Below, piece by piece: positions 1-64,000 of a stretch of DNA of 64,000 bases. Under the pieces are notes generated by a model. The model saw nothing but the letters and a program-made list of their open reading frames with translations. It was not told the origin of the DNA and made no database searches. This DNA is from Candidatus Sumerlaeota bacterium (GTDB lineage: Bacteria > Sumerlaeota > Sumerlaeia > MWCT01 > JAUWMI01). Location: contig JAUWMI010000014.1 of NCBI GenBank assembly GCA_030613245.1, positions 1-64,000 on the forward strand, read 5' to 3'. The first letter of the stretch is position 1. Every line of letters begins with the position of its first letter. The translations under genes and the position numbers were made by a program.

Positions 1-96
1 ATTATCGTTTATAAAGCCGCAGAGGGATGGGGGTTTGGGGGAAGGGAAGATGCGGTAGCCTGCCCTTCCCCCACGGCATTGTTGATTACAAACAGA
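1..96. other. Intergenic start of window, no gene seen
   Basis: G-rich and C-rich low-complexity sequence lies downstream of the minus-strand glycosyltransferase gene. Small open frames across it are compositional and show no recognisable protein features or ribosome binding site. Nothing else is supported here. Confidence 0.5.
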
Positions 97-131
97 CGAG
101 GGGAACCCTTTGGAAAAAGGGTTACCCCTCG
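97..131. repeat. Long hairpin repeat, copy 1 (terminator-like)
   Basis: CGAGGGG plus AACCCTTT (97-111) pairs with AAAGGGTT plus CCCCTCG (116-131), with a GGAA loop and one bulged A. The same element, with GACCCTTT / AAAGGGTC as its inner stem, occurs near 62299-62329 in the opposite orientation. Sequence beyond the stem (CGCTCCCCTCCTAAACC) is also shared, so this is a dispersed repeat and not only a terminator. The TAA stop codon of the glycosyltransferase gene lies in the 3' arm. Confidence 0.8.
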
Positions 132-1318
132 CGCTCCCCTCCTAAACCTTTCGATACGGGCGTCCCTGAAGATTGCCGACGTGCTATCAGCTGCTGATAA
201 AGCGCCTCCATTGCCTGCACGTTCGTTTCCCAATTATCCTGGACGATGATAATCTCGCGGTTTTGTTTTGCAATCCGCTCTCTCAGCTCGGGATGTTTCA
301 AACAATAGATTACCTGCTCGGCAACAGCAGTTGTGTCCCGAACCGGAACGTAAAATCCGTTCTCCCCATCTTGTACGCGCGTTTTATACGCCTCCAGCTC
401 CGAAAGAACGGGAATCGCCCCGCACGCCATGCCTTCCAGCACAGAGATGGATAGAAGGTCTGTGTAGGGCACAGATACGAACACATGCGCCATATTGAGA
501 AACACGGCCATCTGGCGCGGACTAACAAACTCGCTTACAAACCTGACGTTTTGCGCCACTCGCTTCTCTTCAGCCAGGCGCCGCATCGTACTCTCATAAT
601 CAGCCGATCCGCTTCCCCTCAGGAACACGAAGACAACCGCGGGAAATTCCTCCACTACTCGCGGCACGGCACGCACGATCTCTTCAATCCCCCAATAGGC
701 GTTCATCTGCCGATTGCTCACCACTACCAGCGCGTCGGCTGCAATCTCGAGCTCGCGTCGCAGTGCTTCAACCTCTCCAGCGTAGTCCTGTCTGAAAACT
801 GTCAAATCCACCCCCCAGGAGAATGCAACAATCTTATCGCCCGCAATGCCGAACTCGCGGCCGAGCGACGAGGCCAGACCAGGATGGTTCGTTGAAATGG
901 CATCCGCTCCTTGAAGTGCGCTCCTTACCAGCCATCGTGCAATGCGCGAGCGTTTCGGCCAATCGTACAAATCGTTCCCCCATGGCGTCAGCACTTTGGG
1001 ATACTGCCCGCAATGCGCCAGCGCAAATCCATAGCCCAGTGCCTCGAAACCATGGACAAGATCGGGCTTGATCCGACGAACTTCACGACGGTAGGGAAGA
1101 GCTTTGTAAACATTGTTTCCGAACGGCCGCGGAAAGAGCCTGAATGCCAGCACTTTCGTTGGGAAATTCATCTCCGGTGTGACAATTGTAACATTTTCCA
1201 ATCCTGAACGATAAGGGGGATCGCCAAGCAGATAGGTCTCGTGCCCTTTGCTGGCGAAATAGCTCACCCACCTGCGCGTATGTACATTATCTATATTGCC
1301 CAGATAGCAAAGCTTCAT
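122..1318 (-). CDS. Glycosyltransferase family 4 protein
   Basis: About 398 residues starting MKLCYLGNIDNVHTRRW, a typical GT4 N-terminus with the sugar-acceptor Rossmann fold. The C-terminal half has the GT4 nucleotide-sugar site: SISVLEGMACGAIPV (E-x7-E region) followed by DGENGFYVP. It probably transfers a hexose from a nucleotide sugar during surface polysaccharide or glycan synthesis in the cytoplasm. The frame is open back to a TTG at 1351, but that codon lies in a REP-like hairpin, so the ATG at 1318 is preferred; the nearest GGAGGG is rather far (14 nt). The last residues (GLGGEREG) and the stop are encoded by the dispersed hairpin repeat at the window start, so the native C-terminus may have been replaced by repeat insertion. 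The acceptor and sugar are unknown. Confidence 0.88.
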   Translation of the reverse strand: MKLCYLGNIDNVHTRRWVSYFASKGHETYLLGDPPYRSGLENVTIVTPEMNFPTKVLAFRLFPRPFGNNVYKALPYRREVRRIKPDLVHGFEALGYGFALAHCGQYPKVLTPWGNDLYDWPKRSRIARWLVRSALQGADAISTNHPGLASSLGREFGIAGDKIVAFSWGVDLTVFRQDYAGEVEALRRELEIAADALVVVSNRQMNAYWGIEEIVRAVPRVVEEFPAVVFVFLRGSGSADYESTMRRLAEEKRVAQNVRFVSEFVSPRQMAVFLNMAHVFVSVPYTDLLSISVLEGMACGAIPVLSELEAYKTRVQDGENGFYVPVRDTTAVAEQVIYCLKHPELRERIAKQNREIIIVQDNWETNVQAMEALYQQLIARRQSSGTPVSKGLGGEREG

Positions 1319-1342
1319 AGTTCGGCCCGATTCCCTCCAGAG

Positions 1343-1361
1343 CACCGGCAAGATGCCGGTG
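1343..1361. repeat. REP-like hairpin, class B
   Basis: CACCGGCA and TGCCGGTG form an 8-bp perfect stem around the loop AGA, followed by GTGCCACC-type border sequence. It belongs to the same structural class as the CACAGGCA / TGCCTGTG repeats at the RAYT gene near 47.4-48.0 kb. It lies just upstream of the GT4 start. Confidence 0.7.
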
Positions 1362-1407
1362 CCACCAGTTAAAAAAGCCTAAGAGTTGATCTTTCGGAGT
1401 ATCTTTC

Positions 1408-3645
1408 CTATTGTGGAACGTTTTCCAACGATTCATTCCTCAGCTGCCGGAGCATCTCCTGAAATGCAGGTTCGTTATGCAGGGATGCCAAATCCGGATT
1501 CTCAGCCACGCTTGGGTAGTCGTTGTATCCCTGGCGAAGCGCCTGGTCAAGATGCCTGAGCGCACCAGCTGAGTTGCCCAGGATTGCTTCCGCACATGCG
1601 AGATTGTAATGGACCTGCGGCTGTTCTGGATTGAGCTGCAGGCTTTTCTGCCACGGCTTGCGCGCCTGATCGTATTTGCCCATCGCGTGAAGTGCAACGC
1701 CCAGGCTTTCTTGCACTTCTGCGCTCGTTGGGTTCAGTTCGGCCGCAGCCTTGAATTCACGCAGCGCAGCAGCATCATTCCACATCTGCCCGTAGATCAT
1801 GCCAAGGCGAAAATGAATCTCGTAATCAGGCGGCTTGAGCTGTTTCGCCCGCTCCAGCTCTGCAATGGCCTTTTCGACATTCCCCTGCTCCAGGGCTAAA
1901 AGACCAAGATAGTAATACACATGAGAATTCGATGGCGCAAGCGCAAGCGCACGCTGTAAGACCTGCGATGCACGTTCGAAATTCCCGGTTTTGCCAGCGA
2001 GCGCGCCCAATCTGATGTACGCCTCGAAGTAATCGGGAGCAAGCGCTAACGACTGCTCAAGCTCCTTCATTGCTCGTGAATCGTCCCCGAGCGTCTCGTA
2101 AATCTTTGCGCGGGTGTAATAGATTTCAGGATCCTCGTCCCCCTTTTGCTCGGCTTTATCCAGCTCGCCAAGCGCCCTCTCATAGTCTTTCTGATCGTGC
2201 AGTACCTGGGCCAGCAAGATGTGGGGACGCGCATAGTAGTAGCGCTGGCAGCCAATCAGGTCGAGGTTTACCACCAGTGCTGACACTACAATCCCTCCGA
2301 GTGCAAAAGCCACAACACGGGCAGACCCAAGCGGCCCGTCCCGGCGGGACACGTCTTGCCCCGGGTAGTAGCGCTTCACCCTCAGCTGACCTGCAAGCCA
2401 GATGATCGCGCCGCTTGCCAGTATCAGAAAGTACGGGACAATGGGCAGACGGTAGCGCGCCGCTACAAAGAACAATACAGCAACCGTTACGACATAAAAT
2501 GCGCACATCAAGTAGAGCACGCCAATCCGCTCGCGCCGCTTTAGACCGAGAATCAGACCTACCAGTGCCAGCGGGCACACCACACCATAGCCGACCAGCG
2601 GCCACCGAAACAGCCCAAGGTGCGATTGGATAAAACCGATGTGTTCGTTGCGGCTGATTTCATGGGCGTTAAAAAAAATCAGCGTCTTTTTCCCAACGAG
2701 TAGCGCGTAGGCAAGCGGCTGCGTCAGGATAAATCGTAGCCCTTTGCGCAAGAAGTAGCCCGAAGACTCCACGGCAGTTGCAGCTTCACCTGCTCGTATC
2801 GGCTCAGACACCAGGCGATCCCAGGCGTACCCCGGCCGAATTGCCAGCACCTCCTCGTAGTTCGCATTATTGCCTATATAAAAATTGATGCCCCCTGAGT
2901 ATGCAATGCCGATAAATTTTCCAGCCAAATACAAGTTCCACGCCACTACCGGCCCTACCGTGCAAAGCGTCCCGACTAACAATCCCGCCAGGCATATCCA
3001 GCGACGATGCGCCTGACTCCTGCACGCCACAACGATCCACACAATGAGCACTGGCAGGAGCACCAGAATAGTTGCCCGCGCCAGGGCGCTCAATCCTAAA
3101 AGTACTCCCACTACTACCCACCATGCAGATTTCCACTTCTTTGTTGCCCGCACCAGTACCAGCGCAAATACGAGATTGAGAAAGATAACCAGCGTCACGG
3201 TCTCAACCCGTGCACCGAAATAAATGAATGCGCCATACAGCGCCGCCCCAACGCCTGCCAGTACACCAACGCGCCGCCCCAGAAGCGCCAGTCCCAACCA
3301 GTAGATCAGCACGCAATTCGCTGCGCCCAGCACTGCCTGCACCACGTAAATACCCAGCACGTGAGGCCCAAAACACATCAGGATTAATCCGAGTAGGTAG
3401 GGATACAATGGCGCGCGGAAGAGCGGCTCGTTCCACAACAATTGCCCCTGCGCAATACGCAGACCCCAGTCGTAGTACTCGCGTCCGTCAATAATAAGAC
3501 CTTTGAAAAATGGCGTATTCGCAAGCTGGAAAATTGCGATTCCGCGCAAGACCAGCGCCAGTGAGAAAATAGCTACTGGCACACCGATCTGCCAGACCCG
3601 GGAAGGCAAAATCTGCGACTCAGAATGTTGCATCTGCTTCACCAT
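1408..3645 (-). CDS. Membrane glycosyltransferase (ArnT/PMT-like, GT39 type) with C-terminal TPR domain
   Basis: About 745 residues. The N-terminal two thirds are polytopic (roughly 10-12 hydrophobic segments) with the early loop IDGREYYDWGLRIAQGQ and FRAPLYPYLLGL, matching polyprenyl-phosphate-sugar dependent mannosyl/arabinosyl transferases of the GT-C fold. Residues of about 475-730 are at least six TPR units (for example PEIYYTRAKIYETLGDDSRA and HVYYYLGLLALEQGNVEKA). Such GT-C/TPR fusions are common in Planctomycetes-like and candidate-phylum genomes and probably O-glycosylate extracytoplasmic proteins or modify lipids; the substrate is inferred only. The start was chosen at the ATG at 3645 (MVKQMQHSES); an ATG at 3633 is possible. 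The open frame continues upstream into rlmN without a credible signal. It lies on the same strand as the GT4 gene, 62-90 bp apart. Confidence 0.85.
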   Translation of the reverse strand: MVKQMQHSESQILPSRVWQIGVPVAIFSLALVLRGIAIFQLANTPFFKGLIIDGREYYDWGLRIAQGQLLWNEPLFRAPLYPYLLGLILMCFGPHVLGIYVVQAVLGAANCVLIYWLGLALLGRRVGVLAGVGAALYGAFIYFGARVETVTLVIFLNLVFALVLVRATKKWKSAWWVVVGVLLGLSALARATILVLLPVLIVWIVVACRSQAHRRWICLAGLLVGTLCTVGPVVAWNLYLAGKFIGIAYSGGINFYIGNNANYEEVLAIRPGYAWDRLVSEPIRAGEAATAVESSGYFLRKGLRFILTQPLAYALLVGKKTLIFFNAHEISRNEHIGFIQSHLGLFRWPLVGYGVVCPLALVGLILGLKRRERIGVLYLMCAFYVVTVAVLFFVAARYRLPIVPYFLILASGAIIWLAGQLRVKRYYPGQDVSRRDGPLGSARVVAFALGGIVVSALVVNLDLIGCQRYYYARPHILLAQVLHDQKDYERALGELDKAEQKGDEDPEIYYTRAKIYETLGDDSRAMKELEQSLALAPDYFEAYIRLGALAGKTGNFERASQVLQRALALAPSNSHVYYYLGLLALEQGNVEKAIAELERAKQLKPPDYEIHFRLGMIYGQMWNDAAALREFKAAAELNPTSAEVQESLGVALHAMGKYDQARKPWQKSLQLNPEQPQVHYNLACAEAILGNSAGALRHLDQALRQGYNDYPSVAENPDLASLHNEPAFQEMLRQLRNESLENVPQ

Positions 3646-3708
3646 ATGGACCGTAACGTTCGCCGCGGACGGACAGTCGCGAGGGCATCTTGCTATTCTC
3701 GTTGGTAG

Positions 3709-3728
3709 CGCTGGCATCCTGCCGGCGC
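3709..3728. repeat. REP-like hairpin, class B variant
   Basis: GCGCTGGCA, loop TCC, TGCCGGCGC form a near-perfect stem (one T-G pair). It sits in the short gap between the rlmN stop and the GT-C transferase start and is related to the class at 1343-1361. Confidence 0.55.
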
Positions 3729-3739
3729 CATGGGTTTGA

Positions 3740-4780
3740 TCAACCAGACCTCTGCCCGCAGCAATGTCCCGCCAGCTGGCCACATGCCGCTTGAATTTCT
3801 CTCCCCTTGCTGTAGCGCACCGCCACAGTAAAGTGCTTCGCAACCAGTATGCTCCGGAACTCCTCGATCACATCCGCAGCGGGTGCCGTGTACTGGATTG
3901 AAGGACACGGATTGTAGGGGATCAGATTGATCTTGCAAGGGATTCCATGCACCAGCTTAACCAGACGCCTCGCATCATCTGTCGAATCATTCACGCCGGC
4001 AAGCAACACGTACTCGAACGTAATGCGGCGCCGCCTGGTGAGGGGAAACTCGCGACACGCCGCCATTAGCGCCGCGATCGGATACTGCGCATTTATCGGT
4101 ATCAGGCGCGTGCGCACCTCATCCGTTGTTGCGCTGAGCGACACCGCAAGGTTCACGCCCATCCGTGCATCTCCCAGCGCGTGAATTCCCGGCACTATCC
4201 CCACTGTTGACACTGTGACCCGCCGCGTTGAAATCCCCACTGCCTGCGGCGACGTTAACAACCGCAATGCAGGGATCACCATCTCCAGGTTCAGCAGCGG
4301 CTCGCCCATACCCATAAACACCAGGTTATGCGGCCGTTGCCCAGCCAGGAGTTCTCGCTGCACAATGATTACCTGATCCACAATCTCTGCCGTACGCAGG
4401 TTGCGTTGAAATCCGCGCATACCGGTCAGGCAGAAGCTACAGGCCAGGGGGCAGCCCACTTGCGACGACGCGCAGAGCGTGGTTCGGCCCTTCTCCGTCA
4501 TCAGCACCCCTTCAATGCAGCACCCGTCATCAAGACGGAAGAGGATTTTGCGCGTGCCATCATGTGCGGTTTGTGTCTCTGCGATCTCCACTCCACCGAG
4601 CCGATAATGTGCAGCCAGCGCCTGGTGCAACCCCATGGGCACATTGCTCATCTCGTCAATGTGGCGCACGCCGTGCTTATAGAGCCAGTGAAACACTTGC
4701 TTTGCCCGATAGCCCGGAAATCCAAGACGCTGTACAATTGCGTCAAGTTCCGCAAGTGTTTTGCCACGCAATTCCTCCAT
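3740..4780 (-). CDS. rlmN: 23S rRNA (adenine-2503-C2)/tRNA (A37-C2) methyltransferase
   Basis: 346 residues, a normal RlmN length. It starts MEELRGKTLAELDAIV with GAGG 7 nt upstream of the ATG; a further upstream ATG at 4822 is less likely. The radical SAM cluster motif CPLACSFC uses Cys110, Cys114 and Cys117. Downstream are GMGEPLLNLE (SAM-binding GGE-like region) and the family motifs RRVTVSTVGIVPGI and LIPYNPCPSI. The C-terminal AACGQLAG holds the conserved resolving cysteine of RlmN. The enzyme adds a C2 methyl to A2503 of 23S rRNA and A37 of some tRNAs, which affects peptidyl-transferase accuracy. It is a single housekeeping gene upstream of the GT-C transferase on the same strand. Assignment is secure from the motifs. 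Confidence 0.96.
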   Translation of the reverse strand: MEELRGKTLAELDAIVQRLGFPGYRAKQVFHWLYKHGVRHIDEMSNVPMGLHQALAAHYRLGGVEIAETQTAHDGTRKILFRLDDGCCIEGVLMTEKGRTTLCASSQVGCPLACSFCLTGMRGFQRNLRTAEIVDQVIIVQRELLAGQRPHNLVFMGMGEPLLNLEMVIPALRLLTSPQAVGISTRRVTVSTVGIVPGIHALGDARMGVNLAVSLSATTDEVRTRLIPINAQYPIAALMAACREFPLTRRRRITFEYVLLAGVNDSTDDARRLVKLVHGIPCKINLIPYNPCPSIQYTAPAADVIEEFRSILVAKHFTVAVRYSKGREIQAACGQLAGHCCGQRSG

Positions 4781-4951
4781 CAGTGAACCTCGCAACTTCC
4801 CACTTCCGCATTTCTCGTGCATGACAAGCTGATTCTCTTTGGATTGCTACCCAAGGAACGGCCTAGCAAGCGATGCGAACAAGGGAAAAGCAGGGGAAGC
4901 ATCTAAATGACGCGGGTGAGACGCGTCCAAGGTTTCCAACAGCACTGTGCG

Positions 4952-6868
4952 CTATCTGCTCTCACTCCGGGACGGTTGGTATTCGTACATTTTTGTCGTT
5001 TTGAAACGCAGGCGGTATGGAGTGTTGGCCACCGAGCTTCCATCCGAGGCTTGAATTCCGCGCTTAAACGTCACGGTATAGCGCGTATCGAACCGCCATG
5101 AGGTGAAGATGCGAGCTTCGGTCCAGCCGGTTCGGGGATTATCCACAGTTTGCAGGTTAAATTGTGCCAGTGGGTCCGGGCTGATGGAAATCGTGCTGCT
5201 ATTAATCGTCTCGTGTCTTATTTTTGCATTGAAATAGACCACAAGAGGATCGCTCAGGCTCAGAAAGACATCCGTCTCACCCTCTCTAGGTATAGTGCTA
5301 ACAATTTCCGCTCGACCCGTTGTAAAGCTGAACGTATAGGGTTCTTCCAGATGTACCTCCTCGAAATCTCTTGCGCGAGTACTTATCGTGACGGTATAGC
5401 GCGTCTCAAACTTTGCTGGCTGGCTCTCGCTGACCCCCTGGAGCACTACATAGAGCAAATCAAAGTCGCTCTGCCGATGTTCGCGTCCCACGTAGGCCCG
5501 GTAGTCCAGCGACGGACTAATCTGAAATGCTTGTTTCACCGTTGCAGGCTGCATCTTATTGCTGAAGCGCACAAAAATCGGCATCTCCCTCCTCACCGTA
5601 ACGCCGCTATCCCCATCTGCCGGCTCGGTATACACCACCCGCGGCGGAATCACCACCTCTTCAAGAACAATTTCTGGAATCATAGTCTCCTCGCCAGCGA
5701 CTACGTAGACACCCTCCACCATTTCCGTCATAAAGCCCACTGTCTGTGCCAGCAGCGTGTAGTTACCTTCCGGAACGTCTGACAGCACAAAGTCGCCTGA
5801 CGCAGCGGTTATTGCCACGTGCGATGTTCCTGCTAGGGCAATTGAGATGCCCCCGTGGTCGGCAATGTCGCCTGCCAGGCGTGCCTTACCCTGAATCTCG
5901 CCTCTCTCTCCCACGGCTGTCGGGCTTTCGTCGAGAACCACTGTCACGTTAGTGTACTCGAGCTCCACCAGATCCACGTCAATCTTATCGCGATTTCCGA
6001 ATCCTGGAGCCATCGCATTTATCGCGTATTTTCCTGGTTGGATATCAGTCATCACGAACTTGCCCTGAGCATCCGGCGTCGCCATGTACGATGTCCCCTC
6101 CAGCGAAATCACCACCAGCCCAAACTGGTTTGTGATGTTCCCCTTTGCATCGTACATTTCCACGTTGCCGTAGATCTTTCGGTCTGCAGGACGCCTTATG
6201 GTACGGCTCAGCTTGATATTCTCCACATAGCTCGGCTCTCCTGCACTCACAGTTACAGCCAGCTGCCCGGGATCATATCTCTCTTTCTGCATCAATAGCC
6301 TGTAGTCGCCTGCTCGAAGGTTGAGAATCCTATATACCCCAACGTCGTCCGTTACGGTCTTGAACGGCGTATCAATCACCTCAACTACGACGCCGCCAAA
6401 GCGATTCTCTCCTTCCAGCTCAACCACTCCTATAATAGAGCCCAGCGTTGGCTCTGCTGGTTCCGGCGGCAACTTCTCCAGCACCACCGGCGCCAGGCGT
6501 ATCCGCGCAATCCTGACACCTTGTGCTTTATCTGGCGGAATCTTTATACTCCCCAGCGTCGTTTGCACATACCCGGGTTTCTGGGCATAAAATCGGTACT
6601 CACCTTGCGGAATATTGCCAATGACAAACTCACCATTCTCATCAGTGTGGCCACTATAAGACGTGCCTGCCGAAAAGACAAGTATACCGCTATGATCCTC
6701 CTCGTTCTTAAGCTGTACCTGTCCCAACACCACACCCGTTTGCAGCCTGGCACCCTGGCCTGGCCCAACCCCCTCTGCCCCTTCACGCCGCTTGCAAGCA
6801 AGACTCAGGCCCAGCACAACCACCAGACCCAGGGCCAACGCACTGCTACCTATGCGAAATAATGTCAT
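4952..6868 (-). CDS. Lipoprotein with repeated carboxypeptidase-regulatory-like and Ig-like (Big_5) domains
   Basis: About 638 residues. It begins MTLFRIGSSALALGLVVV with a lipobox (LSLAC) near residue 25, so it is probably a lipidated envelope protein. The chain then has four Cna-B/carboxypeptidase-regulatory-like units, each with a pattern like GTSYSGHTDENGEFVIGNIP followed by G-Y-x-F/L-A-Q-x-P/V-G-F/Y. The C-terminal third has two Big_5-type units with TEPADGDSGV and TIPREGETDV, each followed by a P-x-V-x-F-N/S-x-K strand. No enzyme motif is present; a structural or cell-surface role is the most that can be inferred. The ATG at 6868 has AAGGTG 9 nt upstream, and a GTG at 6880 adds four residues. 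It is 45 bp downstream of the NamZ-like gene on the same strand. Confidence 0.82.
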   Translation of the reverse strand: MTLFRIGSSALALGLVVVLGLSLACKRREGAEGVGPGQGARLQTGVVLGQVQLKNEEDHSGILVFSAGTSYSGHTDENGEFVIGNIPQGEYRFYAQKPGYVQTTLGSIKIPPDKAQGVRIARIRLAPVVLEKLPPEPAEPTLGSIIGVVELEGENRFGGVVVEVIDTPFKTVTDDVGVYRILNLRAGDYRLLMQKERYDPGQLAVTVSAGEPSYVENIKLSRTIRRPADRKIYGNVEMYDAKGNITNQFGLVVISLEGTSYMATPDAQGKFVMTDIQPGKYAINAMAPGFGNRDKIDVDLVELEYTNVTVVLDESPTAVGERGEIQGKARLAGDIADHGGISIALAGTSHVAITAASGDFVLSDVPEGNYTLLAQTVGFMTEMVEGVYVVAGEETMIPEIVLEEVVIPPRVVYTEPADGDSGVTVRREMPIFVRFSNKMQPATVKQAFQISPSLDYRAYVGREHRQSDFDLLYVVLQGVSESQPAKFETRYTVTISTRARDFEEVHLEEPYTFSFTTGRAEIVSTIPREGETDVFLSLSDPLVVYFNAKIRHETINSSTISISPDPLAQFNLQTVDNPRTGWTEARIFTSWRFDTRYTVTFKRGIQASDGSSVANTPYRLRFKTTKMYEYQPSRSESR

Positions 6869-6913
6869 AATTCCGTTCACCTTCTAACGTCTTTGATATG
6901 GCCGCCCCCACAC

Positions 6914-8146
6914 CTATTCTCTGTAGATAAGGAAGCGCTGGCGAATTTTGATGAACTCCTGAAGGTCGTTTTGCCAGCTCAAGACAATCTCCTCTACCGG
7001 CTTGCGCACCTTAATCATGTCAATAATCGCCTGCTGTCCCACCATCCCGCGAACCGGGTCAATTTGGTACTCCTCCGGGTACAGCTTATAGAGGGCATCA
7101 ATTAAGTGAATGCCCGCCGGAACGATCTTAAGCGCCTCGCGATCGGTAATCGTGACGCGGAATCCGTTGCAGCGCTCATCCTTGTACCTGTTCTTGTCAG
7201 GTGTAAACGATATCGGCTCGAATGCAAGTCCGGGAATCTGGCGCGATTGCATCTCGCGCGTCAGCTCCTCTGCATCAGCCCAGGGCGTGCCGTAGACCTC
7301 GAAAGGCGTTGCCGTGCCACGCCCAACAGAAACATTCGTACCTTCGGTCATCGCAAGGCCCGGATAAAGTATCTCCTGCGTTACATTGCGAATATTCGGC
7401 GACGGATTTACCCACGGTAACCCCGTTTCATCAAAGTACATTGACCGCTTCCACCCCTCCATCTTCACAACCTCTAAATCGCATTGGATGCCAAAATACT
7501 CGTTGAACATCAGCGCCAGCTCGCCAATCGTCATCCCGTGCACCACCGGCATCGGAAAATATGCCGTGAAACCCTGATAGAGATCCGGATCCTGAATTGG
7601 GCCGTCAACATACAAGCCACCGATCGGGTTTGGCCGATCCAGCACCATGAATTTAATGTCGTGCTTCGCGGCCTCTTCCATGCACATCGCTAAAGTGGAG
7701 ATGTAGGTGTAAAACCGCGCACCAATGTCCTGAATGTCAAAAATAAGAAGATCAATACCTTTCAGCATCTCTGGGGCAGGTCGATGCGTCGCGCCGTAGA
7801 GACTATAAATCGGAATGCCGGTTTTCTTTTCCTTCCCGTGCTCGATTTGTCGCTCCAAGGTTCCGCGGAATCCATGTTCCGGCGCAAAGATCGCCACCAG
7901 CTCGACGTCTTCGCTTTTTAGCATGAGGTCGAACAAGTGCTTGCCCTTGCGGCTCAGCGCCGAGTGGTTGCAAATAAAGCCCACTTTGTATCCCTGAAGC
8001 GGCTGGAAATTCTCCTGCACCAGAACGTCCCCGGCCGGCATCACCTTCGCCGTTCCTATAGACCCCCGCAACATCGCACATCCACTCACAATGACCAAAC
8101 TCATAACCATCGCACTAATCCCAAAGAACACTCTCCTGCTTCCCAT
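6914..8146 (-). CDS. Exo-beta-N-acetylmuramidase NamZ-like lipoprotein (DUF1343)
   Basis: 410 residues from the ATG at 8146, which has AAAGGA 9 nt upstream; an upstream ATG at 8227 lacks this. The N-terminus MGSRRVFFGISAMVMSL ends in a lipobox (VSGC), so the protein should be anchored in the envelope. DUF1343 signatures are clear: FAPEHGFRG, then LLIFDIQDIGARFYTYIST, LDRPNPIGG, and TNVSVGRGTATPFEVYG. Characterised NamZ enzymes release N-acetylmuramic acid from the non-reducing ends of peptidoglycan fragments, which suggests a cell-wall recycling role here. No MurNAc uptake or catabolic genes lie next to it, so the pathway connection is inferred from the family only. The length is normal for the family. 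Confidence 0.9.
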   Translation of the reverse strand: MGSRRVFFGISAMVMSLVIVSGCAMLRGSIGTAKVMPAGDVLVQENFQPLQGYKVGFICNHSALSRKGKHLFDLMLKSEDVELVAIFAPEHGFRGTLERQIEHGKEKKTGIPIYSLYGATHRPAPEMLKGIDLLIFDIQDIGARFYTYISTLAMCMEEAAKHDIKFMVLDRPNPIGGLYVDGPIQDPDLYQGFTAYFPMPVVHGMTIGELALMFNEYFGIQCDLEVVKMEGWKRSMYFDETGLPWVNPSPNIRNVTQEILYPGLAMTEGTNVSVGRGTATPFEVYGTPWADAEELTREMQSRQIPGLAFEPISFTPDKNRYKDERCNGFRVTITDREALKIVPAGIHLIDALYKLYPEEYQIDPVRGMVGQQAIIDMIKVRKPVEEIVLSWQNDLQEFIKIRQRFLIYRE

Positions 8147-8776
8147 GACGCCATTCCTTTCCAGGTTCAACTTCTGCTCGCGAGTAGTCTGTACCGCCTT
8201 TTGCCTATATCGATATGAGTTAGGCAAACTGCGCGCCTGTTTTCAACAAAAATCTGGCCCTTTCTCAGATAAGCTGACAAAATAACAATTAAGACATAAG
8301 AGCAAGTCCCGCATTTTTTGACCTACATAGCTAATTCTAACTCTATCTTCTGTTTACCTCTCTTGAGGGCTTGCGTATGAGAATCTCGGTTGCACCAACT
8401 AAGATACGAGCCTCTGGGATTCTAAATTCCTGCTGCTTGCAGCTCAAAATCTTATTATTATCCCCTCTCCCCTGGGGGAGAGGATTGAGGTGAGGGGGCG
8501 TTATCTCTCTCCCGCAAGGCTGGTTCATTTGACAAAGAGCCAAAAATCTTAGACTTATCAGAAAGGGGGGAAGATAGCAGCCAGCTGGATAGAAATGCCT
8601 TGACTCCCAGGGTCGAGGTCATTTTCAATTTGAAGCATGTAGAGGCACGCCGTGGCGTGCCTCTACAAAATCTTTTGCCTTTTAATACAGGATGATCTTT
8701 CCCGACTATGCGCCACTGGCGGGAACGCATCCGTCAAAACAACGTTGGCCATGCCCTAGCTAGCGCCGAGGCTACA
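8147..8776. other. Divergent intergenic region with two palindromes
   Basis: It separates the minus-strand lipoprotein genes from the plus-strand surface island. A C/G-rich hairpin CCTCTCCCC / GGGGAGAGG lies at 8464-8483 and a 28-base class A palindrome at 8639-8666. Short open frames are repeat-derived. Promoters for both sides should be here, but no convincing -35/-10 pair was identified. Confidence 0.6.
8639..8666. repeat. Class A 28-base hairpin (GTAGAGGC rim)
   Basis: Arms GTAGAGGCACGCC and GGCGTGCCTCTAC are perfectly complementary around a 2-base centre. It is followed by AAAATCTTTT, so it might also stop transcription. It is a rim variant (GTAGAGGC in place of GTAGGGGC) of the family seen across the window. 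Confidence 0.8.
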
Positions 8777-9532
8777 ATGAACGCCTTACCCCCCAGCTCG
8801 CCGTGTGGTTCCAGCACTCAGGACAGAGGAAATTCGTCACCGCCCGAATCTTCTCCGCGTATCCTTATTCTTATTCCCGCCTATAATGCCGGATCGGAGC
8901 TCGACGCGCTCCTCGCACAGGTCGCCAACTATCATCCAAAATCGCACATTCTTGTGGTTGACGATGGGTCAACTACCACCTCCTACGAAACCATCAAGGC
9001 CTCTGGATTTAATGTCCGCCGGTTTCCTCATGCTGGCAAAGGCGCTGCGCTCCAGCACGGTTTTCAGGAAGCAATCTCCCACGGCTACGACTGGGTCATT
9101 ACCATGGATGCCGATGGGCAGCATGCGCCTGAGGATCTGCCGCGCTTTTTCGAACTCATTCGCCAGGGCTCGCTGCCCGATATCATTCTCGGCAGCCGGC
9201 TTGGCGATGTGCGCACCATGCCCCATCTGCGCAGGCTATCAAACTTCCTCTGTACCACGATTATCAGATGGACAACACGACAACCCGTGATAGACAGCCA
9301 GTCGGGTTATCGTGCCATTCGTACTACTGTGTTACAAAACGTCCGCCTGAACACCAGCGGCTTTGAAACCGAGATTGAACTCCTGCTCAAGGCCGCGCGT
9401 CAGGGCTTTCGCATCGGCTCCGTCCCTGTGCGCACAATCTATGTTGATGTGCCCTCCCACATCAAACGTGCGCGCGATACCTACGGCTTCATTCGCATTG
9501 TCGTGCGCCACCTGTTACACCTCGACGACTGA
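8777..9532 (+). CDS. Glycosyltransferase family 2 (dolichol/polyprenyl-phosphate mannosyltransferase-like)
   Basis: About 251 residues from the ATG at 8777, which has GAGG 5 nt upstream; an earlier ATG at 8708 lacks support. The fold starts ILILIPAYNAGSELDALL, followed by ILVVDDGST, HAGKGAALQHGF and the metal-binding DXD-like VITMDADGQHAPEDLP. The later region GSRLGDVRTMPHLRR and SQSGYRAIR is typical of DPM1-like GT2 enzymes. There is no C-terminal membrane domain. It probably makes polyprenyl-phosphate-sugar or acts directly in glycan assembly, which would supply the GT-C transferase at 1.4-3.6 kb, but that link is inference. Confidence 0.88.
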   Translation: MNALPPSSPCGSSTQDRGNSSPPESSPRILILIPAYNAGSELDALLAQVANYHPKSHILVVDDGSTTTSYETIKASGFNVRRFPHAGKGAALQHGFQEAISHGYDWVITMDADGQHAPEDLPRFFELIRQGSLPDIILGSRLGDVRTMPHLRRLSNFLCTTIIRWTTRQPVIDSQSGYRAIRTTVLQNVRLNTSGFETEIELLLKAARQGFRIGSVPVRTIYVDVPSHIKRARDTYGFIRIVVRHLLHLDD

Positions 9533-9845
9533 CACGCCCCGGAAAAGAGTTTCCACCTGCTTCGTTGAAAGAGAAAAAGACAATTTCTTTGCACAAAAAA
9601 CGTGCATTGGGTGTGTTTAGGGGAGGATTTCCCCAAAGCAGGAAAGAATGGAGATTGACAGCACTAGCTTCTGTGTGATAGTAAGAAATCAGCGAATCGA
9701 GTCTGTATTTATACAATATCACGAGCCTTGGCGATGACATAAAGATTCACCGCGCGGGCAATGAGTTAAGATTGTCGGAATCTGAAGATCAAAACCGAAG
9801 ACGCATAGACAATGTGTCGTCACATGAGATAGGAGGAATACTTTC
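9533..9845. other. Intergenic region upstream of the giant propeller gene
   Basis: AT-richer 313-bp leader with no palindrome of the window-wide classes. It ends in a strong ribosome binding site, AGGAGGAA, 8 nt before the ATG at 9846. No clear promoter was recognised. Confidence 0.5.
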
Positions 9846-12800
9846 ATGAACGCCATTCGTTACGTTGCGTGGATATTTATTTTGGCACTTATGGTGTCAG
9901 CAGTGGCTGGCTCTGCGCTTGCGGACGCTCTTTCTTCTCCCGACGTACGCCAAGGGACAACATCGGAAGAACCAGTGCAGGCAACTGGATTGCTGGCAAA
10001 AAGCCCTGCACCGTTTGTGGAGAACAACGGACAATGGGCGGATGATTCCCTGCGCTTTGCCATGCGCAGAGCTGGAGCTAATGTCTTCATATACGATAAC
10101 ACTCTCGCTCTCCAGCTGCTGAAGAGAAATGATAAGACTGTCCAATCGGCAACAGTCAATGCACGGTTCATCGGTGCGAACGAAGTGTGTCCTGTGGGAA
10201 TAGCGCCGAGTAAAGCTGTCTTCCATTACTATCGCGGCCCAAAGGCACAGTGGCGCTCAAGCGTTTCTGCGTTCCAGAATGTGGTGTATCGTGATCTTTA
10301 TGACGGGATAGACCTTTTCATCAAAAAGAATCCAGAGGGGCTTCTTAAGCTGGAGTTTCATCTTTCTCCCGGCAGTGATTGGCGAAAGATTGTTATCGCC
10401 TATGAGGGGATGGACTCACTTCTCATAGACGATGAAGGACAACTGGTAATCGCCACGCCCCTCGGCACGCTCATTGATGCGGCTCCGGTGATTTACCAGG
10501 ATATTGAGGGTAAGCAGGTCTCGGTCGAAGGACAATTCCGTTTACTAGACAGCAGCACCTGTGGCTTTGAGGTTACGGGGGCCTGGGACCCTGCGTATTC
10601 ACTGGTAATTGATCCAGATTTAGCCTGGTCCACTTACCACGGCGGAACGGACATGGACGGTGGTAAGGGTATCGCTGCAGACGGCGTGGGAAACATCTAC
10701 GTGACAGGATACACGAGTTCGTTCGACTTCCCTACCCTGGAAGCCTACGATACGACTTACAATGCCTCCCATGACGCTTTCGTATCGAAATTCAGCCCGA
10801 GCGGCGAGCTCCTATGGTCTACCTACTTGGGCGGATCCAGCACCGACAACGGTTATAGTATTGCTGTGAGCGGAGATGGAAACATCTACGTCACGGGAGT
10901 GACATATTCAGCCAACTTCCCTACACCAGGGGGCAACGATGCAACTCACAACGGCGGTCAGGACGTGTTCGTGTCGAAATTCAATCCCAGCGGGGAACTG
11001 CTCTGGTCCACCTATCTGGGCGGGACCAGTAATGAGATCGGCTTTGGCATCGCCGCAGATAGCACAGGAAATGCCTACGTCACGGGCTACACGCTTTCCG
11101 CAAATTTTCCCACTACAAGAGGCTGGGATTTAAGCTATAACGATGGCGGCGATGCGTTCGTCTCCAAATTCTCTTCCGAAGGCGCACTGCTGTGGTCCAC
11201 TTATCTGGGCGGGAGTAACTCAGACCTCGGCGATGGCATCGCTGCGGATGGTTTCGGAAATGTCTATGTCTCGGGGCAGACAGTCTCTTCCGAATTCCCC
11301 ACGCGCGGAGGGTGGGACACGAGCCACAACGGTTCCAGCGATGCCTTCGTTTCGAAGTTCAGCGTAGATGGTGTTCTGCTCTGGTCTACCTACTTGGGCG
11401 GAAGCGACGGGGAGGGAGGCGTCTACGCTAAGTGTGATCTCGCGGTGGACGGGGCAGGAAACGCCATCGTTGCGAGCACCACGTCCTCATATGATTTCCC
11501 TACGCCAGGAGGCTATGATACCAGCTTCAATGGCGGTTCTGACATCTTCGTATCGAAGTTCAGTCCGAGCGGCGCGCTTCTCTGGTCAACTTATCTGGGC
11601 GGAAGCAACACAGATGAAGGCCTTAGCATTGCCGTGGAGAATTGGTCCGGAGATGTTTTCGTTATGGGGAGGACAAACTCTCCAGACTTTCCCACTCCAG
11701 GAGGCTATGACACCAGCTTCAATGGGGTCTTTGATGATGTTTGCTTAGCAAGGTTTACGGCAAGTGGTGAACTGGTGTGGGGCACCTACCTTGGCGGAAG
11801 CCAGGCTGAGCCCTGGCCGCAGGTTCATAACCGCGGCATCGCGAGTGATGGGTTAGGGAACGTATACGTTACTGGCATGACTACTTCAGATGATTTTCCC
11901 ACACAAGGGGGATACGACACAATTTATGACGGGCCTTCGGAAGTATTCATAACCAAATTCAGCGGATTTCCCACTTCAGTTCGGACACCGCAGCTGCTCC
12001 AGCTAGGCGAGACGGTAGAAGTGGAAGTCGAGCCATTTCCCTTTTATGATTTTCAACTGGATCTTGCCTCCGGCCAAGCGAATCATCTCCTCGTCCGCCT
12101 GACACCGCTGGAGGGCACGGGTAGCTGGCTACTTCTTGGCAGGAAGGGGGAACTGCCAGCCCTGGGTATTTTCGACTGGTCTTCGGAAGAACTTACTCCG
12201 CAGGGAGCAGTGGAACTGCTTATTCCAACGCCTGGAGCAGGATCTTTTTACTTCAGTGTCCATTACTCGGCTTGGAGCTTTCAGACAGGGCGCTTTCAAC
12301 TCGAGTGTCTTTCTGTAGATCGCTACCTCTCCGATGTGAATCCACGAGAGGCAGGTAACGCCGGCACGGTCACGGTCACAGTGGATGGGCTAGGGTTTGC
12401 CGAACCGATGTCCTTTGAGCTGCGTCGTGCGGGCTTCGGACCTACGGAGAGTCAATCCTCTTCAGAACTGAGCCCAACAGAATGGCTGGCAATCTTCGAC
12501 CTCGCCGGAGTGACACCGGGACTTCGCTCCCTGGCGGCTATATGGAGCGGGGCGCAGGAGGAAGTTCTGTCTGATGTTTTAGAAGTAATTCAGGGCATAG
12601 GGGCGAAGTTAGAGTGCTGGCTTGAAGCACCTCAGTTTGTACGACCGTATAGAAAATATACGCTTCGGTTGCGCTACGAAAACAATGGCGACGCAGATAT
12701 AAAAGCACCGCTCTTTATCATTTCATCGAATCCACCCGCGGAGATGGGCTCTCCATGTGGCGACAGTACAAGTATAGGAACAATCCAATTGTTGGGGATC

Positions 12801-15800
12801 AATCCTGAAGGCCCGGCAGGAACACTGCCGCCAGGCTTCTCGCATACAATTGCAATTCCTTTTCAGATCAATAGCAACCAACCCCATCTGCAAGTTACCT
12901 TTTCAGTCGACGTCAAGCTAGCAAACGATGTGGTGATTGACTGGCAGGCGCAGGAACCTCTGGTAAAGCCTGTGACTGCGCCGGCAAACTGGGACCAGGT
13001 ATGGCAGGCCCTTACCGCACAACTCGGCTCGACGTGGGGAGACTACCTGGGCGTATTGGCTGATGAGGCCGAGCGCATGCGCCGGGCAGGAAGGTTCGTA
13101 CCGTGCGTACGTGAGCTCTTTCTGCGGCTGTATCGGATAGCACTGGGCGAGTCGGACTATTTAATAGCGGGCAGATTAGTTTCAGCAACTTCGGGCTCGG
13201 GTTTACCTCTGGTGAAATTGGTGTTGCGTGAGGATTTGGACGAACCTTCGGTGATATTAGAAACGCAGGCAGAATCTCCCGACGGTCACTTTTGTTTCGA
13301 GCAGGTCCCACCCGGGACCTATGAACTGTTCGCTGAGGCTTACTTTTTCAATCCATCGCTGAAGGTGACAATCACCAGTGCGGACATCTTCGATCTTCAG
13401 GCCGCAGCCAACCCGTATGCGAGCGAGGAAGAAGAGGAAGAACCTGTGAAGCCTCCGCAATCGAGCCCAACCCTGGCGCGTGACTCCGACGGGCGAGTCT
13501 ACCTTGGCTGGTGCGAGGAGAATAGCGCCTGGGTGGCGAGTTTCGACGGGACGGACTGGAGCACCGTTCAGGAATCCTCTGATACTACTGCAACGGAAGT
13601 ACACCTGGCATACGCCCCCGACTTGGGTGATATCTCAACAGATCCCGGCCTGTTTATGGTGTACCGCGACGGCGTGAACAACGAGGCACATCTTCGTTAT
13701 GCGCTCGGCCTTCCTGATGTGAATGGCGACACCAGCTGGACCTCGAGCACTGCCGTGACCTCTGATGCTTACGGGGATCATGGCGCCCGAGCTGTGGCCT
13801 TGCCCGGTGGAGAGGCGCTGATCTCATGGTTGCAGCGCGATTGCTCTATCGAAGACGACGATGACCTCTACTTTCAGTCCGTAACCTATCCGGCAGGACT
13901 GACATTTCGTGAACCCGAAGGACTCTGGGGCGACGAAATGGATCTGATCTCGTTCCTGGAAGCCCAGGTCTCTACAGATACCTATTCTGTGAAATTTCGC
14001 ATTGCCAAAGGGAAGAAATTACCGGAGTGGGTTCCGTGCATAGGAGGCAAATACGGGTTTGAGGTAGAGGCCGCATATTCTCTGACAACGGATGGGTGCA
14101 AGGGACTCAAAGGCGAGGCCGCACTGGCGGTAGGGATCGACTTGTCCGACCGTCTCAAGTTCCAGGGTGCAGGGGCCATCTCGGCCGAATATATTACGGA
14201 TAAAAAGAAGTGCAAATACATTTTCGATAAAGGGGGCTTGTCCGGGTCGGTAGGTGGAGAAGGGAAAATTCCGGCGCCGCCCGGATGGGGTACGGGCAAC
14301 TATTGGCTTTTCAAGATCGAGTGGGGTGTGAAGGTTGGTGGAAACGTCGTGCTCGGCTTTACGTGGAAAGGCACTGGCTTTCCAGCATGGCCTAATGGCG
14401 GCTCATTCGATATCCAGGTTGCGTTTGGCCCCTATGGAGAGGCAAAAAGTAAGGGCGAGTGGGTAGAAGCAAATGTGCAAGGTCAGGGAGGTCTCACTTG
14501 GGGCATCGATTTCTCCAAGGGGCCGAAAGATCTCGAATGGACTTTCACGGTCCAGTTCGAAGTGAGGGCATTTCTGTTAAAAGCCGGTTGGCAGCGCACG
14601 TGGAAAGGGAAGGTCTTTGGCGGTAAGGCCGGATCACTGGACTTAGCCGCGATTCTCTTTTCCGACGATGTCATCACCTCAGAGTCCTTTACCCTCGAGG
14701 TTGATCCGCTCGTGGGCACGGGTAACCAGTATGAAGGCCTGCCAGTTTTAGGCGACATTTCCTCAAATGTGACTATGGATGGACAGCCCTCACTGGCGCG
14801 GTCCAGTACGGGCGAGATCTTGGTGGCATGGAAATATGATTCACCAACACCTGCGACTGAAATCGGCTCTGACATCCGCGTGGCTGCCTATAACGGGTCG
14901 AGCTTCGATTCTCCCGTGGTTTTGCATTCGGCAGCAGATTTCAACAGGCGACCTGCCCTGGCTTTTGATTCGAATAACAATCCGATCGTTGTCTATGCCT
15001 CAGCCAGCGGATCGGGAATCTCGCTGGCGAGTGATCCTTATGACATTCTGGACGCAGCGACTGACTCTGATATTTACTTTTGCCGAAGGGTCGGGAGTGT
15101 CTGGAGCGCGCCAGCTCCGCTGGCCACGCTTTCGGGTGGTGACGATGTGGTCAGCCTTGCTGCTGGAGCCGACGGAAAGATGACCGCTGTATGGGAGAAT
15201 ATCGACACCGACACCGGCGTTACTTCTATCATGGCTTCTGTTTGGAATGGTTCGTGGTGGAGCACTCCCGTGGTCGTTTCCTCGGAGTTGTTGTGCACCG
15301 AACCTGTCGTATCGTACGTCGGTAGCAAACCCATTGCGGTCTGGCTACAGGATGACGACGGAACGACTGAAACCGTGAATGATCAGAGGTTGCATTACTC
15401 GATATTGAATGGAAGCTGGGGAAGCTCGTCTCGAGTCCCATCGCTGGCAGCGGAGTTTGACGTTGCGAAGATCTCGCAATGGATGACGCGAGATTCTCTC
15501 CTGGCGGTATATGGTGCACCCACTATATACTCTTACTTCCCAGAGCCTCCTTCCGAGTGTTGTGAGGACAAGGAAGAGGAGAAGAAGAAAGAGCCAGATC
15601 CTCCCGAGCCGCCGGAGGATATCACGGAGCCGGGCGAACCGGAAGGCGAAGACGTCACCGAGGTAATCGTGCCTCTCGATCCCAACGAAAAAGTCGGCGT
15701 TGGGATTGGTCCACAGAATACCATAACGGCTTCCGATACCCTCATTTACACCGTTTACTTCGAGAATGTCTCGACGGCAACAGCTGCCGCACAACAAGTG

Positions 15801-17288
15801 GTGGTCACCGATGTGCTGGATCCCAACCTTGACTTTTCCTCTTTCCGCTTCCTGGAAGTGGGTATCGGCAGCCAGATCTTTCCCATCACCACGGAGGAGT
15901 TATCCTTCCATGAGCGCACCGATTGGCCGGATTGGCTAGGACGACTAAATATCTGGTGGGCTGACCTTCAGGGGTCGTTCAATCCCTTGCTGGGTCTTGT
16001 TGAATGGCGCCTAAGACTCCTGGACCCTGCAACTGGAGAATTGCCCGATGACGTCTTTGCCGGTCTGCTGCCTCCTAATGATGAAACGGGTCGTGGTGAG
16101 GGCCACGTGACGTTCAGCATACGCCCCAAGCACGACCTTAACGAAGGTACACTTATTACCAATTCCGCAACTATCTTCTTTGACACCCAGGCTCCTATCG
16201 TCACCAATACATGGACAAATATCGTTGTCGAACCAACGCCGACACCGACACCAACTCCGACCCCATCACCCACGCCCTGGCAGATTGTCTTTGACTTTAT
16301 AGCGGAAAGTGACGATTGGACCTCTGGTGGCGCGCCCATTGTCTATACTGTTCCTGATTTCCTCTGGGAAGCTGACTACCTGAAAATGATTTCATTAACG
16401 AATACGAATACGTTCGGCTACTGGCAGAGTCCACAGGATGCAGTCCCTGCGGATGCGGATTATCTCTATCGCGCACGGTTCAATGTCTCGACCGATATAA
16501 CGGCGAAATCGCTCATTCCCCAGATACGTCTTCGTGCAAACTCGCTGAACCTGCAGCAGTATGATGTGCTCTCGATCGAGAGCGCGGGTGACGGCGGCGC
16601 GTCTCCCGACGCGGCGGGCACGGATTATGATCTTTACTTTGTGCCGCCTGCAAATGATACGGCCGCTATGCTTGCATTCGACCTACTTAACTTCAATCCC
16701 AACGATGCGGCAACGGCAGAACTTTCACTGGATACGGTTACGGTTGATCGCTTTGCCCTGGATTCGCTCCCAACTCCGACCGTGGTTCAGGATTATACGT
16801 TCGAGTTGAGCCAGGACGGCTGGACAACGGGTGGCGCACCGATAGCGTTCAGTTCGCCGCAGTATATCTATTCTGCGGGTGCGCTTGATCTGCGGGCAAT
16901 AACCAACACGAATACGTTTGGCTTCTGGGGGAACCATCCGGCGGATATAACTATTGAGGCGGACAAACTCTATCGAGGAACATTTGAAATTCGCACAGAC
17001 TTGACCAACCCTGCGCTGGTTCCAGAGATGCGCTTGCGGTACAATACCGGGAATCTGCAAGCCTCGCACACATTTGGGATTTCAAGCAGCGGTGACGGAG
17101 CGAATTCCCCGGGCACCACAAACACGACATACGACCGACTATACTTTTTGCCTCCAGCGAACTGCGTTGGTGAAGACTTACTCGTTTCCTTTGACATACT
17201 CAACTTCAATCCCGGCGACGCTCCAACTGCGAGCCTGATCCTAGACCGGGCAATAATCGAGACCCTATCACCCCCAGGGTTACCCTGA
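9846..17288 (+). CDS. Giant secreted SBBP beta-propeller protein (2480 aa)
   Basis: The signal peptide is MNAIRYVAWIFILALMVSAV, cleaved near ALA at about residue 27. Residues ~55-255 match the domain that usually precedes SBBP propellers (FVENNGQWADDSLRFA). Residues ~257-706 hold seven SBBP blades of about 63 residues, each with LLWSTYLGG, a G-N-x-Y-V-T-G core, a DFPT motif and D-x-F-V-S-K-F, enough for one seven-bladed propeller. Next come Ig/TIG-like strands, a short carboxypeptidase-regulatory-like unit (~1130-1180) and BNR-like repeats (~1190-1900). A low-complexity acidic/proline stretch precedes a DUF11-like domain starting DPNEKVGVG (~1940), and a PTPTPTPTPTPSPTP linker lies at about 2130. 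Residues 2147-2480 are two copies of a ~160-residue domain also found in the 613-aa protein downstream. No PEP-CTERM or LPXTG signal is present. Probably extracellular or surface-bound; the ligand is unknown. Confidence 0.85.
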   Translation: MNAIRYVAWIFILALMVSAVAGSALADALSSPDVRQGTTSEEPVQATGLLAKSPAPFVENNGQWADDSLRFAMRRAGANVFIYDNTLALQLLKRNDKTVQSATVNARFIGANEVCPVGIAPSKAVFHYYRGPKAQWRSSVSAFQNVVYRDLYDGIDLFIKKNPEGLLKLEFHLSPGSDWRKIVIAYEGMDSLLIDDEGQLVIATPLGTLIDAAPVIYQDIEGKQVSVEGQFRLLDSSTCGFEVTGAWDPAYSLVIDPDLAWSTYHGGTDMDGGKGIAADGVGNIYVTGYTSSFDFPTLEAYDTTYNASHDAFVSKFSPSGELLWSTYLGGSSTDNGYSIAVSGDGNIYVTGVTYSANFPTPGGNDATHNGGQDVFVSKFNPSGELLWSTYLGGTSNEIGFGIAADSTGNAYVTGYTLSANFPTTRGWDLSYNDGGDAFVSKFSSEGALLWSTYLGGSNSDLGDGIAADGFGNVYVSGQTVSSEFPTRGGWDTSHNGSSDAFVSKFSVDGVLLWSTYLGGSDGEGGVYAKCDLAVDGAGNAIVASTTSSYDFPTPGGYDTSFNGGSDIFVSKFSPSGALLWSTYLGGSNTDEGLSIAVENWSGDVFVMGRTNSPDFPTPGGYDTSFNGVFDDVCLARFTASGELVWGTYLGGSQAEPWPQVHNRGIASDGLGNVYVTGMTTSDDFPTQGGYDTIYDGPSEVFITKFSGFPTSVRTPQLLQLGETVEVEVEPFPFYDFQLDLASGQANHLLVRLTPLEGTGSWLLLGRKGELPALGIFDWSSEELTPQGAVELLIPTPGAGSFYFSVHYSAWSFQTGRFQLECLSVDRYLSDVNPREAGNAGTVTVTVDGLGFAEPMSFELRRAGFGPTESQSSSELSPTEWLAIFDLAGVTPGLRSLAAIWSGAQEEVLSDVLEVIQGIGAKLECWLEAPQFVRPYRKYTLRLRYENNGDADIKAPLFIISSNPPAEMGSPCGDSTSIGTIQLLGINPEGPAGTLPPGFSHTIAIPFQINSNQPHLQVTFSVDVKLANDVVIDWQAQEPLVKPVTAPANWDQVWQALTAQLGSTWGDYLGVLADEAERMRRAGRFVPCVRELFLRLYRIALGESDYLIAGRLVSATSGSGLPLVKLVLREDLDEPSVILETQAESPDGHFCFEQVPPGTYELFAEAYFFNPSLKVTITSADIFDLQAAANPYASEEEEEEPVKPPQSSPTLARDSDGRVYLGWCEENSAWVASFDGTDWSTVQESSDTTATEVHLAYAPDLGDISTDPGLFMVYRDGVNNEAHLRYALGLPDVNGDTSWTSSTAVTSDAYGDHGARAVALPGGEALISWLQRDCSIEDDDDLYFQSVTYPAGLTFREPEGLWGDEMDLISFLEAQVSTDTYSVKFRIAKGKKLPEWVPCIGGKYGFEVEAAYSLTTDGCKGLKGEAALAVGIDLSDRLKFQGAGAISAEYITDKKKCKYIFDKGGLSGSVGGEGKIPAPPGWGTGNYWLFKIEWGVKVGGNVVLGFTWKGTGFPAWPNGGSFDIQVAFGPYGEAKSKGEWVEANVQGQGGLTWGIDFSKGPKDLEWTFTVQFEVRAFLLKAGWQRTWKGKVFGGKAGSLDLAAILFSDDVITSESFTLEVDPLVGTGNQYEGLPVLGDISSNVTMDGQPSLARSSTGEILVAWKYDSPTPATEIGSDIRVAAYNGSSFDSPVVLHSAADFNRRPALAFDSNNNPIVVYASASGSGISLASDPYDILDAATDSDIYFCRRVGSVWSAPAPLATLSGGDDVVSLAAGADGKMTAVWENIDTDTGVTSIMASVWNGSWWSTPVVVSSELLCTEPVVSYVGSKPIAVWLQDDDGTTETVNDQRLHYSILNGSWGSSSRVPSLAAEFDVAKISQWMTRDSLLAVYGAPTIYSYFPEPPSECCEDKEEEKKKEPDPPEPPEDITEPGEPEGEDVTEVIVPLDPNEKVGVGIGPQNTITASDTLIYTVYFENVSTATAAAQQVVVTDVLDPNLDFSSFRFLEVGIGSQIFPITTEELSFHERTDWPDWLGRLNIWWADLQGSFNPLLGLVEWRLRLLDPATGELPDDVFAGLLPPNDETGRGEGHVTFSIRPKHDLNEGTLITNSATIFFDTQAPIVTNTWTNIVVEPTPTPTPTPTPSPTPWQIVFDFIAESDDWTSGGAPIVYTVPDFLWEADYLKMISLTNTNTFGYWQSPQDAVPADADYLYRARFNVSTDITAKSLIPQIRLRANSLNLQQYDVLSIESAGDGGASPDAAGTDYDLYFVPPANDTAAMLAFDLLNFNPNDAATAELSLDTVTVDRFALDSLPTPTVVQDYTFELSQDGWTTGGAPIAFSSPQYIYSAGALDLRAITNTNTFGFWGNHPADITIEADKLYRGTFEIRTDLTNPALVPEMRLRYNTGNLQASHTFGISSSGDGANSPGTTNTTYDRLYFLPPANCVGEDLLVSFDILNFNPGDAPTASLILDRAIIETLSPPGLP

Positions 17289-17310
17289 TCCGCCTTCGGC
17301 GGACAGGTTT
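17289..17310 (+). terminator. Candidate intrinsic terminator after the giant gene
   Basis: TCCGCC (17289-17294), a TTC loop and GGCGGA (17298-17303) form a 6-bp perfect stem directly after the TGA stop, followed by CAGGTTTT. The T-run is short, so it is a modest terminator. A class A hairpin follows a few bases later. Confidence 0.5.
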
Positions 17311-17314
17311 TGCC

Positions 17315-17342
17315 GTAGGGGCACGCTGCAGCGGGCCCCTAC
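17315..17342. repeat. Class A 28-base hairpin
   Basis: Rims GTAGGGGC and GCCCCTAC enclose the core ACGCTGCAGCGG, which is imperfectly self-complementary. Lies downstream of the giant gene and may act with the preceding hairpin as a transcription end. Confidence 0.75.
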
Positions 17343-17842
17343 GATTTTGCGCTACTTTAATTCCTGCATGGGCGCGTTTGCGCGCAATCTTTCCCCTTTT
17401 CATCTCACCAAGAATTTGCACAGGCTCTTCTGCAAACCGGCGCGAATGCAAGTCCTAATTGAAAATCAGGAAACTATAGATTCTGTTTGACAATGATTTT
17501 GCTTACTATTAGAAAAGGTGGATACAAAAATTATACGCTATCACGATCTGTAGGAGTAACTGCGTTGTCACTTACATGGCTGGTCAGTAAGTGATGCACT
17601 TTGCTACCGGGCTTTACATCTTCGAATAGTCCAAACCAGAGAAGGTGAAAGTTGGAAAACTCGTTGTGTAAAGTCGGTTAATTCGTTTGTCCGTTAGTCG
17701 GTTGGTCAGTTAGTCAGTTTAGAGAAAGGTGGTGAGGCGTGTATTGTTGGAGTGCAAAGAGTCCTTGTGGGATTCGCACGAAAACAATACGAGATGCAAA
17801 AGTGCACGTTTCATACTATTCTAACAAAAAAGGAGTGATCAG
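17343..17842. other. Intergenic leader of the beta-helix gene array
   Basis: 500 bases without a gene. A TTGACA hexamer is present at 17487-17492 but no good -10 box at standard spacing, so it is not called a promoter. The 8-base-period GTCMGTTR repeat lies at 17689-17720. It ends with AAGGAG before the ATG at 17843. Confidence 0.5.
17689..17720 (+). repeat. 8-base-period tandem repeat GTCMGTTR, copy 1
   Basis: Units read GTCCGTTA, GTCGGTTG, GTCAGTTA, GTCAGTTT. The phase is outside any gene. The same octamer array recurs at 18736, 20511 and, inverted, at 46695. Confidence 0.7.
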
Positions 17843-18730
17843 ATGATGAAGCGACGTATCACAACAGTAGCTTGTATTGTTAGCTTATGTCTTTTACTGG
17901 GCGCGGTTGCATGGGCTGGTGATGGGCAGATTGACATTGCTGAGATTCCTTACACCATTTCCAGCTCCGGCTCGTATATTGTAGTTGACGATCTGTCCAC
18001 AACCGCGACTAACACCAACGGCATTACCATTGACGCTGACAATGTCACGCTGGACCTGAACGGGCATGCGATCATCGGTCCTGGCAAAGCAGCAGGCACG
18101 AGTGGCGCTGGTATTGATGTAGCCGGTACCCAGTATAACATCGCCATCCGCAATGGCACGGTGCGCGATTGGCGGTGGGATGGGGTGGATGCCGGCAGTG
18201 CCAACAACAGCCAGTTTGAAGCCCTGCGCTGCTACGACAACGGAGATGACGGTTTGGCTGGTGGCCCTGGAAGCACTGTAACCGGCAATACCTGCTATAA
18301 CAACGGGGATGACGGCATCTTGGGATACTATGGCAGCACGGTCACCGGAAATAGTTGCAAAGACAATGCATCGGAAGGCATTCAAACGGGCAATGGAGTA
18401 ACGGTCAGCGGCAATACCTGCTATAGTAACGATGGTGACGGCATTCAAACGGCCGGTGCCTGCACGGTCAGCGGCAATACCTGCCAGTACAACACCGGCG
18501 ACGGCATTCAAACGTCCGATGGCTGCACGCTTAGCGGCAATACCTGCATGCAAAACACAGGCGATGGCATCCATGGGGTCTATGGCGGTAGTGTCACCGG
18601 TAATACCTGCTATAGCAACACAGGCGATGGAATCGAGGCCCTCCGATGCATTATCGCGGAGAACTGCTGCTATAATAATGGAACGAACTATAACCTGACT
18701 TCGTGCACGTCGGTTAATAACCATCCGTAG
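17843..18730 (+). CDS. Secreted right-handed beta-helix protein, paralog 1 (295 aa)
   Basis: First of four tandem paralogs. The signal peptide resembles MKRRITTVACIVSLCLLLG, cleaved after AWA; the neighbours start at the second ATG (17846), and AGGAG lies 8 nt before the first. The N-terminal cap (~28-85) carries AEIPYTISSSGSYIVVDDLS and GITIDADNVTLDLNGHA. From ~90 onward there are about eight parallel beta-helix (PbH1/NosD-like) coils of 20-24 residues with the pattern V-x-G-N-T-C-Y-x-N-x-G-D-G-I. Cysteine at the coil position after GNT and the Asn ladder are conserved. No catalytic residues typical of pectate lyase or pectin lyase stand out. It is likely an exported structural or carbohydrate-contacting protein. 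It ends with an AENCCYNNGTNYNLT cap shared with paralog 2. The function is unknown. Confidence 0.82.
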   Translation: MMKRRITTVACIVSLCLLLGAVAWAGDGQIDIAEIPYTISSSGSYIVVDDLSTTATNTNGITIDADNVTLDLNGHAIIGPGKAAGTSGAGIDVAGTQYNIAIRNGTVRDWRWDGVDAGSANNSQFEALRCYDNGDDGLAGGPGSTVTGNTCYNNGDDGILGYYGSTVTGNSCKDNASEGIQTGNGVTVSGNTCYSNDGDGIQTAGACTVSGNTCQYNTGDGIQTSDGCTLSGNTCMQNTGDGIHGVYGGSVTGNTCYSNTGDGIEALRCIIAENCCYNNGTNYNLTSCTSVNNHP

Positions 18731-18735
18731 GACCA

Positions 18736-18821
18736 TTAGTCAGTTGATCAGTTAGTCAGTTAAAAACAACAACGGACAAACGGGCAAACGGATAAACGGA
18801 CACAACGGACAAACGAATAGA
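18736..18821 (+). repeat. 8-base-period tandem repeat GTCMGTTR, copy 2, plus related GGACAAACG array
   Basis: GTCAGTTG, ATCAGTTA, GTCAGTTA are followed by a second short-period stretch of AACGGACAAACGGGCAAACG type. Both lie between beta-helix paralogs 1 and 2. These look like one repeat and a partially inverted, diverged copy (GTTTGTCCGTT), giving potential for a long hairpin. Confidence 0.6.
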
Positions 18822-18945
18822 AAGGAGGGGAGTGGGTGGATTTCGGGAGTGCGGAACGTCTTGTTTTCGTCTCGGTTTAACACGGTGTAAGATCGGGAAA
18901 CGTTGAATCCCGAAGTAAAGTGAAAAAGAAAAGGAGGGTGAAACT

Positions 18946-20511
18946 ATGAAGCGACGTATCACAACAGTAGCTTGTATTATTGGCGTGTGTCTTTTGCTGG
19001 GCGCAGCGGCCTGGGCTGGTGATGGGCAGATTGACATTGCTGAGATTCCGTACACCATCTCCAGCTCCGGCTCGTATATTGTAGTTGACGATCTCTCCAC
19101 GACCGCGACAAACACTGCTGGCATTACCATTGACGCCGACAATGTCACGCTGGACCTGAACGGGCATGCAATCATTGGCCCTGGCAAAGCAGCAGGTTCT
19201 ACTGGCGATGGTATCTATGTCGACGGTGCCCAATATAACATTGCCATCCGAAATGGCACCGTGCGCGACTGGCGGGGGTATGGGGTTTATGGCAATGACG
19301 CCCGGAACAGTCAGTTTGAATCCCTGCGCTGCTATAACAATGGTGGCTACGGCCTCGGTGCTGGCTCTGGCAGCAAGGTCATCGGCAATACCTGTCGTCA
19401 AAACGGAGGCAGAGGCATCTACACAGGCGAATGCTGTACGGTCACCGGAAATACCAGCGAATACAACGGAAATGACGGAATCTATACTGGCAGTGGCTGC
19501 ACAGTCACCGGCAATAGTTGCTGCTCAAACGAAGATGATGGTATCCAGGCAAACTTCAGCACGGTCAGCGGCAATATGTGCTACTCAAACACAGGCGACG
19601 GCATACGGGTTGCTTATAATTGCCGGGTAGTAGATAATACTTGCAATAACAACGGCTACATGACAGGAGACGGTGCGGGCATCCTTGCTACTGGTTATGA
19701 CAATCGCATTACTAATAATCATTGTACGGGTAATGACCGGGGGCTGGACCTTGACGCAGCTAACAATATCGTCTCAGGTAATACCTTGATTAGAAACACC
19801 ACGCCGCTGGATGCGGTTGGAGGCAATCAGCTGGATATTCTTATCAGCGAGCTGCCGTACACCATCTCCCAGCCCGGCATGTATCGCCTGAGCGGTGACC
19901 TTTCGCTCTCTGCCATTGACACACATGGCATCACCATTGACGCCGACGACGTGACGCTTGACCTGAACGGGCATTCATTAACTGGCCCTGGCAAAACAAC
20001 AGGCGCGATTGGCCATGGCATCTATGTCTTTGGTACCCAATATAACATCGCCATCCGCAATGGCAGCGTGCGCGACTGGCGGCTGGATGGGGTGAATGCC
20101 GACGGCGCCTACAACAGCCAGTTTGAAGCCTTGCGATGCTACAACAACGGAGATGACGGCATCTCTCTAACCAATGGTTGCACGGTCACCGGCAATACTT
20201 GCTATAATAACGGAGATGACGGGATCTATAATAGCTCAGGTCCTCTTACGGTGAGCGGCAATACCTGCCGCGACAACGGTGGCGACGGCATCTCTACAGG
20301 CTATGGCTGTACAGTTAGCGGCAACGCCTGCCGTGGCAACGGAGCAGACGGCATCCAATCGAGCTATAGTTCGGTCAGGGGCAATGCCTGTTACAACAAT
20401 ACAGGCGATGGGATCCAGGCCACCGACTCCCTTGTCGCGGAAAACTGCTGTATGGCAAATGGAACCAACTTGAATCTGACTACGTGCACGGCGGTCAATA
20501 ACAAGTCGTAG
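18946..20511 (+). CDS. Secreted right-handed beta-helix protein, paralog 2 (521 aa, two-domain)
   Basis: Signal peptide MKRRITTVACIIGVCLLLG, strong ribosome site AAAGGAGGGTGAAACT just before the ATG. It has two consecutive cap-plus-helix domains: the first cap begins near residue 28 (IDIAEIPYTISSSGSY), the second near 298 (LDILISELPYTISQPGMY). Each is followed by GITIDAD and VTLDLNGH and then PbH1 coils with V-x-G-N-T-C cores. Between the domains is ITNNHCTGNDRGLDLDA, which matches the end of paralogs 3 and 4. The first ~340 residues are nearly the same as paralog 4, and the C-terminal cap resembles paralog 1, so the gene appears mosaic. No enzyme motif is seen. Likely a secreted or surface protein. 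Confidence 0.82.
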   Translation: MKRRITTVACIIGVCLLLGAAAWAGDGQIDIAEIPYTISSSGSYIVVDDLSTTATNTAGITIDADNVTLDLNGHAIIGPGKAAGSTGDGIYVDGAQYNIAIRNGTVRDWRGYGVYGNDARNSQFESLRCYNNGGYGLGAGSGSKVIGNTCRQNGGRGIYTGECCTVTGNTSEYNGNDGIYTGSGCTVTGNSCCSNEDDGIQANFSTVSGNMCYSNTGDGIRVAYNCRVVDNTCNNNGYMTGDGAGILATGYDNRITNNHCTGNDRGLDLDAANNIVSGNTLIRNTTPLDAVGGNQLDILISELPYTISQPGMYRLSGDLSLSAIDTHGITIDADDVTLDLNGHSLTGPGKTTGAIGHGIYVFGTQYNIAIRNGSVRDWRLDGVNADGAYNSQFEALRCYNNGDDGISLTNGCTVTGNTCYNNGDDGIYNSSGPLTVSGNTCRDNGGDGISTGYGCTVSGNACRGNGADGIQSSYSSVRGNACYNNTGDGIQATDSLVAENCCMANGTNLNLTTCTAVNNKS

Positions 20512-20560
20512 TCCGTTAGTCCGTTGGTCAGTTAGTCCGTTAGACCGTTAGTCAGTTTAG
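20511..20560 (+). repeat. 8-base-period tandem repeat GTCMGTTR, copy 3
   Basis: Units GTCCGTTA, GTCCGTTG, GTCAGTTA, GTCCGTTA, GACCGTTA, GTCAGTTT, directly after the stop codon of paralog 2. It is the longest and cleanest array of this octamer in the window. Confidence 0.75.
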
Positions 20561-20565
20561 CTCGT

Positions 20566-20781
20566 ATTCTAACTGAGAAGACTGAAGACTAGAGACTTTA
20601 GACCAGAGACGAAGATTACATACGGGATTAACAGTATGAAAAGACTGTCACAGTGTTACGAGGGTTAATTAAATGTGTAGAAAAGTCTTGAGTCTAACGT
20701 CTATAGTCCAAGATCTAGAAAGGAGGAGAGTGGGGTGGTGGAACGTCGAAGTAAAGTGACAAAGAAAAGGAGGGTGGAACT
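20566..20781 (+). repeat. Intergenic cassette, copy 1 (216 bp) between beta-helix paralogs 2 and 3
   Basis: Begins ATTCTAACTGAGAAGACTG, contains AGAGTGTTACGAGGGTTAATT-like sequence and ends with the AAAGGAGGGTGGAACT ribosome site. Copy 2 (21894-22109) has exactly the same length and near-identical sequence, copy 3 (23963-24130) a shorter 3' end. In this copy the ATTCTAACTGAG start is noncoding, while in copies 2 and 3 it contains the stop codon of the preceding gene. Confidence 0.85.
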
Positions 20782-21900
20782 ATGAACCGACGTATCACAA
20801 CAGTAGCTTGTATTATTGGCGTGTGTCTTTTGCTGGGCGCAGCGGTCTGGGCTGGTGATGGGCAGATTGACATTGCTGAGATTCCGTACACCATCTCCAG
20901 CTCCGGCTCGTATATTGTGGTTGATGACCTGTCCACAACCCAGACTAATATGCATGGCATCACTATTGACGCGGACAATGTGACGCTGGACCTGAACGGG
21001 CATACTCTAACGGGGCCTGGCAAGACGGCGGGTTCGACTGGAAGTGGTATTACAGGTATTTCCCGAGACAATATCACTATTATTAATGGGGTAATCAGGG
21101 AATTCCGCGCAGCGGGAATGAATTTCAATAATGGAAAAAACTTGCGCGTGGAAAATGTGATGGTGGAAAATTGTGGCGGTACAGGAATTCACGGCTACAT
21201 CAACGTCATCGTCCGCAACTGTGTTCTTTATCAAAACGGAAGCTATGGAATCCTTGCGAATGGGCACCTCGTGGCTGAAGGAAATATCTGTGAAGACAAC
21301 GGGTCCCATGGCATTGGCGCAAGTAGTAGTGGCTCAGTTATCGTCAACAATAGTTGCAAGAATAATACTGGCCAAGGGATTAGCGCTGGTAGTTCATCGG
21401 TGGTCTCGAACAACGCCTGCTACAACAACGGAATGGCGGGCATCTCTGCAAGCGGTGGTAGTACGGTCAGCGGCAATACCTGTAACTTTAACGGTGACGA
21501 CGGCATCTCAGGAAGTGCGAGTACGATCAGCGGCAATTCCTGTAACTCAAACGATGACGACGGGATCTATGGAGGTGGTAACTCTACGGTCAGTGGCAAT
21601 ACCTGCTATGGCAACACCGGCGACGGCATAGAAGCTTGGCATGATTGCATAGTTGTAGATAACACTTGCACCAGAAACGGATTCCAAGCAGGAGACGGCG
21701 CTGGCATCTTTGTTCAGAGCTCAAGTGGTAATGACAATTGCATTGAGCATAACCTGGTTACTGATAACGACCGGGGGATTGACGTAGATGGCAGCGGCAA
21801 CTATATTGCCAGCAATCGCGCCAGTGGAAATACCACCAACTACGATATTGTTGGTGGCAACACTACGGGCGCAGGCGATTTGGCGAATGTTTCATTCTAA
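20782..21900 (+). CDS. Secreted right-handed beta-helix protein, paralog 3 (372 aa)
   Basis: Starts MNRRITTVACIIGVCLLLG with signal peptidase site after VWA. It has a single cap domain (residues ~27-90) that includes GITIDADNVTLDLNGHT, then about ten PbH1 coils. Residues ~90-180 use a different coil sequence (ISRDNITIINGVIREF, VENVMVENCGG) that resembles generic NosD-like helices more than the paralogs. The last 130 codons (nt 21511-21900) are almost identical to the last 130 codons of paralog 4, down to the stop codon. The C-terminal cap is HNLVTDNDRGIDVDGSGNY and a glycine-rich tail. This indicates recent gene conversion or duplication. Function unknown; exported. Confidence 0.82.
   Translation: MNRRITTVACIIGVCLLLGAAVWAGDGQIDIAEIPYTISSSGSYIVVDDLSTTQTNMHGITIDADNVTLDLNGHTLTGPGKTAGSTGSGITGISRDNITIINGVIREFRAAGMNFNNGKNLRVENVMVENCGGTGIHGYINVIVRNCVLYQNGSYGILANGHLVAEGNICEDNGSHGIGASSSGSVIVNNSCKNNTGQGISAGSSSVVSNNACYNNGMAGISASGGSTVSGNTCNFNGDDGISGSASTISGNSCNSNDDDGIYGGGNSTVSGNTCYGNTGDGIEAWHDCIVVDNTCTRNGFQAGDGAGIFVQSSSGNDNCIEHNLVTDNDRGIDVDGSGNYIASNRASGNTTNYDIVGGNTTGAGDLANVSF
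21511..21900 (+). repeat. Duplicated 390-bp 3' block, copy in paralog 3
   Basis: From GGAAGTGCGAGTACGAT to the stop codon this block matches 23580-23969 in paralog 4 with equal length and only scattered substitutions. Together with the following cassette the repeated stretch is about 600 bp. Confidence 0.85.
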
Positions 21901-22109
21901 CTGAGAAGACTGAAGACCAGAGACTATAGACTTGAGACCAAGATGCCACACGGGATTAACAGCATGAAGAAGCTGTCAGAGTGTTACGAGGGTTAATTAA
22001 ATGCGTAGAAAAGTCTCAAGTCTAACGTCTATAGTCCAAGGTCTAGAAAGGAGGAGAGTGGGGTGGTGGAACTGCGAAGTAAAGTGACAAAGAAAAGGAG
22101 GATGGGATT
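21894..22109 (+). repeat. Intergenic cassette, copy 2 (216 bp) between beta-helix paralogs 3 and 4
   Basis: Same length as copy 1 and near-identical, from ATTCTAACTGAGAAGACTG to the ATG of paralog 4. The TAA stop of paralog 3 is inside its first bases. It contains the ribosome site AAAGGAGGATGGGATT. Confidence 0.85.
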
Positions 22110-23969
22110 ATGAAGCGACGTATCACAACACTAGCTTGTATTGTTAGCTTGTTTCTCTTGCTGGGCACGGTTGCATGGGCTGGTGATGGGCAGATTGACA
22201 TCGCCGAGATTCCTTACACCATTTCCAGCTCCGGTTCGTATATTGTAGTTGATGACCTGACCACAACCGCGACTGACACGAATGGCATTACTATCGACGC
22301 TGACAATGTCACGCTGGACCTGAATGGACATGCAATCATTGGCGCTGGCAAAGCAGCAGGCACGAGCGGCAGTGGTATCTATGTCGACGGTAACCAATAT
22401 AACATCGCCATCCGCAATGGCACTGTGCGCGACTGGCGGGGGTATGGGGTTTATGCCAATGACGCCCGGAACAGTCAGTTTGAAGCCCTGCGCTGCTATA
22501 ACAATGGTGGCTTCGGCCTCGGTGCTGGCTCTGGCAGCAAGATCATCGGCAATACCTGTAGTAACAACGGAGGCAGGGGCATCTATGCAAGCGGTCGCTG
22601 TACGGTCACCGGCAATACCTGTAGCTTCAATGACGACGGCATCTATGCCGGCACTGGCTGCACAGTCACCGGCAATAGTAGCTGCTCAAACGGAGATGAT
22701 GGCATCCAAACAAACTTCAGCACGCTCACCGGAAATATGTGCTTCGGAAACACAGGCGACGGCATAGAGGTTGATTATAATTGCCTAGTGGTAGATAATA
22801 TTTGCAATAACAACGGCGACGGTGTAGGAGACGGTGCGGGCATCCTTGCTACAGGTTATTACAATCGCATTACCAATAATCATTGTACGGGTAATGATCG
22901 CGGATTAGACCTTGACGCGGTTAACAATATCGTCTCAGGCAATACCTTGCAAGGAAACACGACCCCGCTGGATGCGGTGGCTGGCAACCAGCTGGATATA
23001 CTCATCAGCGAACTGCCTTACACAATCTCGCAGCCCGGCATGTATCGCCTCAGTGGTGACCTTTCGCTCTCTACCACTAACACAAATGGCATCACTATTG
23101 ACGCTGACAATGTGACGCTGGACCTGAATGGACATGCCTTAATTGGCCCTGGCAAAGCAGCAGGTTCTACTGGCGATGGTATCTATGTCGACGGTCCCCA
23201 ATATAACATCGCCATCCGCAATGGCACGGTGCGCGACTGGCGGCTGTCTGGGATTAATGCTTCCTTCGCCGCCAATAGTCAGTTTGAGGCTCTCCGATGC
23301 TATAATAATGGAAACTACGGCATCAGTACATTGGTTAGCTGTACAGTCCGCGGCAATACCTGTTGCGATAACGGAGGGTGGGGCATCTTTGCAGCCAATG
23401 GCAGTACGGTCAGCGGCAATACCTGCTATGAGAACGGTGCAAGGGGCATCACCACGGGCAGTGGCTGTGCAATCGCCGGCAATGTCTGCTACGACAACAC
23501 AACCGACGGCATCTATGCAAGCGGTGGTAGTACGGTCAGCGGCAATACCTGTAGTAACAACGGGGGCGACGGTATCTTAGGAAGTGCGAGTACGATAAGC
23601 GGAAATACCTGTAACTCAAACGATGACGACGGGATCTATGGAGGGGGTAACTCTACGGTCAGTGGCAATACCTGCTATGGCAACACCGGCGACGGCATAG
23701 AAGCTTGGCATGATTGCATTGTTGTAGATAACACTTGCACCAGAAACGGATTCCTAGCAGGAGATGGCGCTGGCATCTTTGTTAAGAGCTCAAGTGGTAA
23801 TGACAATTGCATTGAGCATAACCGGGTTACTGATAACGACCGGGGGATTGACGTAGATGGCAGCGGCAACTATATTGCCAGCAATCGCGCCAGTGGAAAT
23901 ACCACCAACTACGATATTCTTGGTGGCAACACTACGGGCGCAGGCGATTTGGCGAATGTTTCATTCTAA
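22110..23969 (+). CDS. Secreted right-handed beta-helix protein, paralog 4 (619 aa, two-domain)
   Basis: Signal peptide MKRRITTLACIVSLFLLLG. Two cap-plus-helix domains as in paralog 2: caps near residues 28 and 296, each with GITIDADNVTLDLNGHA, and linked by ITNNHCTGNDRGLDLDA. The first ~340 residues match paralog 2, the last 130 match paralog 3, so the gene reads as a recombinant of the two. Coils have the V-S/T-G-N-T-C-x-x-N-x-G-x-G-I pattern, with DDGI or GDGI turns. The coil cysteines form a probable ladder on one face. No lyase or hydrolase catalytic triad was recognised. The protein is expected outside the cell; an adhesin or structural role is a guess. Confidence 0.82.
   Translation: MKRRITTLACIVSLFLLLGTVAWAGDGQIDIAEIPYTISSSGSYIVVDDLTTTATDTNGITIDADNVTLDLNGHAIIGAGKAAGTSGSGIYVDGNQYNIAIRNGTVRDWRGYGVYANDARNSQFEALRCYNNGGFGLGAGSGSKIIGNTCSNNGGRGIYASGRCTVTGNTCSFNDDGIYAGTGCTVTGNSSCSNGDDGIQTNFSTLTGNMCFGNTGDGIEVDYNCLVVDNICNNNGDGVGDGAGILATGYYNRITNNHCTGNDRGLDLDAVNNIVSGNTLQGNTTPLDAVAGNQLDILISELPYTISQPGMYRLSGDLSLSTTNTNGITIDADNVTLDLNGHALIGPGKAAGSTGDGIYVDGPQYNIAIRNGTVRDWRLSGINASFAANSQFEALRCYNNGNYGISTLVSCTVRGNTCCDNGGWGIFAANGSTVSGNTCYENGARGITTGSGCAIAGNVCYDNTTDGIYASGGSTVSGNTCSNNGGDGILGSASTISGNTCNSNDDDGIYGGGNSTVSGNTCYGNTGDGIEAWHDCIVVDNTCTRNGFLAGDGAGIFVKSSSGNDNCIEHNRVTDNDRGIDVDGSGNYIASNRASGNTTNYDILGGNTTGAGDLANVSF
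23580..23969 (+). repeat. Duplicated 390-bp 3' block, copy in paralog 4
   Basis: Partner of 21511-21900. Both end at the same TAA stop, and the following intergenic cassette is also shared. Confidence 0.85.
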
Positions 23970-24130
23970 CTGAGAAGACTGAAGACCAGAGACTATAGAC
24001 CAGAGACGAAGATGGCACACGGGATTAACAGTATGAGGAAGCTGCCAGAGTGTTACGAGGGTTAATTAAATGCGTAGAAAAGTCTCAAGTCTAACGTCTA
24101 TAGTCCAAGGTCTAGAAAGGAGATAAAGCT
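23963..24130 (+). repeat. Intergenic cassette, copy 3 (168 bp)
   Basis: Same start as copies 1 and 2 but its 3' end differs: after GGTCTAGAAAGGAG it goes directly to the ATG of the 613-aa protein gene. The unrelated downstream gene therefore has inherited the leader and ribosome site of the array. Confidence 0.8.
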
Positions 24131-25972
24131 ATGAGAAATTATCGACGATCGCTAGTTCTTGCATTTTGGCTCCTTGCTGCGCTGGTGTGCCTTAGTATCG
24201 GGCCGCCGGGGGTTGCTGAGGCGTCGTTCCTGTTCTCCCATAACGAAGATGCCTCGTACGCAACCCTGGTGCCTGCAGACCATGAGCTAGTGAATACGGA
24301 TGGGGTGGGCGCGTATGCACTATATGGCTCGCCTTTAACCAGCTTGCTCCCCGCACAGGTGAATATCGATGCCGTGGATTTAATAGAAGAAGACCTGCTG
24401 GTCTTCTCGCTTTCAGAAGATGTAAAGATCGGCGGCACGGTTTACGCAGATGAAGACCTCTTGGTCTGGAATGGAGTGAGCATCAGCCTGCTGTGGGACG
24501 GCTCAGCCAACGGCCTGCCAGCCAGGGTGAATCTGGATGCGGTAGACGTAATTGCTATCTCTCCCTTCGAGTTCTCATTCTCTCTTGAAGAAGATGCAAG
24601 ATTGCCCGTGGTAGGCATGGTAGCTGATGAGGACATGGTGCACTTTACCACAGGCAGCGGGTTCTCTGCCAACCTTGATTTCGACGGCTCAGCTCAAGGG
24701 GTACCAGCTCAGGTAGATGTCAATGCCTTCAGTCGCAATACTGATACCGAGTGGATTTTCTCCTTCAATTCAGCAGCCAGGTTGAATTCTACGCTCTATG
24801 ATGATGGAGACCTGATAGCATACAATACATCAGGCGGGACGTTTAGCCTCTATTTTGACTCGAGCGCGCAGAGTATTCCCGAGCAGGTGGAACTCGATGC
24901 CATGGCCTTCCCTACACCAGCCGTAACACCGACGCCCACGGCAACGCCAGTTACATTCGTCAAGGAATATACGTTTGATTCAAACATGGAAGGCTGGGGC
25001 TTCCTGCCGCTGGCTGGTTCTGGGTTCTCCGGGGCATCGTCCAGTTATAGTGGTGGCCGGATAAGCGTGAGTTCAGCAAATGACGGCACGCACCGCGTAG
25101 GGCTCTGGAACAGCCTGACGGAGCTTGCATATGTGGCGGATAATGTGTACCGGGCTACGTACGAGGTCTCCTCGGATCGGGCAAGTGCGGCTCAGAATCC
25201 GCAGTTTCGTATGCGATGGCTCCAGGATCAATCGCTCGAGTCAGCAACGCAGGTGGTGAATGCCTCAGGCTCGTACAGCAACTCCTTGCCCACAGATCCG
25301 ACAACGAAAGATTATACCTGCTACTTTGCGCCTGTGGTGAGCGGCAGTCTGGGTGTGGCTTTTGATATGCTTGATTTTAACGCAGCGCAGTATGGAACGC
25401 ACTATGTAGATACAGTGACAGTGGAGCGGTTCCCGTTTCCGGCACTTGGCACATTGGTCAAGACGTACGCCAGTGGCGGCGAATTTTCCAACTGGGGATT
25501 CACGACCAATGTTGGCTTCGGTCCAGTTACTTCCGGAGGAGCAGGCACGGGCACGCTCACGATTACGGCTAGCACCTCTGCAGATGCCAATTATGGATGG
25601 TGGCAGTCAAGTGGTTCGGCAAACGAGCTTACGTATGTAGCGGATAAGCTCTATCGTGCGACCTACGCCTTGAGGTGCGCGAGTGACGTGGCACGCAACA
25701 CCATGCCACAGGTCAGACTGCGTTGCCAGAATGATGACGCACAGATGACGGCGACCATGGAGCTCAACAGCCAGGGCGCTGGCCCAGGAGCAATGCCAAC
25801 GACCGGTGGTACCGACTACGACGTCTACTTCGAGACGCCAACGCTGCCCGGGTCACCGTCAACATCAGAGGATGGATTCATTGTGACGCTTGACCTGCTC
25901 GACTTCAGCTCGGCGCAGGGAGGAACCATCTACATGGACAGTGTTATGGTTGATTATCTCACGATTCCTTAA
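24131..25972 (+). CDS. Secreted repeat protein sharing C-terminal domains with the giant protein (613 aa)
   Basis: Signal peptide about residues 1-33, cleaved near AEA. Residues ~34-265 hold about four related units of ~55 residues, each ending in a motif like WDGSANGLPARVNLDAVDV or FDGSAQGVPAQVDVNA. These resemble repeats seen in metagenomic secreted proteins but no named family is assigned. A short PTPAVTPTPTATP linker follows at about 265-275. Residues ~277-435 and ~442-613 are two copies of a domain with an aromatic-rich N-terminal strand (YTFDSNMEGWGF), G-x-W/F, an A-D-x-L/V-Y-R-A-T-Y core and a C-terminal F-D-x-L-D-F strand. The same domain pair ends the 2480-aa protein. The gene is probably co-expressed with the beta-helix array, whose leader cassette precedes it. 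Ligand unknown. Confidence 0.78.
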   Translation: MRNYRRSLVLAFWLLAALVCLSIGPPGVAEASFLFSHNEDASYATLVPADHELVNTDGVGAYALYGSPLTSLLPAQVNIDAVDLIEEDLLVFSLSEDVKIGGTVYADEDLLVWNGVSISLLWDGSANGLPARVNLDAVDVIAISPFEFSFSLEEDARLPVVGMVADEDMVHFTTGSGFSANLDFDGSAQGVPAQVDVNAFSRNTDTEWIFSFNSAARLNSTLYDDGDLIAYNTSGGTFSLYFDSSAQSIPEQVELDAMAFPTPAVTPTPTATPVTFVKEYTFDSNMEGWGFLPLAGSGFSGASSSYSGGRISVSSANDGTHRVGLWNSLTELAYVADNVYRATYEVSSDRASAAQNPQFRMRWLQDQSLESATQVVNASGSYSNSLPTDPTTKDYTCYFAPVVSGSLGVAFDMLDFNAAQYGTHYVDTVTVERFPFPALGTLVKTYASGGEFSNWGFTTNVGFGPVTSGGAGTGTLTITASTSADANYGWWQSSGSANELTYVADKLYRATYALRCASDVARNTMPQVRLRCQNDDAQMTATMELNSQGAGPGAMPTTGGTDYDVYFETPTLPGSPSTSEDGFIVTLDLLDFSSAQGGTIYMDSVMVDYLTIP

Positions 25973-26414
25973 TTGATGTACTCGACATCAATTAGGCAAA
26001 CCACGGAATACTGAGTAGGGGCGTATTGCAATACGCCCCTACTTAGCCTTGCTGAAAAAAAACTGGATACAATGATCATGTCAGGTAAAAGATACACTTT
26101 ACATCTTTTGCCTGCTTTTTTTATGCCTGTTTCTCAAATGAGTTAGCCTTTCAGGGAGTAAAAAGGAAAGACAGTCCCCACGCACAAGTCGCATTTTCAA
26201 CCCCACCTTGATTTTCTCCCGTAAGGGGAGAGAATAATTAGCGTCAAAGCCTGCTTTTTATGTAAAGGCGTGGTTCCTATACAGAAGATCAAAGATAGGA
26301 AATTCGGCAAGGAGCGGGATTTGTTATGCAAGTCTGAAAATACAGGAGTTGCATATGTATTAAGCCTTTATTCTGCTAACCGCTCAGAAAAATAGCCAAA
26401 GGTAAAAATAATTG
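25973..26414. other. Intergenic region between the surface island and the GntR-ABC operon
   Basis: Holds a perfect class A palindrome at 26015-26042 and a weaker hairpin TTCTCCC / GGGGAGA at 26214-26232. It is otherwise AT-rich with no recognisable gene. Confidence 0.6.
26015..26042. repeat. Class A 28-base hairpin, perfect palindrome
   Basis: Rims GTAGGGGC / GCCCCTAC with core GTATTGCAATAC; all 14 base pairs are complementary. The same core occurs at 32111 and 39685 and, with changes, at 31181 and 31347. Confidence 0.9.
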
Positions 26415-26451
26415 TTGACAGGAAATGTCGCATTGTCCTAGTATTACTAGG
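26415..26451 (+). promoter_or_regulatory. Promoter overlapped by a perfect palindromic operator
   Basis: TTGACA at 26415-26420 and TAGTAT at 26439-26444 (18-bp spacer) make a plausible sigma-70 promoter. The 15-bp perfect palindrome CCTAGTATTACTAGG (26437-26451) covers the -10 box. It is about 90 bp upstream of the GntR gene, so autorepression by that regulator is likely but inferred. Confidence 0.65.
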
Positions 26452-26543
26452 TCTTTTAAATTTAGCCAAAAACGTAAAATAAAACACCTTTAAAATAGCC
26501 TGAGTTGCCACGGCTTTAGGCCATATACAGGAGCAAAGCAAAT

Positions 26544-26948
26544 ATGTTTCTTCAAATTGACATATTCTTGCCGGTCCCCGTTTATCAACAGATCATTACC
26601 CAGGTTAAATATGCTATCGCACGTGCTGCACTTAAACCCGGGGACCAATTACCTACGGTAAGGGAAGTTGCCGCTGCCATCAGAGTCAATCGTAACACTG
26701 TTTCCCGTGCCTATTCAGATTTGGAGCGTGAAGGAATTATTGTGGGGCGACCCGGTCAGGGCTCGTTCGTCTCTGATAGTGCACCTGCCTTGCCCGCCAA
26801 GGAGGCCCGCTCCCTTCTGGGTTCTGCTTTTGATGAAGTACTGGCAAAGGCATATCATTTTCGCATGAATCGCAAAGACATCGAGGATATTTTTAAGGAT
26901 CGCTTGAGCAAGATCAACTTACCTGAAACAAAATCTAACAAGAGGTAA
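26544..26948 (+). CDS. GntR-family (YtrA subfamily) transcriptional regulator
   Basis: 134 residues, a typical YtrA-subfamily size: an N-terminal winged helix-turn-helix (about 10-75) with PVYQQIITQVKYAIARA, LKPGDQLPTVREVAAAI and NRNTVSRAYSDLEREGI, then a short helical dimerisation tail without an effector domain. AGGAG lies 10 nt before the ATG. YtrA-type repressors usually control the ABC transporter genes that follow them, as here: the ATPase starts 5 nt after the stop. The perfect palindrome at 26437-26451 is the obvious operator candidate. The inducer is unknown; in Bacillus and related examples such systems answer to cell-wall-active antibiotics. Confidence 0.92.
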   Translation: MFLQIDIFLPVPVYQQIITQVKYAIARAALKPGDQLPTVREVAAAIRVNRNTVSRAYSDLEREGIIVGRPGQGSFVSDSAPALPAKEARSLLGSAFDEVLAKAYHFRMNRKDIEDIFKDRLSKINLPETKSNKR

Positions 26949-26953
26949 GCGCG

Positions 26954-27850
26954 ATGACTGAATACGCAATTGAAACGAAAGGCCTCGGTCGGCGTTACGG
27001 GCGCGAGTGGGCAGTGAGGGAACTTGATTTAAAAGTGCGTAGAGGAGCGGTATATGGATTGTTGGGACTCAACGGTGCCGGTAAGACGACTACCTTTCGT
27101 CTATTAATGGGACTTATTCGAAGAACAGAAGGCGAGACACAGGTTCTGGGGGTTGACCCTGCCCGTGATGGTGTAGCACTGAAACGCCGCGTAGGATACG
27201 TGGCGGAGACGCATAATTTTTACGAATGGATGACCGTGGATGAGATTTTTCGGTTCGTCGCGCATTATCGCAAGGATAGCTGGGACACGAAGTGTGAGCA
27301 ATCCCTTCGAAAGCGGTTTCGACTCGATGGTTCAAAGAAGTTGAAGGCTTTGAGTAAAGGGATGCGGGCAAAAGTGAGTTTGACCCTCGCGCTTGCTTTT
27401 CATCCTGAAGTGCTCATGTTGGACGAGCCGGTAGGAGGGCTTGATCCAATAGCACGGCGTGAATTCGTTCAGGGTGTCCTTGCGGAATACCAAGAGCCGG
27501 AGCGGACTATCTTAATCTCCTCGCATCTCGTCAATGAAATCTCAGGCCTCGTAGACCACGTAGGCATTCTGCACGAAGGCAGCCTCATCAGGGACTGTTC
27601 CAGCGAGGAATTTCTCTCCAGTGTGAAGAGGCTTCGCATCGTGTTTGATGGTGAGCCCCCGAAGCAATTCAGCGTTGAGGGGCTCGTGCGCTATCGCGTG
27701 GAAGGGCATGAGGGCCTTGCCGTTACTTTTGACTACCGCAAGAACGAAATGGAGAAACGTATCATTTCAGCGGGTGCACGTGAAGTGGAGGTAATAAATC
27801 TAAATCTCGAAGAGGCGTTCATTGAATTTGTCGGGGGACGCGAAGAATGA
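26954..27850 (+). CDS. ABC transporter ATP-binding protein (YtrB/EcsA-like)
   Basis: 298 residues. Walker A is GLNGAGKTT near residue 40, the signature loop is a degenerate LSKGMRAKVSL near 135, Walker B is VLMLDEPVGGLDP near 158 and the switch region is ISSHLVNEI. The LSKGM form of the signature is common in ABC-2 exporters of the CcmA/YtrB/EcsA type. The C-terminal ~80 residues form the usual accessory domain of such ATPases. It overlaps the permease gene by four bases (ATGA), so translation is coupled. It powers export or mechanotransmission by the downstream membrane proteins; the substrate is unknown. Confidence 0.92.
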   Translation: MTEYAIETKGLGRRYGREWAVRELDLKVRRGAVYGLLGLNGAGKTTTFRLLMGLIRRTEGETQVLGVDPARDGVALKRRVGYVAETHNFYEWMTVDEIFRFVAHYRKDSWDTKCEQSLRKRFRLDGSKKLKALSKGMRAKVSLTLALAFHPEVLMLDEPVGGLDPIARREFVQGVLAEYQEPERTILISSHLVNEISGLVDHVGILHEGSLIRDCSSEEFLSSVKRLRIVFDGEPPKQFSVEGLVRYRVEGHEGLAVTFDYRKNEMEKRIISAGAREVEVINLNLEEAFIEFVGGREE

Positions 27851-28536
27851 AGATCTACAGTGCAAACACCATATGGAAGCGCCAATTGCGGACTCTTATA
27901 CAGTCTGCTGCTACTTTTGCAGCACTTACGCTCATTGTCGGGTTGCTTGACATTGTAAAGAACCTGCTGTTTGGAAGGAGCGTTGTTGGAGAATTCTTTA
28001 AGTCATGCACAACTGGAGGTACAATTATTCTAGCGGTTCAGATATTTATTTCGGGCCTTTTGCTGGGCGCGGAAGAAGAGGAGAACCAAACACACAGTTT
28101 TGTATTGCGTCTGCCCGTGAGCAAAGTGCGATGGGTTGCAGAGCGGCTTCTGGGGGTGATTATAGGCCTGATAATTTGTTTCCTCCTCTTGCTCTGCGAT
28201 GCAATAATTCTAGGGCTGTATTTGAAGATACCTGGCTTCTGGAATGGCCTATGGAACAGTATTACTACTGTATTTACATTCCCAAACCTTGCGCTGGGGT
28301 TTTCGTATTTCTGGATATCCGCCTCTTGCGCTGCGTGGACTAAAAAGGCATTACCTTCTGCGATCATATCAGTTGGAACAATATTCCTGATGTTAATGGT
28401 GCTTGATGAACTTGTGATGCATACGCGATTCTCTATTCTACACCCATTTCAGGGAATAGCTTTTGGATTCTTTATCATTGCTTTTGTTTTTATGGGATTT
28501 TTCTTCTTTGCTATTTCGCGAAGGGAAGGAACATGA
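27847..28536 (+). CDS. ABC-2 type permease-like membrane protein
   Basis: 229 residues with about six hydrophobic segments and a motif after the second one typical of ABC-2 permeases controlled by GntR/YtrA: EEENQTHSFVLRLPVSKVRW. This resembles the E-x(n)-G-x(n)-L-P-V/I pattern by which such permeases contact the ATPase. Start overlaps the ATPase stop. It is probably one half of the membrane part; the 253-aa protein at 30292 would be the other. Substrate unknown. Confidence 0.8.
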   Translation: MKIYSANTIWKRQLRTLIQSAATFAALTLIVGLLDIVKNLLFGRSVVGEFFKSCTTGGTIILAVQIFISGLLLGAEEEENQTHSFVLRLPVSKVRWVAERLLGVIIGLIICFLLLLCDAIILGLYLKIPGFWNGLWNSITTVFTFPNLALGFSYFWISASCAAWTKKALPSAIISVGTIFLMLMVLDELVMHTRFSILHPFQGIAFGFFIIAFVFMGFFFFAISRREGT

Positions 28537-28540
28537 AATC

Positions 28541-30295
28541 ATGAAGCGAGCGGTTTTGATAAGAGTAATCCTATACAGCGCACTGATTGCTATCAGCTAT
28601 TGGATTGTGAGACTGCATACGGCTGATCCCGGGGACTGGCTGGATAAAGATACGGTGCTTGCTATTCATAAGTATGTATTGGATCAAATCGGCGAAAAGC
28701 CGCTAGGAAAGGAGTTTTATACAGCAACCTGGGAATTCGCAGATAAAAAGATCCGGGAAACAGAAGAGTATAAGCACTTCATCTGGGAGCTGCCGATGCC
28801 CGTTGTAGAGTCATCAAACAAACAGTACGCACATACGCTGGCCAAAAAACTTAGAGATAATATACAAGACCTTCTTCAGCTTTCAAAGCAAGGAATACTG
28901 TTTCCCTCTCAGGAATCGGTGCACGAGTGGCTCGAGAGCCCTCAGAATCAGACTGGAGTAGAGAGCTCGAATGAGAAGAGGCACTACAGTTTGGAAAGTG
29001 GAAGAAATTTCTGGGTATACCAGTATTGCACAAACTCTCTTCTGATAGAATCGGATATGCTTTATAAAGAAGGAAAGTGGGACGAAGCTTTTCAATCCCT
29101 CAAGGATATTGACGCGATAGCACAGGCCATACGGTATGATTCGCTTATCGGACATTTGATTGCTGAGACACTCAGGGGAAAGATCGCGAAAGGATTTGAA
29201 CGAATACTCCTTCTCAACCCACCACCGGAAGTGGATAGAAGGGCTGTGAACGTGCTGAACTCGCTGTGCGCACGGCATATCCTCTTCAACGAAAACGCTG
29301 TTATGACGTCAACATTATGGGCGCTTTTTACTGCGGCGAAAACGCCTCCGACGTTTTTCTACGAGTTTGGCTCAAACATGTACACACTATCACTGCTCAT
29401 AGATAACAGAGATTCCCTAAAGCACCTTGAGAACAAAGCATGGATTGACAGAAAGCTCAGGCACCTGCGAATCAATCTAGATGCATTGGAAAGACACGAA
29501 ATTCATACAGCGCTTCAGGAATTGAATATCACGAACTGGACTTTCTATCCTTCGGTCAAGAAATTTCTACGCCAAGTGGGAGAAACTGAAACAGAGCTAG
29601 CTCAACCTTATTCCATTGCCGATACTTTTAGCGAACGTATACCTTCTATAGTGCGCGCTCGGCTCATAACTTATACCGCCTTACCAAATTTATATTACGC
29701 TTTCATCCATTCTAGCTTACCAGCTGTACGTCTTGAACTGATGCGCAACGCATTTGCCGCGAGGCTCTATGAGCAGGACAAGAAAAAGTTTCCTGACTCT
29801 GTGGAAGAACTGGTTCCTGATTATCTTGAGAGCCCGCCTGTGCTGAAATATGTGAAAAATTTGTTTCGCACTAATGGGCGCAATGATAATCCCAACAGAA
29901 TTCTTTCTCCTATTAGCGTCAAAAGGGTGCAGCTCGATGCTTATGACATCCGCAGAGTGCTAGGAATCAAACCACTAGGATCGTATCCGCTGGAGCGCAT
30001 AAACATCACACCACAGGGATACCTTGAATGGGAAAACATGTCCGAAGAAGAAGCAAACGTAATGGCGGATTACCTCAAGCATTTTAACAGAGTCGTAGAA
30101 AGCGTTTCTCTTGAGCCTGCCGAGCACCGCGATAAAACGCTCACCGCCAAGATCAATGCACCGCAAGAATTTGTCGCGCTCTATTCTCCTGGCCCGGACT
30201 GCGACGATGATGGCGGAATGATTGCCTACGATCCCACAAATGGGACGTTTAGTAGCGGCGACATTATTGTCTATCCGGAGGGGCTTGCCCGATGA
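28541..30295 (+). CDS. Unknown membrane-anchored protein of the GntR-ABC operon (584 aa)
   Basis: Start set at the ATG at 28541, 4 nt after the permease stop; the open frame extends upstream into the permease gene without support. A single N-terminal membrane segment (about 4-21) is followed by a mainly helical extracytoplasmic region of ~560 residues with TPR-like periodicity. Residues ~400-440 carry ARLYEQDKKKFPDSVEELVP, a motif recurring in uncharacterised Planctomycetes/Verrucomicrobia-type proteins. The C-terminal ~60 residues are Asp/Gly-rich (GPDCDDDGGMIAYDPTNGT) and could bind metal. It lies inside a tightly packed operon, so a role as extracytoplasmic partner of the exporter is likely. 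It overlaps the next gene by four bases. No family could be named. Confidence 0.75.
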   Translation: MKRAVLIRVILYSALIAISYWIVRLHTADPGDWLDKDTVLAIHKYVLDQIGEKPLGKEFYTATWEFADKKIRETEEYKHFIWELPMPVVESSNKQYAHTLAKKLRDNIQDLLQLSKQGILFPSQESVHEWLESPQNQTGVESSNEKRHYSLESGRNFWVYQYCTNSLLIESDMLYKEGKWDEAFQSLKDIDAIAQAIRYDSLIGHLIAETLRGKIAKGFERILLLNPPPEVDRRAVNVLNSLCARHILFNENAVMTSTLWALFTAAKTPPTFFYEFGSNMYTLSLLIDNRDSLKHLENKAWIDRKLRHLRINLDALERHEIHTALQELNITNWTFYPSVKKFLRQVGETETELAQPYSIADTFSERIPSIVRARLITYTALPNLYYAFIHSSLPAVRLELMRNAFAARLYEQDKKKFPDSVEELVPDYLESPPVLKYVKNLFRTNGRNDNPNRILSPISVKRVQLDAYDIRRVLGIKPLGSYPLERINITPQGYLEWENMSEEEANVMADYLKHFNRVVESVSLEPAEHRDKTLTAKINAPQEFVALYSPGPDCDDDGGMIAYDPTNGTFSSGDIIVYPEGLAR

Positions 30296-31053
30296 ATAAG
30301 GCGCTCATATGGAAAGAGGTACGTCTCGGTTGGAAGCTGCTGGCTCTCTCTGCGCTTGTCCTTATTGCAATCCCGTTCATTTATGAGATTTCCCAAATAT
30401 GGCTTTGGATTATTACCGCATTTCTTTTGGTGATAAACTCAACTGCGCTTTTCCGGAGTCAGGAGCTGGACACGCAAGACTTCTTTCTCTACTTCCAGCC
30501 TGTCTCTCGTGTGCGAATTCTCGCATCGAAATTAGCGTGGGCGGCAATAGCAACCGTCTGTATCGCATTAGTATGTCTGGCAGCCTGGCATATCATAAAC
30601 TGGCAACAGGCCAAAATGCCTTGGGTGAAACAGGAAAGACTCTTTATTCCCTATGCGCTTTTGCCTGTGCTTTTACTGCCTGCATTTGCCCCACTCCTTC
30701 TGGTACTCTACTTCCGCTCCTCTCACATCACCGCAGCATTCGTGTCATGTATAGCAATGTTTCTGTGGGGAATTGTTGTGCTTCTCTTATGTCCCTTTGT
30801 TCGTCCTGTTTTAGCGGAAGGGATTTCGCAATCGCGTATCGTGGCGGGCCATCATGGTTGGCCTGAGTTTGTCGGGATGCTCGCTGCTCTGGTGGTATGG
30901 AATTTCTATCTCTTCTGCCGAACGGATATAACAGATAAGCCCCTTAACCGCTCTGCGCTCTTGGGGGTTGAATTCATTATTGTTTTTGCCTGGCTTGCCT
31001 ATATCATCGGTGGCACGAATCTTTGGGACTTATGGTATCTCCTGTTCGGATAG
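30292..31053 (+). CDS. Second ABC-2-like membrane protein of the GntR-ABC operon
   Basis: 253 residues with about six membrane segments. An early cytoplasmic loop SQELDTQDFFLYFQPVSRVR parallels the EENQTHSFVLRLPVSKVRW loop of the first permease, so both are probably the same type of ABC-2 subunit. Its ATG overlaps the stop of the 584-aa gene. It is the last gene of the operon; repeats follow. Could form a heterodimeric permease with the 229-aa protein. Confidence 0.75.
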   Translation: MNKALIWKEVRLGWKLLALSALVLIAIPFIYEISQIWLWIITAFLLVINSTALFRSQELDTQDFFLYFQPVSRVRILASKLAWAAIATVCIALVCLAAWHIINWQQAKMPWVKQERLFIPYALLPVLLLPAFAPLLLVLYFRSSHITAAFVSCIAMFLWGIVVLLLCPFVRPVLAEGISQSRIVAGHHGWPEFVGMLAALVVWNFYLFCRTDITDKPLNRSALLGVEFIIVFAWLAYIIGGTNLWDLWYLLFG

Positions 31054-31180
31054 CAAAAACCTTTCAGAAAATTGCCACAGAGGCACAGAGAAGTAGATTG
31101 CAAGAATGCAAAATGAAAATTGCAAAGGGGAAGTTGCAAATATGAAATTCTCTGTGCGTCGGCGGCAATATTGATATGTT

Positions 31181-31208
31181 GTAGGGGCATATGGCAATAC
31201 GCCCGCAA
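31181..31208. repeat. Class A hairpin, degenerate
   Basis: Left rim GTAGGGGC intact, core ATATGGCAATAC imperfect, right rim worn to GCCCGCAA. Part of the duplicated unit in the composite element. Confidence 0.65.
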
Positions 31209-31222
31209 TCCTCGTTTTCCTT

Positions 31223-31250
31223 GTAGGGGCAGGGTTTATCCCTGCCCTTA
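31223..31250. repeat. Class A hairpin, core AGGGTTTATCCCT
   Basis: GTAGGGGC rim, self-complementary core AGGG-TTTAT-CCCT, right rim GCCCTTAG. The core is different from the flanking copies although the rim is shared. Confidence 0.65.
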
Positions 31251-31346
31251 GTTCTTGGCCACAGAGTCGCCGAGTCACAAAGAGTTTCATAAAAAGGTAT
31301 ATTCATACTCCGTGTCTCTGTGCGTCGGCGGCAATATTGATATGTT

Positions 31347-31374
31347 GTAGGGGCGTATGGCAATACGCCCGCAC
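31347..31374. repeat. Class A hairpin in the second direct unit
   Basis: Rim GTAGGGGC, core GTATGGCAATAC, right rim GCCCGCAC. It is the partner of the copy at 31181 within the duplicated unit. Confidence 0.7.
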
Positions 31375-31469
31375 CAATTAATGGGCTCTGCGTTCTCTGT
31401 GCCTCTGTGGCATTATTCATAATACAAAAAATTGTCTTGTTCACCGACTTCGAAATACTTGCGCTTCGC

Positions 31470-31931
31470 TTATTCTTTTTCCTCGACACCCTCCGGCGAT
31501 TCCTCTTCTGAAGCCTTCTTAAAGTTCAGATAAGGTGGATACGCTGGCTCCATAATTGGGTTGTAGGGAGGAAAAGGACTTAATAACACCTCGAACGCAC
31601 CACCAACTGCTCGCTCCGCACCCCACATAGTTCCATTAATTGCTCCGAGTGCAGCATCAAAAGCGTTAGAGACAACGCCAAAAGGACTCCCTGAATGGCC
31701 TTCTCTTACGCGAGCCTCAATCTCATGAGGAATCTCAAGCCAGCAAAGAGCGATGTTAGTCACACCTCTTCCGAGCTCATGCCCCGTTCCTTTAAGACAG
31801 AAAGGCTCTTCCGCTGTCCCTCTGCCCACCTGTGCAGGACGATAGGTAGCACATCCTATACATAGGAACAACAAACAAACTGCTGTGACAAAGACCGCCA
31901 CTTTGACCACATCAATTCTTACACTTCTCAT
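31470..31931 (-). CDS. Exosortase system-associated lipoprotein, TIGR04073-like
   Basis: 153 residues from the ATG at 31931, preceded by GGGAGGTG 6 nt upstream; this clear site rules out the upstream start at 31991. The N-terminus MRSVRIDVVKVAVFVTAVC leads to a lipobox (CIGC) near residue 27. The core GHELGRGVTNIALCWLEIP, then a Gly-rich amphipathic helix and LLSPFPPYNPIMEPAYPP near the C-terminus, match the TIGR04073 family, which occurs in genomes with exosortase/PEP-CTERM sorting. Its biochemical role is not known. It stands alone. No exosortase or PEP-CTERM protein was found in the window, so the link to that system rests on the family only. Confidence 0.75.
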   Translation of the reverse strand: MRSVRIDVVKVAVFVTAVCLLFLCIGCATYRPAQVGRGTAEEPFCLKGTGHELGRGVTNIALCWLEIPHEIEARVREGHSGSPFGVVSNAFDAALGAINGTMWGAERAVGGAFEVLLSPFPPYNPIMEPAYPPYLNFKKASEEESPEGVEEKE

Positions 31932-32110
31932 AACAACACCTCCCTTGTATGATTTTTTACCTTCCTGTATCTTGAAATTGCGTATTGTCAATTTATTAGT
32001 AGTAGCGCTAAAAAATTACAGATTTTGAATCTTTCGCAAAGACGCCAGGAACGCAAAGTTGCCATTTTCTTCCCGACTTTGCGTCTTTGCGCGAAATTTT
32101 AATAAGAGCA

Positions 32111-32136
32111 TAGGGCGTATTGCAATACGCCCCTAC
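32111..32136. repeat. Class A hairpin
   Basis: TAGGGCGTATTG / CAATACGCCC with right rim CCCTAC; core GTATTGCAATAC identical to 26015 and 39685. Confidence 0.8.
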
Positions 32137-32148
32137 GTGCGATCCGAT

Positions 32149-32334
32149 TCATGGCCAAGCGAATAAAAACATAGAAGCCGCCCAGATAAGCGCCAGGATG
32201 ATCGTCATTACCACGATAGTCCGTGTGTACACCTTATGGGCTGCAACATTTCCGGTAGTGGGAAAAATGTTGCGAAAAACATAACCACCACGCACCTGCG
32301 TGTCAATCAAATCGTCGGCAATGGTTGCAGCCAC
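32149..32334 (-). CDS. Possible small single-helix membrane protein (61 aa)
   Basis: A short frame ends in VYTRTIVVMTIILALIWAAS and FLFAWP, a convincing C-terminal membrane helix, preceded by a polar N-terminus. No family was recognised, and the ribosome site is weak. It might be a real tail-anchored small protein or chance. It lies between the TIGR04073 lipoprotein and the VOC gene. Confidence 0.35.
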   Translation of the reverse strand: MAATIADDLIDTQVRGGYVFRNIFPTTGNVAAHKVYTRTIVVMTIILALIWAASMFLFAWP

Positions 32335-32575
32335 ATTCGCCGGTTCATCACTGCATTAATTCACTTGAACTCCAGGCGGCTATTGCATATATGTATTTTT
32401 GCCGTGCATTCCTTACCTGAAAATAATCCCATGGGTATGGCTGCACTGCCCTATCACCACGTGCAGCGGCACAGTTTATTTGCCCGGCCTTTTACCGCCG
32501 AAGTCGGAGATGTTTTCTTAGGCAAGTACACATTCAGGATGGTAGCACTGCCATCTAACAGAAAGGGGATTACCA

Positions 32576-32926
32576 ATGCTGAAGGGAATCACTGTGGTAT
32601 TTAACTACGCAGCTGACCTTAAAGCCGCGGAGAAGTTCTACGTGGACAATTTTGGGTTTCTCGTGGTCTCACGCGACGAGAACTGGGTGGAATTTGAGCT
32701 TCCAGGCGCCAATTATGCACTCCACAAGGCACGTGCTGATCGCGTGCCCGGCAAAAACTACAGCCATCTCTGCTTCGAGGTGAATGACGTCGAGCAGACA
32801 TGCAAGACCCTTGCAGGAAAAGGCGTAAGAATTCTGGAACAGCCGTTTGAGAAACCCTGGGGTCGCTTTGCCACCATCGCCGATCCGGATGGCAACCCCA
32901 TTATGATTTATCAGAAGATACGCTAG
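32576..32926 (+). CDS. VOC superfamily (glyoxalase/dioxygenase fold) protein
   Basis: 116 residues, one complete VOC module of two beta-alpha-beta-beta-beta units. ITVVFNYAADLKAAEKFYVD opens the first, YSHLCFEVNDVEQTCKTLA the second, and FATIADPDGNPIMIYQ closes it as in glyoxalase-like proteins. The His of YSHLCFEV and the Glu/Gln near the ends could form a metal site with a dimer partner, but substrate cannot be predicted. AAAGGGG lies 7 nt before the ATG. It stands alone, followed by a hairpin and the permease genes. Confidence 0.85.
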   Translation: MLKGITVVFNYAADLKAAEKFYVDNFGFLVVSRDENWVEFELPGANYALHKARADRVPGKNYSHLCFEVNDVEQTCKTLAGKGVRILEQPFEKPWGRFATIADPDGNPIMIYQKIR

Positions 32927-32945
32927 ATTTGGTGAACGTTCTGAA

Positions 32946-32992
32946 GTAGGGGCGGTTCGCGACTTGTGCGCCTCAGGCGTAACCGCCCTTAC
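32946..32992. repeat. Class A-related hairpin with a long loop
   Basis: GTAGGGGCGGTT pairs with AACCGCCCTTAC around a ~23-nt loop, which makes it the longest member of the family. It sits between the VOC and permease genes. Confidence 0.7.
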
Positions 32993-33029
32993 AATCTGCG
33001 GCAGCACAGGTTGCACGAATCAGGTGTGA

Positions 33030-33995
33030 ATGCTTAAATATCTCGCCAAACGGTTCTTCCATATCATTTTTGTTCTCATCGGGGTCTCCCTGATCGTCTT
33101 CGTGGTCATGTATAAAGCCGGAGATCCGGTCAGGGTAATGCTGCCGCCGACAGCCACCCGGCTGGAGCTTGAGGCGATGCGGCGGCAGCTCGGACTCGAT
33201 AAACCGCTCATCGTTCAGTACGCCATTTTCCTGAAAAACGCGGCCCACGGTAATCTCGGCATTTCCTATCACCACTCGCTGCCTGTGGTGAAGCTGATTC
33301 TTCAGCGCCTCCCCGCCACGCTAGAGCTTTCGTTGGCCTCAATGCTCTTCTCGGTCATCTTCGCGCTTCCGATTGGCATCCTTGCTGCGGTGCGACCCTA
33401 CTCGCGCGTCAGCCAATCGCTTATGGTCGGCTCCATTCTTGGCATCTCGCTTCCCACGTTCTGGATTGGCATTATGGGGATTTTGATATTCGGAGTGTGG
33501 CTCAACTGGCTGCCGCCTTTTGGCCGTGGCGAGACTGTGGCCATTGCAGGAATCCAGTGGAGCTGGCTCACCGTAGACGGGCTCAAGCATCTGCTGATGC
33601 CTGCGGTCACGCTGGGTCTCTACCAGCTTGCCATGCTGATCCGACTGGTGCGGGCAGAAATGTGCGACGTGCTACAGACGGCATATATTAGTGTGGCGCG
33701 CGCAAAAGGGTTGTCCGAGGCACGGGTCACCTTCAAGCACGCCCTGCGCAATGCCCTGATTCCTGTGGTAACCATCATTGGTCTCCAGTTTGGCGGGCTG
33801 ATTGCCTTCTCGCTAATCACGGAAACCATTTTTCAGTGGCCAGGTATGGGTAAACTCCTGATTGATTCCATTGCCATGGTTGATCGGCCGGTAGTCGTGG
33901 CTTATCTCATGATCATCGCGGTGGTCTTTGTGGTGATCAACCTGGTGGTTGACATTACGTACACGTTGATTGATCCGCGCATTCGTATGCAATGA
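33030..33995 (+). CDS. Oligopeptide/dipeptide-type ABC transporter permease (OppB/DppB-like)
   Basis: 321 residues with six membrane segments. The N-terminus MLKYLAKRFFHIIFVLIGVS with the large periplasmic region after helix 1 (RVMLPPTATRLELEAMRRQL) is diagnostic of OppB/DppB. The EAA loop, where the ATPase docks, is near ISVARAKGLSEARVTFKHAL. It pairs with the OppC-type gene at 34284, but 288 bp of hairpin-rich sequence lie between them. No binding protein or ATPase genes are nearby, so it probably shares ATPases with an operon elsewhere. Substrate could be peptides, nickel or other small solutes. Confidence 0.93.
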   Translation: MLKYLAKRFFHIIFVLIGVSLIVFVVMYKAGDPVRVMLPPTATRLELEAMRRQLGLDKPLIVQYAIFLKNAAHGNLGISYHHSLPVVKLILQRLPATLELSLASMLFSVIFALPIGILAAVRPYSRVSQSLMVGSILGISLPTFWIGIMGILIFGVWLNWLPPFGRGETVAIAGIQWSWLTVDGLKHLLMPAVTLGLYQLAMLIRLVRAEMCDVLQTAYISVARAKGLSEARVTFKHALRNALIPVVTIIGLQFGGLIAFSLITETIFQWPGMGKLLIDSIAMVDRPVVVAYLMIIAVVFVVINLVVDITYTLIDPRIRMQ

Positions 33996-34001
33996 GGAAG
34001 A

Positions 34002-34027
34002 GGGCAGACACGCGGGTCTGCCACTAC
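34002..34027. repeat. Class A-related hairpin, core AGACACGCGGGTCT
   Basis: GGGCAGAC / GTCTGCC with right end ACTAC. The same core occurs at 34234, which places two copies in this one gap. Confidence 0.65.
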
Positions 34028-34070
34028 AATTATAAATTCATTTATGTGTATACAATAGCATATTCATGCC

Positions 34071-34095
34071 GTAGGGCAACCCTCGTGCTTGCCTA
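34071..34095. repeat. Class A-related hairpin, core AACCCTCGTGCTT
   Basis: GTAGGGCAA and TTGCCTA pair around CCCTCGTGC; a worn relative of the copy at 34198. Confidence 0.55.
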
Positions 34096-34101
34096 AAATA
34101 C

Positions 34102-34128
34102 TAGGGCAGGTACAAGACCTGCCCCTAC
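34102..34128. repeat. Class A hairpin, core AGGTACAAGACCT
   Basis: TAGGGCAGGT and ACCTGCCCCTAC are complementary around ACAAG. The third of five hairpins between the two permease genes. Confidence 0.75.
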
Positions 34129-34197
34129 GCAAAAATCGGATCTTCGTTATTAAATACATTTGTCATTATGCAAAGCCCCTTACATGAAATAATCATT

Positions 34198-34225
34198 GTA
34201 GGGGCAACCCTTGTGGTTGCCCATA
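34198..34225. repeat. Class A hairpin, core AACCCTTGTGGTT
   Basis: GTAGGGGCAACC and GGTTGCCC pair; right rim worn to ATAAA. Confidence 0.65.
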
Positions 34226-34233
34226 AACTATTA

Positions 34234-34262
34234 GGCGGGCAGACACGCGGGTCTGCCACTAC
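34234..34262. repeat. Class A-related hairpin, core AGACACGCGGGTCT, second copy
   Basis: GGGCAGAC / GTCTGCC with right rim ACTAC as at 34002. It lies just before the OppC-type gene. Confidence 0.65.
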
Positions 34263-34283
34263 GTTCGGGCAATGGAGTAACTG

Positions 34284-35207
34284 ATGGCACAGCCGGAGCT
34301 CCTCAGACGATTCTGGCGAAGCAAAACCGCTGTGGTGGGTGCAGTGTTAATGGCAGGGATTGTCTTTGCCGTTATGTTTGCCTCCCTCATTGCACCTCAG
34401 AATCCCTATGACCTGCGCCAGATTTATCTTGAAGATAGCTGCCAGCCACCCGTCTGGCTGAAAACGCTCAAGCCGGCTGGCACGACAGAAGACGTGGAGC
34501 AAGGAGCAATTCCTGAGGCCAGAGGGTTTATTCTAGGGAGCGATGAAGACGGCCGCGATGTGTTTAGCGCTATTCTCTACGGCATGCGCATTTCCCTGTT
34601 TGTCGGTGTCTCAGCCACATTTCTTTCTGCATTGATCGGTATCTTCCTTGGCCTCACTGCTGGCTATTACCGGGGCCGCCTCGACACGGTGATTATGCGT
34701 CTCGCTGACGTGCAGCTCTCCTTTCCCTCCATTCTGATCGCTATCCTATTGATGGCAATCTGGGGAAGCGGATTGCTACAGATTATTGTCGCCGTGGTTG
34801 TAGTGCGCTGGGTGGTCTATGCGCGCACCATTCGGGGCAGTATGCTCGCAGAGCGCGAGAAGGAGTACGTGCTGGCTGCGCGCGCGCTGGGCGCCTCAAG
34901 TCCTGCCATTATCGTTCGTCACATTCTGCCGAACATCATCTCGCCCATCATCGTCATCTCTGCGGTTGAAATCGCATCTGTCATCATGCTCGAATCCACA
35001 CTGAGCTACCTCGGGCTCGGGGTGCCACCGACCAAGCCCTCGCTTGGCATGCTCATTAAGTTTGGCTACGACGTGATACTTAGCGGCTACTGGTGGATTT
35101 CCGTATTTCCAGGAATCGCCCTGGTGATGATCGTCTTCGCCATTAATCTCCTGGGCGACTGGTTGCGCGATACCCTTAATCCCAACCTTGGCCAGATGGT
35201 ACAGTGA
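34284..35207 (+). CDS. Oligopeptide/dipeptide-type ABC transporter permease (OppC/DppC-like)
   Basis: 307 residues. The N-terminal cytoplasmic segment QPELLRRFWRSKTAVVGAVL leads into helix 1, followed by the family motif APQNPYDL and the hallmark FILGSDEDGRDVFSAILYGM. The EAA loop is EYVLAARALGASSPAIIVRH, and the end LLGDWLRDTLNP is canonical for OppC/DppC. The loop after helix 1 carries an insertion (QIYLEDSCQPPVWLKTLKPA) found in a subset of DppC-like proteins. It is the partner of the OppB-type protein at 33030. No ATPase or binding protein follows. Confidence 0.94.
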   Translation: MAQPELLRRFWRSKTAVVGAVLMAGIVFAVMFASLIAPQNPYDLRQIYLEDSCQPPVWLKTLKPAGTTEDVEQGAIPEARGFILGSDEDGRDVFSAILYGMRISLFVGVSATFLSALIGIFLGLTAGYYRGRLDTVIMRLADVQLSFPSILIAILLMAIWGSGLLQIIVAVVVVRWVVYARTIRGSMLAEREKEYVLAARALGASSPAIIVRHILPNIISPIIVISAVEIASVIMLESTLSYLGLGVPPTKPSLGMLIKFGYDVILSGYWWISVFPGIALVMIVFAINLLGDWLRDTLNPNLGQMVQ

Positions 35208-35294
35208 CAAATGGATTGCACAATGTGCTTCGCATTCGCAGAGGCATGATATCACACCTTTGCAGCGGTATCAGCAACTTTGTTGTTGGAGAAT

Positions 35295-35324
35295 GTGGGG
35301 GTCGACCCAACGGCTCGCCCCTAC
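35295..35324. repeat. Class A-related hairpin, degenerate
   Basis: GTGGGGGTCGACCC and GCTCGCCCCTACA retain the rim but the core has lost symmetry. Confidence 0.45.
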
Positions 35325-35440
35325 AATAGCAATAATCACAGTGATAATTCTTCTGTTGTGCACGTTGTGTCGTAGTGGTTTATGCGCCTTAGGAGCATTA
35401 AATTGTCGTTTCAATAGCGTCGCTAAGAACAGAGGGTGCA

Positions 35441-37024
35441 ATGAACACCGAATCGAGGCATCCAATACCGTGGCATACGTACCTGGTTTTACTTTTCGTC
35501 ACGGTGCTCTCTATCTGGGTACAGGGATATCAGAGCGAAGGGAGCGATCACGCCATCCATGTGGTCTTCGTGCAACACTACAACCAGCCTGGCCTCTATC
35601 CGAACGATCTGTTTGTAGCCACTCTCTCGCATTACTATAGCTTTTTCTGGTACGGCGTGGCGTATATTGTTCGTCTTTTCCCGCAGGATGCATTTTTCTT
35701 TGCGCTTTTTCTGCTTGCGCGTTTACTCTTGTTCCATGCCCTCTTTTTGCTCGCACTGGAACTCTTTCAGAAAAAGTGGGTTGGCTTCCTGGCATGTCTT
35801 CTGGTCATCGGCACGCATTTCGTCGTTTGGGGTGGGAGCTTCATCTTAGAGTTATCATTCGGCCATAGTGGCGTGGTACGACCACTGCTTCTTTACGCGC
35901 TTTATTTCTATCTGCGCAAGAACTGGTGGCCGAGTGCCATCTTGCTCGCCGTGAGCTTCAATCTGCACCCGATGACCAGTACATACGTGGGCGCGATGAT
36001 ATGCGCTGCGGTCTGGTTTCTACAGCGAGACGACCGGAGACGCATTCTTCTCCCAGCGCTTGTCTGTGCGCTCCTCTGCCTGCCCATGGGTCTGTGGTTG
36101 CTGACAAGCTTCAGGGAGCCGATTGCCGATCAGCCGCTCTACATGGCTCTCATACGCTATCGGCTCTGGCATCATCTCTCGCCTTTCACCTGGAGCGCAA
36201 AGCTCTGGGCAGTCTATGGCGTGCTCTTCCTGGCATGGCTATGGTCCCTTGCGTATGCACCGCGTACCGCAATCCATCGTCTCGTGCTCGTCTTCTGGGC
36301 AGCCACTGGCGTGCTCTGTGTGATTGGAACTATTGGCAGTGAGCTCTGGCCCCAGCCTGCTGTGATCAGGTTTCATTTCTTTCGCTCGCTCATCCCTGCG
36401 GCACTGCTCGCCTTCTGCTATGTAGCGCATCTCCTCATGCGTCTGTGCTGGCCCTCGGCAGGAAGGGAGCTGCTTTCTGCTCACCATTCGAGGCGGCCGA
36501 CTGGCCACCTGCTTTCACCACAGGGACTTATTATTTTGCTGAGTATTGTTCTGATTATCTGGGGTGTTATTGGCCCTGCGCGCTTCTTGCCGAAAAAGCG
36601 CTGGGATAGCAAAGCCTTTACGGAATGGAAAGAAATTCAGGATTGGGCGAAAAGAAATACCCCCGCCTCAACATACTTTCTTACTCCCCCTTGGGAGACC
36701 GGCTTTCGCATTGGCTCGCAACGCGCATGCCTGGTGGAATGGAAAGATGGCTCCGCCCTGATATGGGCACCAAACTGGGCTCTTACGTCATGGTGGCCAC
36801 GACTGCTCGCCATTTATTCTGATCTTGAGAATTTCCCGCCAGATCCGCTGGAGAAACTTCGTACAGCCTATGAGCGGCTCACACTCAGGCAGCTTCACAC
36901 GCTTCAGCGAGAATACGGCATTGATTATTGCGTCACGCCGAGTACTTACCCGCTTCCCCTTCTCTACCAGTCCGCAACATACCGCATTTATCAAATTACC
37001 CGAAGTGACGATTCTGAGCTGTGA
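35441..37024 (+). CDS. Polytopic membrane protein of unknown function (527 aa)
   Basis: About ten to twelve membrane helices over residues ~15-370, then a soluble C-terminal region of ~150 residues. The N-terminal loop QGYQSEGSDHAIHVVFVQHY, rich in charged and aromatic residues after helix 1, is like GT-C transferases in topology but no canonical DD/DE motif was found. The soluble tail has EWKEIQDWAKRNTPASTYFL and TPPWETGFRIGSQRACLVEW, patterns seen in uncharacterised membrane proteins of the DUF6798 kind; this match is by eye and uncertain. AGAGGG precedes the ATG. It stands alone between repeats and the ferredoxin gene. Confidence 0.65.
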   Translation: MNTESRHPIPWHTYLVLLFVTVLSIWVQGYQSEGSDHAIHVVFVQHYNQPGLYPNDLFVATLSHYYSFFWYGVAYIVRLFPQDAFFFALFLLARLLLFHALFLLALELFQKKWVGFLACLLVIGTHFVVWGGSFILELSFGHSGVVRPLLLYALYFYLRKNWWPSAILLAVSFNLHPMTSTYVGAMICAAVWFLQRDDRRRILLPALVCALLCLPMGLWLLTSFREPIADQPLYMALIRYRLWHHLSPFTWSAKLWAVYGVLFLAWLWSLAYAPRTAIHRLVLVFWAATGVLCVIGTIGSELWPQPAVIRFHFFRSLIPAALLAFCYVAHLLMRLCWPSAGRELLSAHHSRRPTGHLLSPQGLIILLSIVLIIWGVIGPARFLPKKRWDSKAFTEWKEIQDWAKRNTPASTYFLTPPWETGFRIGSQRACLVEWKDGSALIWAPNWALTSWWPRLLAIYSDLENFPPDPLEKLRTAYERLTLRQLHTLQREYGIDYCVTPSTYPLPLLYQSATYRIYQITRSDDSEL

Positions 37025-37204
37025 TACGGAGTACCTGGCGGCCTTCTCCCAGTGCCTGTCGGACAAGCATTTCGCCTTCACAAAATAATTTTTCCCTTCT
37101 TGACTTAAGTCAAAGACAGTGCGCCCGGCCTGTTGTAGCCTCGGTGTTAGATGAATGCGAAAGATTTACAGAGAGCAACGAAAAATTTCGGGAGGTGTGT
37201 GAAC

Positions 37205-37984
37205 ATGAAACGCAAGATTATCACAATTGACGAGGTGCTATGCAATGGCTGCGGCTTGTGCGTGCCTGCTTGCGCAGAGGGCGCAATCCAGATTATCAAC
37301 GGCAAGGCGAAGCTGGTGAGCGAGCGGTATTGCGACGGCCTGGGTGCGTGCCTGGGCGAGTGTCCGCAAGGGGCAATTCGGCTGGAAGAGCACGAAGCAG
37401 AGGCGTTTGACGAAATAGCGGTGGCGCAGCATCTGCGCAGCGAGGCAAAGAAGGCTACTCGGCCTGCAACCCCTGCCCACTGCCCGGGCAGTCGGGTGAT
37501 GCAATTCAGGCAGGCAGCCCCGAGCCAGGATCGGCCTGAAAAGCCGCATGCATCAGGCGACGCGGCGTCTGGAGACGCTGCGCTGGGTCACTGGCCCATT
37601 CAGCTGACCCTAGTGCCCGTGACTGCGCCATTTTTTGAAGGCGCGGATCTGGTACTGGTGGCTGATTGCGTACCTGTGGCTTATGGAAACTTTCACCGCG
37701 AGTTCGTGAAGGGGAAAGCGATAGTGCTCGGGTGTCCCAAATTGGACGATGCAGAGTTTTACGCAGAGAAGCTGGGAGAGATACTGCGGCAGACGTCGGT
37801 TCGGAGCCTGACGGTGATGCACATGGAAGTGCCGTGTTGCTTCGGCCTGGTACAGCTAGCAAAGACCGCGATTGCTCATGCAGGCAGAAATGTGCCGTTA
37901 CGTACCGTCACTATTGGCATTCACGGAGAGAAGCAGCTGGATACAGAGAGTCAGACTATAGACGCTCAGGTGGCCGCACATTGA
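37205..37984 (+). CDS. 4Fe-4S ferredoxin-like iron-sulfur protein
   Basis: 259 residues from the ATG at 37205, preceded by GGGAGGTG 7 nt upstream; the frame is open further upstream (ATG 37151) without a site. The N-terminal 70 residues hold two ferredoxin cluster motifs, CNGCGLCVPAC and CDGLGACLGEC, with the final Cys-Pro after each. The C-terminal domain includes HCPGSRVMQF, a region starting LVPVTAPFFEGADLVLVADC and VLGCPKLDD, and MEVPCC, giving several extra conserved cysteines. This family often lies with hybrid-cluster-protein or Crp genes in anaerobes, but neither is near here. It probably carries electrons or senses redox state in an anaerobic or microaerobic cell. Exact partner unknown. 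Confidence 0.85.
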   Translation: MKRKIITIDEVLCNGCGLCVPACAEGAIQIINGKAKLVSERYCDGLGACLGECPQGAIRLEEHEAEAFDEIAVAQHLRSEAKKATRPATPAHCPGSRVMQFRQAAPSQDRPEKPHASGDAASGDAALGHWPIQLTLVPVTAPFFEGADLVLVADCVPVAYGNFHREFVKGKAIVLGCPKLDDAEFYAEKLGEILRQTSVRSLTVMHMEVPCCFGLVQLAKTAIAHAGRNVPLRTVTIGIHGEKQLDTESQTIDAQVAAH

Positions 37985-38046
37985 GAGAAGTGAATAGGCT
38001 TCAGACTCCGCACCTCGCGCGCGTACCCAGACGAAGCGGAGCCGGG

Positions 38047-39546
38047 TTAAGGAAGGTACTCAAGATACTGCGCAGTGGATGCACAGAGGTCAGCAACGTT
38101 TGAGGAATAGTGCTCGCGGGACTCAGCGATCCAGCGTTGCTCACTATAGTAATCATCACGCTTTTCCAGAAGCTCATCAATTGTTATCTGGCGATTAAAG
38201 TACTTTGTAACACCACTCTCGTAGTCGGTACTGTAGCGTGGCAGATTCTCAGTAAGGGAGCGAAATTTGTTAGCGTTGGTTTCCATCCCAATCAGAGAGT
38301 CGGTAGTATCCACGAAGATGTCATCCTCCCGACTCTTGATGGCATTCTGGTAGCGGCGGATGTCGGCGCGGGCCCCTCGTTCCATACTTTTGGTAATGCG
38401 CGGATCAATATGGCGAATGCCAACCCCAGCGCCAATATAGTAGCCGTGCTCACCCTCGCTGGAGCCAGTACCGCCAAGAGTTTTTCCCCCGCGGAGGAAG
38501 AAAGACGTATCCCACTTGCCACGCTGAGCGAGGTTAAGCTCCGCTTCTGCGGAGGTAATAGCGTTGCGCAGCACCTTGATCTCCGGGTCGGTCTCAAGGC
38601 TGATGCGCAAGAGTTCGTCCTGAGTTTTTCCGCGGAAAGGATTAAAGTCTTCAGAGTCCAAGAGAATCTCACACTCAAAAGGGAGGCCAATGTGAGCTTT
38701 CAAGCTCTGTAACTCGATCTCTAACCTGCCGATTAGGGTTTCGAGCTCTGCCTGTTCCGAGGTGATCGTTGCAAGTACCTTGTCGCAGTCTTTAATCACT
38801 TCGGGATCGTTGGTACTGAGCATGCGCTGGTGGAGCTTCTGGAGATCAGCAATAAAGGATTTGCTGTGTTCGACGCGTTCCTGGTACTCAAGGACTTCGG
38901 AGTAGGTTCCCAGGGCCCAGTTGATGGCCTGGCGAACGCTGCGGAAGTATTCGAGATTCGCATCGTCAACCTCATTGCGCCAGTAGATCTTCTCGTTTTC
39001 GCGCTCAAGTGCTTCACGTGAAGCAAACAGGGGGTATTCAAGGTACGCGCCCACCTCGGTTGAACTGCCGACTCCCCCATCACTATTATCATAATCATAG
39101 CGGGAATAGAGCGATACTTCGCCGGAATTGAAGAATTGCTTCTCGACGTAGACCTCCGGGCCCCAGCCGTAATCGCGGCTGCGCGACCAGCGATTGTGCG
39201 TGACGTCTTTATAGCCGGCAATACGCGCACCGTACGAGACCGCACTGCGGCTGGCTATGAAGAAGTCGTAGCGCGCCTCCTTAGAGAGCTTCTTTTCGTA
39301 CTTCTCTTTGATGTGGGGATAGTAGGCGTGGGTGTATTGAATTACGCAAACCGGGTTGAGGCTCAAAGGAGCCGTGGTAGCGGTCAGCTCATTGAGAGAG
39401 GGGATTGACTGTGGAGCGTCAGCGCCTGCGGGTTGCGCTTTGGGGAACAAGAGCAAGCCGTCATCAGGCCGTGTCGACACAGTAGAGCAAGAAAAAAAGA
39501 CGCTCAAAACCAGTGCGAGAAAGCAGTGTAAGCTTTTGTGATTCAT
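38047..39546 (-). CDS. TolC-like outer-membrane efflux lipoprotein
   Basis: 499 residues. The N-terminus MNHKSLHCFLALVLSVFF ends in a lipobox (FSCS), so it is probably lipidated. The body has long amphipathic helices with heptad spacing (residues ~185-290 and ~320-480), separated by beta-strand-like regions (VYVEKQFFNSGEVSLYSRYD and YYIGAGVGIRHID), as in TolC/OprM barrels with periplasmic alpha-barrels. Two half-repeats are recognisable. No efflux pump or adaptor gene is adjacent, so the partner is unknown. Its 3' end faces that of the ferredoxin gene, 60 bp apart, so the genes converge. Confidence 0.75.
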   Translation of the reverse strand: MNHKSLHCFLALVLSVFFSCSTVSTRPDDGLLLFPKAQPAGADAPQSIPSLNELTATTAPLSLNPVCVIQYTHAYYPHIKEKYEKKLSKEARYDFFIASRSAVSYGARIAGYKDVTHNRWSRSRDYGWGPEVYVEKQFFNSGEVSLYSRYDYDNSDGGVGSSTEVGAYLEYPLFASREALERENEKIYWRNEVDDANLEYFRSVRQAINWALGTYSEVLEYQERVEHSKSFIADLQKLHQRMLSTNDPEVIKDCDKVLATITSEQAELETLIGRLEIELQSLKAHIGLPFECEILLDSEDFNPFRGKTQDELLRISLETDPEIKVLRNAITSAEAELNLAQRGKWDTSFFLRGGKTLGGTGSSEGEHGYYIGAGVGIRHIDPRITKSMERGARADIRRYQNAIKSREDDIFVDTTDSLIGMETNANKFRSLTENLPRYSTDYESGVTKYFNRQITIDELLEKRDDYYSEQRWIAESREHYSSNVADLCASTAQYLEYLP

Positions 39547-39684
39547 AGCCCTTCGTCCAGACTTTGTAACACTGAGCTACTATTAATAACCAGACGAAAA
39601 GAGAGCAGTCAAAGCCTTTTTTCTTCTTGTGAAAAACAAACGTGATGATCAGGGAGGTGGTGCTGTCAGGGGCAGAGCGATTAT

Positions 39685-39712
39685 GAAGGGGCGTATTGCA
39701 ATACGCCCGTAC
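39685..39712. repeat. Class A 28-base hairpin, core GTATTGCAATAC
   Basis: GAAGGGGC left rim and GCCCGTAC right rim; the core is identical to those at 26015 and 32111. Confidence 0.8.
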
Positions 39713-39734
39713 CTATGCAGGGCAGAAATAATAC

Positions 39735-39762
39735 GTAGGGGCGTTCAATTGAACGCCCCTAC
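39735..39762. repeat. Class A 28-base hairpin, perfect palindrome, core GTTCAATTGAAC
   Basis: Rims GTAGGGGC / GCCCCTAC with all 14 pairs complementary. It sits beside a copy with a different core, so the two cores differ while the rims stay constant. Confidence 0.9.
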
Positions 39763-39925
39763 TAAAGAAATGTTTCCCATGCTCGCTTTTAGCAAATGGC
39801 TTTTGGTTGACTTTTCCTGTGTGCTCCCATATGAAAAGAGCCTGGCTTGCAGCATCAGAAAGGCATATAGTGGCATTGTAAAGCTAGCCGTTGTATAAAG
39901 CTTTTATATCCTTGGATGGGCGCCG

Positions 39926-40339
39926 ATGATTCTCCTAAGGCTCATTGTTTTTTTCACGCTATTTCCGCTGCTCGAGCTTTTCGTTCTGGTAAAATTAATC
40001 CAGGCTACGTCGTGGCCATTTACGGTTTGCGTGGTTCTAGGAACAGGTTTGGTTGGAGCCACAATGGCAAAGATTCAGGGGATGGCAACATGGCGGCGCA
40101 TTGGGTGGAATTTGCGCCAGGGGATTGTGCCTACTGATGAACTGCTCAATGGATTGCTGATCTTTCTCGGCGGGGTGGTTCTGATTACGCCCGGACTTAT
40201 CACCGACTGCATTGGCTTTTGTACGTTGATCCCTACGACCCGTACGCTCATGCGAGAGTGGATCAAAGCGCGGTTCACAAAAGCGGTGCAGTCTGGCCAC
40301 ACCACTCTCTTCTTTCATCACACTGACCGAGACGAGTGA
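39926..40339 (+). CDS. fxsA: FxsA family membrane protein
   Basis: 137 residues. The four hydrophobic segments and the motifs LFPLLELFVLVKLIQ, VVLGTGLVGATMAK and GGVVLITPGLITDCIGFCTLIP are the signature of FxsA/YjeG proteins. The Escherichia coli protein relieves phage T7 exclusion by F plasmid PifA when overproduced; its normal role is not established. The C-terminal 30 residues are hydrophilic and variable. A GGATGG-type site precedes the ATG. The neighbour on the other strand is the pilin-like gene. Confidence 0.92.
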   Translation: MILLRLIVFFTLFPLLELFVLVKLIQATSWPFTVCVVLGTGLVGATMAKIQGMATWRRIGWNLRQGIVPTDELLNGLLIFLGGVVLITPGLITDCIGFCTLIPTTRTLMREWIKARFTKAVQSGHTTLFFHHTDRDE

Positions 40340-40373
40340 ACAAATAACCTCGCGCGCTCCTACTTCGCAGTCC

Positions 40374-40715
40374 TTAATCCGGATGCTCGCTGCAGTGTAC
40401 ACTTCCTTGCTCGTCAATGGTATATGTTCCGCCAGACGGACAGGTAGGGACTGAGTAGCGGGCCGTCTTTAGCTTCTCAATGGTAGGCTGTTCGCCAATA
40501 TGCGAGGTCTGCCATACCTGAATGTTGGTTTCAAACGTTATCCGATTTGCAATGCAGGCCGTTTTCTTGGTGCGGTCTATATTAGTCTGATAATGGGAGA
40601 CCTGCGATTCTTTGTCCCGTGAGAAGTAGCCCCCGGCAAGAATGAAAATGATCACCAGAGCTAACAGGAGTGAGATTATATAGAAGCCGCGAGTTGATCG
40701 TGTCTTGCTCATCAA
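40374..40715 (-). CDS. Type IV pilin-like/pseudopilin protein (113 aa)
   Basis: Starts at a TTG (40715), chosen because GGAG lies 7 nt before it; the ATG at 40712 would put it 10 nt away. The N-terminus has a short positively charged leader (KTRSTRGFYI) followed by a ~20-residue hydrophobic helix, like type IV pilins, but without the usual G/F-T-L-I-E prepilin motif. The C-terminal domain TACIANRITFETNIQVW, PTIEKL and CPSGGTYTIDEQG with a final Cys matches small type IV pilin/ComGC-like proteins in which two cysteines bond. It is a single gene without pilus assembly partners. Whether it is processed by a prepilin peptidase is open. Confidence 0.7.
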   Translation of the reverse strand: MMSKTRSTRGFYIISLLLALVIIFILAGGYFSRDKESQVSHYQTNIDRTKKTACIANRITFETNIQVWQTSHIGEQPTIEKLKTARYSVPTCPSGGTYTIDEQGSVHCSEHPD

Positions 40716-41106
40716 ATATCAACTCCCCCCTTCGAAATTTGAATTCCCTCTCCTTTGCTTCTAACTAAATTGTATATACCCACAGGCTTCCCAAAAAAGC
40801 AAGCGCTATTTTTATCACAGGCTAGTGCGAATATACGTTCGCTACACAACGGCGATGCCAGGTCAAACTATGGCGCTGTGCCTATTGGCCGCCTTGGCTT
40901 GATTGAAAAACGAGGAATACTGCGAGCTGGAGAAGGTTTATCCTCGAGGCACAGAAGAGGTTGATAATATATAAATTATCATTTTCAAAACTTTCTCTTG
41001 TCTTTAAGGCGTTTTTTCCTTGCATCGGAAACCCCGGTTTGGGACAATATTCAGATGTTACAACTTTCACGGGAGCAGTAGCCGTTCCTGTGAGAGGAGC
41101 GACACG
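40716..41106. other. Divergent intergenic region between the pilin-like and MerR-HTH genes
   Basis: AT-rich, without hairpins of the window-wide classes. Ribosome site GAGGAG lies 8 nt before the ATG at 41107. No clear gene. Confidence 0.5.
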
Positions 41107-41535
41107 ATGGGTGACAAAGGGGTATCTAAAAATCGGCGGGCAGACAAGGACCGACGGGACTGGGATGAGTTTGTTATACATAACCGCCGTCATGAGAAAG
41201 AGCGGCGAGCACATGAAAATCGTAGGCACCAGCAGCAGCTCCTTGAAGGCCAGGACAGACGAAAGTCTTCGTTGCCCCAGCAAGAACATTCCTCGAACTC
41301 TTTACGCCAGCCCATAGGGAAACCCGTTGAGAAGAAGCCCGCAGGAAAAGTGTTCTACACCACAAGCGAAGCCGCTGAGCAAACCGGCGTTTCTCAAGCT
41401 ACCCTCATGCTCTGGATTCGCAACGGCGTCATTGATGATTCCAAAATCAAACGAGACCCGAGCGGCAGACGCATCTGGAGAGAGAAAAATATCGATACGA
41501 TTCGGGAAGTCAAGAAAAAGGAGGGCTGGCAATAG
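41107..41535 (+). CDS. MerR-like helix-turn-helix protein with Arg/Asp-rich N-terminus
   Basis: 142 residues from the ATG at 41107 (GAGGAG 8 nt upstream); the frame is open further upstream without support. Residues 1-60 form a repeated charged pattern of RR pairs (NRRADKDRRDW, NRRHEKERRAHENRR, QDRRKSS), similar to low-complexity RR-x4-RR tracts seen before PilZ or HTH domains in related genomes. Residues ~85-140 are a MerR-type winged helix: FYTTSEAAEQTGVSQATLML, then SKIKRDPSGRRIWREKNID. The N-terminus may bind nucleic acid or mediate assembly. Likely a DNA-binding regulator; target unknown. Same strand as no neighbour, so monocistronic. Confidence 0.78.
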   Translation: MGDKGVSKNRRADKDRRDWDEFVIHNRRHEKERRAHENRRHQQQLLEGQDRRKSSLPQQEHSSNSLRQPIGKPVEKKPAGKVFYTTSEAAEQTGVSQATLMLWIRNGVIDDSKIKRDPSGRRIWREKNIDTIREVKKKEGWQ

Positions 41536-41783
41536 TCGTGAAGGGCCCCAAGCCCGAGCTAACAAATTGTAGTGCTGGTCTCCATATGTCCTGAGCGAGT
41601 CAGACCCCTCGCATTTGGGATAAATCAAGATTTTGCGTTAAACAAGATTTTCTTCTTTTCTAAATTCAGAATACAGTTTCTAATTTTTTTATCCTGTCCA
41701 TCCTGTCTAATAATTTTCTCCTTTTTTTGTGCTTCTTTTCAGATAAAGTCTCCTTGTCCCCAAGCAAAGCCTTTTTCTGCCGT

Positions 41784-42023
41784 TCACTCCAGATGATGGA
41801 CCTTTTTCAGACGGTATACCGCCTCGTTGATCTCACACCGTCTCCACTTCTCATCGCGAAGCGTCTGAATTACGATATCGAGTGACCCGGTTTGATCGTA
41901 TAGCTGCTGGACAGCCTGGAATCGGTCATCGCTAATCCAGCAGCGATCGTAGCGATACCATGAACAGCTGAGACCAATAAGGAAAATAAAAATAAGAAAA
42001 AGAAAACAGGCTCGTCGTATCAT
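41784..42023 (-). CDS. Small lipoprotein-like protein (79 aa)
   Basis: MIRRACFLFLIFIFLIGLSC gives a signal with lipobox (GLSC) at Cys20. The mature part is ~60 residues with amphipathic helices and no recognised domain. GGGAG lies 10 nt before the ATG, within the end of the upstream gene; the gap between the two genes is only 18 nt. It is co-transcribed with the 357-aa membrane protein. Function unknown. Confidence 0.7.
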   Translation of the reverse strand: MIRRACFLFLIFIFLIGLSCSWYRYDRCWISDDRFQAVQQLYDQTGSLDIVIQTLRDEKWRRCEINEAVYRLKKVHHLE

Positions 42024-42041
42024 GTTCTGAACACTCCCGTC

Positions 42042-43115
42042 TCAGGTACCCATCTTCTCGGCCAGCTGGTCGAGAAACTTCTCAATACCTCGAATGTCAA
42101 GCGTCACTATTACTGTGTTGCCGTAACGCTCGAGCTCTGTCTTAAGCCGCACTTCGCTTTTAACCTGCTTTTCTAGCAAAGGGAAAACTGAATTGTGGAG
42201 CAGCAAGGCAAGCTGCTCAGCAGTTGCAGCCTCGGCACAGTCGAAGATTACTGTAACTTTCAGTTCTTCGAAGGATTGCAACTCAAGAACTACCTGAAGG
42301 CCGGTGATCTGATCTGTCGAGATGTTCATCTGCTGGAGCTGAGCGTAGAGGTCTACAAAATCCTTAGCTTCCTCTGACTCGGCCTTAAGGTTATCGATAA
42401 GATGCTGGAACCAATTATCGGTATTGATAAGAAAGCCATGTGAAACTCCGCGTTGTGGAGTCTGGTTGAGAAACTGCTGAAATGGCGTTGAGGGGTGCCA
42501 TCTCTGCTGGGTGGATTTATCCTGTTGGAGAATCCCCTGCTTCAGCATTTCCATACTATTACTCATAAGCAAGCTTGATTTGGTAAACGTATAGAAGAGT
42601 GCGCCACGCTGATTCTGGAAGATCGGGTATTTAAGAAACGTCTCTCTCTTTCCTCTGCGCTGCGGAAATTGTTTGAACGATTTCTTCGTAATGAAGTGGA
42701 TGACTGGCCCGAGTCGTTTAAAATTTAGGACCGCAAGGAACCGCAGGGTCTGGGTCTCTGTATCGTTGTCAAAGAAGCAATAGATTCGGCGATAGAACAG
42801 AAAATCAATGAAGCCGTGCAATTGATCCACTGATGCCAGCTCCTCCTGAGGATGACTCTGATTGAAGGTCGAGACCATGCGGTGAAGGACTGACTGAAGT
42901 CCGAAATCATGTCGCGACAGCTCGACTTCCACAAAGCCATCCAGCGCAGGATTGAAAAATGTTTCCTTTGGTGTCTCGGAGATCTGGTGCAGAACAATGT
43001 ATGCCAAAACAGCCACGACGATCACCACAAGGGCCAGGACTCCGCAGATGGCGGCTACGCAGCCCCAGCGGCGACGCTTTCCCGTATCGTCAACTTTCTC
43101 TTTCACGCGGGCCAC
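42042..43115 (-). CDS. Unknown single-pass membrane protein (357 aa)
   Basis: A basic cytoplasmic N-terminus (VKEKVDDTGKRRRWG) is followed by one membrane segment (~19-43) and a ~310-residue extracytoplasmic domain. The domain has strand-helix alternation such as FFNPALDGFVEVELSRHDF and PFQQFLNQTPQRGVSHGFLI, resembling DUF3352-type folds that bind or secrete envelope components, but no strong match can be claimed. There are no catalytic or metal motifs. It forms an operon with the small lipoprotein gene downstream. Confidence 0.7.
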   Translation of the reverse strand: MARVKEKVDDTGKRRRWGCVAAICGVLALVVIVVAVLAYIVLHQISETPKETFFNPALDGFVEVELSRHDFGLQSVLHRMVSTFNQSHPQEELASVDQLHGFIDFLFYRRIYCFFDNDTETQTLRFLAVLNFKRLGPVIHFITKKSFKQFPQRRGKRETFLKYPIFQNQRGALFYTFTKSSLLMSNSMEMLKQGILQQDKSTQQRWHPSTPFQQFLNQTPQRGVSHGFLINTDNWFQHLIDNLKAESEEAKDFVDLYAQLQQMNISTDQITGLQVVLELQSFEELKVTVIFDCAEAATAEQLALLLHNSVFPLLEKQVKSEVRLKTELERYGNTVIVTLDIRGIEKFLDQLAEKMGT

Positions 43116-43193
43116 AAGCTTGTTACCTCACTATATTCTATGTGCATCGCGTCACACACAATTCGCAGGCTTCGGCGTGCCATATTTGGAAAG

Positions 43194-43221
43194 GTGTGGG
43201 CGTATCGCCATACGCCCCTAC
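43194..43221. repeat. Class A hairpin, core GTATCGCCATAC
   Basis: GTGTGGGC left rim is worn, GCCCCTAC right rim is intact; the core differs from GTATTGCAATAC by compensated changes in places. Between the 357-aa gene and the helicase gene. Confidence 0.7.
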
Positions 43222-43313
43222 TCCTTCTAATAGAGACACTATCAAAATAAAATTTTAATGCACCTAAGGTGCATAAACATCGTGCCGGCGTCGCAAGGGA
43301 TGGTTAGCAACAG

Positions 43314-45650
43314 TCAGGGATTGAGAATTTGCTCGAGCAGCATGCCAGCGCTCTCCTTGCCCCGATCGCCAATATCCAGGGCTGGCCCCACGCACGATGG
43401 ACACCCCTGTGCACACCTGCATTCGTCCAGCATATCTTTCGCCGCACGCATGATCTGATCATCAATCGTAAAGAGTTTACGACTGATCCCGATCCCGCCA
43501 GGGTATTTATCGTAAATATAAATCGCCGGGTGTTCATCGAAGGGTGCGCGGACCATCGGCACGGTGGCAAAGTCGCGCGGGTCGCACATGACAAACAAGG
43601 GGACGACGTTAGAGAGCAGATTCGCCAGCGCACGAAGCCCGCTGCCCAGATCCCCACCAGCACGCTCTAGCTCTGCTTTCAGATCTTCCCGAAATGTTAG
43701 CCAGTAGCTTTCAGTTTGCATTTCCAGCTCTGGAATGTAAATGTCGCCATAGCCGACGTTATCATGCGTCTCGAACTTAATCTTCTTGTATTTTGCAACA
43801 ACCGTTTTAACGCTCACCGTGCCAAAATTTTTAGACACCAACGGATAGCCGCTCTTTGCACCCTCTGGCTTCTCCCCTGGCACGCTATCCACACCATAGC
43901 GGTATGTATTGTCCACAGTGAGCACCCCGATGTCGGTCTTCGCCTGCGCGTCGGTGTAATAATCTACAGTCACGGGGTTCGCATATGCAGTGCGGCCATC
44001 CCAATCCAGCCGCTCGATGAAAAAGGTCTGGCTCTGATGAATGTAAATGGCATCTTCATGGATAAGGAATGCCGCTGACTCATAATCAACCTCTCCGACG
44101 ACCTCATTCTTTTCTGCGGTATTGAGAATGACAAAGTTTTCTACTGTGGCGCTGCGTAGCGAAATTTCTTCTGCAGGATAGACTTCGCTGGCCCAGTACC
44201 AGCGACCGCCTGTATGACGCAGAACCTGCTCTTTTTCGAGATACTCGAGCAACGGAAGTGGATTGGCGGTGCCAAACTGTTCGCCGTCCTCAAAGGGAAG
44301 TTCAAATGCGCCGCACTTGATATGGCTGGCGAGAATGGGCATGTTGTCGGGGTTAACAATTCCCATTTCCGGAGATGCGCCGAAAAAGTATTCCGGGTGA
44401 TTGATGATATACTGATCCAAGGGTGCGGAGCTGGCGATGAGAATAGCCGCAGATGTATCGGCCTTTCGCCCTGCTCGACCAGCCTGTTGCCACGTGCTTG
44501 CTACGGTTCCTGGATAGCCGGACAGAATCGCCACCTTGAGCTGGCCAATATCAATGCCGAGTTCCAACGCATTAGTGCTGACCACGCCAAGCACTTCGCC
44601 TTTTCTAAGCCCGTGTTCAATGGCACGCCGTTCTGTGGGGAGGTAGCCACCACGATAGCCACGAATACGCTTGGGATCTTTTTTAAGCCTTTCGACCGCG
44701 CGCTTGAGATACGTTACCAGAATTTCAACGAGTAGCCGCGAGCGAGCAAAGACTATGGTCTGCACATCTTTCGCCAGAAAGCGAGTGGCAACCCGACGCG
44801 TCTCGGTTTTTAGCGATTTTCGAATCCCAAGTTCTCGGTTAACAAGGGGCGGATTATAGAAGACGAAAATTTTCTTGCCCTGCGGCGCGCCATTGCTGTC
44901 AAACAGGCTGAACGGCTCTTCCACCAGCTTCTCGGTCAATTCCTGCGGATTTGCAATAGTTGCTGAACAACAGATAAAGACCGGCTTGGAGTTATAAAAT
45001 CTGCAAATGCGCTTTAGCCGCCTCAATACATTCGCCATATGGCTGCCGAACACGCCCCGGTAGTGATGAACCTCGTCAATCACAATGTACTTGAGATTCT
45101 CGAAGAGTTTTATCCAGAGAGTATGATGCGGCAAAATGCCGGTGTGGAGCATGTCGGGATTCGTCACGACAATCTGGCCAGCAGAGCGGATTGCTCGGCG
45201 TGCACTTTGCGGCGTATCGCCGTCAAACGTATGGACCTTGATATTACGACCCAGTGCGCGGGTGATATCGTACAGCCCAACGTACTGATCCTGCGAGAGT
45301 GCTTTAGTCGGAAAAAGATAGAGAGAGCGGGCCTGATCGTTGTGGAGAACGGACTCGACCACCGGAATGTCGTAGCAGAGGGTCTTGCCCGAAGCGGCGG
45401 GAGTCACCACCACTACGTTCTTACCAGCCAGGATGCTGGCGATTGCTTCCGCTTGATGACTGTAAAGCTTTCGAATGCCTCGAGCCTCGAGCACGCGGAT
45501 GAGCTCAGGCGAGATCGCAGAGGGAAAGTCAACGAGCTTGCCCAGCTTTTCGTGCACGACGTGCCAGTGGGTGATATTGCGAGCTATGCCAGGCGTGCTT
45601 TTCAGGCCCTCCAGAATCTCGCCAACCCCAGCGGATGGTCTACCTGACAC
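43314..45650 (-). CDS. DEAD/DEAH-box helicase of the MrfA/YprA type (DUF1998, Zn-binding)
   Basis: 778 residues from a GTG at 45650, which has GGGAG 8 nt upstream. The ATG at 45689 seems usual, but it lies inside a class A palindrome (45675-45702), so it is probably a repeat-created start. Helicase motif I is PAASGKT, motif II is DEVHHY, with CCSATIANPQEL (III) and GVVSTNALELGIDIG plus QQAGRAGRK (V/VI). The C-terminal domain is DUF1998-like with the four-cysteine zinc motif CRCAQGCPSC, as in Bacillus MrfA. MrfA unwinds DNA 3'-to-5' with MrfB in repair of mitomycin-C and related damage. No MrfB-type exonuclease gene is next to it. Confidence 0.9.
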   Translation of the reverse strand: MSGRPSAGVGEILEGLKSTPGIARNITHWHVVHEKLGKLVDFPSAISPELIRVLEARGIRKLYSHQAEAIASILAGKNVVVVTPAASGKTLCYDIPVVESVLHNDQARSLYLFPTKALSQDQYVGLYDITRALGRNIKVHTFDGDTPQSARRAIRSAGQIVVTNPDMLHTGILPHHTLWIKLFENLKYIVIDEVHHYRGVFGSHMANVLRRLKRICRFYNSKPVFICCSATIANPQELTEKLVEEPFSLFDSNGAPQGKKIFVFYNPPLVNRELGIRKSLKTETRRVATRFLAKDVQTIVFARSRLLVEILVTYLKRAVERLKKDPKRIRGYRGGYLPTERRAIEHGLRKGEVLGVVSTNALELGIDIGQLKVAILSGYPGTVASTWQQAGRAGRKADTSAAILIASSAPLDQYIINHPEYFFGASPEMGIVNPDNMPILASHIKCGAFELPFEDGEQFGTANPLPLLEYLEKEQVLRHTGGRWYWASEVYPAEEISLRSATVENFVILNTAEKNEVVGEVDYESAAFLIHEDAIYIHQSQTFFIERLDWDGRTAYANPVTVDYYTDAQAKTDIGVLTVDNTYRYGVDSVPGEKPEGAKSGYPLVSKNFGTVSVKTVVAKYKKIKFETHDNVGYGDIYIPELEMQTESYWLTFREDLKAELERAGGDLGSGLRALANLLSNVVPLFVMCDPRDFATVPMVRAPFDEHPAIYIYDKYPGGIGISRKLFTIDDQIMRAAKDMLDECRCAQGCPSCVGPALDIGDRGKESAGMLLEQILNP

Positions 45651-45674
45651 GAATGGAACTCCCTTGCCCCGTAT

Positions 45675-45702
45675 GTAGGGGTTCAACATGTTGAACCCCT
45701 AC
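45675..45702. repeat. Class A 28-base hairpin, perfect palindrome, core TTCAACATGTTGAA
   Basis: Rims GTAGGGG / CCCCTAC with the core fully self-complementary. It overlaps the upstream ATG of the helicase gene and encodes the MLNPY of that reading frame. Confidence 0.9.
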
Positions 45703-45771
45703 CTCTATGCCTGACATTTCGCGAACGTTGTACACCGGCCACAATATTGGCCTTCTTCTGGGTGGTCTTAC

Positions 45772-46677
45772 CTAGCCTTGCAAAATGCGAGTAACGATGT
45801 CCTTGCGATACATGATCCCTTCAAGCTTGTTATCCCTGGTAATATAAACACGGCGTCTGCCAGTCGAGACCATCTGATACGCAACCTCAACAATTGAGGT
45901 ATCGCCCGTAACGCTCAGTACGTCTTTCGTATAAAGATCCTTTACCTTCAGAGTTCGCTCTTTTTTAAAGAAATTTTCAAACGGCTCAAACGAGGTCAGG
46001 AAAGAGACATTGCTCAGCATGCCCATATAGTCTGGAAGGCCAATGCTGATGATTTCTTTCGACGAGAGTTCGCCCAGCAGTTCATGCTTCTCATCCACGA
46101 CGGGCAGGGCATCATCTCTTGCCGCGGTGATGAGCTCAAGAGCCTTGCTGAGCGGGGTGTCCAGCGTGACGGGCGAAAACGTTTTGTCCATGATGTCGCT
46201 CGCCACAAGGCTACGCTTGACGTCCATCCCGCTTTCTTCAATGACCTTGATGATTTTCCCGGACGCCTTAACATTTAGCAGCGCGTCGCGTGTCTCCCTG
46301 CTGGAGAGAAGTTTGGCAATTGCAGCCAGGGTCTGGAGCATGACGGCATTGCGAGTCTGCGGGCTCACAATAAGGAAAATCAGGTGGAATCGGCCTTCGT
46401 GTGGGGCAAGCGCGGAAATGCCCTCACGTGACGTGCCGATGCAGACAAAAAATTCCTCCAGGCCTTCTACCCGTGCATGCGGGATCGCCACCCCTTCGCA
46501 TACCACGGTTGGACCCTGCTGCTCACGTTCCATCAGCGCACTGAGCACACGGTCGGATGACACGTTCTCCATCTTCGCTTCAATCGTCTGAAGGAGCTCC
46601 CGCACGGCTTGCTCCATCGTTGCGGCTTTCATATCAACGAGAATCTGATCCTCATAGAGAAGGCTAAAGAGTTTCAT
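45772..46677 (-). CDS. EIIA-type (PTS fructose/Ntr) protein fused to a CBS domain pair
   Basis: 301 residues. Residues ~1-150 form a PTS EIIA 2 domain with the phospho-His motif VAIPHARVEGLEEF and the loop LIFLIVSPQ. Residues ~165-300 are two CBS repeats (SPVTLDTPLSKALEL and VLSVTGDTSIVEVAY), which may bind adenylate nucleotides. GGAGAC lies 8 nt upstream of the ATG. Such EIIA-CBS fusions occur in Planctomycetes-like and spirochaete-like lineages and probably couple the phosphorylation state to energy charge. It is 87 bp downstream of the second EIIA gene on the same strand. No sugar permease (EIIB/C) is near, so it is likely part of a PTS-Ntr-type regulatory chain. Confidence 0.88.
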   Translation of the reverse strand: MKLFSLLYEDQILVDMKAATMEQAVRELLQTIEAKMENVSSDRVLSALMEREQQGPTVVCEGVAIPHARVEGLEEFFVCIGTSREGISALAPHEGRFHLIFLIVSPQTRNAVMLQTLAAIAKLLSSRETRDALLNVKASGKIIKVIEESGMDVKRSLVASDIMDKTFSPVTLDTPLSKALELITAARDDALPVVDEKHELLGELSSKEIISIGLPDYMGMLSNVSFLTSFEPFENFFKKERTLKVKDLYTKDVLSVTGDTSIVEVAYQMVSTGRRRVYITRDNKLEGIMYRKDIVTRILQG

Positions 46678-46694
46678 CGAACACCGTCTCCTTT

Positions 46695-46731
46695 TAACTG
46701 ACTAACCGGCCAACCGACTGGCCGATTAACC
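46695..46731 (-). repeat. 8-base-period tandem repeat GTYMGTTR, inverted copy
   Basis: Reverse strand reads GGTTAATC, GGCCAGTC, GGTTGGCC, GGTTAGTC, AGTT in 8-base steps, like the arrays in the beta-helix region. It lies between the two EIIA genes. Confidence 0.65.
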
Positions 46732-46764
46732 TGCCTTTCTTCGCGGCTGATTGCTGAGGCTGGG

Positions 46765-47232
46765 TCAATCGCCTTCTGGTGGTTCGCCGAGGAAGAGCTC
46801 CTTTGTTTCTGCAGGTCCCTTTGCCAGCATAATTGCTCTGCGGAAATCTTTGTTTTTCAAACGGAGCACAAGCTTGGCCAACACCTTAAGAAAGTCCCCC
46901 GATTGCTTGTCAGAAGCCCCGATCATCACGACGATGTGCACGGGCTTCTCGTCGAGCGATTGAAAATCAATGCCTTTATGTGAGCGTCCAATCGCAGCAA
47001 TAAAATCTTTCACCGATGGAATTTTTACGTGCGGAACCGCCACTCCAATCCCTACACCTGTACTGATAATCTTTTCGCGCTCGAAGATCGCGTGTAGGAA
47101 CTCCTCCTTGTCTTCGATCAGCGGTGAGGTGGCAATTACATCCACAAGCTCACGCAGCACACCCTCTTTCGTGTCGGATCGCAAATCAATTATGCGTGAT
47201 TCGTCAATCATTGCAGAAAAGTTCACAGACAT
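46765..47232 (-). CDS. PTS EIIA (fructose/Ntr-type) phosphocarrier
   Basis: 155 residues, one EIIA-2 domain. The phosphorylated His is in VAVPHVKIPSVKDF, and VHIVVMIGASDKQ matches the core of PtsN/FruA EIIA. AGGAGTG lies in place before the ATG. It is the first gene of a two-gene minus-strand unit with the EIIA-CBS fusion. In many Gram-negative genomes ptsN is in the cluster lptB-rpoN-hpf-ptsN; here lptB and hpf are 2-3 kb away on the other strand with no rpoN, so this is probably a related but rearranged locus. Regulation of nitrogen or potassium is suggested by the family only. Confidence 0.88.
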   Translation of the reverse strand: MSVNFSAMIDESRIIDLRSDTKEGVLRELVDVIATSPLIEDKEEFLHAIFEREKIISTGVGIGVAVPHVKIPSVKDFIAAIGRSHKGIDFQSLDEKPVHIVVMIGASDKQSGDFLKVLAKLVLRLKNKDFRRAIMLAKGPAETKELFLGEPPEGD

Positions 47233-47450
47233 CCGCCCACTCCTTCATGCATGATCTGTTACAGCAAATTCCAGCAGGGAAGAGGCGCCGACGCTCGCTC
47301 CTGCCTCGACCCGTGTCCTGAGCTGTTCATCTGTTCCAGAACAAAAATTTTTGCAGAGCAAAAATCAATCGCCCTATTGCTGTAGTAGCACAGGCATCCC
47401 TACCTGTAACAATTGGTATCACAGGCATCCCTGCCTGTAGCTACCTTATA
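47233..47450. other. Gap with two class B repeats next to the RAYT gene
   Basis: CACAGGCA and TACCTGTA (47389-47408, one mismatch) and CACAGGCA / TGCCTGTA (47420-47439) form two adjacent hairpins facing the 3' end of the RAYT gene. No gene. Confidence 0.7.
47389..47439. repeat. Class B REP hairpins (two adjacent)
   Basis: Two CACAGGCA-TCCC-TGCCTGT-type stems 11 nt apart, paired as REPIN-like doublets, ending 11 bp before the RAYT stop codon side. Identical stems occur inside the RAYT frame. Confidence 0.75.
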
Positions 47451-48053
47451 TCATTCAATCCAGCCCTTAACAATCAACCATTTATAATTTTCAGGCTTTT
47501 CAACAAGTCCTGTTTTTATAGGATTAGTCGCAATATAATTCCTCTTTTCCAACAGCTCTTTTTCATCTCTAACAAGCCTGTCAAAATTCTCATCCAGCCA
47601 TACTTTAGGTGACTCAGCTTTCCCTAATGCCTCAGTTTTCCCCGGTGCCACACCCCTCCCCGGTGCCACACCCCTCCCTGGTGCCACAGGCATCTTGCCT
47701 GTGCTCCTTAACAGTTTATTAATCTGATTAGCAGAGTAGCTTTTTATACTATGCATAATTTCTGCAATACTATAATATGCACCGTTTGTTTTTTCTAATG
47801 GCTGTAATATCAAATGAACATGCTCGGGCATAACAACACAAGCATACAGTTCATATTTCTTGTTATCATGGAATCTGCAACTATCCAAAATAATCTGGCG
47901 GGCTTTTTCAGGCAATATGAAATGTTTGAATGTTCTAAAAGTCATAAAATAAATGTGTCCAGGATCCTCCCAGTGTGGAAGGTTTCTTTCATAGAGTCTA
48001 AATTCTCTAACAGGCTGGAAGCCTGTTCCACCATTTTTATTTCTCATCTTCAA
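47451..48053 (-). CDS. REP-associated tyrosine transposase (RAYT, Y1/HUH family)
   Basis: 200 residues. LPHWEDPGHIYFMTFRTFKH opens the core; the HUH metal motif is VMPEHVHLIL, and the catalytic Tyr is likely in SIKSYSANQINKLLRS (Tyr near residue 104). The C-terminal helix ends with RNYIATNPIKTGLVE as in RAYTs. The insert STGKMPVAPGRGVAPGRG is encoded by a class B hairpin (47685-47703) plus two copies of CCCGGTGCCACACCCCTC. The N-terminal NGGTGFQPVREF is encoded by another class B hairpin (48009-48027). So the coding region has absorbed the repeats it probably mobilises. RAYTs act on REP/REPIN hairpins as single-copy domesticated transposases. Whether this one remains active is unclear. Confidence 0.88.
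   Translation of the reverse strand: MKMRNKNGGTGFQPVREFRLYERNLPHWEDPGHIYFMTFRTFKHFILPEKARQIILDSCRFHDNKKYELYACVVMPEHVHLILQPLEKTNGAYYSIAEIMHSIKSYSANQINKLLRSTGKMPVAPGRGVAPGRGVAPGKTEALGKAESPKVWLDENFDRLVRDEKELLEKRNYIATNPIKTGLVEKPENYKWLIVKGWIE
47685..47703. repeat. Class B REP hairpin inside the RAYT gene
   Basis: CACAGGCA, loop TCT, TGCCTGTG; perfect 8-bp stem, in the frame of the transposase insert. Confidence 0.85.
48009..48027. repeat. Class B REP hairpin at the RAYT 5' end
   Basis: AACAGGCT, loop GGA, AGCCTGTT; perfect 8-bp stem with the CCACC border seen in the other class B copies. It codes for the GGTGFQPVREF part of the predicted N-terminus. Confidence 0.8.
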
Positions 48054-48134
48054 TTACTTTTCTCTTATTTTCGGTGGCTCGATAAAGGGCTCTTTCTTTA
48101 ATCAGTTCCATTTTTATGAAATCTCCATAAACCC

Positions 48135-48722
48135 CTACTCAGTAAACTCAGGACGGCTGATTATCAATACCACAAACGCACCTAGCCAATAGCCAAGTGC
48201 TACGTAGACCCACACCACTGGCTCCCCGGGACGGTACTGATGCGCAGCCAACTTGTAAATAACCAGTGCTGTCTGAAACCCGCTCAAAGTCAGCGTGATC
48301 GTCCATGCCCAGAACTTTCGCAAGTACAAGCCGAAGACGAGCATTCCCCACAGCACATAGAAAGTCCAATAGACGCGACTTCCAGCTCCTATTGCCCGCA
48401 TGATATCCAGCAGAGCGACCAGGACGAGAAGCCCCAGAGCAATGTGAAATCGCGTTTTCCAACGACGGAAATACCACTTGACCCGTCGGGTCAGATACGC
48501 TGATCCCGCGTCACCTGCAAACTCAACTGCCTGCAAGATCGCAGCATCAATCGGGACACATCGGCCCCGGCAGGGTGGGCTTTTACAGATGTGCGCGACG
48601 ATCTTGCCGACTTTCTTGTGCTCCACGCACTCGTCACAGAAAAAGTTCTTACAAGTCTGGCATGTCCACTCTGCACTGCGATGCGGATGCAAACGGCAGG
48701 TTGGTATTGCCTGACTGCTCAC
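48135..48722 (-). CDS. B-box/zinc-finger domain membrane protein
   Basis: 195 residues. Residues 1-55 contain CRLHPHRSAEWTCQTCKNFF and CDECVEHKK, then H-I-C and CRGRC, matching a bacterial B-box-like zinc-binding domain (CxxH, CxxC, CxxC, HxC arrangement). After it come a short linker and four membrane segments (~90-190). Zinc-finger N-termini on short polytopic proteins occur in Planctomycetes and candidate phyla and may act as adaptors or sensors. No partner is adjacent. The substrate is unknown. Confidence 0.78.
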   Translation of the reverse strand: MSSQAIPTCRLHPHRSAEWTCQTCKNFFCDECVEHKKVGKIVAHICKSPPCRGRCVPIDAAILQAVEFAGDAGSAYLTRRVKWYFRRWKTRFHIALGLLVLVALLDIMRAIGAGSRVYWTFYVLWGMLVFGLYLRKFWAWTITLTLSGFQTALVIYKLAAHQYRPGEPVVWVYVALGYWLGAFVVLIISRPEFTE

Positions 48723-49209
48723 TTGATCCCCTGAGGAACTAGCCGGACTCCTGAAAAAGCCACGTAATACGACTCAGTGTTGCCAGAAAAAATAACCTCA
48801 GAGCCGTTTTCCACGAGATTCAGCTCTTGTATCTTATCTGCAAATCCCTTTGTAGATGACTCTCTGATTATTGTTTCTCTTTATTCCTTCTTCTTTTTCC
48901 GACCAGGTTCACCAAATAGAAATATGGAAACTCTACGGGCAAGTCAAGCCTCAAAATGTAACCCGGGTAGCCTATGAGTAGCCCGGCGCAGATAAGTAGG
49001 GGCGGGTTTGAAACCTGCCCCTACAACTAAAGACGGGCACTTTGGGTTAGATAGGGAAGAAATTTCTCCTTTACATTCCCAACCGTTTTCTCACAGGATA
49101 GTAAAGTATTCCGATAAGTAAGAAGAGAGGCTGCGTCTGATTTTTTTTCACTATGGTCACTCAGTGCGTGCCTTAATTGTCCAACCTATACGATTGACGG
49201 GGATCAGCA
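48723..49209. other. Divergent intergenic region upstream of lptB
   Basis: Contains a class A hairpin at 48996-49024 and otherwise AT-rich sequence. The promoters for both the zinc-finger gene and lptB must be here, but no box pair was convincing. Confidence 0.5.
48996..49024. repeat. Class A hairpin, core GGGTTTGAAACCT
   Basis: GTAGGGGC and GCCCCTAC rims with the core GGGTTTGAAACCT; 29 bases. Core differs from its neighbours. Confidence 0.8.
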
Positions 49210-49968
49210 ATGCCAAAACTTACTACCGACAATCTGGTAAAAACGTATGGCGGCCGGCAGGTGGTCAATCACGTCAGCATTGAGCTGCACGAAGGTGAGA
49301 TCGTCGGCCTGCTGGGGCCTAATGGTGCAGGCAAGACGACAACCTTCAATATGATCATTGGGTTTGTCATACCAACGGCAGGAAAGGTCTGCTTTGATTC
49401 GATGGATATCACCAGGCTGCCGATGTATAAGCGTGCCCGGCTGGGGATAGGATATTTAACGCAGGACGTGTCAATCTTCCGCAAGCTCACAGTTGAAGAG
49501 AACGTTCTCGCGATTCTCCAGACGTTAAACATCACGCGAGATGAGCAGAAGAAGCGCCTGGAGCAGCTGCTGGACGAGATGGGCATCGCGCATCTGGCGA
49601 AAAACAAGGCGTACACCCTGTCGGGTGGGGAGCGTCGGCGCGTGGAAATCGCTCGGGCAATGGTGACCTCTCCGTGTTTTATGCTTCTGGATGAACCGTT
49701 TTCCGGCGTTGATCCCAAAGCCGTCGAAGAGCTGCAAATGGTTATATACCAGATGCGTGCCCGCGGTTTGGGCATCTTGATTACCGACCACAGTGTGCGC
49801 GAAACCCTTCAGGTCACCGATCGCTCCTACTTAATCTACGAGGGGAACGTCGAGCTCTCTGGTACAGCGGAAGAGCTGGTTAACAACGAGCGTGCGCGCG
49901 CCCTCTACCTGGGCGAGCGCTTTTACATGGATACCACCCCTGATGTCCGGAAAGGGTCCGTCAAGTAG
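49210..49968 (+). CDS. lptB: LPS export ABC transporter ATP-binding protein
   Basis: 252 residues. It opens LTTDNLVKTYGGRQVVNHVS, followed by Walker A GPNGAGKTT, Q-loop region GYLTQDVSIFRKLTVEENV, the signature LSGGERRRVEIARA, Walker B FMLLDEPFSGVDP, and H-loop ITDHSVRET. The YEGNVELSGT and ARALYLGERF C-terminus are characteristic of LptB. With the LptF/LptG permeases (not in the window) it extracts lipopolysaccharide from the inner membrane, which shows a Gram-negative LPS system. It is on the plus strand with hpf 150 bp downstream. The start has the usual spacing from GGGGATCAGC, a weak site. Confidence 0.95.
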   Translation: MPKLTTDNLVKTYGGRQVVNHVSIELHEGEIVGLLGPNGAGKTTTFNMIIGFVIPTAGKVCFDSMDITRLPMYKRARLGIGYLTQDVSIFRKLTVEENVLAILQTLNITRDEQKKRLEQLLDEMGIAHLAKNKAYTLSGGERRRVEIARAMVTSPCFMLLDEPFSGVDPKAVEELQMVIYQMRARGLGILITDHSVRETLQVTDRSYLIYEGNVELSGTAEELVNNERARALYLGERFYMDTTPDVRKGSVK

Positions 49969-50072
49969 TGCGTATCTCAGATTTCAGACAAACCTCTGTA
50001 TACCGTGTACGGGTCGAGTTTAGTAAAGTGACACGCAAGAACGGCAGGCTTTGCTAACCCATACCACAGTAG

Positions 50073-50092
50073 CACAGGCATCTTTGCCTGTT
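50073..50092. repeat. Class B REP hairpin between lptB and hpf
   Basis: CACAGGCA, TCTT, TGCCTGT, as in the RAYT copies; single, not paired. Confidence 0.7.
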
Positions 50093-50120
50093 CTATCCTG
50101 AGGCAGAGAGGACAGAGCGC

Positions 50121-50669
50121 ATGAACATTCGAATTACCGGACGGCACAGTGAGGTAACCCCAGAGATTCGCAGTTATATTGAAAAGAAAGTGCAAAAGCT
50201 TGCGCGTTATTTTGAGAAAATTCATGAAATTAACATTGTCCTGGATCAGGTCAAATATCGCCATATCGTAGAGATCGTGGTGAAGGCTGGCCCCATTACT
50301 GTGCAGAGCACGGAAGAGAATACGGATCTGCGGGTGACTTTCGACTGTGTTCTCAGCAAGGTGCAGCGTCAGCTGAAAAAGCAGAAGCAAAGGCTCATTG
50401 GGAATAAGAAGCATTTGAAGAAGGCCGCAAAACCGAGCCACCTGACACCGGTGCAAGCGCCTCCCGCAGATTCCGGAGCGCCTTCCGTAGAGCTGGAAAC
50501 AGCTACCGTGACATCACTATCAGTCCGTGACGCAATATTGCAGCTCGAAGCTCTTGATCGGCAGGTTTTGCTCTTTTTGAACGAGGAGACTCATCAGCCA
50601 AACGTCCTGTATAGGCGCCCAAACGGACAACTCGCGCTCATTCAGCCGCAGGAAACTACAGAGACTTGA
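50121..50669 (+). CDS. hpf: Ribosome hibernation promoting factor, long form
   Basis: 182 residues, the long (HPF-L) type: an N-terminal HPF/RaiA domain (~1-100) starting MNIRITGRHSEVTPEIRSYI with DFDCV-like RVTFDCVLSKV, and a C-terminal dimerisation domain with DAILQLEALDRQVLLFLNEE and a typical V-L-Y-R-R-x-N-G-x-x-x-L-I-Q-P end. It dimerises 70S ribosomes into 100S particles during slow growth. The lptB-hpf adjacency is the conserved lptB-rpoN-hpf-ptsN cluster of Gram-negatives, but rpoN is absent here. A ribosome site AGAGGAC precedes the ATG. Confidence 0.94.
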   Translation: MNIRITGRHSEVTPEIRSYIEKKVQKLARYFEKIHEINIVLDQVKYRHIVEIVVKAGPITVQSTEENTDLRVTFDCVLSKVQRQLKKQKQRLIGNKKHLKKAAKPSHLTPVQAPPADSGAPSVELETATVTSLSVRDAILQLEALDRQVLLFLNEETHQPNVLYRRPNGQLALIQPQETTET

Positions 50670-50720
50670 TCGGGTGTACGATGGATTGCGCTTATGTATG
50701 GCCGCCGGAGGATCTGACTA

Positions 50721-51194
50721 TTGCCAGAAGAGTTTAAACCAGCTGGGCCGGAGCGCACAGAATTAGGGTGGCTGCACGCGCTCGACAAACGCTATCCATT
50801 TTTACTGTACTGGGGACCGCCGGTGGTGTGGGCGGCCCTGATTTTTTATCTCTCCTCACAACCCGGCGAAGCCTTTCCTGAAGTCACATTTGTCCCAAAT
50901 GCAGATAAAGCGGTGCATGTGCTGGAGTACGCAGTGCTGACGGGGCTCGTTGCCCGAGCCCTTTTCCATTATGCTTGGCACGGGCATACAGTTTGGGCAT
51001 CAATTGTGGGCCTGGCTACCTGTTTTGTATTCGGGGTGCTGGACGAGTTTCATCAACTATCCGTGCCCGATCGCTCCTTTGAGTGGGGAGATCTGGGTGC
51101 AGATGCAGTCGGCATCGGGCTGGGCTTTCTCGTCTACGTGCTTATCCAGCTCAAGAGCACGAAGCGCAAATCGGCTTCCCGCGAGGAAGCATAG
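50721..51194 (+). CDS. VanZ-like membrane protein
   Basis: 157 residues starting at a TTG (50721), with GGAGGATC about 8 nt upstream. Four hydrophobic segments and the motifs VWAALIFYLSSQPGEAFPE, DKAVHVLEYAVLTGL and DEFHQLSVPDRSFEWGD, L-G-A-D-A-V-G-I place it in the VanZ/YcfA-like family. Many such proteins have no known function; VanZ itself affects teicoplanin sensitivity. It follows hpf by 51 nt and precedes the korC-like gene. Confidence 0.88.
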   Translation: MPEEFKPAGPERTELGWLHALDKRYPFLLYWGPPVVWAALIFYLSSQPGEAFPEVTFVPNADKAVHVLEYAVLTGLVARALFHYAWHGHTVWASIVGLATCFVFGVLDEFHQLSVPDRSFEWGDLGADAVGIGLGFLVYVLIQLKSTKRKSASREEA

Positions 51195-51382
51195 TGGCCT
51201 GCATGGGTTTAATAAAATTGCTTATAGCATAGAGAAGAGCCACGGATGCGCTTAAAGACAAAAAATTGCAATTATAGGATTTAAAATTTGCCTTTTCCAA
51301 TTTTCAATTTGCACTTTACAATTCAATCCTTTTATGGGCCTCAGGCTCATTAATCAAAAATAAGCCCGCAGGGAGGAAGGGC

Positions 51383-51946
51383 ATGCTTAAGAAGATCATT
51401 CTGGCTGGCTTTGGCGGGCAGGGTGTTGTGTTCGCAGGCCAGTTGCTCGCGACCGCAGGCATGCAGGACGGCTGTAACGTCACCGTATTCCCCTCCTATG
51501 GGCCGGAGATGCGCGGCGGCACTGCAAATTGCACGGTCGTAATCTCCTCCGAGCAGGTTTACTCCCCCGTGATCGCAAAGCCTGATCTCCTGGTCAGCCT
51601 GAATCAGCCATCGCAAGACAAATTTGAGGAGTGCGTGGAGCCCGGCGGACTGGTAGTCTACAACAAGTCTTTGATTTCGCACATCCAGGCACGCAAGGAT
51701 CTCACCTACTTTCCCGTGCCAGCATCCGAGATCGCCACGCAGATCGGTACCACGCGGGTGGCGAATGTCATCGCAGTTGGTGCCCTTGTAGTCTATACCC
51801 AGCTGGTTCATTTCGAAACGCTATCCGCGGCGCTAAAAGAAATGGTCGGCGGGAAAGGGGAGCATCTGGTTGAATTGAATCTGAAAGCCCTCAAAGCCGG
51901 CAAACGGCTGGCCGAGGAGTTTCCCCCGTCGCACCAGAAGGCTTAA
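51383..51946 (+). CDS. korC: 2-oxoacid:ferredoxin oxidoreductase gamma subunit
   Basis: 187 residues. It opens LKKIILAGFGGQGVVFAGQL, followed by VTVFPSYGPEMRGGTANCTV and KPDLLVSLNQPS, typical of the gamma subunit of KorABC/VorABC-type enzymes that oxidise 2-oxoglutarate or branched 2-oxoacids to acyl-CoA with ferredoxin reduction. The SYGPEMRGGT motif favours 2-oxoglutarate/KorC. No alpha or beta subunit genes are adjacent up to 64 kb, so the enzyme must be assembled from genes outside the window. GGAGG precedes the ATG closely (8 nt). This fits an anaerobic or facultative metabolism. Confidence 0.88.
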   Translation: MLKKIILAGFGGQGVVFAGQLLATAGMQDGCNVTVFPSYGPEMRGGTANCTVVISSEQVYSPVIAKPDLLVSLNQPSQDKFEECVEPGGLVVYNKSLISHIQARKDLTYFPVPASEIATQIGTTRVANVIAVGALVVYTQLVHFETLSAALKEMVGGKGEHLVELNLKALKAGKRLAEEFPPSHQKA

Positions 51947-52004
51947 TAGCGCACTTTACGACGCCCGACGTGAGCATGGTTTGTCTGAAAGGTTGTTCCG
52001 CATC

Positions 52005-52502
52005 ATGTCAGAAAATACGCAAACAACAGGCGTGATCCGCAAAGCACGCATTCAGGATGTAGCGACTATTCATCGCCTTATAAATTTCTGGGCGGAGAAA
52101 GGCGAGATGCTGGCTCGTTCGCTGAATGAAATTTACGAAAACCTGCGCGATTATTTCGTCTACTCTGAGGACGAGAAGGTGCTCGGCTGTGCGGCCCTGC
52201 ATATCATGTGGGGGGATCTTGGAGAGGTCAAGTCTGTAGCAGTAGCGCCGGAATATCAGCACAAGGGTATTGGCACGCAGCTACTTAAGTGCTGTCTGGC
52301 TGAAGCGGAGGAGCTCGGCTTGCCGCGCATTTTTGCCCTTTCGTTCAAGCCCCAATTCTTTGTGCAAAAGGGCTTCGAAGTCATTGACAAAAACACCCTG
52401 CCACAGAAAGTCTGGACCGAGTGCATCAAATGTCCGAAATTCCCCGATTGCAATGAGACCGCCGTTCAGATCTATTTCGGCCCCAAGTCCTCTATCTCGT
52501 AG
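52005..52502 (+). CDS. N-acetyltransferase (GNAT; short ArgA-like N-acetylglutamate synthase family)
   Basis: 165 residues from the ATG at 52005; a TTG at 51981 also exists. IRKARIQDVATIHRLINFWA and VKSVAVAPEYQHKGIGTQLL give the GNAT motifs, with the acetyl-CoA loop Q-x-x-G-I-G. The C-terminus has WTECIKCPKFPDCNETAV, a cysteine-rich segment (C-x2-C-P-x-F-P-x-C) seen in short ArgA-like enzymes of Deltaproteobacteria-like and Thermus-like genomes. It might make N-acetylglutamate for arginine synthesis. No arg gene is near. It lies 58 bp after korC and before the GH43 gene. Confidence 0.85.
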   Translation: MSENTQTTGVIRKARIQDVATIHRLINFWAEKGEMLARSLNEIYENLRDYFVYSEDEKVLGCAALHIMWGDLGEVKSVAVAPEYQHKGIGTQLLKCCLAEAEELGLPRIFALSFKPQFFVQKGFEVIDKNTLPQKVWTECIKCPKFPDCNETAVQIYFGPKSSIS

Positions 52503-52577
52503 GTAACACAACGTGTCTAAAAATGCAGAAGGATGTTGGCTTAAATCTTCGGCGAAAGTGCTTTGGAGTGCCGGCTG

Positions 52578-54269
52578 ATGAAAGGTAAAATCAGGCATCT
52601 TGTGTGCTTCTCAATTGTCGCATTTATGATTGCTGTAATTCCCTCCTCATATGCCGCAAGTAATGATACTAATATTCGCACGGCTCTTGAGAAGTATCTC
52701 TCCTTTGTTGCGTATCCTGACCCACCCAAGATCGAACCCCAACTCTTCTCAGAAGATATCCGCGTGTTCGGACTCAATGCACAAACTTATCATGGGCGCG
52801 ACGCCGTGGTTCAGTGGCTTGAGCAGATAAGGAACTTAATAGCAGCCCTGTGTACTACCATGAAAGCAACTGCTGAAGATGTCAAAATTCTTGTACGAGG
52901 CGACACAGCATGGCTCACATGCTTCATCTCCCTGGATGGCACCCTGAAAGAAGAAGAGCGGCCTTATAAAAAGAAATTCCGGACAACGATCGTGTTTGAA
53001 AAACGGGGCGAACACTGGCCAATAGTACACCAACATATCAGCCCCTTGCACGCAACCGTACAGAATGAAGCCCTTGAAAGTGAAGACGGAGCCAGGGACG
53101 TCCACGACCCGTGTATAATAAAGGCGGGCGACACGTATTATATCTTTTCAACCGGCATAGGCATTCCGATCCGAAGTTCAAAGGACCTTCGTCACTGGGA
53201 ACAAACGGGCACTGTTTTCAGCGGTATGCCAGACTGGGCAAAACAGGAAATTCCGAATGACGGTAATATCTGGGCTCCTGACATCTCTTTCTTCAATGGC
53301 AGATACCATTTGTATTATTCGGTATCAACTTTTGGCACCAACCGTTCCGCCATCGGCTTGGCAACGAATACAACGCTGGATCCCAACAGTCCTGACTATC
53401 ACTGGGTGGACCAAGGTAAAGTCATCGAATCAGTGCCTGGACGCGATGATTGGAATGCTATCGATCCCAACTTTGTCATGGATGAGGAAGAAAAAGGGTG
53501 GCTGGCATTTGGATCATTCTGGAGCGGTATCAAGCTCGTTCAAATACATCTCAGCACAGGCAAGCCCGATCCCGATAATCTCACATTATTCTCAATTGCG
53601 CGTCGTCCTGAGGCTCATGCAATCGAAGCGCCGTTCATCATAAGAAAAAAGGGATACTATTACCTGTTTGTTTCCTTTGACCAGTGCTGTCGGGGCATTG
53701 ACAGCAGCTATAAAATAATGGTTGGGAGATCAAAAAAAATAACCGGAGCGTACATAGACCGTTCCGGGAAATCAATGATGCAGGGCGGAGGAACCCTCGT
53801 ACTTTCTGGCTATGGCCGCTGGCGTGGGCCAGGACACAATGCGGTTCTTACGGATGGAGAAGACCAATGGCTTGTCCATCATACGTACGATGCCGAAATT
53901 GGGGGCATACCCCGTCTACAAATCCGTCAATTGATATGGGCGGATGACGGCTGGCCTCTTGCTGCAGAGCCTACTTCAGGAATATGGAGCAAGGGTCATC
54001 CACCAAGCTCGAAAGACGTTGTGGGGGAGTGGGAACATTCAGTTAACTTTGGCCCGCCAGACAAAATCGAATTAGTAGCAAATGGAACAATTGCTGGGAA
54101 TAACAATGCACAATGGTCATTGGAAGGATCGAAGCTCATTCTTCGCTGGCCACGTGGCGATACCCCCGGTGGCGTCTGGATAGACAAATGCCTCATTTCC
54201 TCAGATGGAAAACAGTACGTTGGAAGAAACCAAAAGGATGTGATCATCAGGGGCAGAAAACTACATTAG
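52578..54269 (+). CDS. Secreted GH43 family glycosidase (arabinanase-like) with NTF2-like N-domain
   Basis: 563 residues from the ATG at 52578 (GGAG 9 nt upstream). Signal peptide ~1-27. Residues ~30-165 form an NTF2/SnoaL-like domain (EDIRVFGLNAQTYHGRDAVV), which is unusual before a glycosidase. From ~172 to ~480 is the five-bladed GH43 fold: the catalytic Asp is in VHDPCII (~175), the pKa modulator Asp in NAIDPNFV (~294), and the acid Glu in HAIEAPFIIR (~350). APDISFFNGRYHLYYSVS and GPGHNAVLTDG follow the arabinan endo-1,5-alpha-L-arabinosidase subfamily. It should cleave arabinan or arabinoxylan outside the cell. The C-terminal ~70 residues form a small lipocalin-like tail. It lies alone. 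Confidence 0.9.
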   Translation: MKGKIRHLVCFSIVAFMIAVIPSSYAASNDTNIRTALEKYLSFVAYPDPPKIEPQLFSEDIRVFGLNAQTYHGRDAVVQWLEQIRNLIAALCTTMKATAEDVKILVRGDTAWLTCFISLDGTLKEEERPYKKKFRTTIVFEKRGEHWPIVHQHISPLHATVQNEALESEDGARDVHDPCIIKAGDTYYIFSTGIGIPIRSSKDLRHWEQTGTVFSGMPDWAKQEIPNDGNIWAPDISFFNGRYHLYYSVSTFGTNRSAIGLATNTTLDPNSPDYHWVDQGKVIESVPGRDDWNAIDPNFVMDEEEKGWLAFGSFWSGIKLVQIHLSTGKPDPDNLTLFSIARRPEAHAIEAPFIIRKKGYYYLFVSFDQCCRGIDSSYKIMVGRSKKITGAYIDRSGKSMMQGGGTLVLSGYGRWRGPGHNAVLTDGEDQWLVHHTYDAEIGGIPRLQIRQLIWADDGWPLAAEPTSGIWSKGHPPSSKDVVGEWEHSVNFGPPDKIELVANGTIAGNNNAQWSLEGSKLILRWPRGDTPGGVWIDKCLISSDGKQYVGRNQKDVIIRGRKLH

Positions 54270-54578
54270 ATTGCAGAGAAAGATTCTTGGTCATAGCGCT
54301 TGGTGGACTATGCACCTGAGATATTGTTCGACTCAAGCCTTTTAACATTTTAACCTTGTACCTATCTCCAGATTATTAAAACACTGGTGCGCCAGAACAG
54401 GAGATGAAATATTTCGTGGCCCTAACACGCTTTTTGACATTCCTGTTTTCAACTTGCAAAGGTGAATGTCATAAACTCGGTGGTATAATAGCGTTCATAG
54501 ATGAAACGAACACTATGCGTTAGATAGCCGATGCGGACCCTTAGGTGGCAATTCTGAGTTGCCAGAAGGAGGTCAACA
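54270..54578. other. Intergenic region upstream of the 139-aa gene
   Basis: Holds the promoter at 54481-54489 and GGAGGTC 6 nt before the ATG at 54579. No class A or class B hairpin. No gene. Confidence 0.5.
54481..54489 (+). promoter_or_regulatory. Extended -10 promoter TGGTATAAT
   Basis: TGn followed by a perfect TATAAT. It lies about 90 bp upstream of the 54579 gene. No clear -35 at 16-18 bp upstream, as is usual for extended -10 promoters. Confidence 0.55.
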
Positions 54579-54998
54579 ATGAGCCGTTCTTTTATAATCA
54601 TACTGGTTGCCTTGGTCATTGTGCTTGGTATCTCGATGGTTATAGTTCTTAAACCGGGCACAAAATCAGAACACGTCGGAGAGATAATTCTAACAGCCTC
54701 GAAAGATAAGGATGCGACTATAAGTATATCTGAAAAACCGTGCTACTCCAAATATAAGGAGATGCTCGATCCTTTTCTAAGGGATTATATAACCACGGTC
54801 TTCCAGGAAAGCGATGCTGGCGCGATCGTGGTTGACATGATAACGCGTACTGTACGCGATCAAGGCAGGTCGATGGAGCTCGATATTACAATCGCGTTTG
54901 GACATATGCAACACGATCTGCGCCTGACATTTCACAAGACAAATGGAACGTGGGAACTCGAGAGCAAGCAAGTGCTACGGGAATTAACCATTAAGTGA
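54579..54998 (+). CDS. Unknown signal-anchored protein (139 aa)
   Basis: A strong AGGAGGT site 6 nt before the ATG supports the start. The N-terminus MSRSFIIILVALVIVLGISM forms a signal anchor or uncleaved signal peptide. The rest, ~110 residues, contains KDKDATISISEKPCYSKYKE and IAFGHMQHDLRLTFHKTNGT but no known domain. It is AT-richer than the neighbouring enzymes. It is alone in front of the 347-aa protein gene with a gap of 73 bp. Function unknown. Confidence 0.65.
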   Translation: MSRSFIIILVALVIVLGISMVIVLKPGTKSEHVGEIILTASKDKDATISISEKPCYSKYKEMLDPFLRDYITTVFQESDAGAIVVDMITRTVRDQGRSMELDITIAFGHMQHDLRLTFHKTNGTWELESKQVLRELTIK

Positions 54999-55071
54999 TG
55001 GTAGAAAGACGACGTGGCATGCCATAGACTCCCATAAATCGCTGGACATGTATTAGCAGGGGGAAATTTCT

Positions 55072-56115
55072 GTGATCAATCCGAGTTGCTTCTATTCAAG
55101 AGGACATGTGGGTGCTTTGGAACACTGGTCTTTTGTTCCTGTCAGCAAATTATGGATAACAGGCATCATTCTGGTTGACCTTAGGAATAAAAGGATCATC
55201 GCCAGGCTTGGGAACGAGCGCGAGGCATGTGCCAGAGGCGTCTTCTCTACTAAAGGCAATACGTTCTACTACGCACAGGGAAATTATGGAAAATGCTCTT
55301 ACGTACTGCACCGGTATGGAGGGGCAAAGGAACACAGTAGTTATAACCTCAACAAGCTAATGGCATATAATGTCAACTCCAATACTGAGAGCGTAGTTGC
55401 TGTGGCTGCAGAGCTTGAGGGAGCAGAAGACATAAGTCCAATTTTCATTTCCGATAAAGACGAGCTCTACGTGCTAATCTGCACAGAATCAGCCCTTTTA
55501 TTAGATGCGAGCAGAATTATATGGAGTTTAGCGATTATTAATAAAGAAAGCAAACAACTGCAGGTAGTCGTGAGCAATTACTGGCCTTACAGCGAAGTGG
55601 CGAAAATAGATGATCTCCTGGTACATGCCAATGGATGGTCAGGAATCTGGAAGGATCTACTCGTCACAGACCTACGAACTAAAGACACTCGCATAATAGA
55701 GAACAATATTTATCTTGGCAGATTCTTGGTTTCCGATAGGCAAGTATTGTGTACGCAAAAGATCAACGAAGCAATATGGCTTATATCACACGAAGTGCGA
55801 ACCGGAACGTCTGAAAAACTTATCCGCTTTGAGAAACTTTGTTCCCCTCAAGACATATCTGGCAGGCAGATTATTTTGCTGGAGCACTCTGACCCCGATA
55901 GATGGAGCCGCGGATCTCTCCGGATGTATCACGTAGGGAAAAGGGATTATTCCAAATTGCCGTTTCCCGGCTTGTTTTCGTATCCAAGATTTAGTTCCGA
56001 CGGAAGAAATGTATATGCACTACAGGATTGGAGCAGACTCGTAAGCATTGACATTCGAACTCGCAAGATCGAAACAATCCTAGACCTCACCAAACAACAG
56101 CCAGTCATGTCCTGA
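55072..56115 (+). CDS. Unknown beta-rich protein, possible propeller (347 aa)
   Basis: The GTG start at 55072 has GGGGGA 7 nt upstream. No signal peptide. The chain is rich in alternating hydrophobic/polar strands (e.g. LWITGIILVDLRNKRIIARL, LVTDLRTKDTRIIE, LVSIDIRTRKIETIL), each followed by a charged turn with D-x-R-T/N-K, repeated about six times. This suggests a beta-propeller of WD40/TolB-like type, but no family is assigned. It lies between the 139-aa protein and the GHL10-NHL gene. Codon use looks AT-richer, as in the 139-aa gene, so both could have been acquired together. Confidence 0.65.
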   Translation: MINPSCFYSRGHVGALEHWSFVPVSKLWITGIILVDLRNKRIIARLGNEREACARGVFSTKGNTFYYAQGNYGKCSYVLHRYGGAKEHSSYNLNKLMAYNVNSNTESVVAVAAELEGAEDISPIFISDKDELYVLICTESALLLDASRIIWSLAIINKESKQLQVVVSNYWPYSEVAKIDDLLVHANGWSGIWKDLLVTDLRTKDTRIIENNIYLGRFLVSDRQVLCTQKINEAIWLISHEVRTGTSEKLIRFEKLCSPQDISGRQIILLEHSDPDRWSRGSLRMYHVGKRDYSKLPFPGLFSYPRFSSDGRNVYALQDWSRLVSIDIRTRKIETILDLTKQQPVMS

Positions 56116-56421
56116 CAGTTGCATTAATACTTTTACCGCGTCAAATTCAGCGGCAATAGCCGGGTGCGTCTAAGCACATTGCGTTGCCGTCCGATTTGTC
56201 TACTATCCTCACGGGTTCCCATCCACCTTACCCGAGAGAAACGGTTGGCTCCGTTACACCCATACGATGGCAATTTGATTTTGCCGTTGCTTTTTCCAAG
56301 GGATTGGTGCTAGTAATAATGGTGTGCTTCTTCGGAAACACCGGAAACACAGATTACGTAAGCGTGAAAGTTAAACATTCTACGCTAGGATGTTAATCAG
56401 AACATGCACGAAAGGGTAAGT
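56116..56421. other. Intergenic region upstream of the GHL10-NHL gene
   Basis: No hairpins of the window-wide classes and no gene. The AAAGGG ribosome site lies 5 nt before the ATG at 56422. Confidence 0.45.
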
Positions 56422-58818
56422 ATGAGAAAAATAGTAGTGGGGCTGTTTATTACCATCAGTTTGGCAAGCACGGCAACGGCTGATGAGGTGAGAGCGCTGT
56501 GGATTACGCGCTGGGATTATACAACTGCTTCGCATGTCGATTCCATCATCAATAACGCTGCAAATCACAATTTCAACCTGTTGCTCTTTCAGGTGCGAGG
56601 CAACGCCACGGTATTTTATCAATCTTCAATAGAGCCGTGGGCGTGGGAATTGACCAGCTCCGGTCCCTCTACATTGGGTCAGGATCCTGGCTGGAATCCT
56701 TTACAATATGCCATAACCAAGGCGCACGAGAAAGGCATGGAGCTGCATGCCTATATGAACACGTATACGGGCTGGCGCGGCACTACCCCACCACCCTCAG
56801 CGGTGCCACAGCTCTGGAACACTCATCCCGAGTGGTTCTGCGTGAATAGCGCCGGCACTACACAAACCCTGAATTCCGGGTATGTTACTCTCAGTCCCGG
56901 TATTCCCGCAGTCCAGGACTACCTGTACGACATCTATATGGAAGTGGTGAATAACTATGACATCGATGGGTTTCACTATGACTATGTGAGATATCCCACC
57001 TCCAATTATTCCTGGGACGGGGTGAGTTTGCAGCGCTTTTTTGACGAATACGGCGGCACGCCAGCAAGCATGCCTGACCAATGGAGCCAATGGCGGCGCG
57101 ACCAGGTGACTGCATTGGTGCGCCGAATTCACGACGCTGTCAAAACTACCCGCCCACAAACTGTGGTGAGTGCCGCCACCTGGAACAGCTATTCCAGCGG
57201 ATATAATTATTATTTTCAAGACGCACGCGCTTGGGTTCAGGAAGGTATCATCGATACGTCGCACCCCATGTGTTATACGAGCAATCTATCAACATTCGAG
57301 TCCTGGCTCGGCCAGCATATCCCCTACTCTTACGATCGTTTTGTCTGTCCCGGAATTGGAGCTCATGCGATCAGCAGTGTGAGTACCTTTCTCGAGGAAG
57401 TATACATGACCCGCAATAAAGGTGCTCATGGCGTGACGGTATTTGCCTATTCAAGCCTTTTCCCCGGCCATACGCCCAATGATAAAGCGGCAGCTCTGAT
57501 TAATGGGCCGTTTAAGTTTGAAGACGACATTCCCGCCCGGTCATGGAAAACGTATAGCGCCGATGATGATAATACCGGGCCGCGGATTCATAACTTCTCT
57601 ACGGAACCAGAAGCTATTTTGGCAGGTGAGCCGTTTTACATTAAATGCGAAATCACCGACCCCTCAGGGATTTATGACGACAGTACAGGTTCGGAGGGCC
57701 AGGGTGTATTCCTGAAGTGGAACATGAATGCGCCTCCCAGGGAAGGCAGCGAGGTGGAAATGTCGCTTCTCACCGGCGATGTGCATCAGACTAATCAGTC
57801 GCTCACCATCGGCTCTCTTTCTGATATTCTGTACTACCAGGTGACTGCTTACGATAATGATTATGACGGCGGACTAGCGGATGATCGCACCAGTCGAACT
57901 ACCGCCATCATGGAACTTCAAGCAGTGGAGCAACCTCTCTATGTGTTCGACGGCTTGCTTGGCTCCACACTGGGTCTCCCCCAGTATTGCGTGCTGGACC
58001 AATATGGAAAGCTGTGGGTGTGTGACTATTCTGGCGATTGCATCTACGTGTTCAACAGTGACGGCTCGGAAGCCTCGTACTCGCCCATAAGTTCAGGCCT
58101 TAATTCCACCAGCCAGACCACCGCCGTGGATTGCCCCTCGGGCATTGCCGCTCATCCTGATGGAACTATTCTCGTCACCCTTGATGATGCCTATGATGTG
58201 CCATTATATGAAGGCGTACTAAAGTTCAACAGTGCAACGGGGAATGCACTGCCAGGTATGGAGCTCAGCTTCCGGCCAGGTGATCTTGACTTTGATAATG
58301 ACGGCAATATGTTTATTGTGGAAAAGATCAGCGACTGCTGGCATGTGTTCACTCAGGCCAGTGACTACGCCACCAGCTATACATTTGGCCCCGGCACTAG
58401 TAATCATACAAATCGGGGCATTGCGGTAACAAACGATGCCAGCAAGGTACTTATTGCCTGCCAGGCTCATGGGCAAATACATAAATGGACTGGTGGGGTT
58501 CTAAGCGGAGTAGCTAGCTATTCTCAATTGGCAGACTTAACCGGGGCAACCGGAACTTTGGGTGCTGTAAATATAGATAATAACGGCTACATTTTCGTGA
58601 GCAATGATGGTAATAACACGGTGAAGGTTTTTGACAGTGCGGAAAACCTGGTGCAAACTATCAAGCGCACCACTGCTCCGGCATTGCAGTCCCCCCGCGG
58701 TGTTGGATTTAATCACGACAGCTCTTATATTTATATAGTTCAATTTGCCGGAAGTTCTCAGGTGCAACGCTGGGAAAAATACCAACCCAGCGCAGTTGAA
58801 CACTGGATCCTGTATTAA
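56422..58818 (+). CDS. Secreted GHL10 glycoside-hydrolase-like protein with C-terminal NHL/propeller repeats
   Basis: 798 residues from the ATG at 56422 (AAAGGG 5 nt upstream); an earlier ATG at 56404 adds six. A signal peptide covers ~1-20. Residues ~22-370 are a TIM-barrel GHL10 domain (PF02638): EVRALWITRWDYTTASHVDS, FNLLLFQVRGNATVFYQSSI, and the conserved IDGFHYDYVRYP, with Asp/Glu positions near the substrate cleft. Residues ~390-490 are Fn3/Ig-like. Residues ~505-790 are NHL-type propeller repeats with WVCDYSGDCIYVFNSDGSEA, IDNNGYIFVSNDGNNTVKVF and GVGFNHDSSYIYIVQFAGSS. The substrate is unknown; GHL10 proteins act on polysaccharide or peptidoglycan-like chains. The NHL fusion may target it to surfaces. 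Confidence 0.88.
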   Translation: MRKIVVGLFITISLASTATADEVRALWITRWDYTTASHVDSIINNAANHNFNLLLFQVRGNATVFYQSSIEPWAWELTSSGPSTLGQDPGWNPLQYAITKAHEKGMELHAYMNTYTGWRGTTPPPSAVPQLWNTHPEWFCVNSAGTTQTLNSGYVTLSPGIPAVQDYLYDIYMEVVNNYDIDGFHYDYVRYPTSNYSWDGVSLQRFFDEYGGTPASMPDQWSQWRRDQVTALVRRIHDAVKTTRPQTVVSAATWNSYSSGYNYYFQDARAWVQEGIIDTSHPMCYTSNLSTFESWLGQHIPYSYDRFVCPGIGAHAISSVSTFLEEVYMTRNKGAHGVTVFAYSSLFPGHTPNDKAAALINGPFKFEDDIPARSWKTYSADDDNTGPRIHNFSTEPEAILAGEPFYIKCEITDPSGIYDDSTGSEGQGVFLKWNMNAPPREGSEVEMSLLTGDVHQTNQSLTIGSLSDILYYQVTAYDNDYDGGLADDRTSRTTAIMELQAVEQPLYVFDGLLGSTLGLPQYCVLDQYGKLWVCDYSGDCIYVFNSDGSEASYSPISSGLNSTSQTTAVDCPSGIAAHPDGTILVTLDDAYDVPLYEGVLKFNSATGNALPGMELSFRPGDLDFDNDGNMFIVEKISDCWHVFTQASDYATSYTFGPGTSNHTNRGIAVTNDASKVLIACQAHGQIHKWTGGVLSGVASYSQLADLTGATGTLGAVNIDNNGYIFVSNDGNNTVKVFDSAENLVQTIKRTTAPALQSPRGVGFNHDSSYIYIVQFAGSSQVQRWEKYQPSAVEHWILY

Positions 58819-59122
58819 AGGCCTGTACTGTAGAATGCAGCCCTGTCTGCTTTTGGGAGTTTCGGGGACAGACTACAAAACTACTAGAGCTCATACTCTG
58901 AGTGCGGCCTTACCATGGTTCGTCTTTGCATAGCTGTTTAACACTCCGCCTGAAGAATTAATTGACAACCCATCCAACGCTACACTAGGAATAGCGTATA
59001 AACTTCCTGTATCAACACCAGCGTAAGCTTAAAGGCAACAACTTATCCATAGAAATTCGTAGTGTATCCCCGAAACTTCCTAAAACTTCCCCAAAACTAA
59101 GCATCGGCTATCCAAAAAATGC
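58819..59122. other. Intergenic region upstream of the ars operon
   Basis: AT-rich sequence with no gene and no window-wide hairpin. The ars promoter starts at 59123. Confidence 0.5.
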
Positions 59123-59170
59123 TTGACAGGCCACGTATGTTAAACTATAGGACTATATACTCTTATAGTT
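59123..59170 (+). promoter_or_regulatory. arsR promoter with ArsR-type inverted-repeat operator
   Basis: TTGACA at 59123-59128, 17-bp spacer, TATAGG at 59146-59151. AACTATA (59143-59149) and TATAGTT (59164-59170) form a 7-bp perfect inverted repeat that overlaps the -10 box, the usual ArsR arrangement. It lies 15-40 bp before the arsR ATG. Derepression by arsenite or antimonite is expected. Confidence 0.7.
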
Positions 59171-59184
59171 ATAAAGGAATAAAA

Positions 59185-59535
59185 ATGCGCAAAAAGAATA
59201 GAAGTCACACAAAGATGAACTGGGACGTACTTCGTTACAAGGCCGACGGACTGAAAGCCATGGCTCATCCCACAAGGCTGGCAATACTTGAGACATTACT
59301 AAAGGAAGAAAAGTGCGTTTGCGAACTTGTAGAGATTCTGGAACTGGAGCAGGCAGTAGTCAGTAAACACCTCCGTGTCCTTAAAGATGCGAACCTCGTC
59401 GTGTCCTACAAGAATGGACTGAATATTTACTATTCGCTGGCCTGTCCCTGCGTGGCTGATATGTTGCACCAGGTATCCTTTGCGCTGGGTGAGTGTGCCG
59501 CACAACAGAGGAAATTGCTAAGCAAGATCCATTAG
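59185..59535 (+). CDS. arsR: ArsR-family metalloid-responsive repressor
   Basis: 116 residues from the ATG at 59185 (AAAGGA 6 nt upstream); the longer frame from 59119 overlaps the promoter and is rejected. The winged HTH is LKAMAHPTRLAILETLLKE, and SKHLRVLKDANLVV. The Cys pair CVCEL (Cys44, Cys46) is in the position of the ELCVCDL arsenite site of Escherichia coli ArsR. Further C-terminal cysteines (Cys87, Cys89 in ACPCVAD) may add a third ligand. It heads an operon with acr3, a thioredoxin and ccdA, and most likely represses it at the inverted repeat just upstream. Confidence 0.93.
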   Translation: MRKKNRSHTKMNWDVLRYKADGLKAMAHPTRLAILETLLKEEKCVCELVEILELEQAVVSKHLRVLKDANLVVSYKNGLNIYYSLACPCVADMLHQVSFALGECAAQQRKLLSKIH

Positions 59536-59676
59536 CTCTGCTCATTTTTCTCTAAGAAATCTAAATAAAGCGAACAAAAATTGCTATCCGACTTCCACTA
59601 AAACCTCACTTCCATAGCGCTTTGCAAAGCCCGGGAACGTTGTGCCAAACTTAAGCAAATGAGCTGAGTGGTAAAT

Positions 59677-60738
59677 ATGGTAAATGCAAAAGACAAAAAA
59701 CTTTCACTGCTAGATAAGTTCTTAACCCTGTGGATATTCATAGCGATGGGGGTAGGAATAGGGACGGGGTATTTTGCGCCAGTAGTGACTGAATTCATCG
59801 CGGGTCTCCAGATAGGCACAACCTCTATTCCCATTGCCATTGGCTTAATATTGATGATGTATCCTCCTCTCGCCAAAGTAAAATATGAAGAGATAGGAAG
59901 AGTGTTCCATCACAAAAAGCTTCTTGCTCTATCACTGCTTCAGAATTGGATAATTGGCCCAGTGCTTATGTTTGCTTTGGCAATACTGTTTCTCCGCAAT
60001 TACCCTGAGTATATGATAGGAGTGATTTTAGTAGGGCTTGCTCGCTGCATTGCGATGGTAATTGTATGGAATGAACTCGCTGAGGGCGATAGAGAACTTG
60101 CGGTAGGGTTGGTAGCGTTTAACGCCGTTTTTCAAGTTCTATTTTACGCTGTCTATATCTACGTTTTCATAACCGTTTTCCTTAACTGGCTTGGGCTCGT
60201 TAAAGGATTGGATATCAGTATTTCAATTCTGGAAGCCGCTAAAACCGTATTCTTCTATTTAGGGATACCGTTCCTCGCTGGTATAACAACGCGATTCACA
60301 TTGATAAATATAAAAGGCAAAGAATGGTACGAAAATGTGTTCGCCCCTAAAATAAGCCCCATCACCCTGATTGCATTATTGTTCACCATCATCGTCATGT
60401 TCTCTCTACAGGGTGGACACATTATAGCATTACCTTTAGATGTAGTAAGGATAGCAATACCTCTTTTCTTCTATTTCATCATCATGTGGTTTGTAACCTT
60501 ATTCATCGCGCGTAAAATGGGTGCTAATTATGAACAAGTTACAGCGGTTTCCTTTACTGCGGCAAGTAATGATTTTGAACTGGCAATAGCTGTAGCCGTA
60601 TCGATTTTTGGCATAGCTTCCAATCAGGCCTTTGCAACAGTGATTGGCCCTCTTATAGAAGTTCCTGTGCTTATATGTCTTGTAAATGTGGCATTTAGAT
60701 TTAGAAAAACCCTTTTTAAAAAAGAGCAAATACTGTAA
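59677..60738 (+). CDS. acr3: ACR3-family arsenite efflux permease
   Basis: About 353 residues and ten membrane helices, starting at an ATG (59677) with a weak GAGTGG 5 nt upstream; a GTG at 59668 is possible. [21 protein letters not shown] and [20 protein letters not shown] are ACR3 motifs, with the essential Cys (Cys124-127 region) in [11 protein letters not shown]. It exports arsenite using the proton motive force. The gene follows arsR by about 130 bp and leads into the thioredoxin gene with 21 bp spacing. Confidence 0.95.
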
Positions 60739-60759
60739 AAGTGAAAGGAGCCAGTTACA

Positions 60760-61209
60760 ATGGAACGAATCGTAAAGCCACTTATAGTCAGTGTCATTAT
60801 TGCCACAGCGGCTTTCGCCTACGCTGGCCAAGACGAAACATCTGGCACCGCGACAGTACATTTCCCAGAGACCATCACCACCCCGACACTTGAGGCCCAC
60901 CATCCGCAGAAGCAGAAACCCTGGACACTAAAGGAGTTCGGTAGCAGCCGCTGCATCCCGTGTCGGAAGATGAAACCTATTCTTGTGCAACTTGCCAACG
61001 ACTATAAAGGAGTGCTGGACGTAGAGGTTCTAGAAATTAACGACCACCTGGAAGAGGCAAAAAAGTATGGAATCACACTTATTCCTACACAGGTTCTTGT
61101 CGACTCTAAAGGCAATGTCCAATGGACACACATTGGGTTTATACCAAAAGAAGACCTTGAATCGGTTCTTCACGAAAAAGGTGTGAAGAAACCAGAGAAA
61201 CAAGGCTGA
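60760..61209 (+). CDS. Secreted thioredoxin-like protein
   Basis: 149 residues. Signal peptide ~1-22 (ends AYAG). The active site is CIPC (Cys65 and Cys68) in GSSRCIPCRKMKPIL, and the cis-Pro is in TLIPTQVLVD. It is a periplasmic thiol-disulfide protein that may get electrons from the CcdA-like protein next to it. Position in the ars operon suggests a role in keeping arsenate-reduction or metal-binding thiols reduced, although no ArsC is encoded here. Confidence 0.9.
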   Translation: MERIVKPLIVSVIIATAAFAYAGQDETSGTATVHFPETITTPTLEAHHPQKQKPWTLKEFGSSRCIPCRKMKPILVQLANDYKGVLDVEVLEINDHLEEAKKYGITLIPTQVLVDSKGNVQWTHIGFIPKEDLESVLHEKGVKKPEKQG

Positions 61210-61251
61210 ACTCTCAGGTTGTTGACATAAAAGAATATTAGGTGGCGAACA

Positions 61252-61944
61252 ATGGAACAATTGATGCAACAACTGGCCGGGTGGGTGGAAACAAATCTGT
61301 GGCTGGCGTTTGTCGGGGCTTTCCTGGGCGGTTTGCTCACGGCAACTAATCCCTGTGTGCTAGCGGCTGCTCCGCTAGCCATTGCATATGTGGGCGGCTA
61401 TTCCGGCGAGCAAACGCGCGTTCTGAGACATTCTTTTATCCTTTCATTGCTTATAGTCCTCGGGCTCGCCACTACGTTCACGATAATGGGCGTGGCGGCC
61501 GCCCTCACGGGTCAGTATCTTGGTGCCATAGGATTAAAATGGCACTATGTGGTAGCTGCGGTCTGCATTCTTATGGGATTGCATCTGTTAGGAGTTTTCA
61601 GTTTCAGCATTCCTGGCGTTCATAAACTGCAGATAAATCCAAGAGGTTATCCAGGGGCATTCCTTTTCGGGGTGCTTTTCGGACTTATCTCAACGCCCTG
61701 TGCGGTTCCCATCCTTGCTGTCATTCTAACGCTGATTGCCGCCAAACAGCAAATCCTGCTTGGCGCTGTTCTGCTATGGGTATATTCCATCGGCCATTGT
61801 GTCCTTATTCTCATTGCCGGGTTTTCCATGGGCACGATAAAGAATATCATGGCAAGGAAAGGTCTACAGAAAGCCAATTTTATCCTTCAACGCATTGCCG
61901 CGGGCATACTTTTCGCCCTCGCCATATACATCCTCTTATTGTAG
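61252..61944 (+). CDS. ccdA: CcdA/DsbD-type transmembrane thiol-electron carrier
   Basis: 230 residues with six membrane helices. The two active cysteines are Cys35 in TATNPCVLAAAPLA and Cys150 in ISTPCAVPILA, at the beginning of helices 1 and 4 as in CcdA. It passes electrons from cytoplasmic thioredoxin across the membrane. With the preceding secreted thioredoxin (42 bp gap) it forms a periplasmic reducing pair. Last gene of the ars operon. Confidence 0.92.
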   Translation: MEQLMQQLAGWVETNLWLAFVGAFLGGLLTATNPCVLAAAPLAIAYVGGYSGEQTRVLRHSFILSLLIVLGLATTFTIMGVAAALTGQYLGAIGLKWHYVVAAVCILMGLHLLGVFSFSIPGVHKLQINPRGYPGAFLFGVLFGLISTPCAVPILAVILTLIAAKQQILLGAVLLWVYSIGHCVLILIAGFSMGTIKNIMARKGLQKANFILQRIAAGILFALAIYILLL

Positions 61945-62070
61945 GGCGTTATGTACGCTGAATAAGACTGGCGAATGGTTGTGGTATACCAACCGAGCCG
62001 CCGAGACTCACAGAACCCGCAGACAGAGGTTTCAAACCCACCCTCCGCCCCCTGTTATTGGCGTCTTTAT

Positions 62071-62098
62071 GTAAGGGCACGCCGCGGCGTGCCCCTAC
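62071..62098. repeat. Class A 28-base hairpin, core ACGCCGCGGCGT
   Basis: Rims GTAAGGGC / GCCCCTAC; the core is fully self-complementary and close to the core at 8639 (ACGCCGTGGCGT). Confidence 0.85.
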
Positions 62099-62298
62099 CT
62101 TCTCTGTGGCAATCTTTAATCAAACCGGCCGCAAGGCAAAATCGAGTTGACACAGAGTGGCTGCCGAATCAATGTACAGATAAGGCTTATTAGGTAATGG
62201 GCGCGGTCTCGCGATGCGTGCACAAAAACACCCAGGCAATTTCATCCGGCTGCGGCGGATGAAATTGCCCGCAAATAAAGGTTTAGGAGGGGAGCGCG

Positions 62299-62329
62299 AG
62301 GGGTGACCCTTTTCCCAAAGGGTCCCCCT
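62299..62329. repeat. Long hairpin repeat, copy 2
   Basis: AGGGG (62299-62303), T bulge, GACCCTTT (62305-62312), loop TCCC, AAAGGGTC, CCCCT. The preceding GTTTAGGAGGGGAGCGCG is the complement of sequence beyond the copy at 97-131, so both copies are the same dispersed element in opposite orientation. Confidence 0.8.
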
Positions 62330-62423
62330 AGCAATACCAAATGCATGACATAGGTTAACACTTGAACGATTGAACCGCTGGCTCCTCATTGCATTACTGG
62401 ACATTCTCTGAGTGGAACAAGGT

Positions 62424-63413
62424 ATGAAGAAGATTCAGGAACATTACATAGATCTCGGCTACGACACGGTGCAATGCACGCTGTGTCCGTTGAACTGTAA
62501 CATTGGTCCCTCGCGGCCAGGGATATGCGGCGTGCGGTTCAACCGCCATGGCGATCTTTTTTCAGAGAACTACGGCCGCGTCAGTCTGTTAGCGGTCTCC
62601 CCGATCGAACACCTTCCCCTGTACCATTTTCATCCAGGCGCGCCATTTCTATTCGTCGGCTCGATCGGGTGCAATATGAAGTGCCCGTTTTGTAACACGT
62701 GGCGGATTTCGCAAACCGCTGCAGGGACGCGCTATTATGCACCCGAGCAGATCATCGAGCGAGCCCGTCTGCTGGGCGTTGCTGGCCTGGCTTACACGTT
62801 TAACGAACCAACGGTGTGGTATGAATACATGATTGATGTTGCACGGCTGGCACACGACGCGGGTCTGCTCAATGTAATGGCGACGAATGCCCTCATTTCT
62901 AGCGATGCGCTGCACGAACTCTTGCCATTGACTGACGCTGTGGTAGTAGGGATCAAGCGATGGAATAGCGAATACTACCAGGTAGCCTGCGGTGGGCGGA
63001 TGGCCGAGATTCTGAATAATATTGTCGCGATTATCCAGCATTGTCACCTCGAGTTGAGCTATCTGGTATTTCCCGACGACGAGGCGCAGGAAGCGGAGCT
63101 CAAGGAGATGATCAAGTGGATTCTGGAACTCTCGCCGGAGATTCCAGTGCACTTGCTACAGTACCAGCCGCATTTTCAGATGAAGGACAAAGAAACGTCG
63201 GTTGGGGACCTCTTCAAGATACGGGCAGTGGTCAAGGCGCGATTGCCATTTGTCTACCTCAGTAACACAACGGAGAAAGACGCGAATGCGACACATTGCC
63301 CCGGGTGTGGGGTTGCGCTGATCCGCCGCAAGGCGGGCAAGGTAGACACCTCAGGTTTTAAAGAAGGAAAATGTAAGCGCTGCAAGGCTAAAGTAACAAT
63401 TCTGGGACTTTGA
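62424..63413 (+). CDS. Radical SAM protein, AmmeMemoRadiSam system (PflA-like)
   Basis: About 329 residues from the ATG at 62424. An N-terminal CTLCPLNC, then GICGVR resembles the ferredoxin-like insert of this family; the radical SAM motif is GCNMKCPFCNTW (Cys83, Cys87, Cys90). FNEPTVWYEYM matches the SAM/substrate region of PflA-type activases. The C-terminus has CPGCGVALIRRK and CKRCKAKV, a zinc ribbon. Proteins of this type sit with AmmeMemoRadiSam partners (AMMECR1- and Memo-like), which are not in the window. The substrate is not known. Confidence 0.88.
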   Translation: MKKIQEHYIDLGYDTVQCTLCPLNCNIGPSRPGICGVRFNRHGDLFSENYGRVSLLAVSPIEHLPLYHFHPGAPFLFVGSIGCNMKCPFCNTWRISQTAAGTRYYAPEQIIERARLLGVAGLAYTFNEPTVWYEYMIDVARLAHDAGLLNVMATNALISSDALHELLPLTDAVVVGIKRWNSEYYQVACGGRMAEILNNIVAIIQHCHLELSYLVFPDDEAQEAELKEMIKWILELSPEIPVHLLQYQPHFQMKDKETSVGDLFKIRAVVKARLPFVYLSNTTEKDANATHCPGCGVALIRRKAGKVDTSGFKEGKCKRCKAKVTILGL

Positions 63414-63458
63414 TGCTGTCCGACAACAGATGCAACGCTTCCATTTATGCGATAAAAG

Positions 63459-63475
63459 GTGCGATAAATCGCACC
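63459..63475. repeat. Short hairpin related to class A right rim
   Basis: GGTGCGAT, AA, ATCGCACC followed by GCTAC; resembles a small member with the CTAC end. Directly before the terminal gene's stop. Confidence 0.5.
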
Positions 63476-63532
63476 GCTACAAACCAAAATCGAATTATCG
63501 TATAGCGCCAGTGTCCACATAATAGCAGTAAT

Positions 63533-64000
63533 CTAATGTTTCTTTTGTTTGAGGGCTTTTTGCGCCAAGTATGTCGTCGCTGTCGCTGCCAATCCAACGA
63601 CAAGCTCAGCTTCCTCTCGATCCGGCACTCGCCCTTCTTGGAGATGTCGCCCCATTTCACAGGCGTAACCCCAGATTTTCTCTATCGCTTGATTAATCGG
63701 CGGCGGGAACAGGTCCGGATGGTCGTTTATTATTTTCCCGAGAGTGTGTTTTGGTTTACCGGAAACGTCTCGCGCAACACACTCAAGGCCAGCGATGGCA
63801 TGTTGAATAGCGCCTGTGACGTCTGGATCGGGCCGGCGAGAAAGGTCCTGCAATGCCAGATGAATCTCTCGGCTCGCGGTAGGACGTTCCGTTGATTTGA
63901 GTACCTCTATTGCACCACGGACAGAGGTCTCGAAAGCCTCGTCGCCACGAGTCTGAATGGCACCATGCACAAGCTGCCAGCCAATACCTTCTTCTCCGAA
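63533..64000 (-). CDS. C-terminal part of an AbiJ-like abortive infection protein (5' end outside the window)
   Basis: The frame is open to the window edge (FGEEGIGWQLVHGAIQTRGD), so only the C-terminal ~155 residues are visible; an internal GTG at 63970 is not a real start. The sequence FETSVRGAIEVLKSTERPTA, ALQDLSRRPDPDVTGAIQHA, ECVARDVSG and LGKIINDHPDLFPPPINQAI matches the C-terminal domain of AbiJ-type proteins (the domain seen with AbiJ N-terminal domains). The end AELVVGLAATATTYLAQKAL is typical. Such proteins are phage-defence (abortive infection) effectors or sensors. The presence of a defence gene at the window edge suggests a defence locus beyond 64 kb. Identification is by remembered family patterns, not a search. 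Confidence 0.65.
   Translation of the reverse strand, partial: FGEEGIGWQLVHGAIQTRGDEAFETSVRGAIEVLKSTERPTASREIHLALQDLSRRPDPDVTGAIQHAIAGLECVARDVSGKPKHTLGKIINDHPDLFPPPINQAIEKIWGYACEMGRHLQEGRVPDREEAELVVGLAATATTYLAQKALKQKKH

Follow-up and report, generated by a model that had tools for sequence, protein, structure and literature searches.

Probable tandem expansion, with segment conversion, of genes for predicted secreted beta-helix proteins beside a conserved partner gene in a Candidatus Sumerlaeota genome

The chlamydial polymorphic membrane proteins are families of secreted beta-helix proteins encoded in gene clusters. Wang and Chen (2018, PMC6053082) described long-lasting concerted evolution among prokaryotes. 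Here, we analyzed a head-to-tail row of four genes for predicted secreted right-handed beta-helix proteins (Pfam PF13229/PF05048) at positions 17843-23969 of the window, that is, of the whole 64,000-nucleotide stretch studied, which forms the start of contig C92 in a Candidatus Sumerlaeota MAG (4.29 Mb, 97 contigs). The host is poorly known and uncultured, and the main Sumerlaeota genome paper mentions neither beta-helix, polysaccharide lyase, nor pectate. The nearest genomes compared were from the same order; the relatives searched included no member of its genus or family. We consider it likely that the row arose at an old beta-helix/partner locus, where genes for secreted right-handed parallel beta-helix proteins expanded in tandem, with conversion of segments. 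The array is a case of ordinary gene-family evolution, and the gene that follows the row is a long-standing partner rather than an outsider. The repeat pattern described for 17843-24130 by an initial annotation is real, and its coordinates and lengths hold. From the wider interpretation, tandem duplication and segment exchange are supported, while a recent chimeric origin of the fourth gene, an unrelated 613-aa gene, and antigen or ligand diversification are not.

The beta-helix array and its partner gene

The four genes, all on the forward strand, comprise g1 (17843..18730), which encodes a secreted beta-helix protein of 295 aa with one cap, coils, and a type I tail (AENCC..NGTN.NLT.CT.VNN); g2 (18946..20511), encoding a two-domain (cap-coils-cap-coils) beta-helix protein of 521 aa with a type I tail; the mosaic beta-helix gene g3 (20782..21900, 372 aa); and g4 (22110..23969), encoding a two-domain beta-helix protein of 619 aa with a type II tail. 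All four proteins have signal-peptide-like N-termini and beta-helix domains, matching PF13229 with 72-116 bits (cut-off 25.9; E 1e-20 to 1e-34) and the NCBIfam parallel beta-helix repeat TIGR03804 above its curated cut-offs. NosD (PF05048) matched g2, g3, and g4, a match that does not imply copper binding here. As in these families, the proteins are made of coils, here of 21 residues with invariant Asn and Gly-Ile positions, an invariance in part required by the search pattern itself (Asn at 6 and 11, Gly-Ile at 15-16). Position 8 is Cys in 42 of 46 such coils. The family models differ in that they do not describe the two-cap architecture or the type I and II tails.

An AlphaFold2 model of g4 (pLDDT 89.6) has regular short strands along its whole length, and this model and its Foldseek matches, which are beta-helix proteins, predict a three-strand coil fold. 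The best fold matches in the PDB were the beta-helices of alginate C5-epimerases (AlgE4, AlgG) and PL6 alginate lyases, at 10-16% identity and TM ~0.5 or less. The array proteins have no detectable sequence homology to solved members of these enzymes (a profile run against the sequences in PDB had no hit at E 0.01), and PDB likewise contained no sequence relative of the partner; the likeness is one of fold only, and no enzymatic activity is claimed.

The row is followed by the partner gene (24131..25972, forward strand), whose 613-aa product has a signal-peptide-like N-terminus, a repeated N-terminal motif of ~55 aa, and a tandem C-terminal domain, and is without a Pfam or NCBIfam match. This gene had been called unrelated, but its family is a conserved neighbor of beta-helix genes, found beside one at five of six loci, including one in another family of the class. 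Homologues adjoin beta-helix genes on contig C13 of the same genome and at G001:C158, G003:C286, and G006:C383; in G003, the order is reversed, with the partner-like gene preceding the beta-helix gene. The contig of the sixth locus (G010:C2) had no beta-helix match. Structure prediction for the partner reached pLDDT 55.6, and its fold matches were therefore left unused.

The partner ends in copies of a ~157-residue domain that has no Pfam match. A profile search found at least 90 copies in the genome; of 41 genomes searched, 18 had matches, and every one of these belongs to the class. In 20 of 20 proteins sampled, 4-8 residues separate the end of the domain from the stop codon. Tandem copies lie at 16278-17285 and about 24950-25969 of the window, and at 12506-13513 and 14989-15990 of L045. 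The domain looks like a sorting or anchoring domain, and the partner thus points to a widespread C-terminal domain that may be a protein-sorting signal of the class; our literature search found no paper joining Sumerlaeota with C-terminal sorting of surface proteins. The same tandem domain forms the C-terminus of a 2480-aa protein (9846-17288 of the window) with SBBP beta-propeller repeats, DUF7948, and DUF7619.

A mosaic gene and the hairpin cassettes of the row

From nucleotide comparisons, the clearest mosaic in the row is g3, not g4. The 5' part of g3, up to 20918, corresponds to g2: the tract 20751-20918 has 4 differences in 168 nt (2.4%), after which the two genes are 24% different. A second tract, common to g3 and g4 (21510..22053, forward strand), spans the type II tail and the hairpin spacer, with 17 differences in 544 nt (3.1%) after 19% upstream. 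These tracts end abruptly, as 0 of 5000 permutations in a change-point test reached either the g3-g2 or the g3-g4 value. The last 130 codons reported as common to g3 and g4 are indeed 97.4% identical (10 of 390 nt differ), and the tracts in g3 support the part of the proposed unequal crossover and conversion that concerns tandem duplication and segment exchange among neighbors. Copying of the g3 middle (21046-21429) from another gene in the genome was considered and rejected, with the best other substantial match at 38% amino acid identity.

The g4 gene had instead been read as a recent chimera of g2 and g3. Its two-domain type II architecture recurs beside the partner in a second array of the same genome and at L049, which argues against such an origin. 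The sharing with g2, put at ~340 residues, exists and aligns over ~490 codons at ~82% nucleotide identity, but a dS of 0.41 for this pair indicates an old divergence. Cap 1 of g4 is 86.9% identical to that of g2 and 85.7% to that of gene A of the second array; being about equally close to both, it requires no recent exchange with g2.

The spacers carry repeats of two kinds (all coordinates on the forward strand). The first, IG1 (18731..18945), contains octamer repeats, direct then inverted (GTTAGTCA.. / ..AACGGACA), and the long form of the beta-helix leader, and resembles the A-B spacer of the second array. A GTCCGTTA-like octamer tandem repeat (20512..20565; array match 20509-20557) lies 3' of the g2 stop codon. 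It is followed by cassette copy 1 (20566..20781), with an inverted heptamer hairpin (AGACNNN/GTCTNNN) and the short beta-helix leader. Copy 2 (21894..22109) consists of the hairpin spacer and the g4 leader, and copy 3 (23963..24130) of the g4-partner hairpin spacer, which ends at the partner ribosome-binding site (AAAGGAG). As first described, ATTCTAACTGAG opens the blocks at 20566, 21894, and 23963, which extend 216, 216, and 168 nt up to the ATG that follows; the motif holds the stop codon after g3 and g4 and is noncoding in IG2, where it lies 55 nt past the g2 stop. The equal 216-nt length is likewise correct, but "near-identical" overstates the likeness, with 22 differences in 216 nt between IG2 and IG3 (90%); IG3 and IG4 have 7 differences in the first 160 nt (96%).

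Searches of the 4.29-Mb genome found no further cassette copy except a 35-nt leader piece at 18911. A dispersed mobile element was ruled out, as the three full copies genome-wide are all in the array. Copies 1 and 2 run on into the ~48-nt beta-helix leader, and copy 3 ends right before the point where that leader would come and runs into the partner ribosome-binding site, contrary to the suggestion that the 613-aa gene took over the leader of the array. The locus shows that a spacer in common with a neighbor need not make that neighbor an intruder. The point of divergence between copies is TAGAAAGGAG, a string also present in IG1. Given that the partner family neighbors beta-helix genes at five of the six loci, the cassette with its hairpin is most likely part of the beta-helix/partner junction, copied along with the last gene; on the simplest reading, the hairpin between type II gene and partner was duplicated with the gene and joined to the beta-helix leader at the short homology TAGAAAGGAG. 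Hairpin z values were -3.6 and -4.1 for two window copies and a weak -1.9 for the copy preceding the partner; partner-junction hairpins of different sequence gave -4.3 (second array) and -5.4 (L049). The left edge of copy 1 corresponds to the final codon and stop codon of a type II gene; judging from this one junction, the cassette after g2 may be what remains of a type II gene since deleted.

No known RNA family was found in the window at gathering thresholds, and promoter and terminator scans gave little above shuffled expectation. Octamer tandem arrays (GTYNGTTN; 17685-17719, 18771-18815, and 20509-20557 in the window) had 10 matches in this genome (G000), 15 in G001, and 0 in 39 other genomes, and a reversed control pattern had none in G000 or G001. 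Some of these arrays are inverted pairs able to form hairpins. In G001, an 84-nt element accompanies some octamer arrays (L073, L077, L080, L081); it has 41 matches there, against zero in four further order genomes, the genome studied here among them. Heptamer arrays (AGACNNN) occur in the window at 20579-20610, 21907-21938, and 23976-24007 and also on C26, C40, and C50 of G000, with none in four order relatives.

Mosaics in metagenomic sequence could also stem from similar copies wrongly joined in assembly. The MAG is fragmented (97 contigs) and exact repeats extend up to 94 nt; this length, being that of the longest repeat, limits the risk of misassembly without removing it. The junctions sit in sequence with distinguishing differences, and the second array agrees in its tail types and their order, which makes an assembly artefact highly improbable.

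Two arrays in one genome

Besides a homologue of the 613-aa gene, the second array, on contig C13, has two beta-helix genes, A and B; the two loci, both in one genome, serve as controls for each other. Gene A equals g2 in architecture and tail, and g4 equals gene B and the single gene of L049 (another family of the order) in architecture and position, these two each lying immediately upstream of a homologue of the partner. The order of type I and type II tails is the same at the two loci, and a type-I-like tail is found in G006; both tails therefore seem to predate the loci.

Cap types 1 and 2 are separate in the tree (support of 100 for the cap 2 clade), and both types occur in order relatives. 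In either type, the window genes form one group and the C13 genes another. For the signal peptide with cap 1 and for cap 2, an AU test rejected the alternative trees (by-position tree, p 0.0002 and 0.017, respectively); the helix 1 end segment was less clear, with the by-position tree rejected (p 0.015) and a third tree not rejected (p 0.20). Values of dS came to 0.41 and 0.45 for comparisons within loci and to 0.61 and 0.66 for those between them; the N-terminal part of the partner gave 0.87. Paralogues within a locus are thus closer than positional counterparts between loci. Caps that group by locus, with tail types and gene order common to both loci, form what appears in these sequences to be a signature of concerted evolution, and conversion within loci explains the low within-locus dS together with the shared tails and order.

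The main rival is independent tandem duplication at each locus after copying of the locus, with little cap conversion and a single exchange of tails between loci. Clustering of caps by locus would be expected equally under this scenario, which explains the cap trees as well. It sits poorly with type I and II tails in the same order at both loci and with the type-I-like tail in G006, and g3 requires segment exchange regardless; overall, we regard it as unlikely. Under the preferred reading of tandem expansion with conversion, the earlier state would have been a type I gene, a type II gene, a hairpin spacer, and the partner. The type II gene would then have been duplicated along with its 3' hairpin spacer, and later gene conversion would have homogenized the 5' ends and caps inside each locus and given g3 its g2-like 5' end and g4-like 3' end. 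A type II gene lost by deletion would probably have left the cassette after g2 as its scar. We infer the direction of copying from parsimony.

Selection, putative function, and comparison with known systems

Estimates of dN/dS were 0.36 for g2-g4 and 0.1-0.2 for caps, and reached 0.57-0.88 in coil blocks; by the counting method in 60-codon blocks, no segment exceeded 1 (highest block 0.88), a scale at which single sites could still do so. The most variable coil positions are 9, 10, 17, 19, and 20. This variability fits relaxed constraint on exposed positions, and diversifying selection is not demonstrated. The initial annotation proposed shuffling of modular coils by unequal crossover and gene conversion as a possible route to antigen or ligand diversity. 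In an active system of this kind, the array would continually make beta-helix variants with altered antigens or ligand specificity. The three-part mosaic of g3, the higher dN/dS of coil blocks, and the variable coil positions are in line with this. Against it, dN/dS is never above 1, the exchanged tracts are 2-3% diverged and hence not fresh, cap conversion homogenizes rather than diversifies, and inspection of the open reading frames at 14000-30000 revealed no dedicated recombinase beside the array. Such an active shuffling system is very unlikely, and terms such as "recent," "ongoing," and "diversity-generating" find no support. We also see as improbable a scenario in which the array supplies the variable half, facing ligands, of an undescribed surface system in Sumerlaeota, with beta-helix rods held at the surface by a partner bearing a lineage-wide tandem C-terminal sorting domain and module exchange between neighbors giving binding variants.

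As a tentative function, the array proteins may be exported to build beta-helix rods at the cell surface or outside the cell, probably with a carbohydrate-binding or structural role. These rods could be held at the surface with the partner via its tandem C-terminal domain, and the hairpin just before the partner ribosome-binding site would probably set the ratio of the two products.

Compared with the chlamydial polymorphic membrane proteins, the likeness is in kind only, as Pfam matched no autotransporter barrel here. For an uncultured phylum, the locus provides a detailed example of concerted evolution that affects segments of surface-protein genes. As in the case described by Wang and Chen (PMC6053082), neighboring paralogues are more alike than their counterparts elsewhere; unlike in that case, two loci of one genome are compared here rather than different species, and segments rather than whole genes are affected.
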